From contig NZ_CP010945.1 of assembly GCF_000293885.2 (NCBI RefSeq), forward strand, positions 5,290,001-5,354,000: DNA of 64,000 nt. The letters run 5' to 3'. Positions 1 through 64,000 of this stretch are shown here, in pieces. The stretch comes from Pseudomonas fluorescens NCIMB 11764 (lineage in GTDB: Bacteria; Pseudomonadota; Gammaproteobacteria; Pseudomonadales; Pseudomonadaceae). Made by a program: the position numbers and the translations under genes. Numbering within the stretch: position 1 is the stretch's first letter; each line of letters begins with the position of its first letter. A model generated the notes under the pieces. The model was not told the DNA's origin. It was given only the letters and a program-made list of their open reading frames with translations, and made no database searches.

Positions 1-335
1 GGGGCAGTTACCACTCGGTGGACAACGGCATCCGCCACCAGGTCAAGCACATCACCGTCAAACCTGGCGCGCAACTGTCCCTGCAAATGCATCACCACCG
101 TGCCGAACACTGGATCGTGGTCTCCGGCACCGCCCAGGTAACGTGCAACGACAAGGTCTTCCTGCTCACTGAAAACCAGTCCACCTACCTCCCGATCGCA
201 TCGGTACATCGCCTGGCCAACCCCGGAAAAATCCCGTTGGAAGTAATCGAAGTGCAGACCGGCAGCTACCTGGGCGAGGACGATATCAAGCGTCTGGAAG
301 ATGTCTACGGCAGGAACCAGGAGGTCAAGAGTTGA
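1..335 (+). CDS. Type II phosphomannose isomerase / GDP-mannose pyrophosphorylase, C-terminal part only
   Basis: The frame is open from base 3 and stops at TGA 333-335; the rest of the gene lies left of the window. The visible 110 residues are the cupin-like isomerase domain that ends bifunctional AlgA/ManC/WbpW proteins, which interconvert fructose-6-P and mannose-6-P and make GDP-mannose for exopolysaccharide or LPS. The metal-binding stretch [10 protein letters not shown], the strand VSGTA and the ending LEDVYGR are typical. The GTG at base 18 is an internal valine codon, not a start. Which paralogue (alginate, Psl or LPS) this is cannot be told from this fragment. Confidence 0.85.
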
Positions 336-363
336 GACCGCTTAGCAACCACACCAAACATCT

Positions 364-447
364 CCACTAATGGAGCGTCCGGGCAACAAGGACATCCAGC
401 TCGACCTGTTCCTGGACTACGCGAGCAACCTCAAACGCTACCCGGAC
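364..447 (+). pseudogene. Remnant of an alpha/beta-hydrolase gene
   Basis: A short open stretch encodes about 28 residues ([15 protein letters not shown] and following) that resemble a segment near the cap or C-terminal part of haloalkane-dehalogenase-like alpha/beta hydrolases. An in-frame TAG at 343-345 closes it upstream. After the YPD codons the reading no longer looks like the family. No ribosome binding site precedes it. I read it as a deletion remnant. The family match is from memory and the piece is short, so it is tentative. Confidence 0.4.
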
Positions 448-598
448 GCGGATCATCGAAATGATTGGCGACGCGGTATAGAGGAATCGCAGGCGGGCGC
501 AAAAGTGCGCCCACCTCCCTCCCCCACAAAACCTCAAAATTTAATGAACCCCACTGCCCCCTGCCCACCTAACTGAAAGACCATCAGGAGGGCAACTT

Positions 599-817
599 AT
601 GCAAACCGAAACCATCTGGATCGTACTCGCCGCCGTTCTTGTGCTGGTCGAGCTTTGGGCAATCAACAAAGTGCGCAAAGCCGAAGGCAAATCGAGCAAC
701 AAACTCGTATGGATGGTGGTGATTGTGTTTGTACCGCTGTTCGGGCTGATCGCGTGGGCATTGGCCGGCCCGAAACACACCAATCCCAATCCGCATTCGC
801 CGCAGGCTAGACAATGA
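599..817 (+). CDS. Small PLDc_N-type membrane protein
   Basis: This 72-residue protein has an N-terminal hydrophobic helix (about residues 5-22), a short charged loop (NKVRKAEGKSSNK), a second helix (about 34-56) and a polar Asn/Pro tail. That two-helix layout with W/P in the second helix (VPLFGLIAWALAGPK) matches the PLDc_N (phospholipase D nuclease N-terminal) domain found alone in small bacterial membrane proteins. AGGAGGGC sits just ahead of the ATG. A strong hairpin terminator follows 35 bases after the stop, so it is probably a single-gene unit. Its function is unknown. Confidence 0.75.
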   Translation: MQTETIWIVLAAVLVLVELWAINKVRKAEGKSSNKLVWMVVIVFVPLFGLIAWALAGPKHTNPNPHSPQARQ

Positions 818-851
818 TGTCGGGGGATCCGCAATAGCGATGCCACAGTTT

Positions 852-890
852 GAAATGACAAAGCCCCAATGATTGGGGCTTTGTCATTTC
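852..890. terminator. Bidirectional hairpin terminator
   Basis: Two 18-base arms (852-869 and 873-890) pair perfectly around a 3-base loop. The stem has a GCCCC/GGGGC core and A-rich/T-rich ends, as expected of a rho-independent terminator that works in both directions. It lies 35 bases after the PLDc_N gene. Confidence 0.75.
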
Positions 891-944
891 TGGCCACTCA
901 ACTTCAAAACGGAAGTCCGAAAATCTCGTAGGAACTCACCCTTT

Positions 945-990
945 GTGGTGAGGGGATTTATCCCCGTTGGGCTGCGAAGCGGCCCCAAAC
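945..990. repeat. REP-like element
   Basis: The segment reads GTGGTGAGGGGATTTATCCCC followed by GTTGGGCTGCGAAGCGGCCCC. This is the long form of the Pseudomonas REP seen elsewhere in this window, with a GGGGAT/ATCCCC hairpin and a second GGGCTGC/GCGGCCC hairpin. No partner copy in inverted orientation was found next to it. Confidence 0.5.
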
Positions 991-1269
991 CCTGCCCCCC
1001 ATTTCCCACGACACTCCACACAGCCCGAATCACCGCGACAAGCCCTAAAAAGTGGCATTCAGCCTTGTCACAACAAACGCGAAAGCGTCCTACAGCCCGG
1101 TTGAGAGCGCCAAAATCGCAGCTTATAGTTTCCTTCCTCGCCGCCATTGTCGGTGACCGGGATTCGCAGCCCAAAAGAGGAGACACCAAAGACCGCCAGG
1201 CCCGCGTAGCCGACCTCCGTCGGTTAACCAGTAATGGCAATTTTGATTCATCTTTTCCGGACTACATCC

Positions 1270-1563
1270 ATGAACACTCAGCATCCGCCGCACCGCTTCA
1301 GCCCCATGTCCCAATTCGCCACCGACTACCCCGTCCTCCTCATCGACAGCGACGCCCCCATCTGCGAACTGCACAACTGCGTCAGCGAACGCCTCAACGC
1401 CGTCCTCAAATACCTCAACCTCATGGCCTGCACCAGCCTGCCGGACTACGCCGAAAACGACATCAACACCGTCACCAACATCGCTTTGATCCTGCTCCGG
1501 GATGTCGGTGATGTGTTTCGGGTGATTGAGCAGCGTGGGTTTGAGACGCCCAAAAATCAATGA
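1270..1563 (+). CDS. Hypothetical protein, 97 residues
   Basis: I chose ATG 1270 (MNTQHPPHRF) because an upstream in-frame ATG at 1234 has no ribosome binding site and would add a poorly conserved-looking tail. The product has no signal peptide or membrane span. Its centre (NCVSERLNAVLKYLNLMA) and C-terminal half (NTVTNIALILLRDVGDVFRVI) look like two amphipathic helices. It resembles the many short helical orphan proteins of fluorescent pseudomonads, but I do not recognise a named family. A terminator follows 11 bases after the stop. Confidence 0.55.
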   Translation: MNTQHPPHRFSPMSQFATDYPVLLIDSDAPICELHNCVSERLNAVLKYLNLMACTSLPDYAENDINTVTNIALILLRDVGDVFRVIEQRGFETPKNQ

Positions 1564-1573
1564 ACGAATTTCA

Positions 1574-1605
1574 CACAAAAACCCGCGTTAATGCGGGTTT
1601 TTGTG
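1574..1605 (+). terminator. Rho-independent terminator
   Basis: Arms CACAAAAACCCGC (1574-1586) and GCGGGTTTTTGTG (1593-1605) pair perfectly around a 6-base loop. The right arm supplies the T-run. It ends the 1270-1563 gene. It also overlaps the first codons of the truncated toxin frame that follows. Confidence 0.8.
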
Positions 1606-1740
1606 GGTCCTGGCTACAGAATCTACTTTGTGCGCACCGGGATGACCGACTACACGATGCTTACTGGAAGCGATAAAACGGATCAGGCGCGAGGCATCAA
1701 ACGAGCTAAACAGATACTCGATGCCATGAAAGGTAAATGA
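1591..1740 (+). pseudogene. 5'-truncated RelE/HigB-like toxin
   Basis: A 49-codon frame starts at an ATG inside the right arm of the preceding terminator and ends at TGA 1738-1740. From the codons for GPGYRIYF onward it matches the C-terminal 40 or so residues of HI1419-type addiction-module toxins (RelE/ParE superfamily), including the GSDK...DIxRAK-like end (GSDKTDQARGIKRAKQ). The N-terminal 55-60 residues with the catalytic region are missing. The junction lies exactly at the terminator, which suggests a deletion that fused terminator and toxin tail. The antitoxin start follows within 2 bases. The remaining peptide is unlikely to be a working mRNA interferase. Confidence 0.7.
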
Positions 1741-1741
1741 C

Positions 1742-2197
1742 ATGAGCGAAACGACATTCAATCCCGAGGATATGCCCATCCTCAATCTCGACACTTCTGG
1801 CACAAGTCGTCACGAAGCTTCCCGCTTCCTCGACAGCCCGGAAGTAATGGCTGCTTACATTGCTGAAAGCATGAAGGCGGGTGACACGGCGCTGGTTCAT
1901 GCGCTGAGTGAAGTTGCAAAAGCTATTGGCGTAAACAAAGTCGCCCAGGAAGCAGGGGTCAACCGCGAAAGCCTTTATAAGGTGCTTAAAGGCGGAACGA
2001 AAATGCGCTTTGAGACAATCAGGAAGCTGATGACAGCGATTGGTCTGGAACTCACCGTACGCCCGGTAGCGGCGCCAGCCGCAGCCCCCAGCAAGCCCAG
2101 ACCTGTACCCGGAAAATCCGCTGCTCGGCCTGCTGCCGGTAAACCGAAGTCCAACGTTGCGGCAGCCAAAGATGTGAGCAAGCCTGTTCCAGCCTAA
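1742..2197 (+). CDS. HigA-like addiction-module antitoxin (HI1420 type) with Ala/Pro/Lys tail
   Basis: Residues 30-105 carry the antidote signature: SPEVMAAYIAES, then DTALVHALSEVAKAIG, then a helix-turn-helix (VAQEAGVNRESLYKVLKGG) and a dimer-like end (RKLMTAIGLELTVRP). Such proteins repress their own operon and neutralise the partner RelE-type toxin. The family is normally about 100 residues. This one is 151 because of a 45-residue tail rich in Ala, Pro, Ser and Lys that looks unstructured and may bind DNA. The ATG comes 1 base after the toxin stop, so the pair was translationally coupled. With the toxin truncated, this is now an orphan antitoxin, possibly kept as a regulator. Confidence 0.8.
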   Translation: MSETTFNPEDMPILNLDTSGTSRHEASRFLDSPEVMAAYIAESMKAGDTALVHALSEVAKAIGVNKVAQEAGVNRESLYKVLKGGTKMRFETIRKLMTAIGLELTVRPVAAPAAAPSKPRPVPGKSAARPAAGKPKSNVAAAKDVSKPVPA

Positions 2198-2213
2198 ACC
2201 GGCTGGTTATGGC

Positions 2214-2660
2214 TCAATTCGACAGTGCGACTTTCTTCAGCAGCTCATAAAGCCCATCAGGAACCAGCGCCCCGTCCTCAGTAAAACTTGCCCACGGGAG
2301 CCACTTCGCGACGAAAACTGCGCCATCGCTTTCTTGAGCGTCCAAGTGCGGCAACGCATAGACGCTGGCATCCACGAACTTCGCATCGTAGACCTGCACG
2401 ATTTCGTGTCCCGGTATGCCGTTATACGTAAAGAGGCTTTCAAGAGTACCAAGCAAGTGAACATCGGTGATGGGCAAACCGAGTTCTTCCTGTACTTCTC
2501 GCACAATGGCTTGTGCACTGGTTTCACCGAATTCGATTCCGCCACCGATCGGACGGAAAAATGGCTTTTCAGTGATGGGGTCGCGACTTTCGTTGACGAG
2601 TATCTTGCCATCGTGGTGGAAGACGCAAAGTGCGAGGGCGCGGATGCGTGGCGTGGTCAC
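2214..2660 (-). CDS. NUDIX hydrolase
   Basis: This 148-residue protein hydrolyses a nucleoside diphosphate linked to some moiety X. The Nudix box lies at residues 40-62: G40, then E46, then REVQEELGL, exactly the G-x5-E-x7-REUxEExGU pattern with the metal-binding glutamates. The start is a GTG without a clear Shine-Dalgarno sequence, so a slightly different start is possible. It converges on the antitoxin gene with 16 bases between. The substrate cannot be told from the sequence. Confidence 0.85.
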   Translation of the reverse strand: MTTPRIRALALCVFHHDGKILVNESRDPITEKPFFRPIGGGIEFGETSAQAIVREVQEELGLPITDVHLLGTLESLFTYNGIPGHEIVQVYDAKFVDASVYALPHLDAQESDGAVFVAKWLPWASFTEDGALVPDGLYELLKKVALSN

Positions 2661-2709
2661 GAGGTTAAGTCCTTTTATCTGGCAGAGTGTGTAACGGTCA
2701 CGATGCTAA

Positions 2710-3150
2710 TCAATGTCTGCGACCGGGTTTCCAGACATAGTGGCTAAAAACAAAGACCGCCATTGCGAAGACAACAAACAGCATACTTACCGCAAGCCAC
2801 CGCGGCAGCTCACTCAAAAACCCGATTTTATCAATGAACGGAACACTGAGAACGGTCCCAATCGAAGCCCCGACGATAACCCCTACCCTCGCCCCCCACA
2901 CACTCGTGTACCGCTCCTCTTCGCCGAACTCAATCCGTTTCAACCTCGGCGCAAGGTAATACACGCCGAAAATGCAAAAGACCACGAAAGAGGCAAGTCC
3001 CACCGTCTTGAGATACGCGTCACCCACACCAAAAATTTGCTTCAGCCCCGCCACCAATATCACAGAGTAAAAACCTGAACTGGCAAAGACCATCGGCCAT
3101 GCCCGGAGGTAGTAGCGCAACGTTCGAGCATCCATACGCACACGATCCAT
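2710..3150 (-). CDS. Unrecognised inner-membrane protein
   Basis: From ATG 3150 the product has 146 residues with four likely membrane helices: VFASSGFYSVILVAGL, a second around VGLASFVVFCIFGVYYLA, a third around VGVIVGASIGTVLSVPF, and LAVSMLFVVFAMAVFVF near the end. A charged loop (APRLKRIEFGEEERYTS) separates helices two and three. A TTG at 3168 and an ATG at 3135 are alternative starts. None has a good ribosome binding site. I do not recognise a family. It lies just downstream of puuR on the same strand but has no visible link to putrescine. Confidence 0.55.
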   Translation of the reverse strand: MDRVRMDARTLRYYLRAWPMVFASSGFYSVILVAGLKQIFGVGDAYLKTVGLASFVVFCIFGVYYLAPRLKRIEFGEEERYTSVWGARVGVIVGASIGTVLSVPFIDKIGFLSELPRWLAVSMLFVVFAMAVFVFSHYVWKPGRRH

Positions 3151-3180
3151 TAGGGGTACAGCAATCAAGCCCTGGTAAAA

Positions 3181-3729
3181 TCAGAAGTTAGCCGGTGTAT
3201 TCACGCTAATGATTTCCGCTTCATCCGCCCCAATATTGCGAAACTTGTGCGGCAACGTCGTCGGAAAGTAGTAGCCGTCACCCGCGTTGAGCACACTGAC
3301 CTGCCCATCAACTGTCAGCTCGACAGTGCCCCGCGTAACCAACCCACACTCCTCCCCTTCCGAGTGCACAATCGGCTCTTCCCCCGAACTCGCCCCCGGC
3401 GCGTACTGCTCCCGCAAAAGCCGCATCTGCCGACTCGGCACCGAAGCGCCAATCAGCAACAACCGCAGCCCATGACGCCCAAGATCCGGTTGTTCATTGG
3501 CGCGGAACACGTATTGGTGCTCACGCGGCGGCTGATCGAAGGTAAAGAAATCCGCCAAAGACATCGGTATGCCTTCGAGCAGTTTTTTCAGGGAGCTGAC
3601 GGAGGGACTGACGCGATTCTGTTCGATCAGGGAGATGGTGGCATTGGTGACGCCGCTACGCCGGGCCAGCTCGCGCTGGGAGAGTTTGTAGCTTTCGCGT
3701 ACTAATTTGAGTCGTGAGCCCGTGTCCAT
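3181..3729 (-). CDS. puuR: XRE-cupin regulator, PuuR/PauR type
   Basis: Residues 5-60 form an XRE helix-turn-helix (LSQRELARRSGVTNATISLIEQ). Residues 105-178 form a cupin domain (HSEGEECGLVTRG, then PTTLPHKFRN) that would sense the inducer. PuuR of E. coli and PauR of P. aeruginosa, both 182-185 residues like this one, repress gamma-glutamylpolyamine genes and are released by polyamines. The gene is the last of the minus-strand run after puuA, puuC and puuB, though 246 bases with a REP separate it from puuB. I infer that it controls the puu and spu operons here. The second XRE-cupin at 62.7 kb is a separate paralogue. Confidence 0.8.
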   Translation of the reverse strand: MDTGSRLKLVRESYKLSQRELARRSGVTNATISLIEQNRVSPSVSSLKKLLEGIPMSLADFFTFDQPPREHQYVFRANEQPDLGRHGLRLLLIGASVPSRQMRLLREQYAPGASSGEEPIVHSEGEECGLVTRGTVELTVDGQVSVLNAGDGYYFPTTLPHKFRNIGADEAEIISVNTPANF

Positions 3730-3927
3730 GACAGCCTTATGCGAGGAAAACTTAAGGGTTATGGGGGTGGATGGCGGGCGACTTTTGGCCGCGAAAGTAC
3801 CGCTTCCCTGTCCCAGGATTGTGAAAGGCGGGTATTAAATCACGTTTGGTGGTGTTGCTCAGCAGGTTCGATGAATGGCCGAATAAAAAGCCAAAAGCGC
3901 GGGCCGCTCCGCCCCCGGCGTGAGCAA

Positions 3928-3970
3928 GCTCCCTCGCCACAGGGACATTTAGATCGTGTGGCGAGGGAGC
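3928..3970. repeat. REP palindrome
   Basis: Inverted arms GCTCCCTCGCCACA (3928-3941) and TGTGGCGAGGGAGC (3957-3970) lie within 10 bases of the puuB stop. The spacer is 15 bases. This could act as an mRNA 3'-end stabiliser for the puuACB transcript. Confidence 0.7.
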
Positions 3971-3975
3971 CAGGC

Positions 3976-5262
3976 TTAGATGCCGAACCGATCGCGCAGC
4001 GCGTAATAGGCGGCACCCATGGCGGTGAGTGGGGCCTGAAAGGTGCGGCCACCGATCATGGGCATATGCGGCAAGGATGCGAAAGCGTCGAAGCGTTCGG
4101 CGTCGCCGCGGATCATTTCCGAGATCAGTTTGCCGGCCAGGTGCGAGCAGGTGACGCCGTGGCCGCTGTAGCCTTGCATGTAGTAGGCGTTTTTTTCTAT
4201 GCGGCCGAATTGCGGCATGCGCGACATGGTCAGCAGGAAGTTGCCGGTCCAGCGGTAATCGATCTTCACGTCCTTCAGTTGCGGGAAGGTCTTGAGGATT
4301 TTCGGTTTGATCAGTTGCTCGATGTCGTCCGGTTCACGGGCGCCGTAGACCACTCCGCCGCCGTACAGCAGGCGGTTGTCGGCGGTGAGGCGGTAGTAGT
4401 CGAGCAGGTAATTGCAGTCTTCAACGCAGTAGTTGTTTTTGATCAGGCTGCGCGCAACCTTTTCCGACAACGGTTCGGTGACGACAATTTGCGAGCCGCA
4501 CGGCATGCTTTTGCTGGTCACACGATTGTCGAGACCCTGCGGCAGGTAGGCGTTACCGGCGATCAACAGGTATTTGGCACGGACCAGGCCTTTGGCGGTG
4601 CGCACGGTGATCGGTTCGCCGTAGGTGATTTCCACCGCCGCCGATTGTTCGTAGATTTTGCCGCCCAGGCCGATGATGGCCGAGGCTTCGCCGAGGGCCA
4701 GGTTCAGCGGGTGGATGTGGCCACCCTGCATGTCGAGCAGGCCGCCGACGTAGTTGTCGCAACCGACTTCGCGCTTGATGTCAGCCGCGTCGAGCATTTT
4801 CAGGTTCTTGTTGCCGTAGCGTTCCCAGCTGCTTTTCTGCTCGGCCAGGCCTTTGAGCTGCTTTTTGTTCAGCGCGGCGAAGATGCCACCCGGCTTGTAG
4901 TCGCACTGGATGTCGTAGTGCTGTATGCGCTGACGGATGATGTCGGCGCCTTCGAAGATCATGCTGCCGAGGACTTCGGCGGTCTTGTCGCCGTAGCGTT
5001 CTTCGATGACATCGACATCGCGGCTGTAGGAATTGACCAGTTGGCCGCCGTTGCGACCGCTGGCGCCGAACCCGACTTTGGCGGCTTCGAGCACGGTCAC
5101 GCTGTAGCCGGCTTCGGCAAGGAACAGCGCCGAGGACAAACCGGTGTAGCCGGCGCCGATGATGCAGACGTCGCAGTCCACCGCTTGCTCCAGCACCGGG
5201 AAGTCGCCGGTGAAGTTGCGGGTGGCGGCGTAGTAGCTGTTTACATGTGTTGTTTGTTTCAT
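3976..5262 (-). CDS. puuB: Gamma-glutamylputrescine oxidoreductase
   Basis: This 428-residue FAD enzyme of the DAO family oxidises gamma-glutamylputrescine to the aldehyde, with ammonia and peroxide as products. The Rossmann dinucleotide motif GAGYTG is at residues 36-41 inside CIIGAGYTGLSSAL. An SGRNGGQLV segment follows near residue 68, and the typical YMQGYSGHGVTCSHLAG is near the end. The ATG at 5262 is preceded by GGAGAAACCT. puuC starts its transcript 53 bases upstream and puuA comes before that, so the three consecutive steps of the pathway lie in order A-C-B. The flavin family includes other glutamylpolyamine oxidases (PauB). The operon context favours putrescine. Confidence 0.9.
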   Translation of the reverse strand: MKQTTHVNSYYAATRNFTGDFPVLEQAVDCDVCIIGAGYTGLSSALFLAEAGYSVTVLEAAKVGFGASGRNGGQLVNSYSRDVDVIEERYGDKTAEVLGSMIFEGADIIRQRIQHYDIQCDYKPGGIFAALNKKQLKGLAEQKSSWERYGNKNLKMLDAADIKREVGCDNYVGGLLDMQGGHIHPLNLALGEASAIIGLGGKIYEQSAAVEITYGEPITVRTAKGLVRAKYLLIAGNAYLPQGLDNRVTSKSMPCGSQIVVTEPLSEKVARSLIKNNYCVEDCNYLLDYYRLTADNRLLYGGGVVYGAREPDDIEQLIKPKILKTFPQLKDVKIDYRWTGNFLLTMSRMPQFGRIEKNAYYMQGYSGHGVTCSHLAGKLISEMIRGDAERFDAFASLPHMPMIGGRTFQAPLTAMGAAYYALRDRFGI

Positions 5263-5314
5263 AGGTTTCTCCGATGGCCACTGGCATGTGCCGGCGACCG
5301 CCGTTGTAGAAGTG

Positions 5315-6805
5315 TTAAAGCTTGATCCAGGTCGCTTTGAGTTCGGTGTATTTGTCGAACGCGTGCAGCGATTTGTCCCGACCGTTACCCGACTGCTTGT
5401 ACCCGCCGAACGGCGCGGTCATGTCGCCGCCGTCGTACTGGTTGACCCAGACGCTGCCGGCGCGCAAGCCGCGGGCGAAGGTGTGGGCCTTGCTCAAGTT
5501 GCTGGTCCAGACGCCTGCAGCCAGGCCGAAGATGCTGTCGTTGGCGATGGTCAAGGCTTCTTCCTCGGTGTCGAAGGTGATCAGCGACAGCACCGGGCCG
5601 AAGATTTCTTCACGGGCGATGGTCATGGCGTTGGTCACGCCGTCGAAAATCGCCGGTTCCACGTACAGGCCACCGGTGGCCTCAAGGGTGCGGCTGCCCC
5701 CCGCGATCAGTTGCGCGCCCTGGTCTTTGCCGACCTGGATATAGCGCAGCACGTTGTCCAGTTGACGCTGATCGACGACCGCGCCGACGGTGGTTTGCGG
5801 ATCGAGAGCATGCCCCGGTTTCCAGGCGTGCAGCGCTTCCACCAGTAGCGGAATGAACTGCTCGCGAATCGAACGCTCGACCAGCAACCGCGAACCGGCG
5901 GTGCAGACTTCGCCCTGGTTGAAGGCGATCCCGCTGGCCGCTGCTTGTGCTGCCGCGCGCAGGTCCGGCGCGTCGGCGAACACCACGTTCGGGCTCTTCC
6001 CCCCGGCTTCGAGCCAGACGCGTTTCATGTTGCTTTGGCCGGCGTAGATCAGCAGTTGCTTGGCAATCGCGGTCGAGCCGGTGAAGGCCAGTACGTCGAC
6101 GTCCATGTGCAACGCCAGCGCCTTGCCGACGGTGTGGCCGTAGCCCGGCAAGACGTTGAACACCCCTTTCGGAATGCCGGCGTCCAGCGCCAGCTGAGCG
6201 ATGCGGATCGCGGTCAGTGGCGACTTTTCCGAAGGCTTCAAGATAAACGAGTTGCCCGCCGCCAGGGCCGGGGCGAACTTCCAGCTGGCCATGATCAACG
6301 GGAAGTTCCACGGCACGATGGCGGCGACCACACCGGCGGGTTCGCGGGTGATGAGGCCGAGTTGATCGTGCGGCGTGGCGGCGACTTCGTCGTAGATCTT
6401 GTCAATGGCTTCGGCGCTCCAGCGGATCGCGTTGGCGGTCGCCGGGATGTCGATGTTCATCGAATCGTTGATCGGCTTGCCCATGTCGAGGGTTTCGAGC
6501 AGGGCGAGTTCTTCCTGGTTGGCCAGGATCAAATCCGCGAAGCGAATCAAAATGCGCTTTCGCTCTGCGGGCGCCAAACGCGCCCAGATGCCGGATTCGA
6601 AGGTGCGGCGCGCGACGGCCACGGCTTCGTTGGCGTCGGCTTCGTCGGTGCTGGCAACGTTGGCCAGGAAACGGCCGTCGACCGGGCTGATGCATTCGAA
6701 GGTGTCACCGCTGAGGGCGGCGCGGTATTGGCCATCGATGAAGGCGCGGCTTTCGATGGTCAGGGACTGGAAGCGTTGTTCCCAGTCGCTGCGAGTGTTT
6801 GTCAT
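5315..6805 (-). CDS. puuC: Gamma-glutamyl-gamma-aminobutyraldehyde dehydrogenase
   Basis: This 496-residue NAD(P)-dependent aldehyde dehydrogenase oxidises gamma-glutamyl-aminobutyraldehyde to gamma-glutamyl-GABA. Catalytic features are Asn167 (PWNFP), Glu266 (LEAGGK) and Cys301 (GEVCTAGSR). I start at ATG 6805, giving the family's usual length. The frame stays open a further 51 codons upstream, but those codons read through the adjacent REP pair (MARELAPAG...) and are not real protein. puuA lies 171 bases upstream across that REP, and puuB follows closely. It also resembles KauB-type broad amino-aldehyde dehydrogenases. Confidence 0.88.
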   Translation of the reverse strand: MTNTRSDWEQRFQSLTIESRAFIDGQYRAALSGDTFECISPVDGRFLANVASTDEADANEAVAVARRTFESGIWARLAPAERKRILIRFADLILANQEELALLETLDMGKPINDSMNIDIPATANAIRWSAEAIDKIYDEVAATPHDQLGLITREPAGVVAAIVPWNFPLIMASWKFAPALAAGNSFILKPSEKSPLTAIRIAQLALDAGIPKGVFNVLPGYGHTVGKALALHMDVDVLAFTGSTAIAKQLLIYAGQSNMKRVWLEAGGKSPNVVFADAPDLRAAAQAAASGIAFNQGEVCTAGSRLLVERSIREQFIPLLVEALHAWKPGHALDPQTTVGAVVDQRQLDNVLRYIQVGKDQGAQLIAGGSRTLEATGGLYVEPAIFDGVTNAMTIAREEIFGPVLSLITFDTEEEALTIANDSIFGLAAGVWTSNLSKAHTFARGLRAGSVWVNQYDGGDMTAPFGGYKQSGNGRDKSLHAFDKYTELKATWIKL

Positions 6806-6867
6806 TGTTGTGACTCGACGCAGAGGAATAGGGGGTCGTGTTAACCGATGGGATGAGCGATGAGTAC

Positions 6868-6961
6868 CCTGTGGCGAGGGAGCTTGCTCCCGCTGGGTTG
6901 CGAAGCGACCCCAAAAGGGAGTCCTTCGGCCTCCAGCGGGAGCAAGCTCCCTCGCCACAGG
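6868..6961. repeat. Inverted pair of REP elements with 29-base perfect arms
   Basis: Arms 6868-6896 and 6933-6961 are exact reverse complements (core TGTGGCGAGGGAGCTTGCTC). They enclose a 36-base centre with GGTTGCGAAGCGACCCC. This BIME-like unit sits between puuA and puuC inside the operon, where it could set differential mRNA stability. Confidence 0.85.
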
Positions 6962-6976
6962 TTGAATGTCAGCCCA

Positions 6977-8353
6977 TCAAACGGTGTGCAGATACCAGTT
7001 GTACTCAAGGTCCGAGATGGAGTTCTCGAACTCGGCCAGCTCGCTTTCCTTGCACGCCACGAATACGTCGATGTACAGCGGGTCGATGTATTTGGCCATG
7101 ACTTCGCTGTCGTCCAGTTCGCGCAGCGCATCGCGCAGGTTGTTCGGCAGGCTTTGTTCGTTTTGCTCGTAGCTGTTGCCTTCCACCGGAGCACCCGGCT
7201 CGATCTGGTTGGTCAGGCCGTGGTGAATACCGGCCAGCACCGAGGCCATCAGCAAGTACGGGTTGGCATCCGCACCGGCAACGCGGTGTTCGATGCGCAC
7301 CGAGTCCGGCGAACCGGTCGGCACACGGACCGCGACGGTGCGGTTGTCGATGCCCCAGCTCGGCGAGTTCGGCACGTAGAACTGCGCGCCGAAACGGCGG
7401 TACGAGTTGACGTTCGGGCAGAGGAACGCCATCTGCGCCGGCAGGGTCTCGAGCACACCGCCGATCGCGTGTCGCAGCGCGGCGTTCTGCTCGGGATCCT
7501 CGCTGGCGAAGATGTTGTTGCCTTCTTTGTCGAGAATCGAAATGTGCACGTGCAAGCCGTTGCCCGCCTGGCCCGGGTACGGCTTGGCCATAAACGTGGT
7601 GTCCATCTCGTGGTCGTAGGCGATGTTCTTCACCAGACGCTTGAGCAACACCGCGTAGTCGCAGGCCTTGATCGGGTCATTGACGTGATGCAGGTTCACT
7701 TCGAATTGCGCCGGGGCGCTTTCCTTGACGATGGCGTCGGCAGGAATGCCCTGCTCTTTCGCGCCTTCGAGGATGTCTTGCAGGCAATCGACGTATTCGT
7801 CGAGGTCGTCGATCAGATACACCTGAGTCGACACCGGACGCTTGCCCGATACCGGCGAACGCGGCGACTGCGGACGACCGTTCACGTTGTCCTGGTCGAT
7901 CAGGTAGAACTCGAGTTCGAACGCGGCGCAGATGGTCAGGCCAAGTTCGTCGAACTTGCGCACCACATTGGCCAGCACTTCACGCGGGTCAGCGAAGAAC
8001 GCCTCGCCCTCCAGTTCGTGCATGGTCATCAGCAACTGAGCGGTCGGGCGCTTCTGCCACGGTTCGATGCTCAGGGTGCCAGGGATGGGGTAGCAGATCC
8101 GATCCGAGTCACCGATGTCCAGACCCAGGCCGGTGCTTTCCACCGTAGAACCGTTGATGTCCAGGGCAAACAGCGACGCCGGGAGGTTGATGCCTTTTTC
8201 GTAAACCTTATGAAGACTGGTGCGTTCGATGCGCTTGCCGCGCACCACACCGTTCATATCCGCAATCAGAAGGTCGACGTACAAAACCTCAGGATATTTC
8301 TTAAGGAATGCGTTTGCTTCGTTGAGTTGAACGGTACGCAGAGGGACCGACAT
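6977..8353 (-). CDS. puuA: Gamma-glutamylputrescine synthetase (GS-like, PuuA/SpuI/SpuB family)
   Basis: This 458-residue glutamine-synthetase-fold ligase couples glutamate to putrescine (or a related polyamine) with ATP, the first step of the glutamylated route. The N-terminal beta-grasp part contains the DLLIADMNGVVRGKR segment. The catalytic part contains the metal-binding FELEFYL (Glu146, Glu148), QFEVNLHH and GNGLHVHIS, then RIEHRVAGADANPYL. It starts at ATG 8353 and is divergent from puuD across a 280-base AT-richer gap. The order matches spuI/spuA of P. aeruginosa, but the transaminase gene spuC is missing here. A paralogue is at 61.4 kb. Confidence 0.88.
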   Translation of the reverse strand: MSVPLRTVQLNEANAFLKKYPEVLYVDLLIADMNGVVRGKRIERTSLHKVYEKGINLPASLFALDINGSTVESTGLGLDIGDSDRICYPIPGTLSIEPWQKRPTAQLLMTMHELEGEAFFADPREVLANVVRKFDELGLTICAAFELEFYLIDQDNVNGRPQSPRSPVSGKRPVSTQVYLIDDLDEYVDCLQDILEGAKEQGIPADAIVKESAPAQFEVNLHHVNDPIKACDYAVLLKRLVKNIAYDHEMDTTFMAKPYPGQAGNGLHVHISILDKEGNNIFASEDPEQNAALRHAIGGVLETLPAQMAFLCPNVNSYRRFGAQFYVPNSPSWGIDNRTVAVRVPTGSPDSVRIEHRVAGADANPYLLMASVLAGIHHGLTNQIEPGAPVEGNSYEQNEQSLPNNLRDALRELDDSEVMAKYIDPLYIDVFVACKESELAEFENSISDLEYNWYLHTV

Positions 8354-8633
8354 GATGCACCTATTAGCTGTTAATTATTATGTTCACTACCTTGTTGCGA
8401 GCCCAGTCAACCCGAACGGCAAAGTGAAGTCAATAGCGAACACCCGGCCTCTCATCCGTTATTTTCGGGCCTTTTTCGGGCACGAGAGTGCCAGATGAAC
8501 CTTGAACGCCGCGCAAAGACTAGCGATCTGACGTGCGGCGTTTAGAATTTTTTACATGAGAGTTGTTAATTAAAATCAACAAGGCTAAGCTCCGGAAAAG
8601 CTCGTTCAAGTGTGAAACTTCGAGGTGATAAAA
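8354..8633. promoter_or_regulatory. Divergent promoter region of puuA and puuD
   Basis: These 280 bases separate two oppositely transcribed polyamine genes and hold no open frame of note. They are AT-richer near both starts. Near puuD the segment TTGTTAATTAAAATCAACAA (8562-8581) has inverted TTGTT/AACAA ends. Near puuA there is GTTAATTATTATGTTCAC. These are plausible operator or promoter sites for the XRE-cupin repressor. I cannot identify exact boxes. GAGGTGA at 8622-8628 is the puuD ribosome binding site. Confidence 0.4.
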
Positions 8634-9395
8634 ATGGCATTCAAGCCATTGATCGGCGTTACAGCGTGCGTCAAACAGATTGGCCTGCACCCCTACCATG
8701 TCAGCGGCGACAAGTACTTGCGTGCTGTCAGCGTCGCGGCTTTGGGGCTGCCCGTCGTCATTCCTTCCTTGGGCGAACTGACCGAAATCGATGACCTGCT
8801 ATCGCAGCTCGACGGCCTGTTGCTCACCGGCTCGCCGTCGAATGTGGAACCCTTCCACTATCAAGGCCAGGCCAGCGCTCCCGGCACGGATCACGATCCA
8901 GCGCGGGACGCCACCACCCTTCCCTTATTGCGTGCAGCCATTGCGGCGGGCGTTCCGGTGCTCGGCATCTGCCGCGGCTTCCAGGAAATGAACGTGGCGT
9001 TTGGCGGCAGCCTGCATCAGAAGGTGCATGAACTGCCGGGCATGCTCGATCACCGAGAAGCGGACAGCCCCGAGCTGGCGGTGCAATACGCTCCGGCACA
9101 TGCGGTGACGGTGCAACCAGGTGGCGTGTTCCAAGCGCTGGAGTTGCCGGCCGAGTTCATGGTCAATTCGATTCACAGCCAGGGCATCGACCGCCTCGCG
9201 CCCGGCCTGCGCGCCGAAGCGATTGCGCCGGACGGTCTGATCGAGGCGATTTCGGTGGACCACAGCCCGGCCTTCGCCGTCGGCGTGCAATGGCACCCGG
9301 AATGGCAGGTGCTTTCGAATCCGCCCTATTTGAGTATTTTCCAGGCGTTCGGCGATGCATGCCGGCGACGGGCCGCGCTGCGTAAAACCCGCTGA
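8634..9395 (+). CDS. puuD: Gamma-glutamyl-GABA hydrolase (class I GATase-like)
   Basis: This 253-residue protein, SpuA in P. aeruginosa, releases GABA and glutamate from gamma-glutamyl-GABA and closes the pathway begun by PuuA. The catalytic triad of the peptidase C26 family is visible: Cys113 in GICRGFQ, and His221 and Glu223 in QWHPEWQ. I chose ATG 8634 because GAGGTGA lies 5 bases ahead of it. A GTG 9 bases upstream overlaps that site. The putrescine importer genes follow on the same strand after a 209-base gap, so uptake and final degradation may be co-transcribed. Confidence 0.9.
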   Translation: MAFKPLIGVTACVKQIGLHPYHVSGDKYLRAVSVAALGLPVVIPSLGELTEIDDLLSQLDGLLLTGSPSNVEPFHYQGQASAPGTDHDPARDATTLPLLRAAIAAGVPVLGICRGFQEMNVAFGGSLHQKVHELPGMLDHREADSPELAVQYAPAHAVTVQPGGVFQALELPAEFMVNSIHSQGIDRLAPGLRAEAIAPDGLIEAISVDHSPAFAVGVQWHPEWQVLSNPPYLSIFQAFGDACRRRAALRKTR

Positions 9396-9604
9396 CCCAA
9401 AAAACCCATTTACTGCCCCCGCGAGTTTGGCGGGCGTGCCTTTGCACGTCCGTGACTCGCGAAAACAACACACTGCAATAACAACAAGTACGACCCAGGC
9501 AGCCAGGACGGCGGCGCCGAATAAGCCCGCCCAGTGCTGGCTTGCAATCAACTATTAAGTCAGGCCGCGTTGGCCCGACGACTGAAACCTGTTGGGAGTT
9601 TCAC

Positions 9605-10747
9605 ATGGCAAACGCCTCCAGCATTTACAGGAAGGCTCTTGAAGGTCACCCGTCACCGAAAAAGGTGCTGGTGAAAGTCGACCGCGTCACCAAGAAATTC
9701 GACGAAACCACCGCAGTGGACGATGTCTCGCTTGAGATTCATCAAGGGGAAATCTTCGCCCTGCTCGGCGGTTCCGGTTCCGGCAAATCGACGCTGCTGC
9801 GCATGCTCGCCGGCTTCGAGCGCCCGACAGAAGGGCGGATTCTGCTCGATGGCGTGGACATCACCGACATGCCGCCGTACGAACGGCCGATCAACATGAT
9901 GTTCCAGTCGTACGCCCTGTTCCCGCACATGACTGTGGCGCAAAACATCGCCTTCGGCCTGAAGCAGGACCGTTTGCCCGCCAGTGAAATCGACGCCCGC
10001 GTAGAAGAAATGCTGCGCCTGGTGCACATGACCCAATACGCCAAACGCAAGCCGCATCAACTGTCCGGCGGCCAGCGTCAACGTGTGGCCCTCGCCCGCT
10101 CCCTGGCCAAGCGTCCAAAGCTGTTGCTGCTCGATGAGCCGATGGGCGCACTGGATAAAAAACTGCGTTCGCAAATGCAGCTCGAGCTGGTGGAAATCAT
10201 CGAGCGCGTCGGCGTGACCTGCGTGATGGTGACTCACGATCAGGAAGAGGCCATGACCATGGCCCAGCGCATCGCGATCATGCACCTGGGCTGGATCGCC
10301 CAGATCGGCAGCCCGGTCGACATCTATGAAGCCCCGGTCAGCCGAATGGTCTGCGAGTTCATCGGCAACGTGAACGCCTTCGAAGGCACGGTCGTGGAAG
10401 ACCTTGAAGGGCACGCGATCATTCACAGCAAGGATCTGGAACAGAAGATCTACGTCGGTCACGGCGTCAGCACGTCGGTGCAGGACAAGTCGATCACCTA
10501 CGCGATCCGTCCGGAGAAAATGCTGGTCAGCACCACCCAGCCCGAAAGCCGCTACAACTGGTCCCAGGGCAAGGTGCATGACATCGCCTACCTCGGCGGT
10601 CACTCGGTGTTCTACGTCGAATTGCCCGGCGGCAAAGTCGTGCAGTCGTTCATGGCCAACGCCGAACGCCGTGGCGCGCGTCCGACCTGGGACGACAAGG
10701 TCTACGTGTGGTGGGAAGACGACAGCGGCGTGGTACTGCGCTCATGA
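9605..10747 (+). CDS. potG: Putrescine ABC transporter ATP-binding protein
   Basis: This 380-residue ATPase drives polyamine uptake. Walker A is GGSGSGKST (55-63), the ABC signature LSGGQRQR is at 153-160, and Walker B LLLLDEP is at 173-179. A C-terminal TOBE-like regulatory domain follows (YAIRPEKM, then VHDIAYLGGHSVFYVEL). I start at ATG 9605 after GGGAG. An upstream in-frame ATG at 9542 would add 21 unlikely residues. The stop overlaps the potH start (ATGA). The 209-base leader holds AATAACAACAAG, an A-rich stretch of the Crc/Hfq type, but it is far from the start codon. Confidence 0.92.
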   Translation: MANASSIYRKALEGHPSPKKVLVKVDRVTKKFDETTAVDDVSLEIHQGEIFALLGGSGSGKSTLLRMLAGFERPTEGRILLDGVDITDMPPYERPINMMFQSYALFPHMTVAQNIAFGLKQDRLPASEIDARVEEMLRLVHMTQYAKRKPHQLSGGQRQRVALARSLAKRPKLLLLDEPMGALDKKLRSQMQLELVEIIERVGVTCVMVTHDQEEAMTMAQRIAIMHLGWIAQIGSPVDIYEAPVSRMVCEFIGNVNAFEGTVVEDLEGHAIIHSKDLEQKIYVGHGVSTSVQDKSITYAIRPEKMLVSTTQPESRYNWSQGKVHDIAYLGGHSVFYVELPGGKVVQSFMANAERRGARPTWDDKVYVWWEDDSGVVLRS

Positions 10748-11658
10748 AAACACTCAATCAGCAGTTCATGCGGCTGATGCCGAGTGGTCGAAAGCTCGTC
10801 ATCGGGATTCCTTTCCTATGGCTGTGCCTGTTTTTCCTGTTGCCGTTCTTCCTGGTGATGAAGATCAGCTTCTCGGAAGCGGCGCTGGCCATTCCTCCTT
10901 ACTCCGAGATCTACACCTTCGCCGAACAGAAATTCCAGCTGTTCCTCAACGTCGGCAACTACTTGCTGCTGACCGAGGATGAGTTGTACATCTCGGCTTA
11001 CTTCGGCTCATTGAAGGTCGCGTTTTTCAGCACGCTGATGTGCCTGGTGATCGGCTTCCCGATGGCCTACGCGATCACTAAAGCAAGCAAGGAAGCGCAG
11101 AACGTCTTGCTGCTGTTGATCATGATGCCGACCTGGACCGCGATCCTGATCCGCGTTTACGCGTGGATGGGCATCCTCAGCAACAACGGTTTGCTCAACG
11201 CGTTTCTGATGTGGACCGGGTTGACCGATCACCCGATCGAGATCCTCAACACCAACACGGCCGTGTACATCGGGGTGGTGTATGCCTACTTGCCGTTCAT
11301 GGTGTTGCCGCTGTACGCCAACCTGGTCAAGCACGATCAGAGCTTGCTGGAAGCGGGTTCCGACCTGGGTTCGAGCAACTTCAACAACTTCTGGAAAATC
11401 ACCGTGCCGCTGGCCAAGAACGGGATCATCGCCGGTTGCATGCTGGTGTTCATTCCGGTGGTCGGTGAGTTCGTGATTCCGGAACTGCTTGGCGGCCCGG
11501 AAACCCTGATGATCGGTCGCGTGCTGTGGCAAGAGTTCTTCAACAACCGCGACTGGCCGGTGGCGTCTGCCCTGGCGGTGGTGATGCTGTTGATCCTGAT
11601 TGTGCCGATTCTGCTGTTCAATCGCAGCCAGGCCAAAGAGATGGAGGCACGGGGATGA
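10744..11658 (+). CDS. potH: Putrescine ABC transporter permease
   Basis: This 304-residue inner-membrane protein has six likely helices, the first at IGIPFLWLCLFFLLPFFLV. It has the coupling-loop EAA motif (EAGSDLGSSNFNNFWKITVPLAKNGI) of the polyamine permease family. It starts inside the stop of potG and ends inside the start of potI (ATGA overlaps at both sides), so the three subunits are translationally coupled. The upstream extension from 10708 lies within potG and is discarded. Confidence 0.92.
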   Translation: MKTLNQQFMRLMPSGRKLVIGIPFLWLCLFFLLPFFLVMKISFSEAALAIPPYSEIYTFAEQKFQLFLNVGNYLLLTEDELYISAYFGSLKVAFFSTLMCLVIGFPMAYAITKASKEAQNVLLLLIMMPTWTAILIRVYAWMGILSNNGLLNAFLMWTGLTDHPIEILNTNTAVYIGVVYAYLPFMVLPLYANLVKHDQSLLEAGSDLGSSNFNNFWKITVPLAKNGIIAGCMLVFIPVVGEFVIPELLGGPETLMIGRVLWQEFFNNRDWPVASALAVVMLLILIVPILLFNRSQAKEMEARG

Positions 11659-12539
11659 AACGCTTCGGATTTTCAAAGTTCATGCTGATTTTCGGCCTGT
11701 CGTTTATCTACCTGCCGATGCTGATCCTGGTCATCTACTCGTTCAACGCTTCGAAACTGGTGACGGTGTGGGGCGGTTGGTCGTTCAAGTGGTATGCCGG
11801 CCTGCTCGACAACACCCAATTGATGGGCTCGGTGGTGCGCTCGCTGGAAATCGCCTGCTACACCGCGATTGCCGCAGTGGCACTGGGGACGTTGGCGGCG
11901 TTTGTGCTGACTCGCGTGACGCGCTTCAAGGGCAGGACGTTGTTTGGTGGCCTGGTCACCGCGCCGTTGGTGATGCCGGAAGTGATCACCGGTCTGTCGC
12001 TGTTGCTGCTGTTCGTGGCCATGGCGCAGCTGATCGGCTGGCCACAGGAACGCGGCATCGTCACCATCTGGATCGCCCACACGACATTCTGTGCGGCGTA
12101 TGTGGCGGTGGTGGTGTCGGCGCGCTTGCGCGAGCTGGACCTGTCCATCGAAGAAGCCGCCATGGACCTCGGGGCGAAGCCGTTCAAGGTGTTTTTCCTG
12201 ATCACCATCCCCATGATCGCGCCGTCACTGGCGGCCGGCGGCATGATGTCGTTTGCCCTGTCGCTCGACGATTTGGTGTTGGCGAGCTTCGTGTCGGGGC
12301 CGGGGTCGACGACCCTGCCAATGGAAGTGTTCTCGGCGGTGCGCCTGGGTGTGAAGCCTGAGATCAACGCCGTGGCCAGCCTGATTCTGCTCGCCGTTTC
12401 GATCGTGACGTTCATGGTCTGGTACTTCAGCCGCCGCGCCGAAGCCAGCCGTAAACGGGCGATCCAGGAAGCGATGGACCAGACCGCCAACGAATCGTGG
12501 CAGCAACCGAAAAAGCAAATGGTAGAAGCGACGGTTTAG
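11655..12539 (+). CDS. potI: Putrescine ABC transporter permease
   Basis: This 294-residue second permease subunit begins with a membrane helix ([20 protein letters not shown]). It carries its own EAA loop ([23 protein letters not shown]) and ends in a charged cytoplasmic tail. The polar C-terminus ([12 protein letters not shown]) is typical of Pseudomonas PotI proteins. It pairs with PotH to form the channel. potF follows after 271 bases that contain a REP pair and tandem repeats, so the binding protein may have its own promoter. Confidence 0.92.
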
Positions 12540-12571
12540 TGCCGTTGCTGAAGCGGTCAGTGAACACCAAA

Positions 12572-12688
12572 CCTGTGGCGAGCGAGCTTGCTCGCGCTGG
12601 GTTGCAAAGCGACCCCGAAAAATCCGGCAACCCTGCCAATTTTGTGAGTGCTACGCACTCAAGCGGGAGCAAGCTCCCTCGCCACAGG
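12572..12688. repeat. Inverted REP pair
   Basis: A left copy (12572-12600, CCTGTGGCGAGCGAGCTTGC) and a right inverted copy (12662-12688, ending CCCTCGCCACAGG) face each other across about 60 bases. The spacer also contains a small GAGTGCTACGCACTC hairpin (12645-12659). The unit sits between potI and potF. Confidence 0.75.
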
Positions 12689-12763
12689 AGTTTTGTTTAC
12701 TCCACAGGTTTTGTGTTGACTCCACGGGTTTTGGGTTTGCTGCAAAGGTTTTATGTTCACTGC
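12684..12763 (+). repeat. Four tandem 20-base imperfect repeats in the potF leader
   Basis: Units at 12684-12703, 12704-12723, 12724-12743 and 12744-12763 align without gaps on a pattern like ACAGGTTTTGTGTTNACTCC. The first overlaps the end of the REP. The last ends 47 bases before the potF ATG. The 20-base period is close to two helical turns. Confidence 0.7.
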
Positions 12764-12810
12764 ATTTTTGCTGTGTGATTTTGAATAAAAAGAGAATTGG
12801 AGTTGTACCG

Positions 12811-13908
12811 ATGAAAATGTTTGGCAGGACTCTGCTGACACTGTCCTTAATGGGCGCAATGGCCACTGGCGCCCAGGCCAATGACAAGGTTCTGCGCGTC
12901 TACAACTGGTCCGATTACATCGCCCCGGACACCGTCAAGAAATTCGAAGACGAGACCGGCATCCGCGTGACCTATGATGTATTCGACAGCAATGAAACCC
13001 TTGAGGCACGCCTGCTCGCGGGCAAATCCGGCTACGACATCGTCGTGCCGTCCAACAGCTTCCTGGCCAAGCAGGTCAAGGCCGGCGTCTATCAGGAACT
13101 GGACAAGTCGAAGCTGCCGAACTGGAAAAACCTCAACCCGGTCCTGCTGAAAAACGCTTCTGCCAGCGACCCGGATAACGCTCACGCCTTCCCGTACATG
13201 TGGGGCTCGATCGGCATTGGTTTCAACCCGCAGAAGGTCAAGGAAGTGCTCGGCGCCAACGCCCCGACCAACTCCTGGGACTTGCTGTTCAAACCGGAAA
13301 ACGCGGAAAAACTGAAAGCCTGCGGCATCAGTTTCCTCGATTCGCCGACCGAGATGCTGCCCGCGGCTTTGCACTATCTGGGTTACCCGGTGAACTCGCA
13401 GGACAAGGCGCAGATCGCCGAAGCGGAAGCGCTGTTCATGAAGATCCGGCCGTCGGTGGCGTACTTCCATTCGTCGAAGTACATCTCCGACCTGGCCAAC
13501 GGCAACATTTGCGTGGCGGTCGGTTACTCCGGCGACGTGTTGCAAGCCAAGGCCCGCGCGCAGGAAGCGGGCGACAAGGTGAAGATCGACTACAGCATTC
13601 CGAAAGAAGGCGCCGGCAGTTTCTACGACATGGTCGCGATCCCGCGGGATGCGGCGAACGTCGAGAACGCCTACCTGTTCATGAACTTCCTGATGCGCCC
13701 GGACATCATCGCCGAGATCACCAACAACATCGGCTACAGCAACGCCAACGCAGCGGCGACGCCGTTGGTGGATGAAGCGATTCGCAATGATCCGGGCTCG
13801 TATCCACCGCTGGCCGTGATGGCGACGTTGTATGCGATTCCTGACATGCCGATCGGGGTTCAGCGGGTGATGACCCGGGGCTGGACGCGGGTGAAGCTCG
13901 GGAAGTAA
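12811..13908 (+). CDS. potF: Periplasmic putrescine-binding protein
   Basis: This 365-residue extracellular solute-binding protein feeds the PotGHI importer. The signal peptide [20 protein letters not shown] ends at AQA-ND. The mature part starts with the family hallmark [15 protein letters not shown], then [26 protein letters not shown] and [16 protein letters not shown] 12811 follows TTGGAGT. Upstream codons from 12775 lack a ribosome binding site. SpuD (putrescine) and SpuE (spermidine) of P. aeruginosa are close relatives. Specificity cannot be read here with certainty, but the operon favours putrescine. Confidence 0.9.
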
Positions 13909-14055
13909 AAAATATTTGTGATCACCCCGGAGCAAGCCCGCTCCCACAGTTTGATCCGGGATGATCACTCGTTTTCCGTTCACGCAGCGCCTTACCACCG
14001 CTGCACTCCTCTCTGACGAACGGCCTCACCTGGCTTCCTCGGTTCAGGTGAATTT

Positions 14056-14080
14056 GGCGCCCTCCTCGGGCGCCTTTTTT
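14056..14080 (+). terminator. Rho-independent terminator
   Basis: A GGCGCCC/GGGCGCC stem (14056-14062 with 14068-14074) around a 5-base loop is followed by six T residues. It lies about 150 bases after potF on the plus strand and abuts the end of the convergent thpR gene. Confidence 0.75.
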
Positions 14081-14618
14081 ATGCCGGAACCAACGGCCAT
14101 TCGGCCAGCGCCCGATAGCGGCCCTTGTGGGATTCAAACAAGACGAACCGGTCCGCCCGCAGAAAAAACTCCGGCGGCGTAGCCGATTCAGGCACCGGCG
14201 CCCGATAGTCGCGCATCAACGTCAGGTGTGGCCGGAACTCCTTCGGCGTCTCCTCAAAACCGAACGGCAACATCGCCTGCTCCAGCGCATACACCAGCCG
14301 CAACAACTCCGGCGGCGCTTGCTCCGGCGCGAGAACCAGCACCCCTGCCCTGCGCCAGACATCCATCCGAACCAGCGCCACTCGCAACGCCACACCGGGA
14401 ACACGCACCTTCGCCGCCGCCACGCAGATCTCGGCAATCTGCGCTACGCCAACCGTGCCCAGAAACAGCAACGTCAGGTGAAAGTTTTCCGCCGGCACCG
14501 GGCGCCCATGACGCAATTGCAGCGCACTGCGCCACTGGGCGATGGCCTTGCGTTGCTCGGGCGGGCAGCTCAACGCGAAAAACAGCCGTTTGACCGGCTC
14601 CGGGGTTTCGTCGCTCAC
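14079..14618 (-). CDS. thpR: RNA 2',3'-cyclic phosphodiesterase (2H family, LigT-like)
   Basis: This 179-residue protein has the two HxT motifs of the 2H phosphoesterase fold: HLT at residues 47-49 (NFHLTLLFLG) and HLT at 131-133 (RPHLTLMRD). These enzymes open 2',3'-cyclic phosphates on RNA and can ligate tRNA halves in vitro. I start at GTG 14618 because AGGAGG lies 8 bases ahead. The GTG at 14627 touches that same site and would be mis-spaced. Neighbours give no functional hint. Confidence 0.88.
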   Translation of the reverse strand: MSDETPEPVKRLFFALSCPPEQRKAIAQWRSALQLRHGRPVPAENFHLTLLFLGTVGVAQIAEICVAAAKVRVPGVALRVALVRMDVWRRAGVLVLAPEQAPPELLRLVYALEQAMLPFGFEETPKEFRPHLTLMRDYRAPVPESATPPEFFLRADRFVLFESHKGRYRALAEWPLVPA

Positions 14619-14678
14619 ACCTGGCACCTCCTGACATGCACGTTATAGTTGAACCAACCGAATCTACGGGACGGGGCC

Positions 14679-14873
14679 ATGCGAGAAATCATCAGCAAAG
14701 AGCCATGGTGGGCCATGCCACCGCAACCGGGTCAGGATGAGTCAGAACTGGAATGGGGCTGGCTGGTTCACTATAGCGAAGGTGAACCGCGTTTCGAATT
14801 CGTCAGGGAGCGACCGACGGACAGCGAGATCCAAAATCGAAAAAGTTGCAGGATCACCCCCGCGTCGGAGTGA
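14679..14873 (+). CDS. Small hypothetical protein, 64 residues
   Basis: From ATG 14679 the product reads MREIISKEPWWAMPPQPGQ and then an acidic, aromatic stretch (DESELEWGWLVHYSEGEPRFEF). It has no membrane span or signal peptide. The start overlaps a modest GGACGGGG site, and a TTG at 14649 is the only upstream alternative. It faces away from thpR and converges on the DUF1428 gene. I do not recognise the family. The Trp-rich composition and good start argue that it is a real gene. Confidence 0.5.
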   Translation: MREIISKEPWWAMPPQPGQDESELEWGWLVHYSEGEPRFEFVRERPTDSEIQNRKSCRITPASE

Positions 14874-14888
14874 TCCCGTGATTGATGC

Positions 14889-15242
14889 TCAAGCCTTCAC
14901 GATCATTTCAAAACCACCGAACACCAGGCGCTGCCCATCGAACGGCATCGGATTGACGTCCGGCTGCATGCGCGGATCGTTCATGAGTTTTTCCATCCCG
15001 GCGTCTCGGGTTGCCTTGTCCGGCCAGATGATCCAGGAAAACACGACGGTTTCGTCTTCCTTGAGTTTCACCGCCAGCGGAAACGACGTCACCTTGCCGT
15101 CGGGCACATCGTCACCCCAGCATTCGGCGAGGCTCAGCGCGCCGCTTTCCTTGAAAATGGCTGCAGCGGTTTCGGCGTGTTTCTTGAATTTTTCGCGGTT
15201 GGCGGTGGGTACGGCGGCGAGGAAGCCATCAACGTAGGACAT
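14889..15242 (-). CDS. DUF1428 family protein
   Basis: This 117-residue protein begins MSYVDGFLAAVPTANREKF and contains AECWGDDVPDGKVTSFP and FSWIIWPDKATRDAG. This is the standard DUF1428 pattern of a dimeric alpha/beta ferredoxin-like (ABM-type) fold with unknown function. GGAGAACGACC precedes the ATG. The longer open frame up to 15344 reads back into the next gene's spacer and is not supported. It is probably transcribed after the lipoprotein gene (16-base gap). Confidence 0.88.
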   Translation of the reverse strand: MSYVDGFLAAVPTANREKFKKHAETAAAIFKESGALSLAECWGDDVPDGKVTSFPLAVKLKEDETVVFSWIIWPDKATRDAGMEKLMNDPRMQPDVNPMPFDGQRLVFGGFEMIVKA

Positions 15243-15258
15243 GGTCGTTCTCCTTGGG

Positions 15259-16326
15259 TTATGGGTCGTTCTGCGGGTTAGTCGGTTGGGGCGGACTCCA
15301 ATCGACCGTGTCGCCGTCCGAACCGACCGACGGTACTTCGGCACTCCCCGCCAGATTGCCCTCGATCTGACTGGCCATGTACAACGTCCCCGCCATCACA
15401 CCGGTGGTCGGGTTCTGCACCATTTTTATCCAGGCTTTGTCGAACGTATTGCCCAGACTGCTGCGAATCAGCGCCTCGCTGTCCGGCCGGTCGCTGGCCT
15501 GAATCAACGCGCGAATCCCCGCCACGCCCAGAGTAATCAAGCCTCCTGCGAGCTTGCCCGCCGCTGCGGACACCGCGCTGGCGGCACCGCGCGGGGCCAT
15601 TTCGGCTTCCATCCGCTGGCTCGCGCGTTTGGCCACGGGTGCCATGGCGGTGTCGGTCGAATCAACGCCCTTGCTACCGCCGGCCTTGTGGATCTTGTCG
15701 ATCAGCGCCGCGTAAGCCGGCAACGTGTTCAGCGGCTGGGTGTGCACGACCTGGTACAGCGTCGCATCCCGTGCGGGCGGCGGACCCAGGGCGATGGCCG
15801 GGATTTTCTGGATACGGCCATTGAGCTGGGCCATGGGGACGCCGTGGCGCTGGGAGATTTTTTGCAGTTCTTCCTGAAGAATATCCACGTAGAACACCGT
15901 GGCCAGGCCGAGGATCTGGTCGGGATCAATCTCGACCGCGACCGGGGCCAGCACACGTTTCTGGTATTGCTCCAGCAGATAGGCTGCCAGGCGCTTGGAC
16001 GAAGCATCCTGCTCGCCCTTTGCGCTGAGGGAGTACCAGCTGACCTTCATCGACAGCCATTCCTGGGTCCAGTAGCTGCTGAACCAGGGAATGAAATTTT
16101 CTTCGGTGAGTTGATAGACCCGGGTGCGCCAGTAATCCATGGCGCCACGGGAGTAGATTCTTGCCTGTTCGGTGGCGGACCGGGACGCGGCGATGATGTC
16201 CCGATCCACCAGCTGCCAGGTGCTCTGGGAAATGATCACCGGCGGCGCTGGCGCCGGGGCGCGCGCAGGCATGGCGCATCCCGCCAACACCAGCAGCACG
16301 GCGACGATCAGCGAACGCAGGTTCAA
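15259..16326 (-). CDS. Predicted lipoprotein, function unknown
   Basis: This 355-residue product has an N-terminal lipobox: a hydrophobic stretch ending LLVLAGC, so Cys17 would be lipidated, followed by a Pro/Ala-rich linker. The mature part has a Trp/Tyr-rich domain (IYSRGAMDYWRTRVYQLTEE, then YWTQEWLSMKVSWYSL). It also has a helical middle and an Ala/Gly-rich segment (ASAVSAAAGKLAGGLITLG) that could be a membrane-associated helix. I cannot place it in a named family. The short gap to the DUF1428 gene suggests co-transcription. Confidence 0.7.
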   Translation of the reverse strand: MNLRSLIVAVLLVLAGCAMPARAPAPAPPVIISQSTWQLVDRDIIAASRSATEQARIYSRGAMDYWRTRVYQLTEENFIPWFSSYWTQEWLSMKVSWYSLSAKGEQDASSKRLAAYLLEQYQKRVLAPVAVEIDPDQILGLATVFYVDILQEELQKISQRHGVPMAQLNGRIQKIPAIALGPPPARDATLYQVVHTQPLNTLPAYAALIDKIHKAGGSKGVDSTDTAMAPVAKRASQRMEAEMAPRGAASAVSAAAGKLAGGLITLGVAGIRALIQASDRPDSEALIRSSLGNTFDKAWIKMVQNPTTGVMAGTLYMASQIEGNLAGSAEVPSVGSDGDTVDWSPPQPTNPQNDP

Positions 16327-16433
16327 GATCGCATGTCCTACAGTCTTCCCGTGAACAGGTTATTCGGGGGTTAAGGCACCCTGATTTGAGTATAGGCGTC
16401 GGTGAGGGCCTGCTCTGGGGTTGATGGTGTTGC

Positions 16434-16473
16434 TGAGTGCCTCATCGCTGGCAAGTCCGCCATGAGGCACTCA
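16434..16473. repeat. Inverted repeat with 12-base arms
   Basis: TGAGTGCCTCAT (16434-16445) and ATGAGGCACTCA (16462-16473) are perfect reverse complements around a 16-base loop, CGCTGGCAAGTCCGCC. There is no T-run, so it looks more like a REP-related palindrome or operator than a terminator. It lies 130 bases ahead of the two small genes that follow. Confidence 0.6.
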
Positions 16474-16603
16474 AGAACACCACAAAAACCGACCATCACT
16501 TCCGTCGATATTCACCATCGCCGCGAATGCCTTCCGCTCGTGAACCGTCAGCGTAGGATCGACCTCAACCCGACACAAAACCCCGAACCGGAGGGGCAAA
16601 ATC

Positions 16604-16696
16604 ATGTTGATCCATCTGCTGACCTGCCTGGCCCTGACAGCCTTCACGCTGACCGTTTTTTCGTGGTACGTCCTGACCGAGGAGCGCACATCATGA
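16604..16696 (+). CDS. 30-residue membrane miniprotein
   Basis: ATG 16604 follows GGAGGGGCAAAATC, an excellent ribosome binding site. The peptide MLIHLLTCLALTAFTLTVFS is one membrane helix, followed by a short polar end (WYVLTEERTS). Its TGA overlaps the ATG of the next gene in an ATGA junction, which argues strongly that it is translated. Short hydrophobic peptides of this kind include membrane-complex accessory subunits and type I toxins. Nothing here decides between these. Confidence 0.6.
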   Translation: MLIHLLTCLALTAFTLTVFSWYVLTEERTS

Positions 16697-16953
16697 TCCA
16701 CACCGTCACCCTCGCCGTGAGCTTTCCGGTGTTCGGCAACAACTACTACTCGCAGCAGGTCGTTTCGCGTAAGGAGCTGTCGCTGGTGTTCGACAAGAAT
16801 TTCGAAGCGCTGCTGATGCCGGCCGCCGCCAACCACTTCAGCAACGAAGTAGTCGGGCTCAACGATCAGTTCCGCTTTTTGAATGATGTGCTGGCCGAGC
16901 ACCTGCTGGATGCCGAACTGGCCCAACATTCCTCCCGTTCGTTCACTTTTTGA
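16693..16953 (+). CDS. Small hypothetical protein, 86 residues
   Basis: The start is coupled to the stop of the 30-residue membrane peptide upstream. The product MIHTVTLAVSFPVFGNNYYS continues with a mixed alpha/beta-looking soluble sequence (QFRFLNDVLAEHLLDAELA) and a short polar end. A long opposite-strand frame (16471-17028) overlaps it but has no ribosome binding site. I do not recognise a family. The pair may work together. Confidence 0.6.
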   Translation: MIHTVTLAVSFPVFGNNYYSQQVVSRKELSLVFDKNFEALLMPAAANHFSNEVVGLNDQFRFLNDVLAEHLLDAELAQHSSRSFTF

Positions 16954-17079
16954 GTGCGGCCCATCAGTGCCATCCGTGCATCGGCCGGCACGTCGGCCTG
17001 AGGGAAGTTCAGGCTCCATAGGGAACACATGGCTTCCTCATCAGCGCCACTTGAGTCCATTTTCCATTTGAAGAACGCG

Positions 17080-17970
17080 CTATTGCGCACAAACCTCACG
17101 AACACACCCGCGTAACCATCGGTGCACCGAATCGGCATCCAGCCGGGGGTGCCAAAGCATGGCGACGGTGAATTCCGCCAAGGAAAACGGCAGCGCAAAG
17201 CTGTGCATGCCCGCCCGCAGGTTTTCGGTGTGCCGCTCAGGAACGGTAGCGATCAAGTCAGTGGCGCGGGCGAGCGCCAACGCGGTGGAGAAACCGGCAA
17301 CGATGGTCACGATCTGCCGCTCCAGTTGCAACGTCGCCAGCGCTTCATCGACCGGCCCCTTGTCGAGCCCACGCCGCGAAACACTGATGTGGCCGCCCGC
17401 CGCGTAGCGTTCCGGGGTGATCTCGCCCTGGCTTAGCGGGTGCCCCGTACGCACCACGGCGATAAAACGGTCGCGAAACAAACCCTGCGTACGCAGCTCG
17501 GGCCCGGCGGCCCTCCCCACCACACCGGTTTCCAGATCAACGCTCCCGTCACGCAGCGACGTGCTGTCCTTGTCAGGTTTGTGCATGAAGCGCAGACGCA
17601 CGCCAGGCGCTTGTTCGGCGAGGCGTTCAATGAGCGGCGCGCCGAAGTTCTCCACAAACCCCTCGCTGGTGCGCAACGTGAAAGTGCGCACCAGTTGTTT
17701 CAAGTCAGGCTGCTGCGCCGGACGCAACACCGCCTCGGCGTCCTGCACCAGCTGGCTGACCCGCTCGCGCAGTTCCAGCGCCCGCGGCGTGGCGACGAGC
17801 CCTCGCCCGGCCCTGACCAGCAACGGATCGCCCGTGGTTTCACGCAAGCGCGCCAACGCCCGACTCATCGCCGAAGGGCTCAACCGCAAGCGTTTCGCCG
17901 CACGCGCCACGCTGCCCTCGGCGAGCAGCACATCAAGGGTGATCAGCAGATTGAAATCAGGATTGGACAT
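17080..17970 (-). CDS. LysR-family regulator
   Basis: This 296-residue protein has an N-terminal winged helix-turn-helix (DFNLLITLDVLLAEGSVARA, then LRLSPSAMSRALARLRETTG). An effector-binding domain starts near residue 90 (FTLRTSEGFVENFGAPL). The NFGAPL and DLETGVVG-like segments recall the NodD/PA2206-like subgroup. I start at ATG 17970 (MSNPDFN), where the family begins. The upstream 19 codons lie in the spacer. It is divergent from an MFS exporter 134 bases away, which it probably controls. Confidence 0.85.
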   Translation of the reverse strand: MSNPDFNLLITLDVLLAEGSVARAAKRLRLSPSAMSRALARLRETTGDPLLVRAGRGLVATPRALELRERVSQLVQDAEAVLRPAQQPDLKQLVRTFTLRTSEGFVENFGAPLIERLAEQAPGVRLRFMHKPDKDSTSLRDGSVDLETGVVGRAAGPELRTQGLFRDRFIAVVRTGHPLSQGEITPERYAAGGHISVSRRGLDKGPVDEALATLQLERQIVTIVAGFSTALALARATDLIATVPERHTENLRAGMHSFALPFSLAEFTVAMLWHPRLDADSVHRWLRGCVREVCAQ

Positions 17971-18104
17971 GGCTCGCCCCGCGACAAAGTGAGATGGCGT
18001 TGAACGCACGAATACAGTGCAAATCATGCGCCTTCCGCCATGTTAGGTGCTGGCGTAGATTTCTGACAGCTCCGCTTTGGGAGTGCCAGATCAAGAGAGA
18101 CAGA

Positions 18105-19550
18105 ATGAAGCCGACTATTGCCCTCGTAGACAACGCACCACAGACACCCTCCGTGCGCTGGGCGCTGATCAGCCTGTCGCTGTCGATGCTGCTGTCGTCG
18201 CTCGGCACCAGCATCGCCAATGTGGGGTTGCCGACGCTGGCGCAGGTGTTCAACGCGACGTTCCAGGAAGTGCAGTGGATCGTCATTGCTTATCTGCTGG
18301 CGATCACCACGCTGATCGTCAGCGTGGGTCGGCTCGGTGACCTGATCGGGCGTCGACGCTTGCTGCTCGGCGGCATCGGCGTGTTCACCCTGGCCTCGGC
18401 ACTGTGCGCTTGTGCTCCGACACTGGGCATGTTGATTGGCGCCAGGGCCCTGCAAGGGCTCAGCGCGGCGATCATGATGGCGCTGACCATGGCCTTCGTC
18501 GGCGAAACGGTAGCGAAGGACAAAACCGGCAGTGCCATGGGTTTGCTCGGAACGATGTCGGCGATTGGCACCGCGATGGGACCGTCGCTCGGCGGTCTGC
18601 TGATTGCCGGTTTCGGCTGGCGGGCGCTCTTCCTTGTCACCGTGCCCTTGGGCCTGATGACGTTGCTGCTCGCACATCTTTATCTACCCGGCGACCGCCA
18701 GAGGCCAGCCACCGGGCGTGCCCGTTTCGACATGTGGGGCACCCTGGTGTTGGCGCTGACGTTGGCGGCGTATGCGCTGGCCATGACCCTCGGCCGCGGC
18801 CATTTCGGGCTGTTCAATATGGGTTTGCTGTTGGCCGCGGGGGTCGGCGTGGGGCTCTTCGCGTTCGTCGAGACACGAGTCGCTTCGCCGTTGATTCGAC
18901 TGGCGATGTTTCGCAACCCGGTGCTGAGCGGCAGCCTGGCGATGAGCACGCTGGTGGCGACGGTGATGATGGCGACGCTCGTGGTCGGGCCGTTTTACCT
19001 CGCCCATGGACTTGGACTGGAAGCGGTTGTGGTGGGACTGGTGCTGGCGGTCGGGCCGTGTGTCGCGGCGTTGACGGGGGTGCCCGCTGGCCGGATCGCC
19101 GACCGTTTCGGCGCACAACGGATGACGGTCGCCGGGCTGATCGCGATGGCCGTCGGTTGCCTTGCACTGTCGGTGTTGCCACGGACAGTCGGCATCGGCG
19201 GCTACGTTGTGCCGATGGTGGTCATCACACTCGGCTATGCGGTCTTCCAGACGGCCAACAACACCACGGTCATGACCGATGTTGCGCCAGACCAGCGCGG
19301 TGTTGTCTCGGGCATGCTCAACCTGTCGCGCAATCTCGGACTCATCACCGGAGCCTCCGCGCTGGGCGCCGTGTTCGCCCTTGCCTCGCAGGCAGCCGAC
19401 ATCGCCACCGCGCAACCCGAAGCCGTAGCCCACGGAATGCGGGTCACCTTCGCGGTAGCGCTGGGGCTGATCGTGGTTGCGCTTTGTGTAGCGCCGACTC
19501 GACCACCAGCAATCGACCGCCCTCCTCAACCCACCACAAAACCTCTGTAG
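18105..19550 (+). CDS. MFS exporter, DHA2 (14-helix) family
   Basis: This 481-residue transporter has motif A (GRLGDLIGRRRLLL) after helix 2, motif C-like Gly/Pro helix (GLLGTMSAIGTAMGPSLGGLL) and about 14 hydrophobic segments. Proteins of this kind expel drugs, dyes or toxic metabolites with protons. The ATG at 18105 follows AAGAGAGA. The stop codon TAG is itself part of a REP element. The divergent LysR gene suggests induction by a small molecule. The substrate is unknown. Confidence 0.85.
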   Translation: MKPTIALVDNAPQTPSVRWALISLSLSMLLSSLGTSIANVGLPTLAQVFNATFQEVQWIVIAYLLAITTLIVSVGRLGDLIGRRRLLLGGIGVFTLASALCACAPTLGMLIGARALQGLSAAIMMALTMAFVGETVAKDKTGSAMGLLGTMSAIGTAMGPSLGGLLIAGFGWRALFLVTVPLGLMTLLLAHLYLPGDRQRPATGRARFDMWGTLVLALTLAAYALAMTLGRGHFGLFNMGLLLAAGVGVGLFAFVETRVASPLIRLAMFRNPVLSGSLAMSTLVATVMMATLVVGPFYLAHGLGLEAVVVGLVLAVGPCVAALTGVPAGRIADRFGAQRMTVAGLIAMAVGCLALSVLPRTVGIGGYVVPMVVITLGYAVFQTANNTTVMTDVAPDQRGVVSGMLNLSRNLGLITGASALGAVFALASQAADIATAQPEAVAHGMRVTFAVALGLIVVALCVAPTRPPAIDRPPQPTTKPL

Positions 19551-19575
19551 GAGCTGCCGCAGGCTGCTCCTACAG
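19545..19575. repeat. REP palindrome overlapping a stop codon
   Basis: CTGTAGGAGC (19545-19554) and GCTCCTACAG (19566-19575) pair around TGCCGCAGGCT. The MFS gene's TAG (19548-19550) lies inside the left arm, so the element has supplied or overwritten the end of the gene. Confidence 0.8.
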
Positions 19576-19609
19576 GGGGATGTGTTGGCTCTTGCGGATT
19601 CAGCGGGTC

Positions 19610-20059
19610 TTACTGTTTGATCACAACCAGCGGTTCGCCTTTCTTCACGATGTACGTCGCCAGTTCGGAGCCGGTTTTTGTCCCGACGTTCTTCGCAATA
19701 TGCGCGACGCCAGCCGGGATGTACAGCGAGTCACCGGCCTTCAGCGTGACCGGAGGCTGCCCTTCCAGTTGATATTCGAACGTGCCGTCGATGACATAAG
19801 CCACTTCCACGCCTGGATGGGAGTGGTTGGGTGACGAGACGCCCGGATCAATATCAACCCGAACCTGGATCACTTCGCGACCGTCGACGTCGAGATCCTT
19901 TTTCAGAAGATCGGTGCGATGAATCCCTGTCTGCCAGCTTTTTGCAGGGGCTTTCACTTCTTCGGCCTGAGACACACCGGAGAACGCAGCGAGTGCGGCG
20001 GTGGTGACAACAGCGACACCGAGCATTTTGACAGCGTGACGAGCATTGATGCGGAACAT
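19610..20059 (-). CDS. Secreted single-domain cupin protein
   Basis: This 149-residue product has a signal peptide (MLGVAVVTTAALAAFSGVSQA cut before EE, within the first 33 residues). One cupin barrel follows, with a metal-site pattern in motif 1 (NHSHPGVEVAYVIDGTFEY) and motif 2 (LKAGDSLYIPAGVAHIAKN). Such periplasmic cupins are often annotated as oxygen- or signal-related and their substrates are unknown. GGAGAAACGCC precedes ATG 20059. About 100 bases upstream the direct pair GGATAC-TTAG-GGATAC (20168-20183) could be a regulator box. Confidence 0.8.
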   Translation of the reverse strand: MFRINARHAVKMLGVAVVTTAALAAFSGVSQAEEVKAPAKSWQTGIHRTDLLKKDLDVDGREVIQVRVDIDPGVSSPNHSHPGVEVAYVIDGTFEYQLEGQPPVTLKAGDSLYIPAGVAHIAKNVGTKTGSELATYIVKKGEPLVVIKQ

Positions 20060-20196
20060 GGCGTTTCTCCGGTTATACCGTTGTGGTGCCCTCATTAGGC
20101 CGCCGCCGTGTATCCCGTACGTGTCGTGGACGCCATGGATTTGTAAGCGAAGATAGCTGTGGGCGCGGCGGATACTTAGGGATACAAACGGCCAAC

Positions 20197-20583
20197 TCAT
20201 CTGGAGGTGTTGAGCACCACTGCCGCACGAATCAGCGCCTTGAGCGCCTGCTCATCAATCACATCGCCTTCATGCAGATCAATCGCCCGTCGGGTGTTGC
20301 CCTCAAGGCTGGCGTTGAAGAGGCCCGAGGGATCGTCCAGCGAGGCGCCCTTGGCGAAGGTCATCTTCACGGCGGTCTTGTACGTCTCTCCCGTGCAGAT
20401 GATCCCGGCATGCGACCACACCGGCACGCCTCGCCATTTCCATTCCTCGACCACGTCGGGGTCTGCCTGCTTGATGATCGCCCGGATGCGCGCGAGCGTC
20501 TCGCCCCGCCAGTCATCCAATTCCTTGATTCGGGTGTCGATCAGCGCAGAGGCCGATTCGCCGCCGCTGCTTTCCTTCTTCAT
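20197..20583 (-). CDS. DUF1801 family protein
   Basis: This 128-residue protein has the DUF1801 layout: a helical start (IDTRIKELDDWRGETLARIR), then DPDVVEEWKWRGVPVWSHAG and ICTGETYKTAVKMTFAKGA. The end, GNTRRAIDLHEGDVIDEQALKALIR, is also typical. The fold is like YdhG/frataxin and the function is unknown. The first residues are Ser/Glu/Lys rich. It ends 138 bases upstream of the cupin start on the same strand. Confidence 0.85.
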   Translation of the reverse strand: MKKESSGGESASALIDTRIKELDDWRGETLARIRAIIKQADPDVVEEWKWRGVPVWSHAGIICTGETYKTAVKMTFAKGASLDDPSGLFNASLEGNTRRAIDLHEGDVIDEQALKALIRAAVVLNTSR

Positions 20584-20790
20584 GGTGCTCGCTCCTGTGC
20601 AACAAAGGTCGAATCAGTATTGCCGACTTGCGCAATCTCTCCAGGCGCAACGTGACCGGCTGGCCGCACAAGGTTGCGAGTGAGGCAATCGCGGCCTATG
20701 GTCCAAGCGATGCATTGTTGGCAACGGAGGCGCGAGGACGTGCTGCCGGTTGCCGTCCTTCAGTGCGAATACCCGCGAAGAGGTGACAAC

Positions 20791-22167
20791 ATGCTGAACG
20801 ATTCCCGCCCTGCCGTGCTTGAACTGATTGGCAACACGCCGCTGGTGCGCGTCAGCCGTTTTGATACCGGCCCGTGCACGCTGTTTCTCAAGCTCGAATC
20901 GCAGAACCCCGGCGGCTCGATCAAGGACCGCATCGGCCTGGCGATGATTGACACCGCCGAGCGCGATGGTCGGCTCAAGCCCGGTGGCACGATCGTCGAA
21001 GCCACCGCCGGCAACACCGGGCTCGGCCTGGCGCTGGTCGGCCGCGCCAAGGGTTATCGAGTGGTGTTGGTGGTGCCGGACAAGATGTCCACCGAGAAAG
21101 TCCTCCACCTCAAGGCCATGGGCGCCGAGGTGCACATCACCCGCTCCGACGTCGGCAAGGGCCATCCCGATTATTACCAGGACGTCGCGGCGCGGCTGGC
21201 GCTGGACATTCCCGACGCATTCTTCGCCGACCAGTTCAACAACCCCGCCAACCCGCTCGCCCATGAGTGCAGCACCGCGCCGGAGATCTGGGCGCAGACC
21301 CAGCATGACGTGGATGCCATCGTCGTCGGTGTCGGTTCGGCCGGCACGCTGACCGGGTTGACCCGATTCTTCAAGCGCGTGCAGCCGGATCTGGAAATGG
21401 TGCTGGCCGATCCGGTCGGTTCGGTAATGGCCGAATACAGCCGCAGTGGCACCATGACCACACCCGGTTCGTGGGCCGTGGAAGGTATCGGTGAAGACTT
21501 CATTCCGTCGATTGCCGACCTGTCCAGCGTGCGCCACGCCTATTCGATCAGCGACGAGGAAAGCTTCGACCACGCCCGCCAGTTATTGCGCGCCGAAGGC
21601 ATTCTCGGCGGTTCTTCGACCGGCACCTTGCTGGCCGCGGCGCTGCGTTATTGCCGCGAGCAAACCGAGCCGAAGCGCGTGGTCAGCTTCGTCTGCGACA
21701 CCGGCACCCGCTACCTGTCGAAGGTCTACAACGACCAGTGGATGAACGATCAAGGGCTGCTGGCACGCAAACCTTATGGCGATCTGCGCGACGTGATCGC
21801 GCGGCGGTTCGAGGATGGCCGGGTGATCAGCGTCGGACCGGACGACACCTTGCTCACGGCATTCCAGCGCATGCGCCTGGCGGATGTGTCGCAACTGCCG
21901 GTGCTGGTGGACGGCAAGCAACTGGTCGGTGTGATCGACGAATCCGACATTCTGCTGGGCATGGCGGAAGATCCTTCACACTTCCGCTTGACCGTGGCCA
22001 GCGCAATGACCGACAAAGTGGAAACCCTGCCAGCCAGCGCCAGCATGGCCCAGCTGCAGACCGAACTCGATCGCGGACTGGTGGCGATCATCGCCGACGC
22101 GTCGGGCTTCCATGGCCTGATTACCCGCGTCGATCTGCTCAATCATTTGCGGAGATCCCTTGCATGA
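20791..22167 (+). CDS. cbs: Cystathionine beta-synthase
   Basis: This 458-residue PLP enzyme condenses homocysteine with serine (or O-acetylserine) into cystathionine. The PLP lysine is Lys45 in GGSIKDRIGLA. The phosphate-binding loop is TAGNTGLGLA, and GVGSAGTLTG follows. Residues about 335-458 form two CBS motifs (a Bateman module) that may regulate it through adenosyl ligands. GAGGTGA precedes ATG 20791. The stop overlaps the start of the lyase gene, so the two steps of reverse transsulfuration are coupled. Confidence 0.92.
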   Translation: MLNDSRPAVLELIGNTPLVRVSRFDTGPCTLFLKLESQNPGGSIKDRIGLAMIDTAERDGRLKPGGTIVEATAGNTGLGLALVGRAKGYRVVLVVPDKMSTEKVLHLKAMGAEVHITRSDVGKGHPDYYQDVAARLALDIPDAFFADQFNNPANPLAHECSTAPEIWAQTQHDVDAIVVGVGSAGTLTGLTRFFKRVQPDLEMVLADPVGSVMAEYSRSGTMTTPGSWAVEGIGEDFIPSIADLSSVRHAYSISDEESFDHARQLLRAEGILGGSSTGTLLAAALRYCREQTEPKRVVSFVCDTGTRYLSKVYNDQWMNDQGLLARKPYGDLRDVIARRFEDGRVISVGPDDTLLTAFQRMRLADVSQLPVLVDGKQLVGVIDESDILLGMAEDPSHFRLTVASAMTDKVETLPASASMAQLQTELDRGLVAIIADASGFHGLITRVDLLNHLRRSLA

Positions 22168-23342
22168 GTCAACACGATGAAAACGCCGCGCCCCGCGCCT
22201 TCGCTACTCGGGTGATCCACGCCGGGCAGGCACCGGACCCGACCACCGGCGCATTGATGCCGCCGATTTATGCCAACTCCACCTACCTGCAACAGAGCCC
22301 CGGCGTGCACAAGGGTTTCGACTACGGCCGCTCGCACAACCCGACGCGCTTTGCCCTGGAGCGCTGCGTCGCCGACCTGGAAAGCGGCACCCAGGCCTTC
22401 GCGTTCGCCTCGGGGCTGGCGGCGATCTCCACCGTGCTGGAGCTGCTCGACGCCGGCTCGCACATTGTCTCTGGCAATGACCTGTACGGTGGCACCTTCC
22501 GGCTGTTCGACAAGGTGCGCAAACGCAGCGCCGGCCATCGTTTCAGTTTCGTCGACCTGACTGACCTCGCGGCCTTCGAAGCGTCCTTGCAGGACGACAC
22601 CCGGATGGTCTGGGTCGAGACGCCGAGCAACCCGTTGCTGAGCCTCACGGACCTTACCGCCGTCGCACGCATCTGCCGCGCGCGCGGCATCATTTGCGTG
22701 GCCGACAACACCTTTGCCAGCCCGTGGATCCAGCGGCCGCTGGAGCTGGGTTTCGACATCGCGCTGCACTCGACGACCAAATACCTCAACGGCCACTCCG
22801 ACGTGATCGGCGGCATCGCCGTGATCGGTCAGAACCCTGAACTGGCGGAACGCCTGGGCTTTTTGCAGAACTCGGTGGGTGCGATCGCGGGACCGTTCGA
22901 CGCCTTCCTGACCCTGCGCGGCGTGAAGACCCTGGCGCTGCGCATGGAGCGACACTGCAGCAACGCGCTGGAACTGGCGCAATGGCTGGAACGTCAGCCG
23001 CAGGTGGCGCGCGTCTACTATCCGGGCCTGCCGTCACACCCCCAACATGAATTGGCCAAGCGGCAGATGCGCGGTTTCGGCGGAATGATTTCTGTCGATC
23101 TGAAAAGTGATCTGGCCGGCGCCACGCGCTTCCTCGAGAGCGTGCGCATCTTCGCCCTGGCCGAGAGTCTGGGCGGCGTGGAAAGCCTGATCGAGCACCC
23201 GGCGATCATGACCCACGCCACCATCCCCGCCGACACCCGCGCACAACTTGGGATCGGCGACGGGTTGGTACGATTGTCGGTGGGGGTTGAGGATGTCGAG
23301 GATTTGCGTGCGGACCTGGCTCAGGCGCTGGCGCGGATCTGA
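22164..23342 (+). CDS. Cystathionine gamma-lyase / trans-sulfuration PLP enzyme
   Basis: This 392-residue Cys/Met-metabolism PLP enzyme has Lys206 in LHSTTKYLNGHSD as Schiff base and DNTFASPW as the cofactor Asp region. YGRSHNPTR and AGPFDAFLTLRGVKTL are family hallmarks. Paired with cbs it most likely splits cystathionine to cysteine, ammonia and 2-oxobutyrate. The same fold serves as cystathionine gamma-synthase, so the direction rests on context. It begins inside the cbs stop codon (ATGA). Confidence 0.9.
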   Translation: MSQHDENAAPRAFATRVIHAGQAPDPTTGALMPPIYANSTYLQQSPGVHKGFDYGRSHNPTRFALERCVADLESGTQAFAFASGLAAISTVLELLDAGSHIVSGNDLYGGTFRLFDKVRKRSAGHRFSFVDLTDLAAFEASLQDDTRMVWVETPSNPLLSLTDLTAVARICRARGIICVADNTFASPWIQRPLELGFDIALHSTTKYLNGHSDVIGGIAVIGQNPELAERLGFLQNSVGAIAGPFDAFLTLRGVKTLALRMERHCSNALELAQWLERQPQVARVYYPGLPSHPQHELAKRQMRGFGGMISVDLKSDLAGATRFLESVRIFALAESLGGVESLIEHPAIMTHATIPADTRAQLGIGDGLVRLSVGVEDVEDLRADLAQALARI

Positions 23343-23419
23343 ACAACGGAGGGGCATCCAAACCTTTGCGCAATCTCGCAAAGGTTTCCTGTTCACACTT
23401 AGGCGCGCGTGCACACGTG

Positions 23420-23449
23420 TGTGGCAAGGGGATTTATCCCCTCGCCACA
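23420..23449. repeat. REP palindrome
   Basis: TGTGGCAAGGGGA and TCCCCTCGCCACA pair around TTTA with one G-U position. It lies between two convergent genes (the cystathionine lyase and the PotF-like gene), a usual REP position. Confidence 0.75.
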
Positions 23450-23503
23450 GGTTTCTTTCCCGCCTGAAGATTTACTCAAGTGAACAGCATCAGTGCCTGT
23501 GCG

Positions 23504-24604
23504 TTATTTGTCGGATTTGATGCTGGTCCAGACCCGCGTACGAACCCGCTCGAGTTTTTGCGGCAACGGCTGCACCACGTAAAGTGTTTTCAACGCTTCG
23601 CTGGTCGGTGTCAGGTTCGGGTTGCCGGTGATCTCTTTGTTGATCAGCGCAATCGAGTCCTTGTTGGCGTTGGGGTAGCCGAGGAAGTCACTGATCGGGG
23701 CGATGACTGTCGGGTCCAGCAAGGTGTTGAGAAACTCGTGGGCTTCTTCAACGTTCTTCGCGCTTTTCGGGATGGCGAAGGTATCAAACCAGATCGGCGC
23801 GCCTTCCTTCGGCAAGCGCCAATCGACCACCACGCCGTTGCCCGCCTCCTTGGCGCGATTGCCGAACTGGTAAAAGCTGCCGGAGTAGCCGATGGCGACG
23901 CAGATATCGCCGTTGGCGATGTCGGTCATGTACTTGGCGGAGTTGAAGTAGGTGACGTAAGGCCGGATTTTCAGCATCAGTGCCTTGGCTTTTTCGTAGT
24001 CGTCCGGGTTCTGGCTGTTAGGGTCCAGGCCCAGGTAGTGCAACGCCAGCGGCAGGATTTCCGAAGGTGAGTCGAGCATCGCGACGCCGCAGGATTTGAG
24101 CTTCTCCATGTTCTCCGGCTTGAACACCAGATCCCAACTGTCCACCGGCGCATTCTCGCCCAGCGCGGCCTTGACCTTGGCCGGGTTGAAGCCGATCAGC
24201 ACGGTGCCGTACATGTAAGGCACGCCGTACTGATTGCCGGGGTCGTTCTTGTCCAGCAACGCGAGCAGTGCCGGGTCCTGGTGCTTCCAGTTCGGCAGTT
24301 TGGACTTGTCGAGCTTCTGGAACACTCCGGCCTTGATCTGGGTTTCGATGAACTGGTTGGACGGCACCACCAGGTCATAGCCCGAGTTACCGGTGAGCAA
24401 CTTGGCTTCCAGCGACTCGTTGGTGTCGAAGGTATCCCAGGTCACTTTGATGCCGCTTTTCTCGGCGAAGTCCTTGGGCACGGACGGCAGGATGTAATCC
24501 GCCCAGTTGTACACCCGCAGTTCCCGCTGTTCGGCGTGCACGGCGCTGGCCAGCAGCGTCAGCCCACACACGGTGGCGCCCAGTATGCGTTTCATCGTGA
24601 CCAT
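23504..24604 (-). CDS. Orphan PotF-like polyamine-binding protein
   Basis: This 366-residue periplasmic binding protein starts at ATG 24604 (GGGGA 8 bases ahead). A TTG at 24619 and an ATG at 24595 are alternatives. The signal peptide ends at AVHA-EQ. The mature protein matches the potF product over its length (RELRVYNWADYILPS, YDLVVPSNQF, VPYMYGTVLIGF, DICVAIGYSG). No permease or ATPase gene is near. It may therefore deliver a different polyamine to PotGHI or act as a sensor. It is a single-gene unit on the minus strand with an 800-base upstream gap. Confidence 0.88.
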   Translation of the reverse strand: MVTMKRILGATVCGLTLLASAVHAEQRELRVYNWADYILPSVPKDFAEKSGIKVTWDTFDTNESLEAKLLTGNSGYDLVVPSNQFIETQIKAGVFQKLDKSKLPNWKHQDPALLALLDKNDPGNQYGVPYMYGTVLIGFNPAKVKAALGENAPVDSWDLVFKPENMEKLKSCGVAMLDSPSEILPLALHYLGLDPNSQNPDDYEKAKALMLKIRPYVTYFNSAKYMTDIANGDICVAIGYSGSFYQFGNRAKEAGNGVVVDWRLPKEGAPIWFDTFAIPKSAKNVEEAHEFLNTLLDPTVIAPISDFLGYPNANKDSIALINKEITGNPNLTPTSEALKTLYVVQPLPQKLERVRTRVWTSIKSDK

Positions 24605-25405
24605 GAATGAATTCCCCAAGTGTGTCGCTCGTTGGTTTTTATGTTCTGTGCACGGCAGGACTTGAAAATTGCCAAGGGCAAGGAAAACGGGATTCTTGTT
24701 GTGATGTTGTCAGCGTGCTGGAACAGCAATGCTGCTTCGATTCTTGCTGACGAACTGGGCACTTCATAGTGCGAGGTAGGCCAAAAGGGGATCGAAATGG
24801 CCAATATCGGTGTCCCGCTTGATCTGGTCGTTAGTGGGGGGCTTTGTTCCCCTGAAACATAGAATCTCCCACAGGGAACTGCGGTGTTTTGCGGAGACAA
24901 TGACGAAAACGACAAAGCCCGCACAAGGCGGGCTTTGGGATTCGAGTAGGTGGCCGGTGCTGGTCTCCGGCTTACAAGGTTTATCAGGATTCTCACAGAA
25001 CAGTTTTGTGCTCTTCTGCTTCACACGGCATAAGGGCTGGATCTCAGCGCGGAGATCTTTCTAACCGTGTACCCTTCGGAACGCGCCCCACGTGTCCTTG
25101 CCATCCGTTTGCGCATCAGTCTGCGTCTTCACCTACATGTTCAATAGTAGCCCACCGTCAGCCGTGCGGAACGGTATTTTTAGATCGATTTGATCCGCCA
25201 CGAAGCCCGGCAGGAAGCAAAGAAAATAACCCTCCCGAAGCGGCCATCCCAGCATACCTGCGCAATTTGGCAACAGTGTTTCTCCAGCGGGCCGCTATTT
25301 GAGGAAAGCCTAAACTCTTAGCATCGACTTCACCCGGTGAACAAATGAATCAAACAGCCACTTAGTCACCGGGACCCACCGAAACTCGATGCGAAGGTGA
25401 ACACC
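24605..25405. other. 800-base region without a recognisable gene
   Basis: The left part should hold the promoter of the PotF-like gene. AAAGCCCGC (24914-24922) and GCGGGCTTT (24928-24936) form a perfect 9-base hairpin with a 5-base loop. A 54-codon frame (ATG 24900 to TAA 25064) with GGAG close ahead runs through that hairpin and reads MTKTTKPAQGGLW. I do not recognise it. The right part (25070-25400) is AT-richer, has no long open frame with a ribosome binding site, and ends in the leader of the DUF2790 gene. An unannotated small RNA or decayed gene is possible. Confidence 0.35.
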
Positions 25406-25675
25406 ATGAAAACGTTAAAGATCGCGATGTTTCTGGCACTTGCCGGTGTAGCCGCACAGGCCTACTCGGATGAAACTCCCACTGATGCGGCCAGCCAGAT
25501 TCCGGTTGAAAGTTACTCTTACGGCATGAAACTCGACATCCAGAAAATCATTACCGTGTCCGATACAGGAGACGAGTGCGCGCCGGTGCCGAAGCAAATG
25601 ACCTATGAAGACTCGAAGGGTCAACGCCATATCCTTCAGTACCAGGTGATGGGCACCGGCTGTTCGAATGGTTGA
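25406..25675 (+). CDS. DUF2790 secreted protein
   Basis: This 89-residue protein has a signal peptide (MKTLKIAMFLALAGVAAQAYS) and a conserved C-terminal part: VESYSYGMKLDIQKIITVSD, the two Cys residues in DECAPVPKQMTYEDSKG and GTGCSNG, and a strand QRHILQYQVMG. This is the Pseudomonas DUF2790 pattern, a small periplasmic or secreted protein of unknown role. Members are often induced by metals or stress. I chose ATG 25406 over GTG 25397 because AAGGTGA sits at proper distance. Confidence 0.82.
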   Translation: MKTLKIAMFLALAGVAAQAYSDETPTDAASQIPVESYSYGMKLDIQKIITVSDTGDECAPVPKQMTYEDSKGQRHILQYQVMGTGCSNG

Positions 25676-25728
25676 GGACCGTGCGGACGATGGGGGGTCG
25701 ACACTCCATGCCTGCCGCCCCCCCTGCA

Positions 25729-26667
25729 TCAGCGCCCGGCGGCTGAACCGGCGATCGCTTCATCGGATGCCAATAACACCGGTATGTAATCCTTCAGAAA
25801 TTCCACCCATGTCTTTATCTTTGCGTCCACGAACTTTCGTGACGGGTAGATCGCAAACAAGTTGAACTCTTCAAAGTGATACTCCGGCAATACACGCACT
25901 AACGTGCCTGCTCTCAGACCGTCAACGGCAGATGCAATCGGTTGAATACCGATCCCCATCCCGTTTGTGATCGCGACAGTCATTGCATCGGCCGTGTTGA
26001 CGTGAAACGGAGAGACCGGAATGTTCACCGTCTCCACGCCATCAGGCCCTTCGAATGCCCAGTTTTCAACCGGCATGACCGTATTCACGATCCGCAAACA
26101 ATCATGTTCGCCAAGCGCCGTTGGAGACTCCGGACAGCCACGTTTCTTCAAGTACACCGGCGAGGCGCAGAGAATGCTGTAAGTGATGCCAAGCCTTTGC
26201 GCGACAAACCCTGAATCGGGCAGATCCCGCGCCAGCACAATCGACATGTCATACCCCTCCTCCAGCAAGTCAGGCAGTCGATTGGTCACGGTCAGGTCGA
26301 ACATCACCGACGGATGCGTCTCCCTGTATTTGGCAATGGCATCGATCACGTAATGATTGCCGATGGCGGACATCGCGTGAATCTTCAGCCTGCCCACCGG
26401 GGTGGTATGAGCGGTGCCCGCTTCCTCGTCGGCTTCACGCATCTCATCCAGAATTTTCTCGCAGCGCTGCAAGTAGCGAACCCCGGCTTCGGTCAACGCC
26501 AGGCGCCGGGTAGTGCGATTGATCAGGCGGGTTTTCAGCCTGGCCTCCAGACTGGTCACCGCTTTGGACACGTTGGTCGTGGTGGTGTCCAGTATCTGCG
26601 CCGCCGCCGTGAAGCTGCCGGTTTGAGCGACGGCGACGAAACAACGCATGGTCTGGAAAATGTCCAT
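25729..26667 (-). CDS. LysR-family regulator (AaeR/DsdC-like CrgA group)
   Basis: This 312-residue protein has the LysR winged helix (MRCFVAVAQTGSFTAAAQIL, then TTTNVSKAVTSLEARLKTRL). The effector domain contains GRLKIHAMSAIGNHYVI, DLLEEGYDMSIV and ITNGMGIGIQPI, typical of the CrgA/PP2551-like subgroup that often governs redox or aromatic stress genes. GAGGTCC precedes ATG 26667. It is the last gene of a five-gene minus-strand run with an aldo-keto reductase and a tripartite efflux system, and may regulate them. Confidence 0.85.
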   Translation of the reverse strand: MDIFQTMRCFVAVAQTGSFTAAAQILDTTTTNVSKAVTSLEARLKTRLINRTTRRLALTEAGVRYLQRCEKILDEMREADEEAGTAHTTPVGRLKIHAMSAIGNHYVIDAIAKYRETHPSVMFDLTVTNRLPDLLEEGYDMSIVLARDLPDSGFVAQRLGITYSILCASPVYLKKRGCPESPTALGEHDCLRIVNTVMPVENWAFEGPDGVETVNIPVSPFHVNTADAMTVAITNGMGIGIQPIASAVDGLRAGTLVRVLPEYHFEEFNLFAIYPSRKFVDAKIKTWVEFLKDYIPVLLASDEAIAGSAAGR

Positions 26668-26732
26668 TGCAGGACCTCGGGAAAGGGATAAAAAAAAGCG
26701 ACCTTACAGAAGGCCGCCCTTCTCGTCTCGGG

Positions 26733-27683
26733 TTACTGCTTGCGCGGAATAAACCCCGGCACACCGGTTTCCACCACCGAGTTGAAGCGTATCCGGGTTG
26801 TAATCTCCTCCTTGATCTCCAGCATCGCCCGGTGCGGCAGAGTGGAAAGATCGATGTTTTCCCGGATATGGCTCGGCGTGGCCGATGTGGTCAGGAACGC
26901 AACACCGCGTTGAATCGACCAGGCCAGTGCCACTTGCGCCGGAGTCTTCTGCACGCGCCGGGCGATCCCGGTAAGCACCGCGTCTTCCAGTACATTCGGT
27001 TCCATGCCATGCCCGAGTGGCGCAAACGCCAGGACGATAATTCCATGTTGCTTGCAAAACTCAAGCAGTTCCCACTCCGGCAAATAAGGATGGGACTCGA
27101 CTTGCACGACGGCGGGCTTGATCCGCGCTTCGGCGACAATCGCCTGCAACGCCGGCAACGTGACATCCGACAAGCCGATGGACCTGCATCGCCCCTCATC
27201 CACCAGGCGCTCAAGCGCCCTCCACGTCTCGATCAGCGTAACGCCTGAATCGTAGATCACGTTGCCTTGCTCATCCCGCGGGTCCTGGTTGTCGCCCGGT
27301 TGAAAAGCAAACGGCGTATGGATCAGGTAGCAGTCGATGTAGTCGACCTGAAGGCGACGGCAACTGGCCTCGAAGGCCGGTTGAACCCGATCGGGACGAT
27401 GGTTGGTGTTCCACAGTTTGGTGGTGATGAACAGGTCTTCCCGGCGGATCTTTCCACCCTCCAGCGTTTCCTTGATCGCCACGCCGACGCTGTCTTCGTT
27501 GCGATAACGCTCGGCACAATCGAAGTGGCGAAACCCGGCGTCCAGGGCTTCCTTGACCGCTTGAGTGGTGACGCTGAGATCGCGGAACAATGTGCCAAAT
27601 CCAACCGCCGGCATTTCCACAGCGCCGTGATTCAGCGCAAATCTTGTATCGCGAAGGTCATCGTAAAAAGCTTCGTAAGACAT
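26733..27683 (-). CDS. Aldo-keto reductase
   Basis: This 316-residue NADPH-dependent reductase has the complete AKR tetrad: Asp55 and Tyr60 (HFDCAERYRNE), Lys89 (FITTKLW) and His122 (YLIHTPF). GGAGTG precedes ATG 27683. It lies 32 bases after the outer-membrane efflux gene on the same strand, so it may detoxify a carbonyl compound that the pump also handles. The substrate is not visible from the sequence. Confidence 0.88.
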   Translation of the reverse strand: MSYEAFYDDLRDTRFALNHGAVEMPAVGFGTLFRDLSVTTQAVKEALDAGFRHFDCAERYRNEDSVGVAIKETLEGGKIRREDLFITTKLWNTNHRPDRVQPAFEASCRRLQVDYIDCYLIHTPFAFQPGDNQDPRDEQGNVIYDSGVTLIETWRALERLVDEGRCRSIGLSDVTLPALQAIVAEARIKPAVVQVESHPYLPEWELLEFCKQHGIIVLAFAPLGHGMEPNVLEDAVLTGIARRVQKTPAQVALAWSIQRGVAFLTTSATPSHIRENIDLSTLPHRAMLEIKEEITTRIRFNSVVETGVPGFIPRKQ

Positions 27684-27715
27684 ATTTTCACTCCAATGTT
27701 CAGCGGCCGCAGCCT

Positions 27716-29194
27716 CTATTGATACGAAGGTTTCTGACCTTCGCGATAAGCAACCCGTTGCTCGAACGCACCGACGGAATTGCCGCCGAGCGCCACGTAC
27801 AGCCGAACCGTGTCGAGGTACTGCGCAGTCTTCACGCGGATTCGACCCAGCAACGCCTGCTGATAGGCGCGTTCCGCTTCCAGCACCTGGAGAATGCTGT
27901 TCTCGCCCTGGGTGTAGGCTTGCCGGTTCAACTGCAAGCTGGTTTCAGCGGCGCGCAACGCGTCCTCCTGCGCGAGGTTTTCCTCGGCGTCATGGTTGAT
28001 GGCTTGCAGCGTGTCGGCGACCTGGCCGAACGAACTGATCACAGTCTGCTGGTAACCGGCGAGCGTCGCGTTGTAGCCCTCGACCGCTGCCTGACGTTCA
28101 GCCTTGAGCGTACCGCCATCGAAAATCGGCCCCGCCAGCCCTGCCGCGAACCCCCAGAGTGCGGCACCGCCGTTGCCGGAAGCGGCCTGCGCCAACGACG
28201 CGGACAGGGTGACGTGGGGATAGAGATTCGCGGTCGCGACGCCAACCGCCGCGCTGGCCATGTGCAGTTCCGCCTCGGCCTGCATGACATCCGGCCGGTC
28301 GTGGGCCATTTCCGAAGGCACGCTGACGGGCACGTTGGCCGGCAAGACAAACTCGGCCAGGTCGAAGTCCGGCGCGCTCCAGTCGCCCGGGCCTTTGCCG
28401 GTCAGAATCGACAACGCATGACGTGCCGAATCGCGCTGCTGCGCGAGGGGTGGCAACAGCGTACGGTCCTGCGCGAGCCGCGTTTCAGCCAGCGAGACAT
28501 CGATCTGCGTGGTGGTGCCGTTGGCATGCGCCAGGCGCACCAGCTCGAGGTTCTTCGTGTCGTTGGCCAGCAGTTTCTCGACGGCCTGCATCTGCGCATT
28601 GGCCGAAGCCACCAGCAACGCCTGACTGGCGACACTGCCGGTCAACGTCAGGTACGCCGCTTCGTAGCGATGCTTCTGCAGATCGGTAAACGCTTGCTGC
28701 TGTTCGACCAGACGCTTGTTGCCACCGAACGCATCAAGGTCGAAACCAACCCGGGGTCCGATCGCATAGAAGTTGGACACGGACGGTTCTTTGGCGGTGT
28801 GTACCCGTTGCCGGCCGGCCTGGGCGCCAAAATCGACCTGCGGATACAGCGCGCCTTCCGCCGCCGCCACCGAGGACGCCGCTTGCCGGATCGTGGCGTC
28901 CGCCGCGACGAGCTCAAGGTTGCCGTCAATGGCACGACGAACCACCTTGTCGAGCTTCGGCGATTGAAAAGCGCTCCACCAGTCACCGCTCACTTTACGA
29001 CCCGGCTGGATGCGCTTATCACCGTTCTGGCCAAGGCGCTGCTCGGCCTGTTGATCGTAGTGCTGCGACGTGCTCGGTGGTTGCATCTGATAATCAGGGC
29101 CCACGGTGCAGGCAGTCAGGAATACCAACGCCGCCATCGCACCGAAGGTGTTTTTGAACTGAGGTCCATTGATGAAGCGTGCATGGGATTTCAT
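27716..29194 (-). CDS. Outer-membrane efflux lipoprotein (NodT/OprM family)
   Basis: This 492-residue TolC-like channel has a lipobox LVFLTACTVGPDY and two outer-membrane efflux repeats (alpha-helical hairpins with GNLELVAADATIRQAASSV and HMASAAVGVATANLYPHV). It ends with ALGGNSVGAFEQR-like residues. I start at ATG 29194, with GGAG ahead. The longer frame from 29248 runs into the MFS gene. It completes the exporter whose inner-membrane and adaptor genes lie upstream (19-base gap). Confidence 0.9.
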   Translation of the reverse strand: MKSHARFINGPQFKNTFGAMAALVFLTACTVGPDYQMQPPSTSQHYDQQAEQRLGQNGDKRIQPGRKVSGDWWSAFQSPKLDKVVRRAIDGNLELVAADATIRQAASSVAAAEGALYPQVDFGAQAGRQRVHTAKEPSVSNFYAIGPRVGFDLDAFGGNKRLVEQQQAFTDLQKHRYEAAYLTLTGSVASQALLVASANAQMQAVEKLLANDTKNLELVRLAHANGTTTQIDVSLAETRLAQDRTLLPPLAQQRDSARHALSILTGKGPGDWSAPDFDLAEFVLPANVPVSVPSEMAHDRPDVMQAEAELHMASAAVGVATANLYPHVTLSASLAQAASGNGGAALWGFAAGLAGPIFDGGTLKAERQAAVEGYNATLAGYQQTVISSFGQVADTLQAINHDAEENLAQEDALRAAETSLQLNRQAYTQGENSILQVLEAERAYQQALLGRIRVKTAQYLDTVRLYVALGGNSVGAFEQRVAYREGQKPSYQ

Positions 29195-29213
29195 TGGGCA
29201 AACTCCACGTAAA

Positions 29214-30683
29214 CTAGTTGGTCGGAACGGGCTTGCGAAGAAAGACAACCAGTGGACTGACCACCAGCATCGCCACCAGCAAAATCTTGAACTGGTCGAC
29301 CACAGCGATAAAAGCCGCCTGGCCGGTGATCATTTCGTTGAGCCCCTCCAGCGCTTGCAGGGACGTCGGCACCGCGGCGTGATACGGCGTCAGATTGCTC
29401 ACCAGCGCCATGTGCATCGCTTGCGTGTTGTTGAAGAAAAACAACTGCACGATCGCCACGCCGAGGGTGCTGCCGTAGACCCGCGACAGATTGAACAGGC
29501 CGGTGCCTTCCGGGCGCAGCGCGGGATCGAGCGTGCTGAACGCGACCTTGGTCAGCGACGGCATCAGGACGCCAATGCCGATCCCCTGGATCGCGCCTGC
29601 CACTGCCACGGGCGACCAATCCATCAACGGCGAATAGCCGAGCATCAGCCAGTTGGCGTAAATCACCACGGCCACCCCGGCCGCGACGAACCAGCGACGG
29701 TCGAAACGCTCGGGAACACGGTTCATCAGCACAAACGCACCGACCAGCCCGATGCCACGCGGGATCGTCAACGAGCCCGTCGTGTCCGGCGGGTAGCCGA
29801 GAATTTCATCGAGCATCGGCGAGGTCAGGGCCATAGTCGACAACAGCACAAAACCGACGGCAAAAAAGATGATCGTCGACAGCACGAAGTTGCGATCATC
29901 GAACAAACGCTTATTGAGGAAATGCACCTTCGCCGTCAGTACATGCACCGCGAACAGGTACAGCCCCAACGCACAGCCCAATGCTTCCAGCCAGATCTCG
30001 GTAGAGGCAAACCAGTCCAGGCGCTCACCGCGATCGAGCAGCATTTGCAGGCTGATCAACCCCAGCGTGAAAGTGCCAAAGCCGAAGAAGTCGAACGCCG
30101 GCGCTTTCTCGGCTTTCTTCTCCTTGAGCCACAGCGCCATCACCAGGAAGATGTACGCCGCCAGCGGCAGGCTGATGTAGAAGATCGGCCGCCAGCCGTA
30201 ATGCTCGCCAACCCAGCCGCCGATGCTCGGGCCGCTGACGATGCCGAACAGCACGACGGCCGTCCAGGTTGCGCCAAACTTCGCACGCTTTTCGGCAGGC
30301 AGCGTCTCCAGGGCAATCGCCATCGACAGCGGCGCGAGCACGCCACTCGCCAGGCCCTGCATGATCCGCGCACCGATGAATGCCAGCGGAGTCGTTGCCA
30401 TCGTTCCCAGCACCAGACCGAGCACGAAAAACGCCAGCGCTGCCTGATACACCCGCTTCAAGCCATGACGCGCAGCGAGCCACTGCGCGATCGGCATAGT
30501 GATAGCGCTCGCCGCGAGGTACGAGGTGAAGATCCAGCCGGCCTGATCGTCGGTCATCGACAGGCTGCCCTGAATCAACCGGAGTACCGCGTTCGGAACA
30601 GGCAGGTTCGCCGACTGCATGTAAGTCGCCAGCAGCGCGACGAACCTCAACGCACGGGCGCCCTCTCCCGCTGGGGCGTTCAT
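29214..30683 (-). CDS. EmrB-like MFS exporter, DHA2 family
   Basis: This 489-residue inner-membrane pump has about 14 helices, motif A-like LAARHGLKRVYQ, and the DHA2 pattern GARIMQGLASGVLAPLSMAI and FGIVSGPSIGGWVGEHYGWR. It starts at ATG 30683, overlapping the stop of the adaptor gene (ATGA), which replaces a separate ribosome binding site. With the HlyD-type adaptor and the OprM-like channel it forms a proton-driven tripartite exporter across both membranes. Confidence 0.9.
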   Translation of the reverse strand: MNAPAGEGARALRFVALLATYMQSANLPVPNAVLRLIQGSLSMTDDQAGWIFTSYLAASAITMPIAQWLAARHGLKRVYQAALAFFVLGLVLGTMATTPLAFIGARIMQGLASGVLAPLSMAIALETLPAEKRAKFGATWTAVVLFGIVSGPSIGGWVGEHYGWRPIFYISLPLAAYIFLVMALWLKEKKAEKAPAFDFFGFGTFTLGLISLQMLLDRGERLDWFASTEIWLEALGCALGLYLFAVHVLTAKVHFLNKRLFDDRNFVLSTIIFFAVGFVLLSTMALTSPMLDEILGYPPDTTGSLTIPRGIGLVGAFVLMNRVPERFDRRWFVAAGVAVVIYANWLMLGYSPLMDWSPVAVAGAIQGIGIGVLMPSLTKVAFSTLDPALRPEGTGLFNLSRVYGSTLGVAIVQLFFFNNTQAMHMALVSNLTPYHAAVPTSLQALEGLNEMITGQAAFIAVVDQFKILLVAMLVVSPLVVFLRKPVPTN

Positions 30684-31816
30684 GAATCGGCACCTGCGGA
30701 CAACAGCGCCTTGAGTGGATGCCACCACGGTGTGCGGTATCCGGTGTCGACCTTGACCGTGGCGCTGGTGCCCGAGTACAGCGGCAGCGCCGGACTCATT
30801 TCGTCGAGTTCAAGACGAACCGGCACCCGCTGCACCACCTTGACCCAGTTGCCGGTCGCGTTTTCCGGCGGCAGCAAGGCGAAGTCCGATCCGGCACCAG
30901 GGCTCATGCTGGTCACGTGGGCTTTGAAAACGTGATCGGGATAGGTGTCGATGCGAATGGTCGCTGCCTGGCCGGGGCGCATGTGCGTCACCTCCGTTTC
31001 ACGGAAGTTGGCCTCGATCCAGATCTCGCGCTCGGACAGCAGCGCAAAGGCAGGCGCGCCGTTGTTGACGTAGTTGCCGACCTGCAAATCGTCGACCTTG
31101 GCGACGATGCCATCGTCCGGTGCGTACACCGTGGCATACGAGAGGTAAAGCTGCGCCTCGTCGAGCTGGGCCCTGGCTTCGCGTACCGTCGGGTGGCTAT
31201 CGGCGACGATGTCGGGATTGCCGTTCAACGCAACGACCGTGTTGGCGATCTGCTGTTCGATGGACGCAATGCGTTGCCGTGCGACTTTAAGGTCGGTGTC
31301 CGCACGCTCGTAAACCGCACGCGAGACAAAGTCGGAAGCCACCAGCGCCTTCTTGCGGGCGAACTCTTTCTGATCGAAATTTGCCGACTCTCTGGCCGAT
31401 TGCAGCTCAGCCTGTTGCTGGCGATAGCTGGCCTTGAGCCCGTCGATGCGCAACCGTGCCACGCTCAGCTGTGCTTCGGCGCGGTCAACCGCGATCTGCA
31501 ACGGTTTCGGGTCGATGCGGAACAGGACCTGGCCCTTGTGAACGAGCTGGTTATCCTCGACTGCGATGTCGACCACTTGCCCTGAGATGCGTGCATTGAT
31601 CGACGCTTTTGCCACCCGGGCGTAAGCGTTATCGGTAGAAACAAACGGAACCCCCGCCAGGTAGTGTGCGTACCCGTATGCCGCGAAAAGCACCGGAACG
31701 CCCACCATCAGCAGTGGCCGCAGTCTTTCCTTGAGCGGTTTCCTGGGCGCGTCTGGATGGGCCGGCCCTGGATGCTCGAAGGTCTGTGTGGCTGGAATAT
31801 CGAACTGTCTGGTCAT
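30680..31816 (-). CDS. EmrA/HlyD-type membrane fusion protein
   Basis: This 378-residue periplasmic adaptor has one N-terminal membrane helix (LLMVGVPVLFAAYGYAHYLAG) and a lipoyl/barrel domain (ARISGQVVDIAVEDNQLVHKG, then APDDGIVAKVDDLQVGNYV). A long alpha-hairpin lies between residues about 105 and 210. ATG 31816 (MTRQFD) is the likely start. The upstream 22 codons fall in the promoter region. The divergent TetR gene 225 bases away probably represses this operon. Confidence 0.9.
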   Translation of the reverse strand: MTRQFDIPATQTFEHPGPAHPDAPRKPLKERLRPLLMVGVPVLFAAYGYAHYLAGVPFVSTDNAYARVAKASINARISGQVVDIAVEDNQLVHKGQVLFRIDPKPLQIAVDRAEAQLSVARLRIDGLKASYRQQQAELQSARESANFDQKEFARKKALVASDFVSRAVYERADTDLKVARQRIASIEQQIANTVVALNGNPDIVADSHPTVREARAQLDEAQLYLSYATVYAPDDGIVAKVDDLQVGNYVNNGAPAFALLSEREIWIEANFRETEVTHMRPGQAATIRIDTYPDHVFKAHVTSMSPGAGSDFALLPPENATGNWVKVVQRVPVRLELDEMSPALPLYSGTSATVKVDTGYRTPWWHPLKALLSAGADS

Positions 31817-32040
31817 GATCGGATGCACCTCTAACCGGGAAATCGGGCTAATACCCACTAAAAACAGCCTTACCGTGCGCAAAAAGGAGGATCGCTCCGC
31901 CGCACCTGTTTCGTAGCCGCTTCACCCCGTTCGAGCTCCGCTACAACAAACCTGCAACCAAGGAATTTCTGGTTCCTTAATTTTGTGCGATGGTGTAAGA
32001 ATATCCCCACCGAAATCTCCATTCAAGGATTTTGTACGAC

Positions 32041-32664
32041 ATGGCACAAAATAAAACCACCGAAGGAAAAGGCCGCGGCCGCCCTCGCGCCTATGACCCG
32101 CAGACAGCGTTGCAGCAGGCGCTGGGAGTTTTCTGGAGCACCGGCTATTCCGGCGCCTCGCTGGACAGCATTGCCACGGCAGCGGGCATGAATCGCCCGA
32201 GCCTCTACGCCGCATTCGGCGACAAGCACGCGCTCTATATAAAAGCGCTTGAGCAGTACTGGGAATTTGCTGCGGCGGCCATGCAAGCGGCGCTGACGGA
32301 TGATGAGCTGACACTGCGCCAGGCGTTGACGCAGTTCTATGAAGGGCAGTTGGCGATCTACTTCTCGGGTGACGGCCAGCCCCGTGGCTGCTTTGCGATT
32401 GGTACGGCGACCACTGAGGCGGTCGAAGACCCGGAAATTCGCGAGGTGTTGTCGGAACGGCTCAGCCGTCTGGATGCCGATCTGGAAACGCGGCTGCGGG
32501 CGGCCATCGACAAGGGTGAGTTGAACAAGGATGTCGACCCGGCCGCCCTCGCCGTCCTCGCGTCATCGTTGCTGCACAGCATTTCGATCCGGGCGCGGGC
32601 AGGCAAATCCCGCGATGAGTTGACGGAACTGGCACGCAACGCGGTCAACGTGATGTGCGGTTGA
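32041..32664 (+). CDS. TetR-family repressor
   Basis: This 207-residue protein has a TetR helix-turn-helix at residues 12-60: DPQTALQQALGVFWSTGYSG, then SLDSIATAAGMNRPSLYAAF and GDKHALY. A ligand domain follows, with RGCFAIGTATTEAVEDPEIR of the AcrR/TetR_C_11-like group. I chose ATG 32041, and a TTG nine bases upstream is a weaker option. It faces the efflux operon across 225 bases. Its target is likely that shared promoter region. mug follows 10 bases after the stop. Confidence 0.87.
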   Translation: MAQNKTTEGKGRGRPRAYDPQTALQQALGVFWSTGYSGASLDSIATAAGMNRPSLYAAFGDKHALYIKALEQYWEFAAAAMQAALTDDELTLRQALTQFYEGQLAIYFSGDGQPRGCFAIGTATTEAVEDPEIREVLSERLSRLDADLETRLRAAIDKGELNKDVDPAALAVLASSLLHSISIRARAGKSRDELTELARNAVNVMCG

Positions 32665-32674
32665 GGTTTTTAAA

Positions 32675-33202
32675 GTGAGTGAAGGACTCGAAGACATTCT
32701 GGCCGATCATCTGGCGGTGATTTTTTGCGGGATCAACCCGGGCATGATGGCCGCGGCCCAAGGGCATCACTTTGCCGGCAGGGGCAACCGCTTCTGGCGC
32801 ACGCTGCACCTTGCCGGCTTCACGCCTGAGGAAGTACGTCCGGAAAACGACCGGCAGCTTTTGCAGTATCAGTGTGGCTTGACCGCCGTGGTGGATCGGC
32901 CGACGGCGCGAGCGGACCAGCTCTCGGTAGATGAATTCACCGCCGCCGCTGCGAATTTCGAACAGAAAATCGCACGCCATGCGCCACGCTTCGTAGCGTT
33001 TCTCGGTAAAGCGGCGTATTGCGCGTTATCCCGCCAGCGAGAAATTGCCTGGGGCCTGCAACCAACGACGTTTGGCACTGCTACGGTGTGGGTGCTGCCC
33101 AATCCGAGCGGGCGCAACCTCGCCTTCAGCCAGGAACAGCTGGTGGCCGCTTACCGCCAACTCTATCTGGCCACCCACGAGGGCCAGCCATCGACCGCTT
33201 GA
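32675..33202 (+). CDS. mug: G/U mismatch-specific DNA glycosylase
   Basis: This 175-residue uracil-DNA glycosylase-family protein removes uracil or ethenocytosine opposite guanine. The active-site motif GINPG is at residues 19-23 and the second motif NPSGRN at about 142-147, both diagnostic of Mug. It starts at GTG 32675 with GAGG 8-9 bases ahead. It is close behind the TetR gene and may be read through from it, but the functions seem unrelated. Confidence 0.9.
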   Translation: MSEGLEDILADHLAVIFCGINPGMMAAAQGHHFAGRGNRFWRTLHLAGFTPEEVRPENDRQLLQYQCGLTAVVDRPTARADQLSVDEFTAAAANFEQKIARHAPRFVAFLGKAAYCALSRQREIAWGLQPTTFGTATVWVLPNPSGRNLAFSQEQLVAAYRQLYLATHEGQPSTA

Positions 33203-33288
33203 ATACTGCGCCATAAGCAACGCTTCAGACCCATTGAGATACAGTCGCTGGCAATGCTTTCAGAACAACAACAAAACAGGAGTTGAAG

Positions 33289-33717
33289 ATGTCCGGACTG
33301 AAACTGCACCCCAACGCAGCTGCCTCCTTGAATCAATGGCACGCCATGATCCGCGAGGGTGACCTGCAAGCCCTGCCCGCCTTGCTGGACCCGAACGCGG
33401 TGTTCCGCTCACCGATGGCGCACACACCGTACCCGGGCGCCCAGGTGGTCACGATGATTCTGACCACGGTGTTTAACGTCTTTGAAGATTTCACCTACCA
33501 CCGCGAATTGGCGACTGCGGACGGCTTGAATGTCGTCCTCGAATTCAGCGCCAAGGTCGGCGGAAAAGCGCTCAAGGGCATCGACATGATCCGCTTCGAC
33601 GAGCAAGGCAAAATCGTCGAATTCGAAGTCATGGTTCGTCCGATGAGCGGTTTGCAGGCCCTGGGCGAAGAAATGGGCCGCCGCCTCGGTGCTTATCTGG
33701 CGGCCAGCAAGGCCTGA
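33289..33717 (+). CDS. NTF2-like (SnoaL-type) protein
   Basis: This 142-residue protein has the cone-shaped NTF2-like pattern: NQWHAMIREGDLQALPALL, then DPNAVFRSPMAHTPYPGA and later GIDMIRFDEQGKIVEFEVMV. These small proteins act as hydrolases, isomerases or binding proteins. The reaction is not visible. AGGAG precedes ATG 33289. Directly ahead of it AACAACAACAAAAC (33264-33277) fits the AANAANAA motif bound by Hfq/Crc in pseudomonads, so translation may be under catabolite repression. Confidence 0.82.
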   Translation: MSGLKLHPNAAASLNQWHAMIREGDLQALPALLDPNAVFRSPMAHTPYPGAQVVTMILTTVFNVFEDFTYHRELATADGLNVVLEFSAKVGGKALKGIDMIRFDEQGKIVEFEVMVRPMSGLQALGEEMGRRLGAYLAASKA

Positions 33718-33780
33718 CAACGATCGGGGTCACCGATCGGATTGACCCAACCACCTCCCGCCTCCCGACTACGCTCAACG

Positions 33781-33826
33781 TGAGTGCTGCATAAATGCCT
33801 GTTTCGTTGCATTATCGCAGCACTCA
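33781..33826. promoter_or_regulatory. Long imperfect palindrome, likely activator (enhancer) site
   Basis: TGAGTGCTGC (33781-33790) and GCAGCACTCA (33817-33826) are perfect inverted arms. Inside them ATAAATGC and GCATTAT extend the symmetry with one or two mismatches. It lies 48-93 bases ahead of a sigma-54-type promoter, where bacterial enhancer-binding proteins dock. It could also be a terminator for the preceding gene, but there is no T-run. Confidence 0.5.
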
Positions 33827-33871
33827 ACGACTCGCCTGCCCTTGTACTCCCCTGTTCGTCGCGCCTTCCAG

Positions 33872-33888
33872 TTGGCATGCGATATGCC
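33872..33888 (+). promoter_or_regulatory. Sigma-54 promoter candidate for the PAS/activator operon
   Basis: TTGGCATGCGATATGCC has the invariant GG (33874-33875) and GC (33886-33887) at the required 10-base spacing. It differs from the TGGCACG-N4-TTGC consensus at two positions. Transcription would begin near 33899, about 50 bases ahead of the PAS gene ATG. Confidence 0.5.
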
Positions 33889-33950
33889 CCGCTTTGACTG
33901 CCTGAGTGATTTCAGCCAGGTCCCATTAGCCAAATCGAGCCGATCCATCG

Positions 33951-35081
33951 ATGGATATCCTGAATTTACTGACCAACAAGGCACCGCCGCTGACCAGCAC
34001 CCTCAGCGCTGACGGGCAACTGATCAGCCTGTCCCCCAGCCTGAGCGATCAACTGGGCTATGACCCCGAAGCGCTGCTGAACCAGCCGATCGAGCGCATC
34101 TTCAGTGTCGAATCGTTGCGTGCCGTGCAGTCGTTGTTTGCCAATCCGCCCGCCGATGAGCAAGTGCACAGCCTGGAACTGACCCTGATTCGCCACAACG
34201 GCGGCTTGCTGCCCGTGGTCGCTTGCGGATTGCTCGAATGGCGCTCGGTGCACCCGGCGCGCCTGCATCTGCTGAAAATTCCTCTCGGCGCACTGGGTCA
34301 TCGATTGCGGGAAATGCACAACGCCAATGAAGTCATGAGCCAGATGCTGCAAAGCGCCAAGGTCGCGTACTGGTGCATCGAGTTCGCCGAGGCGGTGGAC
34401 ATCAACACCTCCCCCGACGAAATCGTGCGCCAGGTGTTCGAAAACGACTCCCATTGGCGACTGTGCAATCGCGCCATGGCCGACGTGTATGAAATGCCTT
34501 CGGATGTCGATTTCAACCAGCAACCGGTGCGCCTGTACTGGCCGCGCAGCCCGGCCAACGAAGAGTTTGTGCGGCGCCTGATCGAAGCCGGTTTCCACGT
34601 GGACTGCGCGCTGTCGGTGGATCGCCGGCACGACGGCTCGCCGGCCTATGTCGAGAATGATGTGCGCGCGACCATCGTCAACGGCCATCTGTTGCGCATG
34701 TGGGGCAGCATTCGCGATGTCAGTCAGGAACTGCGCATGCAGCACGACGCCGAGCAGCGCATCGACGCCTTGCGCCGGGTGTTCGATGCGGTGCCTGACG
34801 CGGTGCTGGTGATCGATGAGCACTTGCAACCGCAATGGCGCAACGCAGCGTTCGAAGAAACCTTTGGCATCACCCATGGCGACGGCATCGCTCGGCTGCT
34901 GCTGGACAACGCCCTGCCCGAACGCACCTGGCACAGCCTGCCCTTGCCCGACTTGAGCGGACGCCAGCTGAATTTCAATGTGCATTGCTCGCGCATCCTG
35001 ATTCGTGAAGGCGTGGCCTGGCGGGTGGCGGTGCTTCGCGAAAGTCAGGGCGTGCGCCGTGCCGAAGAGTTGCACCCATGA
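33951..35081 (+). CDS. PAS-domain sensor protein without output domain
   Basis: This 376-residue soluble protein has a PAS-like domain at about residues 15-110 (LSPSLSDQLGYDPEALLNQP). The middle has HNANEVMSQMLQSAKVAYWC, and a further PAS domain lies at about 265-370 (VFDAVPDAVLVIDEHLQPQW). No kinase, GGDEF, EAL or DNA-binding domain is visible. The last codons overlap the start of the sigma-54 activator gene (ATGA), so the two are made together. I infer that it is a ligand or redox sensor that acts on that activator by protein contact. Confidence 0.75.
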   Translation: MDILNLLTNKAPPLTSTLSADGQLISLSPSLSDQLGYDPEALLNQPIERIFSVESLRAVQSLFANPPADEQVHSLELTLIRHNGGLLPVVACGLLEWRSVHPARLHLLKIPLGALGHRLREMHNANEVMSQMLQSAKVAYWCIEFAEAVDINTSPDEIVRQVFENDSHWRLCNRAMADVYEMPSDVDFNQQPVRLYWPRSPANEEFVRRLIEAGFHVDCALSVDRRHDGSPAYVENDVRATIVNGHLLRMWGSIRDVSQELRMQHDAEQRIDALRRVFDAVPDAVLVIDEHLQPQWRNAAFEETFGITHGDGIARLLLDNALPERTWHSLPLPDLSGRQLNFNVHCSRILIREGVAWRVAVLRESQGVRRAEELHP

Positions 35082-36505
35082 AAGACAAGAACCTGCCACC
35101 CACGCTGCAAATGGGCATGCGCTCTTCGGTCAACGTCAGCAGTGAAGTGCTGGGCGCCTTGCTGGAGACTCCCGCACTGCACGCCTTGCTCGACAGCTTC
35201 AGTGACGCGCTGATCGTGACGGACGGTGAAGGCCGGGTGCGCTTTCTCAACCTCGCCGCCGAGCGGGTCAACCGGGTGTCCCGCCAGCAAGCCAGCGGTT
35301 TGTCCGACAGTGAGTTTTACCAACGCTCGGCGCTGAATTACGACGATTTTCAGGCGGCGCTGAATCGCGGCGGCAATAGCGCGCTTACCCGTTCGCGGGA
35401 AGGTCGGGTGCTGCTCAGCAGCACCCACGCCATTCCCACCGGGGCCTACGAAAAACCGTTCAGGATGCTGACCCAGAAAGACTTCGACGGCAGCCAGCCG
35501 CAGCGTCGCGCCTCACTGGGCAACCGGCCGGTGGAAACCCAGGGCCTGCGCGATCCACAGGACAACGCATTGCATTTGTCGCCGCAGCTCTCGAGCATCG
35601 CCGATACCGGCGTGCGCGCATTCCGGCGGCGTGCGCGGTTGCTGCTGCTGGGCGAACCGGGCGTCGGCAAGACCGCCATCGCACGGCACATCCACCGCGC
35701 CGCCGGTTGGGGTGATCGGCCATTCATTCACGTCAACTGCGGGAGCATCCCGGAGAGCCTGTTCGAATCGGAGATGTTCGGCTACGAACGCGGCGCCTTC
35801 ACTGGCGCGTTGCAGGGTGGCAAGCAAGGTTATATCGAGGCCGCTTCGGGCGGGACGCTGTTCCTTGACGAGATCGGTGAAATCCCGTTGCACGTGCAGG
35901 CCAAACTGCTGAAGTTTCTTGAAGACAGCACCATCCAGTCGGTCGGTTCACCGTTGAGCAAAACGGTGCAGGTGCAGGTCATTGCCGCCACCAACAAAGA
36001 CTTGCGTCACTTGGTGAGCATCGGTGAGTTTCGCGCCGACCTCTACTATCGCCTGGCGGTCCTGCCGGTAGAAATTCCACCGCTGCGCCAGCACCGGGAT
36101 GACTTGCCGTTCCTCATCGACATTCTGCTGAGTCGCATCAATGGCGACCGCGAGCCGTCACTGAGCCTGTCCGCCGGTTGCCGCAAGCGGCTGTTGGGTT
36201 ACGACTACCCCGGCAACATCCGCGAACTGGTGAACATCTTCGAACGGCTGGCGGTGCTCGCTGACGATGAAGCCCAGGAGCATCATCTGCCGGCTGAACT
36301 GCTCGACCCGGTGCGCCCTCAGGAGCGGGCAAAACCAGTGATGGCCGACGAAGAGGAGACGGAGCAAAACCTCAAGCTGCAGGTTCAGCATTTCGAACGC
36401 CAGGTCATTCTCAGGGCCGTGCATGTGTGCGGCAGCAAACGTAAAGCGGCGGTGCACCTGGGGATCGACATCGGGACGTTGATTCGCAAGCTCCAGCGCG
36501 ACTGA
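35078..36505 (+). CDS. Sigma-54-dependent transcriptional activator
   Basis: This 475-residue enhancer-binding protein has an N-terminal PAS domain (about 30-130), the AAA+ domain with Walker A GEPGVGKT (192-199), the sigma-54 contact loop GAFTGA (239-244) and Walker B GGTLFLDEIGE (258-268). A Fis-type helix-turn-helix ends the protein (GSKRKAAVHLGIDIGTLIRK). It has no receiver domain, so the signal probably comes through PAS domains, its own and those of the coupled protein upstream. The oxidase operon that follows has a matching sigma-54 promoter, making it the most likely target. It resembles activators next to amine-catabolic genes. Confidence 0.88.
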   Translation: MKDKNLPPTLQMGMRSSVNVSSEVLGALLETPALHALLDSFSDALIVTDGEGRVRFLNLAAERVNRVSRQQASGLSDSEFYQRSALNYDDFQAALNRGGNSALTRSREGRVLLSSTHAIPTGAYEKPFRMLTQKDFDGSQPQRRASLGNRPVETQGLRDPQDNALHLSPQLSSIADTGVRAFRRRARLLLLGEPGVGKTAIARHIHRAAGWGDRPFIHVNCGSIPESLFESEMFGYERGAFTGALQGGKQGYIEAASGGTLFLDEIGEIPLHVQAKLLKFLEDSTIQSVGSPLSKTVQVQVIAATNKDLRHLVSIGEFRADLYYRLAVLPVEIPPLRQHRDDLPFLIDILLSRINGDREPSLSLSAGCRKRLLGYDYPGNIRELVNIFERLAVLADDEAQEHHLPAELLDPVRPQERAKPVMADEEETEQNLKLQVQHFERQVILRAVHVCGSKRKAAVHLGIDIGTLIRKLQRD

Positions 36506-36571
36506 AACCCGCAATGTCAGTGAGCACGCCGCTCCTACAGGGTTGCGTGTTGTTCCGGATGACACCTAACC

Positions 36572-36584
36572 GCTGCAAAAACGC
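36572..36584. promoter_or_regulatory. Candidate activator half-site upstream of the oxidase operon
   Basis: GCTGCAAAAACGC resembles GCTGCATAAATGC at 33786-33798 in the palindrome before the PAS gene (11 of 13 positions by eye). It ends 79 bases ahead of the sigma-54 GG, against 75 for the other copy. The mirror half is not clear here. Confidence 0.35.
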
Positions 36585-36661
36585 ATACATACCTGGTTAC
36601 TTTTGCCTGTCACTCACGCCCTGAAATCAAACAAATTCTTTATTTTCAATAAGTTGAATAA

Positions 36662-36678
36662 CTGGCACGACCTGTGCT
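36662..36678 (+). promoter_or_regulatory. Sigma-54 promoter of the N-demethylase operon
   Basis: CTGGCACGACCTGTGCT carries a perfect -24 box TGGCACG and a GTGC -12 box (one change from TTGC), with GG (36664-36665) and GC (36676-36677) 10 bases apart. The start would be near 36689, about 75 bases ahead of the first ATG. Confidence 0.75.
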
Positions 36679-36755
36679 CCTGCTACCTGCAACCCACCAT
36701 CGTTGGGCTTTGCATCAGGGCCGGCTTTCATCTAGCCGCGCCGGTAGCCAGGAGG

Positions 36756-36766
36756 AATAATAAAAA
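36756..36766 (+). promoter_or_regulatory. A-rich Hfq/Crc-type motif at the dmmA ribosome binding site
   Basis: AATAATAAAAA lies between GGAGG (36751-36755) and the ATG at 36766. It fits the AANAANAA pattern through which Hfq with Crc blocks translation of catabolic mRNAs in Pseudomonas. The position is ideal for such control; binding is inferred. Confidence 0.45.
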
Positions 36767-37368
36767 TGTTGATCACCGGGATCAAAAGCCGACCGGTCTA
36801 TGACCGGTTGCAACCGCTGCCGGGAGGTATCCGGCACATCATTGCCGGGCAAGGCAGCGGCGGTCGCGCCATGTTGCGCTTACTGGAAGAAATGGCTGGC
36901 CTGGACCGGCCGATTACCTTGCTCTACTCCCTGGAATCCTTTTCCGGCCAGGACTTCCTCACGCAGTTGCAGCAGCACCCCGAGCACCCGCTGCATGTGC
37001 ATGCAACCAACCAATCGTTGATCGACGCGCTCAAAACCCTGCTCGGCGAAGCGCGCATGGGCACCCGCCTCTATCTCGCCGGTTCGGAAAGTTTCCTCGG
37101 CAGCGCCATGCAAGTGGCCACGCATTTCGACATGAACCGCGACGAAGTGCTGCGCGAGCACTCCGGCACGCTGGTTCGCCGCGTCTGGTGCGTGCATTGC
37201 GACACCTACACCGAAAACGTGACCCAACGCGTCTATGACTGCCCCGGCTGTGGCCTGACGCTGGTGGTGCGCGATCACTATTCCCGGCGGTTGGCGGCCT
37301 TTCAGGCGGTCAAGGCCGATGCTGAAGTCCCGGGTGAATTGCCCGAAGCCGAGGAGCTCGACACATGA
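36766..37368 (+). CDS. dmmA: DmmA-like subunit of a dimethylamine-type monooxygenase
   Basis: This 200-residue protein starts MLITGIKSRPVYDRL after an excellent AGGAGG site. The middle (ITLLYSLESFSGQDFLTQL, then GTRLYLAGSESFLGSAMQVA) looks like an alpha/beta ferredoxin-reductase-type half-domain. A zinc or iron ribbon follows, with Cys142, Cys145, Cys159 and Cys162 (WCVHCDTY, YDCPGCG). This is the pattern of the DmmA family of dimethylamine monooxygenase components. It probably takes part in electron transfer or assembly with the reductase and heme subunit encoded next. Its stop overlaps the next start (ATGA). Confidence 0.75.
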   Translation: MLITGIKSRPVYDRLQPLPGGIRHIIAGQGSGGRAMLRLLEEMAGLDRPITLLYSLESFSGQDFLTQLQQHPEHPLHVHATNQSLIDALKTLLGEARMGTRLYLAGSESFLGSAMQVATHFDMNRDEVLREHSGTLVRRVWCVHCDTYTENVTQRVYDCPGCGLTLVVRDHYSRRLAAFQAVKADAEVPGELPEAEELDT

Positions 37369-38333
37369 GCCAGAACAATGGCACGTTGAACCTGCGCGTC
37401 GCCCGGATCGAAGCGGTGACCCCGGAAATCAAGCGCTTCACCCTGGTGTCGCCGACCGGCGCGCACTTGCCGGCCTTCTCCGGCGGCAGCCACGTCGTGG
37501 TGCTGATCGCCCATCAGCAGAACACCTTGCGCAACCCGTATTCGCTGCTGAGTTCGCCTTACGACACCAGCAGTTATCAGATTGCCGTGCGCCGGGTGGA
37601 CGCCGGGCGCGGTGGCTCGGCGTCCCTGCATGACAACGTCAGTGAAGGTGATCTGATCGAGGTCACCCCGCCGGTCAACCTGTTCCCGCTGATCAAACAG
37701 GCACGCCTGCACCTGTTCATCGCCGGTGGCGTCGGCATCACGCCGGTGATTTCCCAGCTGGAAGAACTGCGCCTGAGCAAAGTGCCGTTCGAGCTGCATT
37801 ACGCGGTGCGCGGTGCAGAACATGCGCAGCTCGGCCAGGAGTTGCAGGCCACTTACGGCGAGCAGGTTCACCTGTACCGCAAAGGCATTGAATCGCGCAT
37901 GGAGATCGGCCGGGTGCTCGCCGACCGCCCGTTGGGCAGTCACGTCTATGTGTGCGGCCCGGACAGCATGATCGACGCCACGCTGGCCTGCGCCCGCGAC
38001 CTTGGCTGGACTGACAGTCACGTGCACTTCGAACGTTTCCTCGAACAGAGCAGCGGCGGCGAAGCCTTCAGTTTCACCCTCGGCCGCAGCGGCGCAACGA
38101 TTGAAGTCTCGCCCGACCAGACCATGCTCGAAGCGGTCGAAGCCGCCGGCTACAGCATGCCGTACCTGTGTCGCGGCGGAGCCTGCGGGCATTGCGAAAC
38201 CGCAGTGCTGGAACTCGACGGCGAGCTGCTGCACAGCGATGACTGGCTGTCCGACGAAGACAAGGTCGGCTGCAAGAAAATCATGCCCTGCGTATCCCGC
38301 GCCAAGTGCAATCGCCTGGTCATCGACCTCTGA
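37365..38333 (+). CDS. PDR/VanB-type flavin and 2Fe-2S reductase of the N-demethylase
   Basis: This 322-residue protein has an FMN-binding barrel (RNPYS at 56-60), a NAD(P)-binding fold (GGVGITP at 121-127, CGPD at 197-200) and a C-terminal plant-type ferredoxin domain with Cys269, Cys274, Cys277 and Cys309. That order is the phthalate dioxygenase reductase/VanB architecture. It should pass electrons from NAD(P)H to the heme subunit encoded 15 bases downstream. It is translationally coupled to dmmA. Confidence 0.85.
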   Translation: MSQNNGTLNLRVARIEAVTPEIKRFTLVSPTGAHLPAFSGGSHVVVLIAHQQNTLRNPYSLLSSPYDTSSYQIAVRRVDAGRGGSASLHDNVSEGDLIEVTPPVNLFPLIKQARLHLFIAGGVGITPVISQLEELRLSKVPFELHYAVRGAEHAQLGQELQATYGEQVHLYRKGIESRMEIGRVLADRPLGSHVYVCGPDSMIDATLACARDLGWTDSHVHFERFLEQSSGGEAFSFTLGRSGATIEVSPDQTMLEAVEAAGYSMPYLCRGGACGHCETAVLELDGELLHSDDWLSDEDKVGCKKIMPCVSRAKCNRLVIDL

Positions 38334-38348
38334 TCGACGGAGAACAAA

Positions 38349-39371
38349 ATGAATATCCAATTCAATCCCGACGAAACCTATCGCGACGACTACACCTTCG
38401 CCAACAGCCCGGAAACCATCGCCCGCGCGCCCTTCCCGTTCCCCGATGACGACTACATGTATTCGATGAACCTCGAACCGCATGTGTCGGTGGGCGACGG
38501 TGCGTTTCGCGCCGCATTCGATATCGACGAACACTACATCAGCGAATGCCGGGACCGCGCGATCACCCTTGAGAAAGATCCTGGCATGCACTACGTCTCG
38601 GCGCCGCACATGATGGAAGCGCAATGGGATTTGCTGGAGCTGATCATGGAGTCCTACGCCCGGGACTATCCGCAGTACTTCAGCCTGGCGCGTGAAGGTC
38701 GGCAGTGGCACTGGACCAACCGCCTGCTGGACATCGACGACCATTTCACCTTCGGCGACCCGGCCACCCTGCCCTACGAGCCGATGGAGTACGTGACCCG
38801 CCAGGCCCAGGGCGATTGGGTGTTGCAGGAAGAACGCGACGGCACGCTGTACTGGGGCGCGGGGATCGCCACCCAGCGCGCGGATTACTCGCTGCGTTTC
38901 AACCTCGGCATGAGCTGGGAGGAGTTCCACGGGCCGGTGCCGCTGGTCAAGGAAATCGGCATGCTCGACCGCGCCTTGAAGTTCCTGCTGCGCCTGCGCA
39001 CTGGCCATCCGGTGCGTCGCCTGAACTGGTCGCTGACCGTTAACCCGCGCCTCGAAGTCTCGGCCGAAAGCCTGCCGGAATGGGCGCCGGACCGGACCAT
39101 CGTCACCGCAGAAAACGCCGGCAAACTGGTTTACCTGCGCATCGAGTTGCAACCGCTGCATCGCCTGCCGCGCAGTAACGCCATCGTCTTTCCGATCCGC
39201 ACGTACCTGCTCAGCCTCGAAGACATCGCGACCAACCCGGCGTGGGCCCGACGCATGCACCGGGTGCTGCGGGACTTGAATCAGCAATTGGTTGATTACA
39301 AGGGTTTCAGCCGTTATCGCGATGCTGCCGTTGAATGGCTGTCGCAGTACGACGACGAAACCAAAGCCTGA
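38349..39371 (+). CDS. Heme-dependent oxidative N-demethylase, alpha subunit (HODM, DUF3445)
   Basis: This 340-residue protein matches the HODM_asu-like family. The known enzyme from P. mendocina removes a methyl group from dimethylamine by heme oxygen chemistry. Family-like segments are HYVSAPHMMEAQWDLLELIM, RQWHWTNRLLDIDDHFTFGD, NLGMSWEEFHGPVP and LYWGAGIATQRADYSLRFN. GGAGAAC precedes ATG 38349. With the DmmA-like and reductase genes it makes a complete enzyme. The following genes (APC permease, PatD-like dehydrogenase) suggest the substrate here may be a longer amine rather than dimethylamine. That is inference. Confidence 0.8.
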   Translation: MNIQFNPDETYRDDYTFANSPETIARAPFPFPDDDYMYSMNLEPHVSVGDGAFRAAFDIDEHYISECRDRAITLEKDPGMHYVSAPHMMEAQWDLLELIMESYARDYPQYFSLAREGRQWHWTNRLLDIDDHFTFGDPATLPYEPMEYVTRQAQGDWVLQEERDGTLYWGAGIATQRADYSLRFNLGMSWEEFHGPVPLVKEIGMLDRALKFLLRLRTGHPVRRLNWSLTVNPRLEVSAESLPEWAPDRTIVTAENAGKLVYLRIELQPLHRLPRSNAIVFPIRTYLLSLEDIATNPAWARRMHRVLRDLNQQLVDYKGFSRYRDAAVEWLSQYDDETKA

Positions 39372-39382
39372 CGCGATCCCCC

Positions 39383-39434
39383 GTGGGAGCCAGCCTGCTG
39401 GCGATGGCGGTCTTGAGGTCGCTATGGCTCCCAC
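39383..39434. repeat. REP palindrome
   Basis: GTGGGAGCCA (39383-39392) and TGGCTCCCAC (39425-39434) face each other across 32 bases containing GCCTGCTGGCGATGGCGG. It separates the oxidase genes from the permease gene and has no terminator T-run. Confidence 0.75.
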
Positions 39435-39543
39435 AGGTTCGAGGTGTCCGTGAGACCCCCATACAACAAAAAGATCGACAAGAACATCGGCCGGCCAACC
39501 GGCCAACCCAGCAAACACCTGCCATTGATAATGAGGAAATAAA

Positions 39544-41082
39544 ATGAGTGGCTCATCCAACACGCGTGCAAGCGTCAGCGCCGATCAGGACGCGGAACAA
39601 CTCCGCGCCCTCGGCTACAGTTCGGACTTCAACCGCAGCATGAGCCTGTGGGAGAACTTCTCACTGGGCTTTACCTACCTGTCGCCGGTCGTCGGCGTCT
39701 ACACCCTGTTCGGTTTGTGCCTGGCCGCCGGCGGCCCGCCGATGTTCTGGTCCTACCTGCTGATCGGCGCCGGGCAATTGCTGGTGTGCCTGGTCTTCGG
39801 TGAAATCGTCTCGCAGTTCCCGATTTCCGGGGGTGTCTATCCGTGGGCCCGTCGCCTGGTGGGCAAGCGCTGGGCGTGGATGGTCGGCTGGGTGTATGCC
39901 TGGGCGTTGTGCGCCACCATCGCTGGCGTCGCCGTGGGTGCCGGGCCGTACCTGGCGATCATGCTGGGTTTCAATCCCGGTCCCGAAGCCAACATCTACA
40001 TTGCCCTGACGATCATCCTGCTCTCGACCGCCCTCAACCTGGTGGGCACCAAACTGCTGGCGCGGGTGGCCATGTTCGGCTTTCTCTGCGAGCTGGTAGG
40101 GGCGATTCTGGTCGGCGGCTACCTGCTGATCTTCGAGCGTCATCAGCCATTCAGCGTGCTGTTCGACACCTTCAACCTTGAGGTCAACGGCTCGTACTTG
40201 CCGGCGTTCCTCGCGGCCTCGTTGGCGGGTCTGTTCCAGTACTACGGCTTCGAGGCCTGCGGCGATGTCGCCGAAGAAACCCCGAACCCGGGCAAGCGCA
40301 TTCCGAAGGCGATGCGCATGACCATTTACATCGGTGGCGCGGCGGCGATGTTCGCCTGCCTGGCGCTGATTCTCTCGGTGCCGGACATGGCCAAGGTCCT
40401 GGCCGGTGAAGACACCGATCCGGTGGCCACCATTCTCGCCAATGCTTTCGGTCCGGTAGGTTCGCGACTGGTGATGGCGGTGGTGATGGTGTCGTTCATC
40501 TCTTGCGTGCTGAGCCTGCAAGCGGCGGCCAGTCGTCTGCTGTTCGCCTATGCCCGTGACGAAATGATCATCGGTAGCTCGCTGCTCAAACGCCTCTCGG
40601 GCAACCATGTGCCGTCGTTCGCGTTGCTGATCAGCGGCCTGGTGCCCGCGGCGATTGTCTGCCTGGGCATGTTCATGGCTGATGCCGTGGCGACCATCGT
40701 CGGATTCGCGGCGATTGGTATCTACGTGGCCTTCCAGCTGATCGTCGTCGCCGCGTTGATCGCCCGCGCCAAGGGCTGGCGCCCGAACGGGCAGTTCACG
40801 CTGGGTGCGTGGGGCTTGTGGGTGAACCTCGCTGCGTTGATTTATGGCGTCTGCGCCATCGTCAACATGGTCTGGCCGCGCTCGCCGGATGCGCCGTGGT
40901 ACATCAACTTTTCGATGATCCTGACCACGCTGGTGGTAATGGGCGCTGGGCTGGTTTACATGCTGCTGGGCAAGCCGTACGACAAAGGCACGGCACCGGC
41001 GGGGGATGCGTGGAAGTTCTCGAAACCGCAGGTTAAGGATACTGACCTGTCCGGTGCTTCGATCAATCGATCGACGATCTGA
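39544..41082 (+). CDS. APC-family amino acid/amine permease
   Basis: This 512-residue transporter has about 12 helices and APC-superfamily motifs: SLGFTYLSPVVGVYTLFG in helix 1, QFPISGGVYPWARRLVGKRW after helix 2 and YYGFEACGDVAEETPNPGKR in the helix 6-7 loop. The latter resembles the GABA/ethanolamine/choline branch. GAGGAAATAAA precedes the ATG. It lies 172 bases after the oxidase gene with no terminator between, so it may be in the same sigma-54 operon and import the amine substrate. Confidence 0.85.
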   Translation: MSGSSNTRASVSADQDAEQLRALGYSSDFNRSMSLWENFSLGFTYLSPVVGVYTLFGLCLAAGGPPMFWSYLLIGAGQLLVCLVFGEIVSQFPISGGVYPWARRLVGKRWAWMVGWVYAWALCATIAGVAVGAGPYLAIMLGFNPGPEANIYIALTIILLSTALNLVGTKLLARVAMFGFLCELVGAILVGGYLLIFERHQPFSVLFDTFNLEVNGSYLPAFLAASLAGLFQYYGFEACGDVAEETPNPGKRIPKAMRMTIYIGGAAAMFACLALILSVPDMAKVLAGEDTDPVATILANAFGPVGSRLVMAVVMVSFISCVLSLQAAASRLLFAYARDEMIIGSSLLKRLSGNHVPSFALLISGLVPAAIVCLGMFMADAVATIVGFAAIGIYVAFQLIVVAALIARAKGWRPNGQFTLGAWGLWVNLAALIYGVCAIVNMVWPRSPDAPWYINFSMILTTLVVMGAGLVYMLLGKPYDKGTAPAGDAWKFSKPQVKDTDLSGASINRSTI

Positions 41083-41114
41083 CAACGACTGCCCCGAAAG
41101 GAACCGGATCCTGT

Positions 41115-41136
41115 GGGAGCGGGCTTGCCCGCTCCC
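41115..41136. repeat. REP palindrome
   Basis: GGGAGCGGGC and GCCCGCTCCC form a perfect 10-base stem with a 2-base loop between the permease and the aldehyde dehydrogenase genes. Confidence 0.8.
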
Positions 41137-41187
41137 GAACGGATTCGGTTCCGACAGAAAAACAATAGATTCGAAGAGGACAACGCC

Positions 41188-42612
41188 ATGCAAACCCAAC
41201 TCTTGATCAACGGCCAACTGCTCGACGGCGAAGGCCCCGCCCAACCGGTGTTCAACCCGGCCCTCGGTCGCGTGCTGGTGGAAATCAACGAAGCCAGCGA
41301 AGCCCAGGTCGATGCCGCCGTGCGCGCCGCCGACGCCGCGTTCGACAGCTGGTCGCAGACTCCGCCCAAGGAGCGCTCGCTGCTGCTGCTCAAACTCGCC
41401 GACGCCATCGAAGCCCACGGCGAAGAGCTGGCCAAACTCGAATCCGACAACTGCGGCAAACCCTACAGCGCCGCGTTGAACGACGAGATTCCGGCGATTG
41501 CCGACGTGTTCCGTTTCTTCGCCGGCGCCAGCCGTTGCATGAGCGGCTCGGCCGGCGGTGAATACCTGGCCGGCCACACCTCGATGATCCGCCGCGATCC
41601 GGTGGGCGTGATCGCCTCCATCGCGCCGTGGAACTACCCGCTGATGATGGTCGCCTGGAAAATCGCCCCGGCCCTCGCCGCCGGTAATACCGTGGTGCTC
41701 AAGCCGTCGGAGCAAACCCCGCTGACCGCGCTGCGCCTGGCGCAACTGGCGTCGGAAATCTTCCCGGCCGGCGTACTCAACCTGGTGTTCGGCCGTGGTC
41801 CTTCCGTCGGCAGCCCATTGGTCACCCACCCGAAAGTGCGCATGGTGTCGCTGACGGGCTCCATCGCCACCGGTTCGAACATCATTTCCAGCACTGCCGA
41901 CAGCGTCAAGCGCATGCACATGGAACTGGGCGGCAAGGCCCCGGTGATCATCTTCGACGACGCCGACATCGACGCCGCCGTGGAAGGCATTCGCACCTTC
42001 GGTTTCTACAACGCTGGCCAGGACTGCACCGCGGCCTGCCGCATCTATGCGCAGGAAGGCATCTACGACAGATTCGTCGAGAAGCTCGGCGCGGCGGTCA
42101 GCAGCATCAAGTACGGCCTGCAGGATGACCCGTCGACCGAACTCGGGCCGCTGATCACCGCGCAGCACCGCGACCGGGTGGCCGGTTTTGTCGAACGCGC
42201 CATGGCGCAATCGCACATCCGTTTGATCACCGGCGGCAAGGCGGTTGAAGGCAATGGTTTCTTCTTCGAGCCGACGGTGCTGGCCGACGCGCTGCAGGAC
42301 GACGAAATCGTCCGTCGCGAAGTGTTCGGGCCGGTGGTGTCGGTGACCAAATTCAGCGACGAAGCGCAGGTGCTGGGCTGGGCCAACGATTCGGATTACG
42401 GCCTGGCGTCGTCGGTGTGGACCGCCGACGTCGGTCGCGCGCATCGCCTGTCGGCGCGCTTGCAGTACGGCTGCACCTGGGTGAACACGCACTTCATGCT
42501 GGTCAGCGAAATGCCCCACGGCGGTCAGAAATTGTCCGGCTACGGGAAGGACATGTCGATGTACGGGCTGGAGGACTACACCGTTGTGCGGCATGTGATG
42601 TTCAAGCACTAA
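41188..42612 (+). CDS. patD: 4-aminobutyraldehyde dehydrogenase
   Basis: This 474-residue enzyme has the same length as E. coli PatD (YdcW) and closely matches the sequence I recall for it (e.g. [25 protein letters not shown], ending [14 protein letters not shown]). It oxidises 4-aminobutyraldehyde to GABA with NAD. Catalytic features are Asn149 (PWNYP), Glu246 (MELGGK) and Cys280 ([10 protein letters not shown]). ATG 41188 follows GAAGAGGA. The extra 25 codons upstream are REP sequence. Its presence right after the N-demethylase and permease genes suggests that the pathway there releases an amino-aldehyde. Confidence 0.85.
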
Positions 42613-42616
42613 AAGC

Positions 42617-42684
42617 TTCGCGAGCAAGCCGGCTTCCACATTTGACCGCATGCCCCTGTGGGAGCGGGCTTGCCCGCGATGGCC
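42617..42684. repeat. REP pair
   Basis: A partial left copy (TTCGCGAGCAAGCCGGCTTC) and an opposite right copy (CTGTGGGAGCGGGCTTGCCC) follow the patD stop within a few bases. It marks the end of the amine cluster. Confidence 0.6.
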
Positions 42685-42708
42685 TTACCGCTGATCCAAC
42701 GCCAGGCC

Positions 42709-42945
42709 CTACAACGTCCTCTGCCCGTTGCCGATGTCCTTGGCTTTCTCGACCCCCCATTCCATCGCGGCCTCCATGTCGAGAAAATGCAGCGCGGGAT
42801 GGTCGTTCTCCTCAATGGCCGAGCCATCAGGTCGGTAGACACCTATGAACATTCCCAACGAACCGTCCCGCAGGATCTCGGCCTTGACCTCGATGCTGCA
42901 TCCGTTCGACAGCGTTTCCGTGTGGCGCAAATGGCGTTCAGTCAT
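42709..42945 (-). CDS. Small conserved hypothetical protein, 78 residues
   Basis: From ATG 42945 (GGAGGAACGCAACA ahead) the product reads MTERHLRHTETLSNGCSIEV, then LRDGSLGMFIGVYRPDGSAI and DMEAAMEWGVEKAKDIGNG. It looks like a small beta-sheet domain ending in an amphipathic helix, with no signal or membrane segment. I do not recognise a named family. It is divergent from the LctP-type permease gene. Confidence 0.65.
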   Translation of the reverse strand: MTERHLRHTETLSNGCSIEVKAEILRDGSLGMFIGVYRPDGSAIEENDHPALHFLDMEAAMEWGVEKAKDIGNGQRTL

Positions 42946-43063
42946 TGTTGCGTTCCTCCGGGTAGTTAAGTCGGTCAACGCGTACCGCAGTCCCTATTTT
43001 TAGTACAAAAAACCGCTGAAAGGCCTGGTGTACAAGGGTGCAAGACAGCGGCGCAATGCCACC

Positions 43064-43113
43064 TATACTACAAGCCACCGCCCCCTCGGGGTCTGCACTC
43101 CCAACAATAAAAA
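43064..43113 (+). promoter_or_regulatory. Leader of the LctP gene with -10-like box and A-rich Hfq/Crc motif
   Basis: TATACT at 43064-43069 could be a -10 box, although its -35 partner is weak. AACAATAAAAA at 43103-43113 ends 2 bases before the AGAGG ribosome binding site (43116-43120) and fits the AANAANAA motif of Hfq/Crc catabolite repression. Both calls rest on pattern only. Confidence 0.35.
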
Positions 43114-43126
43114 GCAGAGGTGGAAC

Positions 43127-44890
43127 ATGGTCTGGCAGCAAATCTACGATCCGTTCGGCAACCCGGTCATTTCAACCATCATGGCAGCAGTGCCGGTCGT
43201 GGTGATGCTGGCAGCCCTGGCGTTCTTCCACATCAAAGCACATTTGGCGGCATTGCTCGCCCTCGCCTCCGCCCTGGTCATCGCGATCTTCGCCTTCGGC
43301 ATGCCGGCGAACATGGCAGGCTCGGCCGCCCTGTATGGCGCCGCCAACGGTTTGCTGCCAATTGGCTGGATTGTGCTCAACATCATCTTCCTGCACCGAC
43401 TGACCACCGAGAACGGCTCGTTCAAAGTGCTGCAAGACTCGCTGGCGCGCATCACCGATGATCGACGCCTGCAGTTGTTGCTGATTGCCTTCTGCTTCGG
43501 CGCCTTTTTCGAAGGCGCTGCCGGTTTCGGTACACCGGTGGCGGTGACCGGGGCGATTCTGATCGGTCTGGGCTTCTCGCCGCTGGCCGCGTCCGGCCTG
43601 GCGTTGATCGCCAACACCGCGCCCGTGGCCTTTGGCGCGCTGGGTACGCCGATCATTACGCTGGCCAAGGTCACCGGGCTGGATGAAATGGAGCTGTCGA
43701 TGATGGTCGGGCGGCAATTGCCGTTTTTCTCGGTGATCGTGCCGTTCTGGTTGATCTGGGCCTTCGCCGGCTGGCGCAAGATGCTGGAAATCTGGCCGGC
43801 CATCCTGGTGGCCGGCGTCAGTTTCGCCGTGCCGCAATTCCTGGTGTCCAACTACCACGGGCCAATGCTGGTGGACGTGGTTGCCGCGCTGATTTCCATG
43901 GCCTGCCTGACCGGTTTTCTCCGGGTGTGGAAACCCGCGACGGTGCACACCTCCGCTGCGCTGTCCGGGCGTGTCGATAATTCCAGAATCGCCGACGAGC
44001 ATGACGAAAAACCCGTTGCCAGTACGACCTTTGCCAGCGACGCCAAGCCTGCTGTCATGCGCGCGTGGATGCCGTGGATCATCCTCACGGTGTTCGTTTT
44101 CGCCTGGGGCACCCAGGGCTTCAAAAACATGTTCGATACCCGTCCGGCGATCGATCCGGTCACACACTCCGCCAAGCTCGACCCTCAAGGCAAACCGCTG
44201 CGCGAAGCGAACCCGATCTTTGCTCCGGTCATCACCTTCGGCACGATCCACCAGCAAATCGAAAAAGTCCCGCCGGTGGTGCCTGCGCCTAAAACCGAAG
44301 ACGCGGTCTACAAATTCACCTGGTTGACCAGCACCGGCAGCGGCATCTTGCTGGCGGCGATCCTGGGCGGGCTGCTGATGGGCTATTCCATCCCGCAACT
44401 GATCAAGCAGTACCTGCGAACCATCTGGGTCGTGCGTTACTCGCTGATTACCATCGTGGCGATGCTCGCCCTCGGCTTCCTCACCCGTTATTCGGGGCTG
44501 GACGCCACCATGGGCCTGGCGTTCGCGGCGACGGGGATTTTCTACCCCATGTTCGGCACCCTGCTCGGCTGGCTTGGCGTGGCGCTGACGGGTTCGGACA
44601 CGGCGTCTAACGTGCTGTTTGGCGGCTTGCAGAAAGTGACTGCCGAGCAACTGGGTCTTAGTCCGGTGTTGATGGCGGCGGCCAACAGTTCCGGTGGGGT
44701 CATGGGCAAGATGGTTGATGCGCAGTCGATCGTGGTGGCCTCGACCGCCACGCGTTGGTACGGCCATGAAGGGGAGATTCTGCGTTATGTGTTCTTCCAT
44801 TCCATCATTCTGGCGATTCTGGTGGGTGGGTTGGTGACGTTGCAGGCTTATGTGTCGCCGTTTACGCAGATGGTTGTGGGTGGGCATTAA
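43127..44890 (+). CDS. L-lactate/glycolate permease, LctP family
   Basis: This 587-residue membrane protein has about 13-14 helices and the family hallmarks FGAFFEGAAGFGTPVAVTGA, NTAPVAFGALGTPIITLA and LTGSDTASNVLFGGLQK. It is a proton symporter for L-lactate, D-lactate or glycolate. ATG 43127 follows AGAGG. The glycolate oxidase genes glcDEFG begin 646 bases downstream on the same strand. That fits a GlcA-like glycolate role, though the lactate dehydrogenase genes usual for LldP may lie outside the window. A loop insert (about residues 345-400) is longer than in LldP of E. coli. Confidence 0.88.
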   Translation: MVWQQIYDPFGNPVISTIMAAVPVVVMLAALAFFHIKAHLAALLALASALVIAIFAFGMPANMAGSAALYGAANGLLPIGWIVLNIIFLHRLTTENGSFKVLQDSLARITDDRRLQLLLIAFCFGAFFEGAAGFGTPVAVTGAILIGLGFSPLAASGLALIANTAPVAFGALGTPIITLAKVTGLDEMELSMMVGRQLPFFSVIVPFWLIWAFAGWRKMLEIWPAILVAGVSFAVPQFLVSNYHGPMLVDVVAALISMACLTGFLRVWKPATVHTSAALSGRVDNSRIADEHDEKPVASTTFASDAKPAVMRAWMPWIILTVFVFAWGTQGFKNMFDTRPAIDPVTHSAKLDPQGKPLREANPIFAPVITFGTIHQQIEKVPPVVPAPKTEDAVYKFTWLTSTGSGILLAAILGGLLMGYSIPQLIKQYLRTIWVVRYSLITIVAMLALGFLTRYSGLDATMGLAFAATGIFYPMFGTLLGWLGVALTGSDTASNVLFGGLQKVTAEQLGLSPVLMAAANSSGGVMGKMVDAQSIVVASTATRWYGHEGEILRYVFFHSIILAILVGGLVTLQAYVSPFTQMVVGGH

Positions 44891-44922
44891 GCGGATGCGG
44901 TTTGCCTGGGTTTTGGGTGCAG

Positions 44923-45092
44923 GCGCTTGGGGGCATATCCGTTTTTTTGGTAACGGCGGCTATTGGTTCCGCCCTTACGGCGGGTTACTTGGAGAAGCGC
45001 CAAGTAACCAAGCGCCTGCGCCCCTGACGTACGGTGGCTCGCCATTCCCTCGCTCCGGTCCTGCTCCGTGGGCCCGCCGGCATCGGGGTAGC
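44923..45092 (+). repeat. Left copy of a long Pseudomonas intergenic repeat
   Basis: This stretch (GCGCTTGGGGGCATATCCGT near its start, then GGTAACGGCGGCTATTGGTT, TTACGGCGGGTTACTTGG and CCGGTCCTGCTCCGTGGGCC) recurs in inverted orientation at 45302-45490. By eye most positions agree. No protein is convincing in it. Confidence 0.75.
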
Positions 45093-45116
45093 ACCAATGT
45101 CATGCCCGCCAAAAAT

Positions 45117-45224
45117 CCCCTGTGGGAGCTAGCCTGCTAGCGATGGAAGTCCAGACACCGCGTACATTCAGACAGCACGCGTTATCGTTAACGACTATCG
45201 CTAGCAGGCTAGCTCCCACAGGGG
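45117..45224. repeat. REP pair with 28-base perfect arms, nested between the long repeats
   Basis: Arms 45117-45144 and 45197-45224 (core TGTGGGAGCTAGCCTGCTAG) are exact reverse complements around 52 bases. The centre includes GTTATCGTTAACGAC, itself near-palindromic. Confidence 0.85.
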
Positions 45225-45301
45225 AAATGTGTACGCTGCAAGAGCCAGGTCGGTCCGAAGGCCGCCTCGCGGTGCTTTTGCGGTAGCCGCCCCCGGCCAT
45301 G

Positions 45302-45490
45302 GATGGCCGATGGCGGCGGGCCCACAGAGCAGGACCGGAGCGCGGGCATGCCGAGCATTAGCGAGGCACCGAACGAAAGGGGCAAAAGCGCTTGGTTACT
45401 TGGCGCTTTTCCAATTAACCCGCCGTAAGAGCAGAACCATAAGCAGCCGTTACCGCAGAAACGGATATTCACCCAAACGCTCAAACAAAC
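45302..45490 (-). repeat. Right, inverted copy of the long intergenic repeat
   Basis: Read on the minus strand it gives GAATATCCGTTTCTGCGGTA, then CTTACGGCGGGTTAATTGG, CGCCAAGTAACCAAGCGC and GGTCCTGCTCTGTGGGCCCG. It parallels the left copy segment by segment. It reaches to within 50 bases of the glcD start, so the glcD promoter must lie in or just beyond it. Confidence 0.75.
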
Positions 45491-45536
45491 AGACCGCTGC
45501 CCCGGCAATGCACGAACGGAGTATCGTAAAACGACT

Positions 45537-47036
45537 ATGAACATTCTCTACGATGAACGCGTTGATGGTGTGCTACCGGACGTCGACAAGGCCGCCTTGC
45601 TGCGAGCTCTGCAAACCCGCTTGCCGAAACTGGAAGTGCTGCATCAACAGGAAGAGTTGAAACCGTACGAATGCGACGGCCTCTCGGCTTATCGCACCAC
45701 GCCCCTGCTGGTGGTGTTGCCACGCCACCTCGACGAGGTGCAAGGCGTGCTTCGGCTCTGTCATGAGCTGCAGGTCCCGGTGGTCGCCCGCGGCGCCGGC
45801 ACCGGTTTGTCCGGCGGCGCATTGCCGCTGGAAAAAGGCGTGCTGCTGGTGATGGCGCGTTTCAACAACATTTTGCACATCGACCCCGCCGCCCGTACCG
45901 CACGGGTCCAGCCGGGTGTACGCAACCTGGCGATTTCCCAGGCAGCGGCACCGTTCGGCCTGTACTACGCGCCCGACCCGTCTTCGCAAATCGCCTGTTC
46001 GATCGGCGGCAATGTCGCTGAAAACGCCGGCGGCGTGCATTGCCTGAAATACGGTCTGACCGTGCACAACCTGCTCAAGGTCGACATCCTTACCGTCGAC
46101 GGCGAACACCTGACGTTGGGCTCCGATGCCCTCGACTCGCCCGGCTTCGACCTGCTGGCGCTGTTCACCGGTTCCGAAGGCATGCTCGGGGTGATCACCG
46201 AAGTCACGGTCAAACTGCTGCCCAAACCGCAGACTGCGAAGGTGCTGCTGGCGGCGTTCGATTCCGTCGAAAAAGCCGGTCGCGCGGTCGGTGACATCAT
46301 CGCCGCCGGCATCATTCCCGGTGGCCTGGAAATGATGGACAACCTGGCGATTCGCGCCGCCGAAGACTTTATCCACGCCGGTTACCCAGTGGACGCCGAA
46401 GCGATTCTGCTGTGCGAACTCGACGGGGTCGAAGCCGATGTCCACGACGACTGCGACCGCGTGCGCCAGGTGTTGGAAAACGCGGGCGCCACCGAAGTGC
46501 GTCAGGCCAGGGATGAAGCCGAGCGCGTGCGTTTCTGGGCCGGGCGCAAGAATGCCTTCCCGGCCGTGGGTCGCCTTTCGCCGGATTACTACTGCATGGA
46601 CGGCACGATCCCGCGCCGCGAGTTGCCCGGTGTGCTGCGTGCGATTGCGGCGCTATCCGCCGAGTATGACTTGCGCGTCGCCAACGTTTTCCATGCCGGT
46701 GACGGCAACATGCACCCGCTGATTCTGTTCGACGCCAATCAACCGGGCGAGCTCGACCGCGCCGAAGCCCTGGGCGGCAAGATCCTCGAATTGTGCGTGA
46801 AAGTCGGCGGCAGCATTACCGGTGAACACGGCGTGGGCCGCGAGAAAATCAATCAGATGTGCGCGCAGTTCAACAGCGATGAACTGACCGTATTCCATGC
46901 CGTCAAGGCCGCGTTCGATCCGAGTGGCTTGCTCAATCCGGGCAAGAACATTCCGACCCTGCACCGCTGCGCCGAGTTTGGCGCCATGCACGTGCACATG
47001 GGTCAGCTGCCCTTCCCTGAGCTGGAGCGTTTCTGA
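45537..47036 (+). CDS. glcD: Glycolate oxidase subunit GlcD (FAD-linked)
   Basis: This 499-residue flavoprotein oxidises glycolate (and D-lactate) to glyoxylate. The FAD-binding PCMH domain has VARGAGTGLSGGALPL and CSIGGNVAENAGGVHCLKYG. The C-terminal FAD-oxidase domain has FHAGDGNMHP and ITGEHGVGREK. Length equals E. coli GlcD. GGAG lies 15 bases ahead of the ATG, a loose spacing. The TGA overlaps the glcE ATG by one base. The regulator glcC, often adjacent, is not in this window. Confidence 0.93.
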   Translation: MNILYDERVDGVLPDVDKAALLRALQTRLPKLEVLHQQEELKPYECDGLSAYRTTPLLVVLPRHLDEVQGVLRLCHELQVPVVARGAGTGLSGGALPLEKGVLLVMARFNNILHIDPAARTARVQPGVRNLAISQAAAPFGLYYAPDPSSQIACSIGGNVAENAGGVHCLKYGLTVHNLLKVDILTVDGEHLTLGSDALDSPGFDLLALFTGSEGMLGVITEVTVKLLPKPQTAKVLLAAFDSVEKAGRAVGDIIAAGIIPGGLEMMDNLAIRAAEDFIHAGYPVDAEAILLCELDGVEADVHDDCDRVRQVLENAGATEVRQARDEAERVRFWAGRKNAFPAVGRLSPDYYCMDGTIPRRELPGVLRAIAALSAEYDLRVANVFHAGDGNMHPLILFDANQPGELDRAEALGGKILELCVKVGGSITGEHGVGREKINQMCAQFNSDELTVFHAVKAAFDPSGLLNPGKNIPTLHRCAEFGAMHVHMGQLPFPELERF

Positions 47037-48100
47037 TGCGCAGTGAACGGGATATCGATGACAGCGCCGTGCTGCTGGAGCAGGTCAACCAGGCCCTGGA
47101 AAACGCCACGCCGCTGCGGATTCAGGGTTCCAACAGCAAGGCGTTTCTGGGCCGTATCGTTGCGGGTGAAGTCCTCGACACCCGCGCGCACCGCGGCATC
47201 GTCAGCTACGACCCGACCGAACTGGTGATCACCGCCCGGTGCGGTACGCCATTGTCGGAATTGACCGAAGTGCTGCACGACGCGCAGCAAATGCTGCCCT
47301 GCGAACCGCCCTCCTTTGGTGACGACGCCACGGTCGGCGGGATGATCGCCTGCGGGCTGTCGGGACCGCGACGGCCATGGTCAGGTTCGGTGCGCGACTT
47401 CGTCCTCGGCACGCGGGTCATCACCGGGCATGGCAAACACTTGCGCTTCGGCGGCGAAGTGATGAAGAACGTCGCCGGCTACGACCTGTCGCGCATGATG
47501 GCTGGCAGCTTCGGTTGCCTTGGCGTGATCACGGAAGTCTCGCTCAAGGTGCTGCCCAAACCACGCCAGTGCCTGAGCATCAGCCTGGAAATGGACAGCG
47601 ATCGCGCCTTGCTGCGACTCGCGGAATGGGGTCAGCAACCGCTGCCGATCAGCGCCGCGTGCCACGACGGAACGAGCCTGCACCTGCGACTGGAGGGTGG
47701 CGAAGGCTCGGTGGCGGCGGCCCATGACCGGTTGGGCGGCGAGCTGCTGGACAGTGCTTACTGGACGGATCTCAACGAACACCGCCTGAGTTTCTTCGAC
47801 GAGGATCAGCCGCTCTGGCGCTTGTCCGTGCCGCACAACACGGCTCGGTTGTCCCTGCCCGGCCGGCAATTGATCGACTGGGGCGGCGCCCAGCGCTGGC
47901 TCAAGTCCGACGCTGAAGCGGCGTTCATTCGCAAGGTCGTCGAAGAGGTCGGCGGCCACGTCACCTGCTACAGCCATGGCCTGATCGACAGCCCGTTCCA
48001 GCCGTTGCCTGCCGCGTTGTTGCGCTATCACCGCAGCCTGAAACAACAACTCGATCCACGGGGCATCTTCAACCCCGCACGCCTGTACGCGGAGCTTTGA
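47036..48100 (+). CDS. glcE: Glycolate oxidase subunit GlcE
   Basis: This 354-residue subunit has a single PCMH FAD-binding domain (QGSNSKAFLGR, then TVGGMIACGLSGPRRPW and FGGEVMKNVAGYDLSRMMAG). The C-terminal catalytic part seen in GlcD is largely missing, which is normal for GlcE. It forms the GlcDEF complex at the inner membrane. The start shares a base with the glcD stop (TGATG), so expression is coupled. Confidence 0.92.
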   Translation: MRSERDIDDSAVLLEQVNQALENATPLRIQGSNSKAFLGRIVAGEVLDTRAHRGIVSYDPTELVITARCGTPLSELTEVLHDAQQMLPCEPPSFGDDATVGGMIACGLSGPRRPWSGSVRDFVLGTRVITGHGKHLRFGGEVMKNVAGYDLSRMMAGSFGCLGVITEVSLKVLPKPRQCLSISLEMDSDRALLRLAEWGQQPLPISAACHDGTSLHLRLEGGEGSVAAAHDRLGGELLDSAYWTDLNEHRLSFFDEDQPLWRLSVPHNTARLSLPGRQLIDWGGAQRWLKSDAEAAFIRKVVEEVGGHVTCYSHGLIDSPFQPLPAALLRYHRSLKQQLDPRGIFNPARLYAEL

Positions 48101-48103
48101 ACC

Positions 48104-49345
48104 ATGCAGACGACCCTGAGCGACACCGCCCGGCACCTGCCCCGTGCCGAAGAAGCCGAAAGCATCCTGCGCACCTGTGTGCACTGCGGGTTCTGCAACG
48201 CCACGTGCCCGACTTATCAATTACTGGGTGATGAACTCGATGGGCCACGGGGCCGTATCTACCTGATCAAACAAGTGCTGGAAGGCAACGAAGTCACGCA
48301 GAAAACCCAGCAGCACCTGGACCGCTGCCTGTCTTGCCGCAATTGCGAAACCACCTGCCCCTCCGGTGTCGATTATCACAACTTGCTCGACATTGGCCGC
48401 GCAGTGGTCGATGCGGCGGTGCCTCGCGCCATCGACCAACGCCTGTTGCGTGAAGGTTTGCGCAGTGTTGTGCCCAACCCGGGACTGTTCAAGGCGCTGG
48501 TCAGCAGCGGTCAGTTTTTCCGGGTGCTACTGCCCAACACGTTGCAGGCCAAGTTGCCTCGCCGTGTTTATCCCTCCAGGCCTCGCCCTGCCACGCGCCA
48601 CGCGCGCCAGGTGCTGATGCTCGAAGGCTGCGTACAACCGAGCCTGTCGCCGAACACCAACGCGGCAGCTGCGCGGGTCCTGGATCGACTGGGCATCAGT
48701 GTCACCTCGTCCGGTGAGGCGGGCTGCTGCGGTGCCGTGGATTATCACCTCGACGCGCAAGCTGCCGGACTCGACCGCGCACGGCGCAACATCGATGCCT
48801 GGTGGCCGAGTATCGAGAACGGCGCCGAAGCCATCGTGCAAACCGCCAGTGGCTGTGGCGCTTTCATCAAGGACTATGGCCATCTGCTGGAGCGCGATCC
48901 GGCCTACGCCGAGAAGGCGAAAAGGGTCAGCGCGCTCGCCAGGGACCTGGTGGAAGTGCTGGGCGACGAACCCCTGGAAACACTCGGCGTCCACAGCGAC
49001 CAGCGCCTGGCCTTTCATTGCCCCTGCACCTTGCAGCACGCGCAAAAACTCGGCGGCGCGGTGGAAGCGATGCTGAGTCGCCTCGGTTTCAACCTGACGG
49101 CCGTACCCGACAGCCATTTGTGTTGCGGTTCGGCGGGCACCTATTCGATCACCCAACCCGAACTGTCCCGACAATTGCGCGACAACAAACTGAACGCACT
49201 GGAAAGCGGCCACCCTGACGTCATTGTCACGGCCAATATCGGCTGTCAGTCGCACCTCGACGGTGCGGGCCGAACCCCGGTCCGGCACTGGATAGAACTG
49301 GTCGAAGCCGCGCTGCCCTCAACGATCCCCGGAGAAACCCCATGA
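48104..49345 (+). CDS. glcF: Glycolate oxidase iron-sulfur subunit GlcF
   Basis: This 413-residue protein carries two 4Fe-4S clusters: Cys25, Cys28, Cys31, Cys35 (CVHCGFCNATCP) and Cys75, Cys78, Cys81, Cys85 (CLSCRNCETTCP). Two CCG domains follow (GEAGCCGAVDYH and DSHLCCGSAGTYS). It passes electrons from GlcDE to the quinone pool. It starts 3 bases after glcE and ends overlapping glcG (ATGA). Confidence 0.93.
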   Translation: MQTTLSDTARHLPRAEEAESILRTCVHCGFCNATCPTYQLLGDELDGPRGRIYLIKQVLEGNEVTQKTQQHLDRCLSCRNCETTCPSGVDYHNLLDIGRAVVDAAVPRAIDQRLLREGLRSVVPNPGLFKALVSSGQFFRVLLPNTLQAKLPRRVYPSRPRPATRHARQVLMLEGCVQPSLSPNTNAAAARVLDRLGISVTSSGEAGCCGAVDYHLDAQAAGLDRARRNIDAWWPSIENGAEAIVQTASGCGAFIKDYGHLLERDPAYAEKAKRVSALARDLVEVLGDEPLETLGVHSDQRLAFHCPCTLQHAQKLGGAVEAMLSRLGFNLTAVPDSHLCCGSAGTYSITQPELSRQLRDNKLNALESGHPDVIVTANIGCQSHLDGAGRTPVRHWIELVEAALPSTIPGETP

Positions 49346-49743
49346 AGAGCAAAGCCATCCTGAGCCAGGCCGAAGTCAGCCAGATCCTCGCGGCCGCACG
49401 CACCGAGGCGCAGAACAACCAATGGGCCGTGACCATCGTGGTTGTCGACGACGGCGGCCATCCCCTCGCCCTCGAACGCCTCGACGGTTGCGCGCCCATC
49501 AGCGCCTACATCGCCACTGAAAAGGCTCGCACCTCGGCGCTGGGGCGGCGGGAGTCCAAAGGTTATGAAGAGATGGTCAACGGTGGTCGCTTTGCATTTT
49601 TGTCGGCGCCGCTGCTGACGTCCCTTGAAGGTGGCGTGCCGATAATCGTGGGTGATCAGGTAGTCGGCGCAGTCGGGGTGTCTGGCGTCAAGGCCGAGCA
49701 CGATGCGCAAGTGGCGAGGGTTGGGGCGCAGTGTTTGCATTGA
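49342..49743 (+). CDS. glcG: GlcG/HbpS-like protein
   Basis: This 133-residue protein belongs to the GlcG/HbpS (DUF336) family: LSQAEVSQILAAARTEA, then VVVDDGGHPLALERLDGC and GGVPIIVGDQVVGAVGVSG. The homologue HbpS binds heme or cobalamin-like ligands. GlcG's role in glycolate use is not settled. It is the last gene of glcDEFG, coupled to glcF by an ATGA overlap, and converges on the bacteriocin locus. Confidence 0.9.
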   Translation: MKSKAILSQAEVSQILAAARTEAQNNQWAVTIVVVDDGGHPLALERLDGCAPISAYIATEKARTSALGRRESKGYEEMVNGGRFAFLSAPLLTSLEGGVPIIVGDQVVGAVGVSGVKAEHDAQVARVGAQCLH

Positions 49744-49785
49744 AGGTCGATCCCACACTCGGCGTCATGCGTGCACGGTAAACGT

Positions 49786-51270
49786 CTACTTCGCAGGTCG
49801 GTTGAAAACGATGTAGAGCGGGTCAAGCCCGGACGAGACCGGGAATACCAGGATGTAGTCGTCAAACCGGTCATGCGCCCGTTCGGCTTTGGCTTCAATC
49901 GTCGGCACTCGCGCGGACTCCACAAATCCCACACGACGCTGATGGGTCGGTGTAGCCGCCGGAGCGGTTTCAACGAAAATCGGTCTAGCCCAGTGGACAG
50001 TGACTCCAGCAACTTCAGGAGTAAAACTGAACCGGTTCCAATGCTGATCCTGCGTCGCCGCTCTGACCCTCACGCCAGAGATCGAATGACAGCCTCTGCA
50101 TGCGTTGAGGTAAACCTGCGACAACGTTTTGATCTCACGCAACCCCTGGAACATTTTTCCAGGTCTGGCGGGGACTGCCGCCGTACTCATGCGAAAAGGC
50201 ACTTCGACCTCAGCCTGGTTCGCAGCCAAGTGTTGCCAATCCTGGCCTTCGATGGGCAAAAGCTCGGACAAAGGGACGCTGACACCGAATATTTGAGCGT
50301 CTGCCCGACTGGAAAAGGCGAAGCTCAATACGGCAGCACGCTGGTTTTCAGTGTCTGGTCCGCCTGATGCGTTTTGCCAGGAAAACCCGGCAACCGTCGA
50401 ACGTATCGCTTTAAGCAGATCCGCCTGCTGAGACGCCAGCAGCACCGGCGAACCGCCAGTCAGTAAAAGATCAGGACGTTTATGGGCAGAATCGAGGGAA
50501 GCGCTGATGGTGTGCACCGTTTGTATTGTGCTGCGCGAATCAATCAAGCGCTGATGCGCCACTATCAGCAACGCTTCCGCTTCATCATGCAGAGCGCGAT
50601 GTCGTTGAGAAAGGCTTTCCAGCCGTAAGAGGTAGCGATCATGGGTGGCGTTGATCTGTTGCACGATACTCTGCCATTGCGCTTGCTCGGATCGTGCATA
50701 GGTGAGGTTGCGCTGAGCGCCGCTTTGGACGAATTCCACTCTCATTTTCCAGGACTGAAACTTTCTGACGGCTATCAGTGCTTCATGCTGGGCATGTTCC
50801 AGCGCGCGTATGCCGGTTTCCTGAGGGGAGATGTCCAGACGGGTGTTCTTTTGACGTTGAAAGTTCCTGATCTGTAGCTCGAAATGGCCGAAAGCCTCTT
50901 CAACGACCTGACCTGAAACGGCCACATCCGCCGCGATTTTTTCGACTTCGGCCAGGCTTCTGGCCAAAGGGGTTAGCGGCGCAACAAGTGGTTTGGCAAC
51001 AGGAACATCCTCGTCTTTGAATGCCGGTATTCCTTGCTGGTGATGCCATGTCCTGACGTGGTGGACAACGGCTTCCGGGGTGTTGGTATTCGACTTGTCC
51101 ATCGGGTAGAACAGCAGATCTGCACCTTGGGGATGACCGACGATCCGGTCGAAATGGTTGATCAGTCGATCATGGTCCGATTTCGGTAGGTCAACGGCCC
51201 AGATTTGGTTGACCAATGCCTGGAATTCCAGAGCGGTGTAATCCTTGAGTGTGGTTTTAAGTTCCATCAT
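49786..51270 (-). CDS. Colicin-immunity domain fused to a pyocin-S domain, without a killing domain
   Basis: This 494-residue protein starts at ATG 51270 (AAGGAAG ahead). Residues 1-88 are a complete E-colicin/pyocin DNase immunity domain: LKDYTALEFQALVNQIWAVD, then DRLINHFDRIVGHPQGADLL and FYPMD, with the conserved HPxGxDLxxYP. A mainly helical linker follows (about 110-300). Residues about 300-494 are a pyocin-S translocation-type domain (SISGVRVRAATQDQHWNRFS, ending DYILVFPVSSGLDPLYIVFN). In normal pyocins that domain is followed by the nuclease; here the protein stops. It lies 76 bases after the DUF6392 gene in the bacteriocin operon. Whether it protects, kills or escorts the toxin is unknown. 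Confidence 0.75.
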   Translation of the reverse strand: MMELKTTLKDYTALEFQALVNQIWAVDLPKSDHDRLINHFDRIVGHPQGADLLFYPMDKSNTNTPEAVVHHVRTWHHQQGIPAFKDEDVPVAKPLVAPLTPLARSLAEVEKIAADVAVSGQVVEEAFGHFELQIRNFQRQKNTRLDISPQETGIRALEHAQHEALIAVRKFQSWKMRVEFVQSGAQRNLTYARSEQAQWQSIVQQINATHDRYLLRLESLSQRHRALHDEAEALLIVAHQRLIDSRSTIQTVHTISASLDSAHKRPDLLLTGGSPVLLASQQADLLKAIRSTVAGFSWQNASGGPDTENQRAAVLSFAFSSRADAQIFGVSVPLSELLPIEGQDWQHLAANQAEVEVPFRMSTAAVPARPGKMFQGLREIKTLSQVYLNACRGCHSISGVRVRAATQDQHWNRFSFTPEVAGVTVHWARPIFVETAPAATPTHQRRVGFVESARVPTIEAKAERAHDRFDDYILVFPVSSGLDPLYIVFNRPAK

Positions 51271-51346
51271 GAATTCTTCCTTGTTTCTATCGAGTCGCGG
51301 AATGCGAAGGCACCTGCTCTCCTTATAAGCAAGTGCCTGTTGGAAT

Positions 51347-51823
51347 TTACTCGTGTCCTTTGTCAATCAAAGTGAAGACCAATGTTTTCACTTCCATCGC
51401 AGCGGTGTATTGAAATACAACTTTTTTGCCGGGATGAACCGCCGGATCAAGGGGATAGGCTTCCCATCCGCCGGTCTGACCCATCGGTTGAGGCATTTTG
51501 ATGGGGCCTCTTGATTCCATTGGTTCGCCGAAGAGTGCGTGGACATCGGACTGGGTCAATGCCAGCTTATATGGCGTTGGGAGCTCACCCTTGTACTCGA
51601 CGGTCGAGGGGGTCGTTTTGATGAGTGTTACAAAGACAGTTTCAAGCTGTTTACTCTCAGCCCAGAAGGACAGTGCGATGCCGACCTCGGGATTCAGATG
51701 CAACTTATCACGGCCTGGATACAGCTCCTTTAGCGGTTGATCGGGAACGATGCCAAGTGCGATCAAGTCGTTATAACTTTGGCCTAGGTTATCGATCCAC
51801 GCTTCGATATTTGTATTGGTCAT
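51347..51823 (-). CDS. DUF6392 family protein, probable bacteriocin immunity protein
   Basis: This 158-residue protein reads [20 protein letters not shown], then GIVPDQPLKELYPGRDKL, IALSFWAESKQLETVFVTLI and GPIKMPQPMGQTGGWEAYPL. It matches what I recall of DUF6392, small proteins found next to Pseudomonas pyocins. The start shares bases with the pyocin stop (TGATG) and AAGGATGG lies just ahead, the usual coupling of toxin and immunity. I infer that it neutralises the new C-terminal domain of the pyocin. ATG 51832 is a possible longer start. Confidence 0.7.
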   Translation of the reverse strand: MTNTNIEAWIDNLGQSYNDLIALGIVPDQPLKELYPGRDKLHLNPEVGIALSFWAESKQLETVFVTLIKTTPSTVEYKGELPTPYKLALTQSDVHALFGEPMESRGPIKMPQPMGQTGGWEAYPLDPAVHPGKKVVFQYTAAMEVKTLVFTLIDKGHE

Positions 51824-54375
51824 CAGTACCATCCTTGATCGTTGCTAAGTTTATGTAGCAAATCTCGTCCCAGCTCAATCTCCGATTCCGAAAAGCCAGA
51901 CTCAATCAAACCTGGCTTTAACGCATCAAAATTCGTATCCACAGCCATTCGCAAGTCGAACGCATCGGCAGCCTGTTTCCGTGCGTTGTTACGTCCTCCG
52001 TAAGTTTCACTATATTTTCGATGCACTGCTGTGGGGATTGCGATACTCGGTGCTTTTCTTAAAAAGTCGGCCAATTCCTCAGGACCGATGTCCGGCCAGG
52101 AATCAACGATGTACGCCTCCAACGCCCTCCGCGATGGAATATGGTCAATATCCAACCCATCTCCCCTGCTCCGACCACTGAGTTCGTTATATGGCCCTAC
52201 TTCCAGCGGCTCAACCGGCGGACCAACAAAAACCAGTCCCGGCGAAGGCAGTTCCATATCCCCCGGAAACCCGGGAATACTCGCACCAATCTCCCCTTCA
52301 TCAACCGCCGGAAACGTCTCGTTTTGCGGTAGGACCGGGATGACCGGGTTGCCGGGATAAACCGCGGGCGGAATGGACGGGGTTGGTGATGTCGTCGAAC
52401 CCAGTTGTTCACTGCCCGGCGGCACCAACGGTGTCCAGGTGCCAACCGGTGGAATCGGCCAGGGCACAACCGTCGGTACGATGCCCAACCATCCTTCGGT
52501 AGTTTGCGGTGTCTTGATGCTGATTTTGTCGAGGTTGAACGGGTCGGCCCAGAACTCCGGCCGCTCCTGATACCGCAGTTCGAATTCTCGGTTCGTACCC
52601 ACCCATGTGCTTTTCGGCGCGTACGGGGCGAAGCCTTGTTCGACTCGTTTTTTGTTCACCTCATCGAGTGGACGGGTCAACGCCGGGTGTTCACCGAGCG
52701 TTCGCCACAGGGCTTCGTCGAACGCCTCGAAAGACTTGAATTCCTTGCCCCGGAACTGATCGCCAATCTGACTCGGGATCGCTGCGCCGGCCGTCTGGCT
52801 GACGCCCTTCCACCAATCAGCTGTCGGCGGTTGACCGGTTCCAGTGACAACGCCGGAACCCATGGCCGGAACGTTGAAGGACAGGTAGGTCGGTGGCAGA
52901 CCAGGCACGCAGACAATGCAATCCTGAATGCGCCAATCAACACCCGCCGGGATGTCCTGAATCTGCGGTTCCGTGACAGTCAGACGAGTCTCGCTGGCCA
53001 AGGTCGCGTGAGGCGCGGCGTCAGGAGTGAACTGCACATACCTGGCCGGTGATCCAGGAACCTCGGCGGTGTAGATGCCTGTTCGCGGGTCGAGCACAGC
53101 ATTCACGACCGGGACGCGAGAATCGATTTCGCCCCCCGTCGCGCCGACAACGATCGCGGTTCCTTCCGGTGTGGCTACAGGTTTGAGCCGGTATTCCACC
53201 TCCACCGAACCGCCTGCGTCAGCAGCAGTCCGCATCTCTTGAGGGTCATGAAGTTCCAGGGCTTGAGCCGGAACGGCGACGGCCTCGGACAATCGTTGTC
53301 GTTGCTCGGAGGTCAGCTCGCCGTTGCCCAGTGCGCTGGGATAGGCCATCCCCACCACGAAAATTGCGGCTTGCCCTACCGTGAGCGTCGCGGTGACGGA
53401 GCCCAGTTCGGTGATTGCTCGCGAAACGGCAATGACCAGTTTGTCGGCATCAACCCATTCCCCGCCGTGGCTGGGCAATACCCCGGCAGACAGCGCTGAC
53501 GATGTGGCAGGTAATTGGAAGGTGTTGGCCTGTTTGATCTGTTCGAGGCGAGCATCCTCATCAACCTGTTGCTTGAACCGAATGCGCGCATCACGCTGCT
53601 CGGCGTGCTGCCGATGACGCTCCCAGAGTGCCTCCCGCTCACGCCAGATGATGGTCTGCTCGGCATGACGAGTGGCCAACGCATTGGATTTATCGTTGAG
53701 CCCGTCGATCTGCGCTGGCAGCAATCGGGCTTCATGAGCCGCGTTGTAGGCGCTCTCCCAGAGCTGATGACCACCCGTCAGCGCATCACCGAACTGCCCG
53801 AGTCGGGCCAGGTAGTCGTCGGCGGTTCGCGTGAGCGGATCGTGCCCGTCGAATGACCGGGCAAGCGCATTTTTTTCGTTGAGCTCCGCGGTTTTTAGGG
53901 CGATCAACCCGTCGATTTCGTTCTTGTCTTTGGTGATGAGATAAAGCTGCCAGCGCTCACTCGAGTCGCCGGCATGGTGCCGTTTTGCCGCCGAGATTTC
54001 GTTATCAAGTGACGAAGTGAGTTGCTCGGCTCGGGCGGTAAAACGTTGGTCTATTTCAGCTCTGGTTACGTTTTGAAGCTGGGTGAATTGTGCGAGTAGT
54101 TGATTGCGCGCATAGATGCGAGCCTGCTCTCGGGCTTGAGCAGCGGCCGCCACTGCCTGTGCTTCCTGCGCTGCCTTGTTCCGGTGGTACTCTTCCTTGG
54201 CAAGCCGTCGGGCTTCTTTCGTGCTTTTGCTGGGACCACTGGTTACGCCTGAGGCTCCTACGCGGTTGCCTCCAGAACCTCCACCACCGCCCCAGCCACC
54301 ACCGCCGCCCGAAGCAGGCGGCCCGGACCTGATGACGACGTCTCCTGACGTACCATCGTTGAATCGTTGTGCCAT
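51823..54375 (-). CDS. S-type pyocin with degenerate HNH domain and extra C-terminal domain
   Basis: This 850-residue bacteriocin starts at ATG 54375 after AAGGAGAG. Residues 20-40 are Gly-rich. Residues 55-290 are long helices (receptor/translocation part). Residues about 300-500 are a pyocin-S domain. Residues 530-632 align with the colicin E9-type DNase ([40 protein letters not shown]). The HNH residues are gone: ELHHD has become ELRYQ (601-602), and the later Asn and two His are replaced ([15 protein letters not shown]). A Pro-rich linker (633-725) leads to a new domain (726-850) with [15 protein letters not shown] at 738-752, likely the real toxic module. No LexA or PrtN box was found upstream. 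Confidence 0.82.
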
Positions 54376-54560
54376 ACAGTCTCTCCTTGTCTGTAGGGCA
54401 CAGCTTGTCGATGGGGGAATGGCGAGGTGCGGTACATATGTATCGCGGGAATTTATGTCGGAAATTGACGCTTTCTGAACAGCTGAGTCGCGAGTCTACA
54501 AAAACCCTGTTCATGCGCTTAACTGACAGGAGTCCATTACGTCAAAGAGGAAGCGCACCG

Positions 54561-55448
54561 ATGCACCGTCTCACTGCAAAAGACTTCGCCCCGGAACTGC
54601 TCGAGCTCTACGACTACTACGCCCACGGCAGGATCAACCGGCGCGAATTCCTCGACCGTGCGGCGTTGTTCACTTTGGGCGGTTTGACGGCCAGCGCGTT
54701 ACTCGCTGCCCTGAGTCCGAATTACGCACTCGCCGAGCAGGTTGAGTTCACCGACCCGGACATCATCGCCGAATACATCACCTACCCCTCCCCCAAAGGC
54801 CACGGGACGGTTCGCGGTTATCTGGTGCGTCCGGCCAAAGCCACCGGCAAGGTAGCGGCTGTGGTGGTCGTGCATGAAAATCGCGGACTCAACCCGTACA
54901 TCGAGGATGTCGCACGGCGGTTGGCCAAGGCCGGCTTCATTGCGCTTGCGCCCGATGGACTGACCTCGGTGGGCGGCTATCCCGGCAACGATGACAAAGG
55001 TCGGGAGCTGCAGGCGACCGTTGACCCTGAAAAGCTCATGAATGATTTTTTCGCCGCCATCGAGTGGCTGATGAAACACAATGCGAGCAATGGAAAAGTC
55101 GGCATCACGGGTTTCTGCTACGGTGGTGGTGTGGTCAATGCCGCGGCGGTGGCCTATCCGGAGCTGGGCGCTGCCGTGTCCTTTTATGGTCGCCAGGCAG
55201 AGGCCAAGGATGTTCCCCGAATCAAGGCACCGTTGATGCTTCATTACGGTGAACTGGACACGCGCATCAACGAAGGATGGCCCGCTTACGAGCAGGCCTT
55301 AAAAGCGGCAGGCAAGACTTATGAAGCCTACATCTACCCCGGTGCCAACCACGGTTTCCATAATGACTCGACACCGAGATACGACGAGGCCGCCGCCAAG
55401 CTTGCCTGGGAAAGAACACTGAACTGGTTCCGGCGCTGCCTGGTTTAG
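54561..55448 (+). CDS. Dienelactone hydrolase family protein with Tat signal
   Basis: This 295-residue alpha/beta hydrolase has the carboxymethylenebutenolidase triad: Cys186 (GFCYGGG), Asp233 (GELDTRIN) and His264 (GANHGFHND), with Glu106 (HENRGL) close by. Residues 25-58 hold a twin-arginine signal ([16 protein letters not shown], ending YALA), so it is probably exported folded. ATG 54561 with GAGGA ahead is chosen. The longer frame upstream runs over the pyocin promoter. Its substrate is unknown; ring-cleavage genes are not nearby. Confidence 0.87.
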
Positions 55449-55511
55449 CGCAAGAAATGCTAAGCAGGGATTCATTTCTATGTTCTCAGTCTTCTTAGAG
55501 TGCCAAATCCC

Positions 55512-56339
55512 ATGAGCAACATTGATTTCCTATCGCAAAGAACCCCACTTTTCAGCATTGTTCTGGTCAATTACAAGACCATCGAAATAACCCGGATTTG
55601 CCTCGACCTGCTGCATCAGCACCTGGGTGAAAGCAACATCCCGGTCTGGGTAGTCGATAACGATTCCGCCGATGAAAGCACCGACTATCTGCGCACACTG
55701 GACTGGATCCACCTGATCGAACGCTCCTGTCCCGAAAAGGAACCGGGCCATATTGCACACGGAAGAGCACTCGACATGGTGCTGGAGCGGGTTGAAACCG
55801 ACTATCTGTTTCTGCTGCACACCGACACGTTCATTTTCGACAAGAATGTGTTTTCGATGATGATGAACAAATGCATTAATAAACCGAACGTCGTGGCCAT
55901 CGGATGCGTAGAGCAAATCAACCGCAGTACCACGAGAGCCCTTTGGCGCTTTAGCTCTCGACTGGTAAAACATCACGTCAGACGCCTGAAACTGTCCTTG
56001 GGGTTACGCTCCAGAGAGCCAAAGCCCTACAGGGAAGTTTATTTGAAAAGCTTCTGCACCTTATGGAATTGCAAGCTGATGAAACAACACTCCATGCATT
56101 TTCTGATGGATGATCGCGTACCCGGTTATACACTCCAGGATCGCATGACCCAATTGGGCTATGTTGTTGAGCTGTTGTCGACGCGCAAGATATTCAGCTA
56201 CCTCGACCATATTCAGGCTGGCACCGTCGCGGCCGCTGGTGGTTACGAAACAACGCACAGACGAACGAAGATGTACAACGACATCCTTAAACGCTTGAAC
56301 AGTGAACACAGCCAGGTTTCGTCTTCACCTAAAAAATAG
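55512..56339 (+). CDS. Family 2-like glycosyltransferase
   Basis: This 275-residue protein has a GT-A fold start (LFSIVLVNYKTIEITRICLD, then VWVVDNDSADES) and a DxD-like site (FLLHTDTFIF). An alpha-helical end includes LDHIQAGTVAAAGG. The C-terminus is basic (HRRTKMYNDILKRLN). It starts at ATG 55512, and a GTG 12 bases upstream is possible. The next gene, a 2OG-Fe(II) oxygenase 58 bases on, probably acts on the same glycan or protein. Lower G+C and AT-rich spacers than the neighbours hint at acquisition. Confidence 0.75.
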   Translation: MSNIDFLSQRTPLFSIVLVNYKTIEITRICLDLLHQHLGESNIPVWVVDNDSADESTDYLRTLDWIHLIERSCPEKEPGHIAHGRALDMVLERVETDYLFLLHTDTFIFDKNVFSMMMNKCINKPNVVAIGCVEQINRSTTRALWRFSSRLVKHHVRRLKLSLGLRSREPKPYREVYLKSFCTLWNCKLMKQHSMHFLMDDRVPGYTLQDRMTQLGYVVELLSTRKIFSYLDHIQAGTVAAAGGYETTHRRTKMYNDILKRLNSEHSQVSSSPKK

Positions 56340-56397
56340 GGCGTGTAACGCTACCTGGAAGTACCCAGGTTGTTATGAATAGTTTATTGGAGCGGTA

Positions 56398-57201
56398 ATG
56401 AGACCCATCACGCAGACACTGCCCATCACCGTTACGCCAGAGCTTGATTTCGACCAGAACGCCGCCAGCTCGCTGGGTCAGTCGCTCGCAATGACTTACG
56501 CTCAGGCCACCCCTTTTCCACACATCGTCATTGACGACTTTTTACCGCAAGACCTGATTGCGAGCATCTGCTCGCACTTTCCGGTCGAGCCAACCAGCAA
56601 CGAAATGCTTTATGAGCGCGGCTACAAAGGTCAGCACAAACGGCAAATCAGCCCCAACGAATGCGACCCCTATTTGAAGACGGTTTTCAACGCCTTCAAC
56701 TCTGCACCCATGTTGCAGTTTCTGGAAAAACTTACAGGTATCGAAGGCTTGATACCCGATCCTTACTTTACCGGCGGCGGGCTGCATGAAACGAAAAGGG
56801 GTGGTTTCCTGGGCGTGCACTCGGACTTCAGGCTCAACAAAAAACTGAATATCGAGCGCAGACTGAATGCCATTATTTATCTGAACCAGGATTGGCAAGA
56901 GGCATACGGTGGCAACCTGGAGCTATGGGATGTCGGGATGAAAACCTGCCTGAAGAAAGTCCTGCCGGTCTACAATCGCTGCGTCATTTTCAACACCGAC
57001 AAGGACAGCAACCACGGGCACCCGGAGCCTCTGACGACGCCGGAACACATTACGCGCCGGTCCATCGCGCTGTACTACTACACCGCAGCCACCGTGGTTG
57101 CCGACCCTGCGCAAAGAAACAAAACTCATTACAAACCACGGCCCAAGGATCGTTTGAGCCTCAAGTACTACCTCAACAAACTCATCAAGAAAAAGTCCTG
57201 A
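56398..57201 (+). CDS. 2-oxoglutarate/Fe(II)-dependent oxygenase
   Basis: This 267-residue protein has the iron ligands His141 and Asp143 (GVHSDFRL), a third His at 206 or 208 (NHGHPEPL) and an Arg for 2-oxoglutarate (ITRRSIALYYY). This is the prolyl 4-hydroxylase-like 2OG-FeII_Oxy_3 layout. The N-terminus contains FPHIVIDDFLPQDLI, typical of the group. GGAG lies ahead of ATG 56398. The C-terminal KYYLNKLIKKK is strongly basic. It likely hydroxylates a sugar, peptide or lipid made with the preceding glycosyltransferase. The target is unknown. Confidence 0.82.
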   Translation: MRPITQTLPITVTPELDFDQNAASSLGQSLAMTYAQATPFPHIVIDDFLPQDLIASICSHFPVEPTSNEMLYERGYKGQHKRQISPNECDPYLKTVFNAFNSAPMLQFLEKLTGIEGLIPDPYFTGGGLHETKRGGFLGVHSDFRLNKKLNIERRLNAIIYLNQDWQEAYGGNLELWDVGMKTCLKKVLPVYNRCVIFNTDKDSNHGHPEPLTTPEHITRRSIALYYYTAATVVADPAQRNKTHYKPRPKDRLSLKYYLNKLIKKKS

Positions 57202-57211
57202 CGAGTGGCGT

Positions 57212-58156
57212 CTACCCCACCACATCAATCAACTGCTCGCGCTGCGCTCCCGTCAGCATCGGACCGAACCCAGCGCCGGCATTTTCCGCCATGTAACGCG
57301 GGTTGCCGGTGCCGGGGATGACGCAGGTCACCGCCGAATGCGCCAGCAAATACTTGAGCGCCAGTTGCGCCCAACTGGTGACGCCGACTTGCGAGGCCCA
57401 ACCCGGCAGCGGCCTGCCCTTCAAGCGAGCAAGCAAATCACCACCGCCGAACGGCCGGTTGCAGATCACCGCCACGCCGCGTTCACGGCACAGCGGCAGG
57501 ATGCGTTTCTCGACGCCGCGATCGTCCAGCGCATAGTTGATCTGCAAGAAATCCAGTGGCTCGGCTTTCAGCGCCGCTTCCACTTCGTCATACGCCGACG
57601 CGGTGTAATGGGTGATACCGATGTAGCGAATGCGCCCTTCTTCCTTCCATTGGCGCAACGTTGGCAAATGGGTTTTCCAGTCCAGCAGGTTGTGAATCTG
57701 CATCAGATCGATCCGGTCGGTCTGCAGCAGTTTGAACGACTGCTCCATCTGCGCGATGCCCTCTTCGCGGCCACGGGTCCACACCTTGGTCGCCAGAAAG
57801 GCCGGCGAGCGCGGCTTGTGGATCGACAGCAGTTCACCGGTGGTCTGCTCCGCGCGGCCATACATGGGCGAGCTGTCGATCACCGTCCCGCCCTTTTCGA
57901 ACAACGCACTGAGGACGGCGGGCAGGTTTTTGTAGGCCGGATCGGCAGGCGCGACATCAAAACCGCGATAGGTGCCCACGCCGACAATGGGCAGTGGCTC
58001 GTTGCTGGAAGGAATGGCGCGGGTCAGCATGTTCTTGCCTCCTGTTTCCTTCGACGGCGCGATGGCTGCAAAGGCCGGATCGAAAGTGAGCATCGCCGAA
58101 GCACCGGCAGCCAGCGTGAGTATTTGTCGACGCGTGTATCCATCAGTGTGGCTCAT
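57212..58156 (-). CDS. Tat-exported aldo-keto reductase
   Basis: This 314-residue protein begins with a twin-arginine signal (YTRRQILTLAAGASAML, ending AFA-A). It then has an AKR barrel with the tetrad Asp94 and Tyr99 (VIDSSPMYG), Lys124 (ATKVW) and His155 (QIHNLLDW). Cofactor loops (ICNRPFGGGDL, TCVIPGTGNP) are present. An exported NADPH-type reductase is unusual but known in this subfamily. It converges on the 2OG-oxygenase gene with 10 bases between. Confidence 0.85.
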   Translation of the reverse strand: MSHTDGYTRRQILTLAAGASAMLTFDPAFAAIAPSKETGGKNMLTRAIPSSNEPLPIVGVGTYRGFDVAPADPAYKNLPAVLSALFEKGGTVIDSSPMYGRAEQTTGELLSIHKPRSPAFLATKVWTRGREEGIAQMEQSFKLLQTDRIDLMQIHNLLDWKTHLPTLRQWKEEGRIRYIGITHYTASAYDEVEAALKAEPLDFLQINYALDDRGVEKRILPLCRERGVAVICNRPFGGGDLLARLKGRPLPGWASQVGVTSWAQLALKYLLAHSAVTCVIPGTGNPRYMAENAGAGFGPMLTGAQREQLIDVVG

Positions 58157-58484
58157 GGTTTCGTCCTTACACTTCTTTACTGTCTGCCTGTTGTGCGGTC
58201 AGCCACACGCATAACCCGCCCCGCAGTTCGGCAAACGGCAAAATCAACAGCGCCACCAGACTCCTGCTGGCTACAACAGAATAGCTGTCGGGGACAATTC
58301 GTCCCGGCGTGGAATACAACAAGGCTGTAAAGGCTGGTGTGCAGCAGCAATCGGTTGGCTGAATATCCGTTTTTGGGTGATGGCTGATAGGGTTCCAAGG
58401 ACGGCGGTGTAGCCGCACGCCGCTGTCGTTCAACTACACTCCGACAGCGATCAGCCGTCGCGGTCGTCAGGTCCAGAGCAATCA
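58157..58484. other. 328-base intergenic region
   Basis: This spacer between two divergent genes should hold both promoters. Around 58361-58397 the sequence GAATATCCGTTTTTGGGTGA and following bases resemble the start of the long repeat at 44.9/45.4 kb, so it may be a decayed partial copy. No credible gene is seen. Confidence 0.35.
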
Positions 58485-59273
58485 ATGCCACTCACCAACG
58501 TTAGCCGAATGTCGCGCATCCTGATGTATATCGTCGTCATCGTCGCCGTGCTGTACCTGGCGCTGTGTGCCGCGCTGTTCATGTTCCAGCGCGCGCTGAT
58601 CTACTTCCCGCAACCCGCTGCGCCCGGCGCGCCCGAAACGCTGCTCACGCTATCGGTGGCGGACGCACAGGTGCAGGTCACCGTCAGGCCGCACGACGGG
58701 CCCAATGCATTGATTTATTTTGGTGGCAATGCCGAGGACGTTTCGCGAAACCTGCCGCAATTCTCCCGGGCGTTCCCCGACCACGCCCTCTACTTGCTGC
58801 ACTACCGGGGTTTTGGCGGGAGCACCGGGTCACCTTCCGAGGAGGCGATTTCACGCGATGCCATGACCTTGTTCGACAAGGTCTACGACACACATCCGCA
58901 CATTGCCGTGGTGGGTCGCAGCCTCGGTTCGGGCGTCGCCGTGCGCCTCGCGAGCCAGCGCCCGGCCGCGCGACTGATCCTGATCACACCCTACAACAGC
59001 CTCGAGGATCTCGCCGTCCGCCAATACCCGATTTTCCCGGTGAAATGGCTGCTGCAGGACAAGTTCGAATCGTGGAAATACGCCGCGCATATCTCGATAC
59101 CGACGCTGCTGCTGGCGGCAGAGCAGGACGAAGTGATCCCGCACTCGAGCACAGAAAAGCTCTACGAACATTTCGCCAAAGGCGTGGCGACCCTGAAAGT
59201 GATTCCAGGCGTGGGGCACAATTCGATCTCCGACAGCCCCGAGTACCTGAAGCTGATGGAGGACGGGTTGTAG
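58485..59273 (+). CDS. Membrane-anchored alpha/beta hydrolase
   Basis: This 262-residue protein has an N-terminal membrane helix (ILMYIVVIVAVLYLALCAAL). A hydrolase fold follows with nucleophile Ser146 in GRSLGSG, oxyanion-side HYRGFGGSTG, acid EQDEVIP and His in GVGHNSI. It resembles the YfhR/BEM46-like family of monoacylglycerol-type hydrolases. ATG 58485 is used. ATG 58509 (MSRILMY) is a reasonable alternative. It stands alone between divergent and convergent neighbours. Confidence 0.85.
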   Translation: MPLTNVSRMSRILMYIVVIVAVLYLALCAALFMFQRALIYFPQPAAPGAPETLLTLSVADAQVQVTVRPHDGPNALIYFGGNAEDVSRNLPQFSRAFPDHALYLLHYRGFGGSTGSPSEEAISRDAMTLFDKVYDTHPHIAVVGRSLGSGVAVRLASQRPAARLILITPYNSLEDLAVRQYPIFPVKWLLQDKFESWKYAAHISIPTLLLAAEQDEVIPHSSTEKLYEHFAKGVATLKVIPGVGHNSISDSPEYLKLMEDGL

Positions 59274-59282
59274 CTCACTCGA

Positions 59283-59612
59283 TCATTTGCGCGCCAGCTT
59301 AAAGCGCACGCAATCTTCGTAGAAACTCTGGCGCAGCGCCGCAGGCTTGATCCGCGACGGGCTGTCGTAGGTTTGTTCGGTAATCCCCATTGCCGTCATG
59401 CGCATCCACGGCTTGCTGAACTTGTAGGTCTGCAGTTTCTGCCGGGCGGCGTAGAGCGAAACGCCCGCCAGTTTGAGTTCCTGGGCTCTTGCTGCAGTGC
59501 CCGCGCCCCAGCTGCACATGTACCGGTCATTACTTTGAAGCTCTTTGGCCTGGACGGCGACGGCGATACCTGCCAAGCCCAACGAAATCAGTGAGATCCA
59601 TACATTGCGCAT
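59283..59612 (-). CDS. Small exported hypothetical protein
   Basis: This 109-residue product has a signal peptide (MRNVWISLISLGLAGIAVAV, cut at QA-KE). A mature part follows with two Cys (RYMCSWG, YEDCVRFK) that could pair, and a helical AARAQELKLAGVSLYAARQK. I do not recognise a family. It converges on the hydrolase gene. Confidence 0.65.
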   Translation of the reverse strand: MRNVWISLISLGLAGIAVAVQAKELQSNDRYMCSWGAGTAARAQELKLAGVSLYAARQKLQTYKFSKPWMRMTAMGITEQTYDSPSRIKPAALRQSFYEDCVRFKLARK

Positions 59613-59834
59613 TTAAAGCCAGCCCTAACCACCTGAAATTAAAGTGATTCTGTCTGTAACTTTGAGGCTTCGGGGCCAGCAAAATGCCTTGATTCAAACC
59701 GCCTCAGTTTCCCGAGCCCCGTTTGAGGTCGATAACGCCGCCCAGGATGACGACAATTCACAACAACCGTAGCAGCGTGGTGGAGTCACTCAGCACCGCC
59801 ATCGGGCCTGCGGCTTGAAAATGCGGTTCAACGG

Positions 59835-60875
59835 CTAGCTGTCTACCCGGTTACGCCCATTGCGCTTGGCCTGGTAGAGCGCGTCATCGGCGCGGGTCAC
59901 CAGACTGTCCAGGCTCTCACCGGATTGCGCGAAGGCCACACCGAAGGACGCCGTGATCGTGTCGAGTACCTTGCCATCGATACGCGCCTTGATCCGCAAC
60001 GCCTGGATTTTCACCCGCAGTTGCTCGGCAAACACCCCGGCACTCGCCAGGTCGGCGCAGTGTTCCAGAATGACGCAGAACTCCTCGCCACCGTAACGCG
60101 CCGCCGTGGCATGGGGTGGCAGCGAACTGCGCAGTACTTGCCCGACATGTTGCAGGACACGGTCGCCCAACGGGTGGCCGTACTGGTCATTGAATTGCTT
60201 GAAGTGGTCGATATCCAGCATGACCAGCGCCACGCCCCGGTCAGGATTACTCAGCGCCTGCTCCAGCAAACGGGTGAAGGCTGTCCGGTTGAGCAGTTCG
60301 GTCAGGCCATCGAGTGTCGCCGCCAGTTGCGCACGTTCAAGTTTGCTGCGCAGGCTTTTGATCTCGCTCTGGGCCGAGTGCAACTGGGAGAGGAAGCGTT
60401 CCTGCTGGTTCTGCATGAGCTGGGTGCTCTGTTGCAGCTCGCTCAGTATATCCGGCAAACGTTCGTTGGCAGGCAACTCGAGCATCTCCAGGCAACGTCC
60501 CAGACTGCTTTGAAAGTTGAGATTGCCCTCGACGCTGCGCGAAACGTCGCGCTGCATGTCATCCACCAGATTGATTGCCTGTTGCTGCCCGGCGCGGGCC
60601 TCCGCCAGTTCGTCGCGAATGATGTAGTCGCGAAACAGCCGCGTCGCGGACTCCGGCGGAAAATAATCAAAGTCCTTGACCACCCGGTCCAGCTGACGAT
60701 TGAGCTCGGGGTCCAGGCCTTTGCTGTAGGTGTACCAGAGCGCGTAATGCACCGGATTGGGCGGGATGTTGTGACGCACCATCAGCGGGATGGCTTGTTT
60801 GAGCAGCGCCGCAGCTTCGCGGGAATCTTCCGGATACAGCGCAAGGGCAGTCGCACGCGTCTCTATTTGGCTCAT
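59835..60875 (-). CDS. GGDEF diguanylate cyclase
   Basis: From ATG 60875 this is a 346-residue soluble protein. The N-terminal half is a helical sensor region of the type seen before GGDEF in pseudomonads (IPPNPVHYALWYTYSKGLDP, then a coiled coil around QNQQERFLSQLHSAQSEIKS). The C-terminal cyclase domain has LDGLTELLNRTAF, LVMLDIDHFKQFND and the signature GGEEF. It would make c-di-GMP. The RxxD inhibition site normally five residues before GGEEF is not present (LPPHATAARYGGEEF), so product feedback is probably absent. The longer frame to 61022 is not supported. Confidence 0.88.
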   Translation of the reverse strand: MSQIETRATALALYPEDSREAAALLKQAIPLMVRHNIPPNPVHYALWYTYSKGLDPELNRQLDRVVKDFDYFPPESATRLFRDYIIRDELAEARAGQQQAINLVDDMQRDVSRSVEGNLNFQSSLGRCLEMLELPANERLPDILSELQQSTQLMQNQQERFLSQLHSAQSEIKSLRSKLERAQLAATLDGLTELLNRTAFTRLLEQALSNPDRGVALVMLDIDHFKQFNDQYGHPLGDRVLQHVGQVLRSSLPPHATAARYGGEEFCVILEHCADLASAGVFAEQLRVKIQALRIKARIDGKVLDTITASFGVAFAQSGESLDSLVTRADDALYQAKRNGRNRVDS

Positions 60876-61163
60876 GTCATCACTGTGGTTGTTAATGATT
60901 GGCAAATGCAAAACGCTGCGAGCATAACCAGACGCGTGGCAAACGGCTATCTCAACATTTAACACCGACCATTGTCGGAACGCTGGTCGTGATGCTCTGA
61001 GGAAGGCATCAAAAGTAACCACTGTGAATTCCTGGCGTTCAGGAGAGTCTGGTGGTGTCTCAGGGCGTGCTGGAAATCAGCGTCAACGATGAGCGTTCCT
61101 GCTTTAAATGATCGTTCTAAATGACTGAGCGATTTTTCAATCGCAGCTTATTTCAGGCAAAAA

Positions 61164-61196
61164 AAATCCCGGGCAGCTGATGGACGCCCGGGATTT
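61164..61196 (-). terminator. Rho-independent terminator for the glutamylpolyamine operon
   Basis: AAATCCCGGGC (61164-61174) and GCCCGGGATTT (61186-61196) pair perfectly around 11 bases. On the minus strand it is followed by a run of T (61160s), and it lies 155 bases past the stop of the synthetase gene. The rest of the 475-base gap 60876-61350 holds no gene that I can support. Confidence 0.8.
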
Positions 61197-61350
61197 AAAA
61201 ATGCATAAACCGTGGTGGTGAACGCGGGGCGGATATTACGGAATATTTCACCGTGTAACAAGATATTTTGGCTCACAATCTGGTTACTAAATCTCCTAAC
61301 CCCTTAAATATCCACACTTTTTTTAAGGTCGCGCGACGATAAGCGGTCAT

Positions 61351-62700
61351 CTACAAGTACCAGCGATATTCACGGGCACTGATGTCGTGCAGAAATGCCA
61401 AATGGTCCTGACGCTTGTTTTCGCAATATACATTCACGAACTCAGCGCCCAATCCCTCGCGCAATTGCGCATGGCTTTGCATTGAACGCACGGCCTCCAA
61501 CATCTCCAGCGGAAAATCGATGCCACTGCCCCGATCTTCGTTGAGCGGCGCGATCGGCTCACGACCGGCTTCCAGTCCTTGTTCGAGCCCCACCAGAATC
61601 GCCGCCAGCACCAAGTAAGGGTTGGCGTCAGCACCGGCGAGGCGATGTTCGATCCGCAGGTTTTTCGCATCCGACTCAGGCACTCGCAGGCACGCGTCCC
61701 GATCTTCAAAACCCCAACTGGCGCGTGTCGCGACGTTCACGGTGCCGCTCAAGCGACGCATTGCATTGTGGTTCGGCGCGAAGATCGGCATGCAATGCGG
61801 CAGCAGTTCCAGGCAACCGGCCACCGCATGGCGCAGCGGTTGTTGCCCGTTGGCCGCCAGCAGGTTGTTGCCCGCCTCGTCATACAGGCTCACATGGACA
61901 TGCATGCCGCTGCCGGGGTGTTGCAAGTAAGGTTTGGCCATGAAACTGGCGCGGTAGTTGTGCTTCATGGCCACGCCCCGGGTACTGCGGCAAAACAGGG
62001 CGGCCCAGTCGGCGGCACGCAGGCCGTCATCGAGGTGGCCGAAGTTGATCTCGAACTGGCCCGGGCCCAATTCGGCGGTGATCACCGTGGTGTCGATGCC
62101 TTGCGCCTGCGCGGTCTCGACCATTTCATCGAGCACCGGTGCAAACCGCGACAATCGTTCAATGTGCATGTTCGGTTGATCGTCCGCATCGTCGGTCAGC
62201 GGATCGCGCGCGAACTGCGGCAAGCCGTCACGCAACTGGCGATCGAACAGGTAGAACTCCAGCTCGAAGGCCACCACCGGGAAAATACCTTTGCGCGCGA
62301 GACGTTCCAGCACCTGCGCCAAGACTTCCCGCGGCTCGAAGACAATCGGTTTTTCAGTGCCGCTGGAGGTGATCAGCATCTGCCCCAAGGGTTGCTTTTC
62401 CCAGTTGACGATTTTCAACGTACCCGGCACCAGACGGCGCGGCGCATCCGGATCGCCGTCGTTGAAACAGTAGTCGCCAATCTTGAACAGCCCGCCCTGG
62501 GCGCCCAGCAACACACAATTCTGCGGCAGCTTGAGCGCGCTGCCCGCGGCGACTTTTTCGAGCATCTCGATCGGGTAGCGCTTGCCATAGAAATGCCCGG
62601 GGATGTCCAGGGAAATCAGGTCCACGTAGCGCACATCCGGGAAGCGCTGGCGAAACGCGCGAACTTCAGCGACCAGATCAGAGCAGACAGCATCCATCAT
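61351..62700 (-). CDS. Second gamma-glutamylpolyamine synthetase (GS-like)
   Basis: This 449-residue paralogue of puuA has DLISLDIPGHFYGKRYP, the metal-binding AFELEFYLFD, GQFEINFGH, GSGMHVHVSL and RIEHRLAGADANPYL. P. aeruginosa has several such enzymes (PauA set) that differ in the polyamine they accept. It ends 155 bases ahead of a terminator. It starts 18 bases after the XRE-cupin gene, which follows an FAD oxidase gene. So the operon order is oxidase, regulator, synthetase. The substrate may be spermidine, cadaverine, diaminopropane or another amine. Confidence 0.85.
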   Translation of the reverse strand: MMDAVCSDLVAEVRAFRQRFPDVRYVDLISLDIPGHFYGKRYPIEMLEKVAAGSALKLPQNCVLLGAQGGLFKIGDYCFNDGDPDAPRRLVPGTLKIVNWEKQPLGQMLITSSGTEKPIVFEPREVLAQVLERLARKGIFPVVAFELEFYLFDRQLRDGLPQFARDPLTDDADDQPNMHIERLSRFAPVLDEMVETAQAQGIDTTVITAELGPGQFEINFGHLDDGLRAADWAALFCRSTRGVAMKHNYRASFMAKPYLQHPGSGMHVHVSLYDEAGNNLLAANGQQPLRHAVAGCLELLPHCMPIFAPNHNAMRRLSGTVNVATRASWGFEDRDACLRVPESDAKNLRIEHRLAGADANPYLVLAAILVGLEQGLEAGREPIAPLNEDRGSGIDFPLEMLEAVRSMQSHAQLREGLGAEFVNVYCENKRQDHLAFLHDISAREYRWYL

Positions 62701-62718
62701 GTTGTTCCTTTGTTTTTA

Positions 62719-63273
62719 TCAGGTGTAAACCCAGAGCACCCGGGTGAGCTGATCGGAGAGATTGCCGTAGCGACAATGGGTATGGCTGGCGAGCTGAAAG
62801 CTGTCCCCGGCTCCCAGGGTGACCGGTTGATCGTCATCCAGCCAAAGTGTCAGTTGCCCTTCGAGCACGTAACCGCCCTGCTCCGAGCTGTCGCTCATGT
62901 GGCGGTCGCCGCTGCTGGCGCCGGGCTTGAGCCGGCTTTCGAGCATCGAAAACGACGCACGCATTTTCGGCGAGACCAGAATGTCGGTGATGCCGTCGGC
63001 GTAATACAGGGTGCGGCGTTCGTCCGGCCGGGTTACCCAGGGCAAGGCCATGGGTTTGGGCAGGCTGTAGAAATAAGTGGTCGGCACGCCGAGGGTTTCG
63101 CTGATGGCGGTCAGGTCAGCTACCGTCGGCCGTGACAGCCCGCGCTCGACTTGCGAGAGAAAACCGACGGAGCGACCGATTTTGTCCGCCAGTTCCTTGA
63201 GCGTGTATTTTTTGTGTTTGCGCAGGTCCTGAATCAGGATCGCCAACGCCGAGATTTCTTCTTGCCTGTCCAT
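62719..63273 (-). CDS. XRE-cupin regulator of the second glutamylpolyamine operon
   Basis: This 184-residue protein has an XRE domain (LIQDLRKHKKYTLKELADKI, then GRSVGFLSQVERGLSRPTVA). A cupin domain follows (GYVLEGQLTLWLDDDQPVTL, LASHTHCRYGN). ATG 63273 with GGAAG at 8 bases is chosen. A TTG at 63303 overlaps the preceding stop. Its place between oxidase and synthetase genes implies local autoregulation by the amine or its glutamyl form. It differs clearly from PuuR at 3.2 kb in the DNA-recognition helix. Confidence 0.82.
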   Translation of the reverse strand: MDRQEEISALAILIQDLRKHKKYTLKELADKIGRSVGFLSQVERGLSRPTVADLTAISETLGVPTTYFYSLPKPMALPWVTRPDERRTLYYADGITDILVSPKMRASFSMLESRLKPGASSGDRHMSDSSEQGGYVLEGQLTLWLDDDQPVTLGAGDSFQLASHTHCRYGNLSDQLTRVLWVYT

Positions 63274-63299
63274 CTGAAAGCTTCCGGAAAATGTGCGAA

Positions 63300-64000
63300 T
63301 CAAAGGCTGTCGCGCAAGCGATACCAGGCCTTGCCGATGGCTTCCAGCGGGGCTGCCATGTACTTGCCGCCGGGGAAACTGCCATTGACCAGGCCTTGAT
63401 ACAAGGCCAGCTCATCCGGCCCCCCCAATATCGCGTCGGACACGGCGCGGGCCCCGGCCAGGGTCGGCAGCACGCCGTGGCCGGAGTAACCCTGAAGCCA
63501 GTAGAGATCGCCCCGGCGACCGATATCAGGTGTGCGCTTAAGGGTGAGATCGATGTGCCCACCCCAGGCGAATTCCAGCTCTACATCCTTGAGCTGTGGA
63601 AACACCCGTTGCAGAAAGGGTCGGGTCGCCGCGGCGATGTCCCTCGGCATGCCCCCCAGGTAGGTGCAACCACCGCCAAACAGCAGCCGGTTATCCGGCG
63701 TACGACGGAAATAATCGAGCACGAATTGATTGTCGGTGACGCAAGCATTGCTCGGCAGCAGCGCAGTCGCCTGCGCTTGCGGGAGTGGCGCGGTGGCCAC
63801 CTGATAGGTGCCAACCGGCAACACACAACTCGACAGCTTGGGATCAAGCCGATCCAGATACGCATTGCACGCCAGTACCAGCACATCGGATCGAATACGA
63901 CCGTGCTCAGTGGTGACCACGTAGCGGCCACCCTCTTGGCGATAGTTCAGCGCCTTGCTTTGCTCATGAATTTTCCCGCCGGCGCGCTCGATGGCGGCGG
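63300..64000 (-). CDS. PuuB-like FAD amine oxidoreductase, C-terminal part
   Basis: The frame runs in from the right window edge and stops at 63300, so about 233 residues are visible. It resembles PuuB at 4-5 kb: VLACNAYLDRLDPKLSSCVL, then FVLDYFRRTPDNRLLFGGG, FPQLKDVELEFAWGGHIDLT and YWLQGYSGHGVLPTLAGAR. The N-terminal FAD motif is off the window. In its operon it would oxidise the glutamylated polyamine made by the synthetase encoded two genes on. GTG 63920 is an internal codon. Confidence 0.85.
   Translation of the reverse strand, partial: AAIERAGGKIHEQSKALNYRQEGGRYVVTTEHGRIRSDVLVLACNAYLDRLDPKLSSCVLPVGTYQVATAPLPQAQATALLPSNACVTDNQFVLDYFRRTPDNRLLFGGGCTYLGGMPRDIAAATRPFLQRVFPQLKDVELEFAWGGHIDLTLKRTPDIGRRGDLYWLQGYSGHGVLPTLAGARAVSDAILGGPDELALYQGLVNGSFPGGKYMAAPLEAIGKAWYRLRDSL

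What the first reader, a model, noticed from the sequence alone, without database searches (positions are those of the whole stretch)
33951..42612. Heme-dependent N-demethylase system joined to an amine permease, a PatD-type dehydrogenase and a two-protein PAS/sigma-54 switch
The sequence shows, in one direction, a PAS-only protein, a sigma-54 activator, a DmmA-like ribbon protein, a flavin/2Fe-2S reductase, HODM alpha, an APC permease and a 474-residue aldehyde dehydrogenase very like PatD. The known HODM substrate, dimethylamine, yields formaldehyde and methylamine. A 4-aminobutyraldehyde dehydrogenase and a large amine permease would not be needed for that, and no methylamine genes (GMAS, NMG) are in the window. 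I infer a heme oxidase that dealkylates a larger amine, such as an N-methylated or N-alkylated putrescine or a polyamine, giving an amino-aldehyde that PatD turns into GABA. This would be a third polyamine-type route beside the two glutamylated ones here.
Basis: partly seen in the sequence, partly recalled or inferred. Interest (0 to 1): 0.8.

Follow-up and report, generated by a model that had tools for sequence, protein, structure and literature searches.

The report
Heme oxidase operon for larger amines
A Pseudomonas carries a heme enzyme related to the one that strips methyl groups from dimethylamine, but its branch of the family lacks the formaldehyde-handling partner gene and often sits beside an amino-aldehyde dehydrogenase, so it probably breaks down a larger amine by a route not yet described.

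Summary
In detail: seven genes as described. The larger-amine idea is supported; the substrate is not shown. HODM splits into two clades. Group I holds the P. mendocina enzyme (5LTE): 26 of 27 loci carry a DmmD-like folate gene, none PatD. Group II, ours: no dmmD in 86 loci, PatD in 48. In this genus dmmD is in 49 of 50 genomes with group I and 0 of 30 with group II alone; a second GXGXG gene, taken as N-methylglutamate synthase, in 48 of 50 against 6 of 30, not in this genome. Seven genomes hold two HODMs, always one of each group. The window's PatD is a 99% DNA copy of the PatD in this genome's YdcSTUV-type operon; in two species the HODM genes sit directly behind that operon. A sigma-54 promoter precedes dmmA in 41 of 41 loci with the activator. 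Against: PatD is patchy in our subclade (11 of 30). Best reading: a three-component heme N-dealkylase that cleaves a secondary di- or polyamine and hands PatD an amino-aldehyde. Inference; no assay exists.

The parts
33951..35081 (+). PAS-only protein (376 aa), no kinase or output domain found; likely sensor partner of the activator
   Evidence: PAS families at 19-91 and 274-324, no other domain; no solved relative by sequence; beside the activator in the clade A loci
35078..36505 (+). Sigma-54 activator: PAS, AAA+ with GAFTGA, Fis-type HTH; ATGA overlap with the PAS gene
   Evidence: PF00158 E 3.6e-57, PF25601, PF18024, PAS_4; motif read in the translation
36572..36608 (+). Candidate enhancer site: GCTGCAAAAACGC (36572-36584) and TTTTGCCT (36601-36608), about 55-90 bp upstream of the -24 element
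   Evidence: conserved in a 10-locus alignment of clade A; positions; function inferred
36663..36678 (+). Sigma-54 (-24/-12) promoter TGGCACGACCTGTGCT, 103 bp before dmmA
   Evidence: score 9 or more of 12 in 41 of 41 loci with the activator, best score in a stretch of the HODM gene of the same loci 8
36766..37368 (+). DmmA-like subunit with C-terminal CxxC...CxxC ribbon
   Evidence: PF22290 E 3.9e-34, PF22289 E 2.2e-20, NF041259 over cut-off
37365..38333 (+). Reductase: FAD_binding_6 / NAD_binding_1 / Fer2
38349..39371 (+). HODM alpha, group II (heme-PAS oxidase)
   Evidence: PF11927; 5LTE E 3.4e-133; model pLDDT 88.3, TM-score 0.94 to 5lte and 5lth; group II of the tree
39544..41082 (+). APC permease, paralogue of the permease behind the housekeeping YdcSTUV-type PatD operon
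   Evidence: PF13520; 74% identical to the L116 copy
41188..42612 (+). PatD-type aminobutyraldehyde dehydrogenase, recent copy of the gene at G000:C1:2433897-2435318

Best explanation
The operon encodes a member of a separate branch (group II) of the heme-PAS N-demethylase family. Electrons pass from NAD(P)H through the reductase (flavin, 2Fe-2S), with the DmmA subunit, to the heme of HODM alpha, which uses O2 to oxidise the carbon next to a secondary amine; the bond then hydrolyses. Where group I makes formaldehyde and works beside the folate protein DmmD, group II makes an amino-aldehyde (most likely 4-aminobutanal, perhaps 3-aminopropanal) and a smaller amine from a di- or polyamine such as spermidine, homospermidine or N-methylputrescine. 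PatD oxidises the aldehyde to GABA (or beta-alanine); where PatD is not beside the operon, the housekeeping copy can serve. The APC permease (clade A, actinobacteria), an MFS carrier (clade B) or an ABC system imports the amine. In clade A a PAS sensor and a sigma-54 activator switch on the -24/-12 promoter before dmmA. Shown here: gene content, the two clades, absence of DmmD, PatD linkage, promoter sequence. Inferred: the reaction, the substrate, the ligand of the sensor, what the permease carries.
For: (1) Two clades, SH-aLRT 99 on either side of the split, and no identity to our HODM between 58% and 71% among 88 matches in 398 genomes of the genus. (2) A DmmD-like gene, separate from Tdm, in 26 of 27 group I loci (21 at 56% identity or more, 5 at 40-42%), 0 of 86 in group II; PatD (55% or more) 0/27 against 48/86; our type of APC (45% or more) 0/27 against 51/86. 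(3) By whole genome: DmmD 49/50 against 0/30; second PF01493 gene over the cut-off 48/50 against 6/30, none in this genome. (4) Seven of 81 HODM genomes hold two copies, always one of each group. (5) PatD is joined in different ways: a 79-82% form upstream of dmmA in clade B (28 of 29 loci, which include L059 and L060, where it belongs to a complete YdcSTUV-type operon); a 65% form in the betaproteobacterium L051; and in the Pseudomonas loci of clade A a copy close to the housekeeping gene: 99.2, 99.1, 98.9 and 91.8% DNA identity within four genomes, each higher than to the adjacent copies of other species. (6) The housekeeping PatD closes an operon whose binding protein passes the YdcS equivalog cut-off (786 against 725). 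(7) The Cache sensor protein of clade B and actinobacteria aligns with PctA/PctB and lacks the arginine two places before the WY/WF pair in 29 of 29 readable sequences of 33, a key position of amino-acid sensors that amine sensors do not keep (PMC10104139, passages).
Against: No assay or growth datum was found for any group II member. DmmABC without DmmD still demethylates dimethylamine in E. coli (PMC5520151, passages), so loss of DmmD does not exclude dimethylamine. PatD is beside the operon in only 11 of 30 clade A loci with enough DNA and in none of the 7 actinobacterial loci at 55% or more. Six of 30 group-II-only genomes have the second PF01493 gene. Three group I loci also have an APC-family permease. 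The 13 positions fixed differently in the two groups do not point one way: six have smaller side chains in group II (R81H, D170G, W180Y, W193F, F206L, T228S), five larger (V40M, E54R, D161E, G246A, V265I), and none could be placed in the pocket because no coordinates were at hand. The Cache argument does not apply to this operon, which has a PAS protein instead. PatD sits between REP-like repeats and could have been copied in passively.
Confidence: 0.5

Rival explanations
1. Ordinary dimethylamine demethylase: group II is a variant of DmmABC that still makes formaldehyde and methylamine; permease and PatD are unrelated neighbours.
For: 56% identity to the P. mendocina enzyme, 80 positions 97% or more identical over both groups; same three subunits; DmmABC works without DmmD in E. 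coli (PMC5520151); APC-family permeases occur in group I loci too.
Against: DmmD absent from 86 of 86 loci and from 30 of 30 group-II-only genomes; second PF01493 gene absent from 24 of 30, this genome included; both groups kept side by side in seven genomes; no Tmm, Tdm, PurU or FolD at 40% or more in any of the 86 loci.
Confidence: 0.14
2. True N-demethylase of an N-methylated diamine or amino acid (for example N-methylputrescine to putrescine plus formaldehyde); PatD acts later in the route.
For: Keeps the known chemistry of the family (recalled); PatD would still be useful for the diamine that is left.
Against: The DmmD-like gene, found in 26 of 27 group I loci, is missing in all 86 group II loci; putrescine would then need a transaminase or oxidase, and none is among the genes of the cluster.
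Confidence: 0.17
3. PatD is a passenger: REP-like repeats copied it next to the HODM operon, and the aldehyde made by HODM is not an amino-aldehyde.
For: REP-like copies at 41113-41129 and 42658-42674 on both sides of PatD; PatD near-identical (98.9-99.2% DNA) to the housekeeping gene in three of four genomes and patchy in clade A.
Against: PatD is also linked in clade B (28 of 29) as a 79-82% form, in L051 as a 65% form and in L059/L060 through the YdcSTUV-type operon; linked to none of 27 group I loci.
Confidence: 0.13
4. An ethanolamine-type substrate (for example diethanolamine), whose glycolaldehyde would feed the glycolate genes that follow the operon.
For: An LctP/GlcA-family permease (43028-44890) and GlcD (45537-47036) follow directly.
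Against: These genes follow only 10 of 30 clade A loci with enough DNA; in six HODM-less relatives the 13 kb or so before GlcD hold none of the HODM-operon genes, and in one of them the likeness to the window begins at about 42695, right behind PatD: a neighbour by position.
Confidence: 0.03

Closest known systems
HODM of Pseudomonas mendocina (PDB 5LTE/5LTH/5LTI)
   Same: Full-length HODM alpha, 56% identical, TM-score 0.94; same reductase and DmmA-type partners in group I loci
   Different: Other side of the main split; group II has no DmmD; 13 positions fixed differently, among them R81H, D170G, W180Y, W193F, F206L, G246A
DmmDABC dimethylamine monooxygenase of Ruegeria pomeroyi (PMC5520151, passages)
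   Same: Three structural subunits
   Different: No dmmD, tmm or tdm nearby; permease, PatD and sigma-54 control instead
E. coli YdcSTUV-PatD (YdcW)
   Same: PatD is a copy of the gene in this genome's YdcSTUV-type operon
   Different: In E. coli PatD is fed by the transaminase PatA (PMC9397018, passages); here it stands beside a heme oxidase
Spermidine dehydrogenase SpdH of P. aeruginosa
   Same: Precedent for cutting spermidine to 1,3-diaminopropane and 4-aminobutanal (PMC9397018, passages); it too is called heme-binding in a reference title there
   Different: Another protein family (recalled); HODM needs reductase and DmmA and has a PAS fold
NifL-NifA
   Same: A PAS protein encoded directly before a sigma-54 activator; the NifA model is among the activator's hits, below its cut-off
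   Different: No kinase-like domain in the PAS protein

Membership tests
HODM alpha family (PF11927) | PF11927 over cut-off, near full length | tested here: met
   228.8 bits against 25, profile 9-272 of 273
HODM alpha family (PF11927) | PAS fold like 5LTE | tested here: met
   AlphaFold2 model, TM-score 0.94 to 5lte
HODM alpha family (PF11927) | Binds heme | not testable with these tools
   80 near-invariant positions shared with group I, no spectrum
Dimethylamine monooxygenase system (DmmDABC) | DmmA, reductase and HODM genes together | tested here: met
Dimethylamine monooxygenase system (DmmDABC) | DmmD (GcvT-type) in the genome | tested here: not met
   0 of 30 group-II-only genomes, this one included; 49 of 50 with group I. 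Only about 30% GcvT paralogues here
Dimethylamine monooxygenase system (DmmDABC) | N-methylglutamate route for methylamine (second PF01493 gene) | tested here: not met
   absent here; 6 of 30 against 48 of 50 over the cut-off; the link of PF01493 to MgsB is recalled
Dimethylamine monooxygenase system (DmmDABC) | Oxidises dimethylamine | not testable with these tools
   needs an assay
PatD (aminobutyraldehyde dehydrogenase) | PRK13473 subfamily and TIGR03374 equivalog cut-offs | tested here: inconclusive
   835.9 over 615 met; 882.2 under 909.3 missed narrowly; best solved relatives 1wnb and 6c43
Sigma-54 activator | AAA+ domain with GAFTGA, C-terminal HTH, -24/-12 target | tested here: met
   that this activator acts on this promoter is inferred
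NifL | PAS domains plus kinase-like domain | tested here: not met
   PAS families only

The most novel reading that the evidence does not exclude
Group II HODMs are an uncharacterised family of heme-PAS polyamine oxidases found in Pseudomonas and actinobacteria: a sixth bacterial entry to polyamine breakdown, in which an O2-using PAS-fold enzyme cuts the secondary amine of spermidine or homospermidine to 4-aminobutanal plus a diamine, without glutamylation, transamination, acetylation or a flavin oxidase, with its own sensors and a PatD gene kept nearly identical to the housekeeping copy.
Probability: 0.32. Interest if true: 0.8.

Novelty: new variant of a known kind. Interest (0 to 1): 0.62.

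Why it matters
From memory, HODM is the first PAS domain shown to be an enzyme and is described as specific for dimethylamine. A sister clade with different gene partners would show that the scaffold has moved to another substrate, and would correct annotations: at least two group II relatives (P0038, P0045) carry the source name 'dimethylamine monooxygenase subunit A'. It would also add a route to the five bacterial polyamine routes listed in a 2022 review (PMC9397018, passages). The prediction is testable with one deletion strain and one enzyme assay.

Tried and rejected
Rejected: the glycolate link. Dropped on recheck: my first reading that the fixed changes are mostly to smaller side chains; recounted they are six smaller, five larger and two alike, so they are no evidence for a larger pocket. 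Weakened on recheck: the permease as an argument, since L097, L098 and L101 of group I carry another APC-family permease, PF13520, with no real BLASTP likeness between ours and that of L101. For these two reasons the confidence went from a first 0.52 to 0.50. Checked on recheck: in none of the 26 group I loci is the DmmD-like hit a part of Tdm; five of them (L152, L153, L156, L160, L164) are only 40-42% like the DmmD query, and in L156 the gene is about 5.5 kb from HODM. Sigma-70 and terminator scans gave nothing clear against shuffles (4 against a mean of 2.2, 4 against 8.6). The PAS protein has no solved relative by sequence, so its ligand stays open. The permease has only distant solved relatives. 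Papers: the 2016 HODM paper is not held, so its content is recalled. Full-text searches with HODM and dimethylamine monooxygenase names and with polyamine terms listed no title that joins HODM to polyamines; one search matched 4,909 papers of which 15 were listed, all without either HODM term, and one search listed 25 of 107, so this is no proof of absence.

Limits of the counts: one search kept the best 80 of 108 matches, so group II is sampled by likeness to our HODM; group I loci come. In one search, 31 of 398 genomes matched; context was fetched for 20 of them, all group I; the three group II ones (G172, G176, G257) were not looked at. 'Clade A' means 40 loci with the activator plus L023, L025 and L036, whose contigs start too late to show it; L051, which falls in clade A on the tree, has another layout and is not counted there. 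G800 (a partial match, 54%) was left out. G832, the one group I genome without DmmD and without a second PF01493 match, is in 620 contigs; G727 has a second PF01493 match only under the cut-off (27 bits). In one search, 4 of 33 Cache proteins did not fit the search pattern and were not read. Gene calls are from a home-made caller, so start sites there are rough. The tree is a quick one (SH-aLRT only, 101 of 138 representatives). Related loci are not independent; no test corrected for that.


Full report
What is there. The window is part of a 7.0 Mb single-contig genome, a Pseudomonas by its nearest named loci. The seven genes lie on the + strand as described. PAS and activator overlap by ATGA, as do DmmA and reductase. 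HODM alpha is 56% identical to 5LTE, and its model (pLDDT 88.3) fits 5lte and 5lth with TM-score 0.94. It is the only HODM of the genome.

Two kinds of HODM. A tree of 101 sequences splits into a set of 35 with 5LTE (group I) and a set of 66 with the window (group II), each with SH-aLRT 99. In 398 genomes of the genus, 81 have HODM at E 1e-60 with 88 matches: 18 at 89-100% identity to ours (clade A), 19 at 71-73% (clade B), 51 at 52-58% (group I), nothing between 58 and 71%. Seven genomes hold two matches (G009, G575, G577, G585, G687, G773, G825), each time one of either group. Keeping both argues for different tasks.

Different partners. I compared 27 group I loci (7 from relatives, 20 from a phylum-wide sample) with 86 group II loci. 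DmmD, the GcvT-type folate protein (PF01571): 26 of 27 against 0 of 86. In all 26 it is a gene apart from Tdm; 21 are 56% or more identical to the query and 5 are 40-42%. Tmm 17, Tdm 13, PurU 7, FolD 6 of 27, all 0 of 86. PatD at 55% identity or more: 0 against 48. Our type of APC at 45% or more: 0 against 51; three group I loci have another APC-family permease. Over whole genomes, DmmD is in 49 of 50 with group I and 0 of 30 with group II alone. A second, short GXGXG (PF01493) gene, which I take from memory to be the N-methylglutamate synthase subunit that many methylamine users need, is over the cut-off in 48 of 50 and in 6 of 30 (G716, G685, G584, G749, G526, G045), not in this genome. A caution: DmmABC alone demethylates dimethylamine in E. 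coli (PMC5520151, passages), so these losses speak about pathway context, not directly about the enzyme.

Layouts within group II. Clade A: PAS, sigma-54 activator, DmmA, reductase, HODM, APC (APC in 42 of 43 loci; the contig of the other, L037, ends before the place), then PatD in 11 of 30 loci with at least 5 kb behind the permease. Eight other contigs end within 500 bases after APC, where a repeated PatD would break an assembly, so 11 of 30 may be low. Clade B: PatD, DmmA, reductase, HODM, MFS carrier (PatD 28 of 29, MFS 29 of 29), with a GntR/FCD regulator and a Cache protein (26 of 29 each; domains) on the other strand. L059 and L060, counted in clade B: a whole YdcSTUV-type operon with both its PatD-type genes lies directly before dmmA. 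L051 (Lacisediminimonas; in clade A on the tree but without PAS, activator or APC): a peptide-type ABC transporter (read by eye), gamma-glutamyltranspeptidase (PF01019), PatD, then the HODM genes. Actinobacteria (7 loci): APC, GntR and Cache proteins (7 of 7 each), no PatD; a succinate-semialdehyde-dehydrogenase-like gene in L090 and L095 (cluster; L095 scanned, under the model's cut-off).

Where PatD and the permease come from. This genome has a second gene for the identical PatD protein at 2.43 Mb. It closes an operon LysR, PatD-type dehydrogenase (62%), binding protein, ATPase, two permeases, PatD, APC (L116), whose binding protein passes the YdcS equivalog cut-off. The window's permease is 74% identical to the one there. 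Within each of four genomes the two PatD copies are 99.2, 99.1, 98.9 and 91.8% identical in DNA; the window's copy is at most 92.5% identical to the adjacent copies of other species. The copies are homogenised or copied afresh. REP-like repeats flank PatD in the window. So either the same dehydrogenase activity is wanted in both places, or the repeats copy it passively.

Control. TGGCACGACCTGTGCT at 36663-36678 fits a sigma-54 promoter, 103 bp before dmmA. Such a site, with score 9 or more of 12, precedes dmmA in 41 of 41 loci with the activator; the best score in a 320-base stretch of the HODM gene of the same loci is 8. Conserved half-sites GCTGCAAAAACGC and TTTTGCCT upstream may bind the activator. 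Of the loci without the activator, the seven clade B rows printed show TGGCAT...TGCT about 94-101 bp before dmmA. The PAS protein is likely the sensor of the activator, in the manner of NifL and NifA but without a kinase-like domain; inferred.

Clues to the substrate. PatD makes GABA from 4-aminobutanal (PMC9397018, passages). A heme-PAS N-dealkylase could make 4-aminobutanal by cutting a secondary amine such as spermidine; SpdH of P. aeruginosa is described as doing just that (same source). The Cache protein of clade B aligns with the amino-acid sensors PctA and PctB. It keeps WY/WF, GPYxD and the final D, but has M, A, L or S in place of the arginine two before W in 29 of 29 readable sequences; this is R126 of PctA, a key position of amino-acid sensors that amine sensors do not keep (PMC10104139, passages); that it binds the carboxylate is recalled. 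These proteins show no strongly hydrophobic segment (highest 19-residue mean 1.7 anywhere, 1.22 in the first 40 residues), so they look cytosolic. The 13 positions fixed differently in the two HODM groups change size both ways and could not be placed in the pocket, so they are left out of the argument.

Verdict. I put 0.50 on an amino-aldehyde-yielding N-dealkylase of a secondary di- or polyamine, 0.17 on N-demethylation of a larger N-methyl amine, 0.14 on plain dimethylamine, 0.13 on PatD as passenger, 0.03 on an ethanolamine-type substrate.

Noticed in passing
41113-41129, 42623-42639, 42658-42674: REP-like repeats (GTGGGAGCGGGCTTGCC, up to 3 mismatches) on both sides of PatD; 5 matches in the window against 0.37 expected. 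They may drive the copying of PatD.
   Followed up: partly
41188-42612 and L116:3895-5319: Two PatD copies with identical protein and 99.2% DNA identity; the same pattern, weaker in one, in three other genomes looks like concerted evolution.
   Followed up: partly
L071:4889-5638 and relatives: A dCache_1-type domain as a free-standing, apparently cytosolic protein beside a GntR regulator; Cache domains are usually outside the membrane.
   Followed up: partly
L051:3-8298: Lacisediminimonas: ABC transporter genes (peptide type by eye), gamma-glutamyltranspeptidase and PatD before the HODM genes, hinting at a gamma-glutamyl amine as outside substrate.
   Followed up: no
L052: Shimwellia pseudoproteus (Enterobacteriaceae) carries the clade A operon, its HODM 88% identical to ours, a sign of horizontal transfer.
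   Followed up: no
L073:9992-12155: A HODM and MFS pair without DmmA, reductase or PatD of our type nearby, possibly a remnant or using other partners.
   Followed up: no
51823-54375 (-): S-type pyocin with a DNase domain (PF21431, PF06958).
   Followed up: no
6977-8353 (-) and 61351-62700 (-): Two glutamine-synthetase-type genes near FAD oxidoreductase genes; a gamma-glutamyl-GABA hydrolase-like gene at 8625 and polyamine-type ABC genes at 9542-13908.
   Followed up: no
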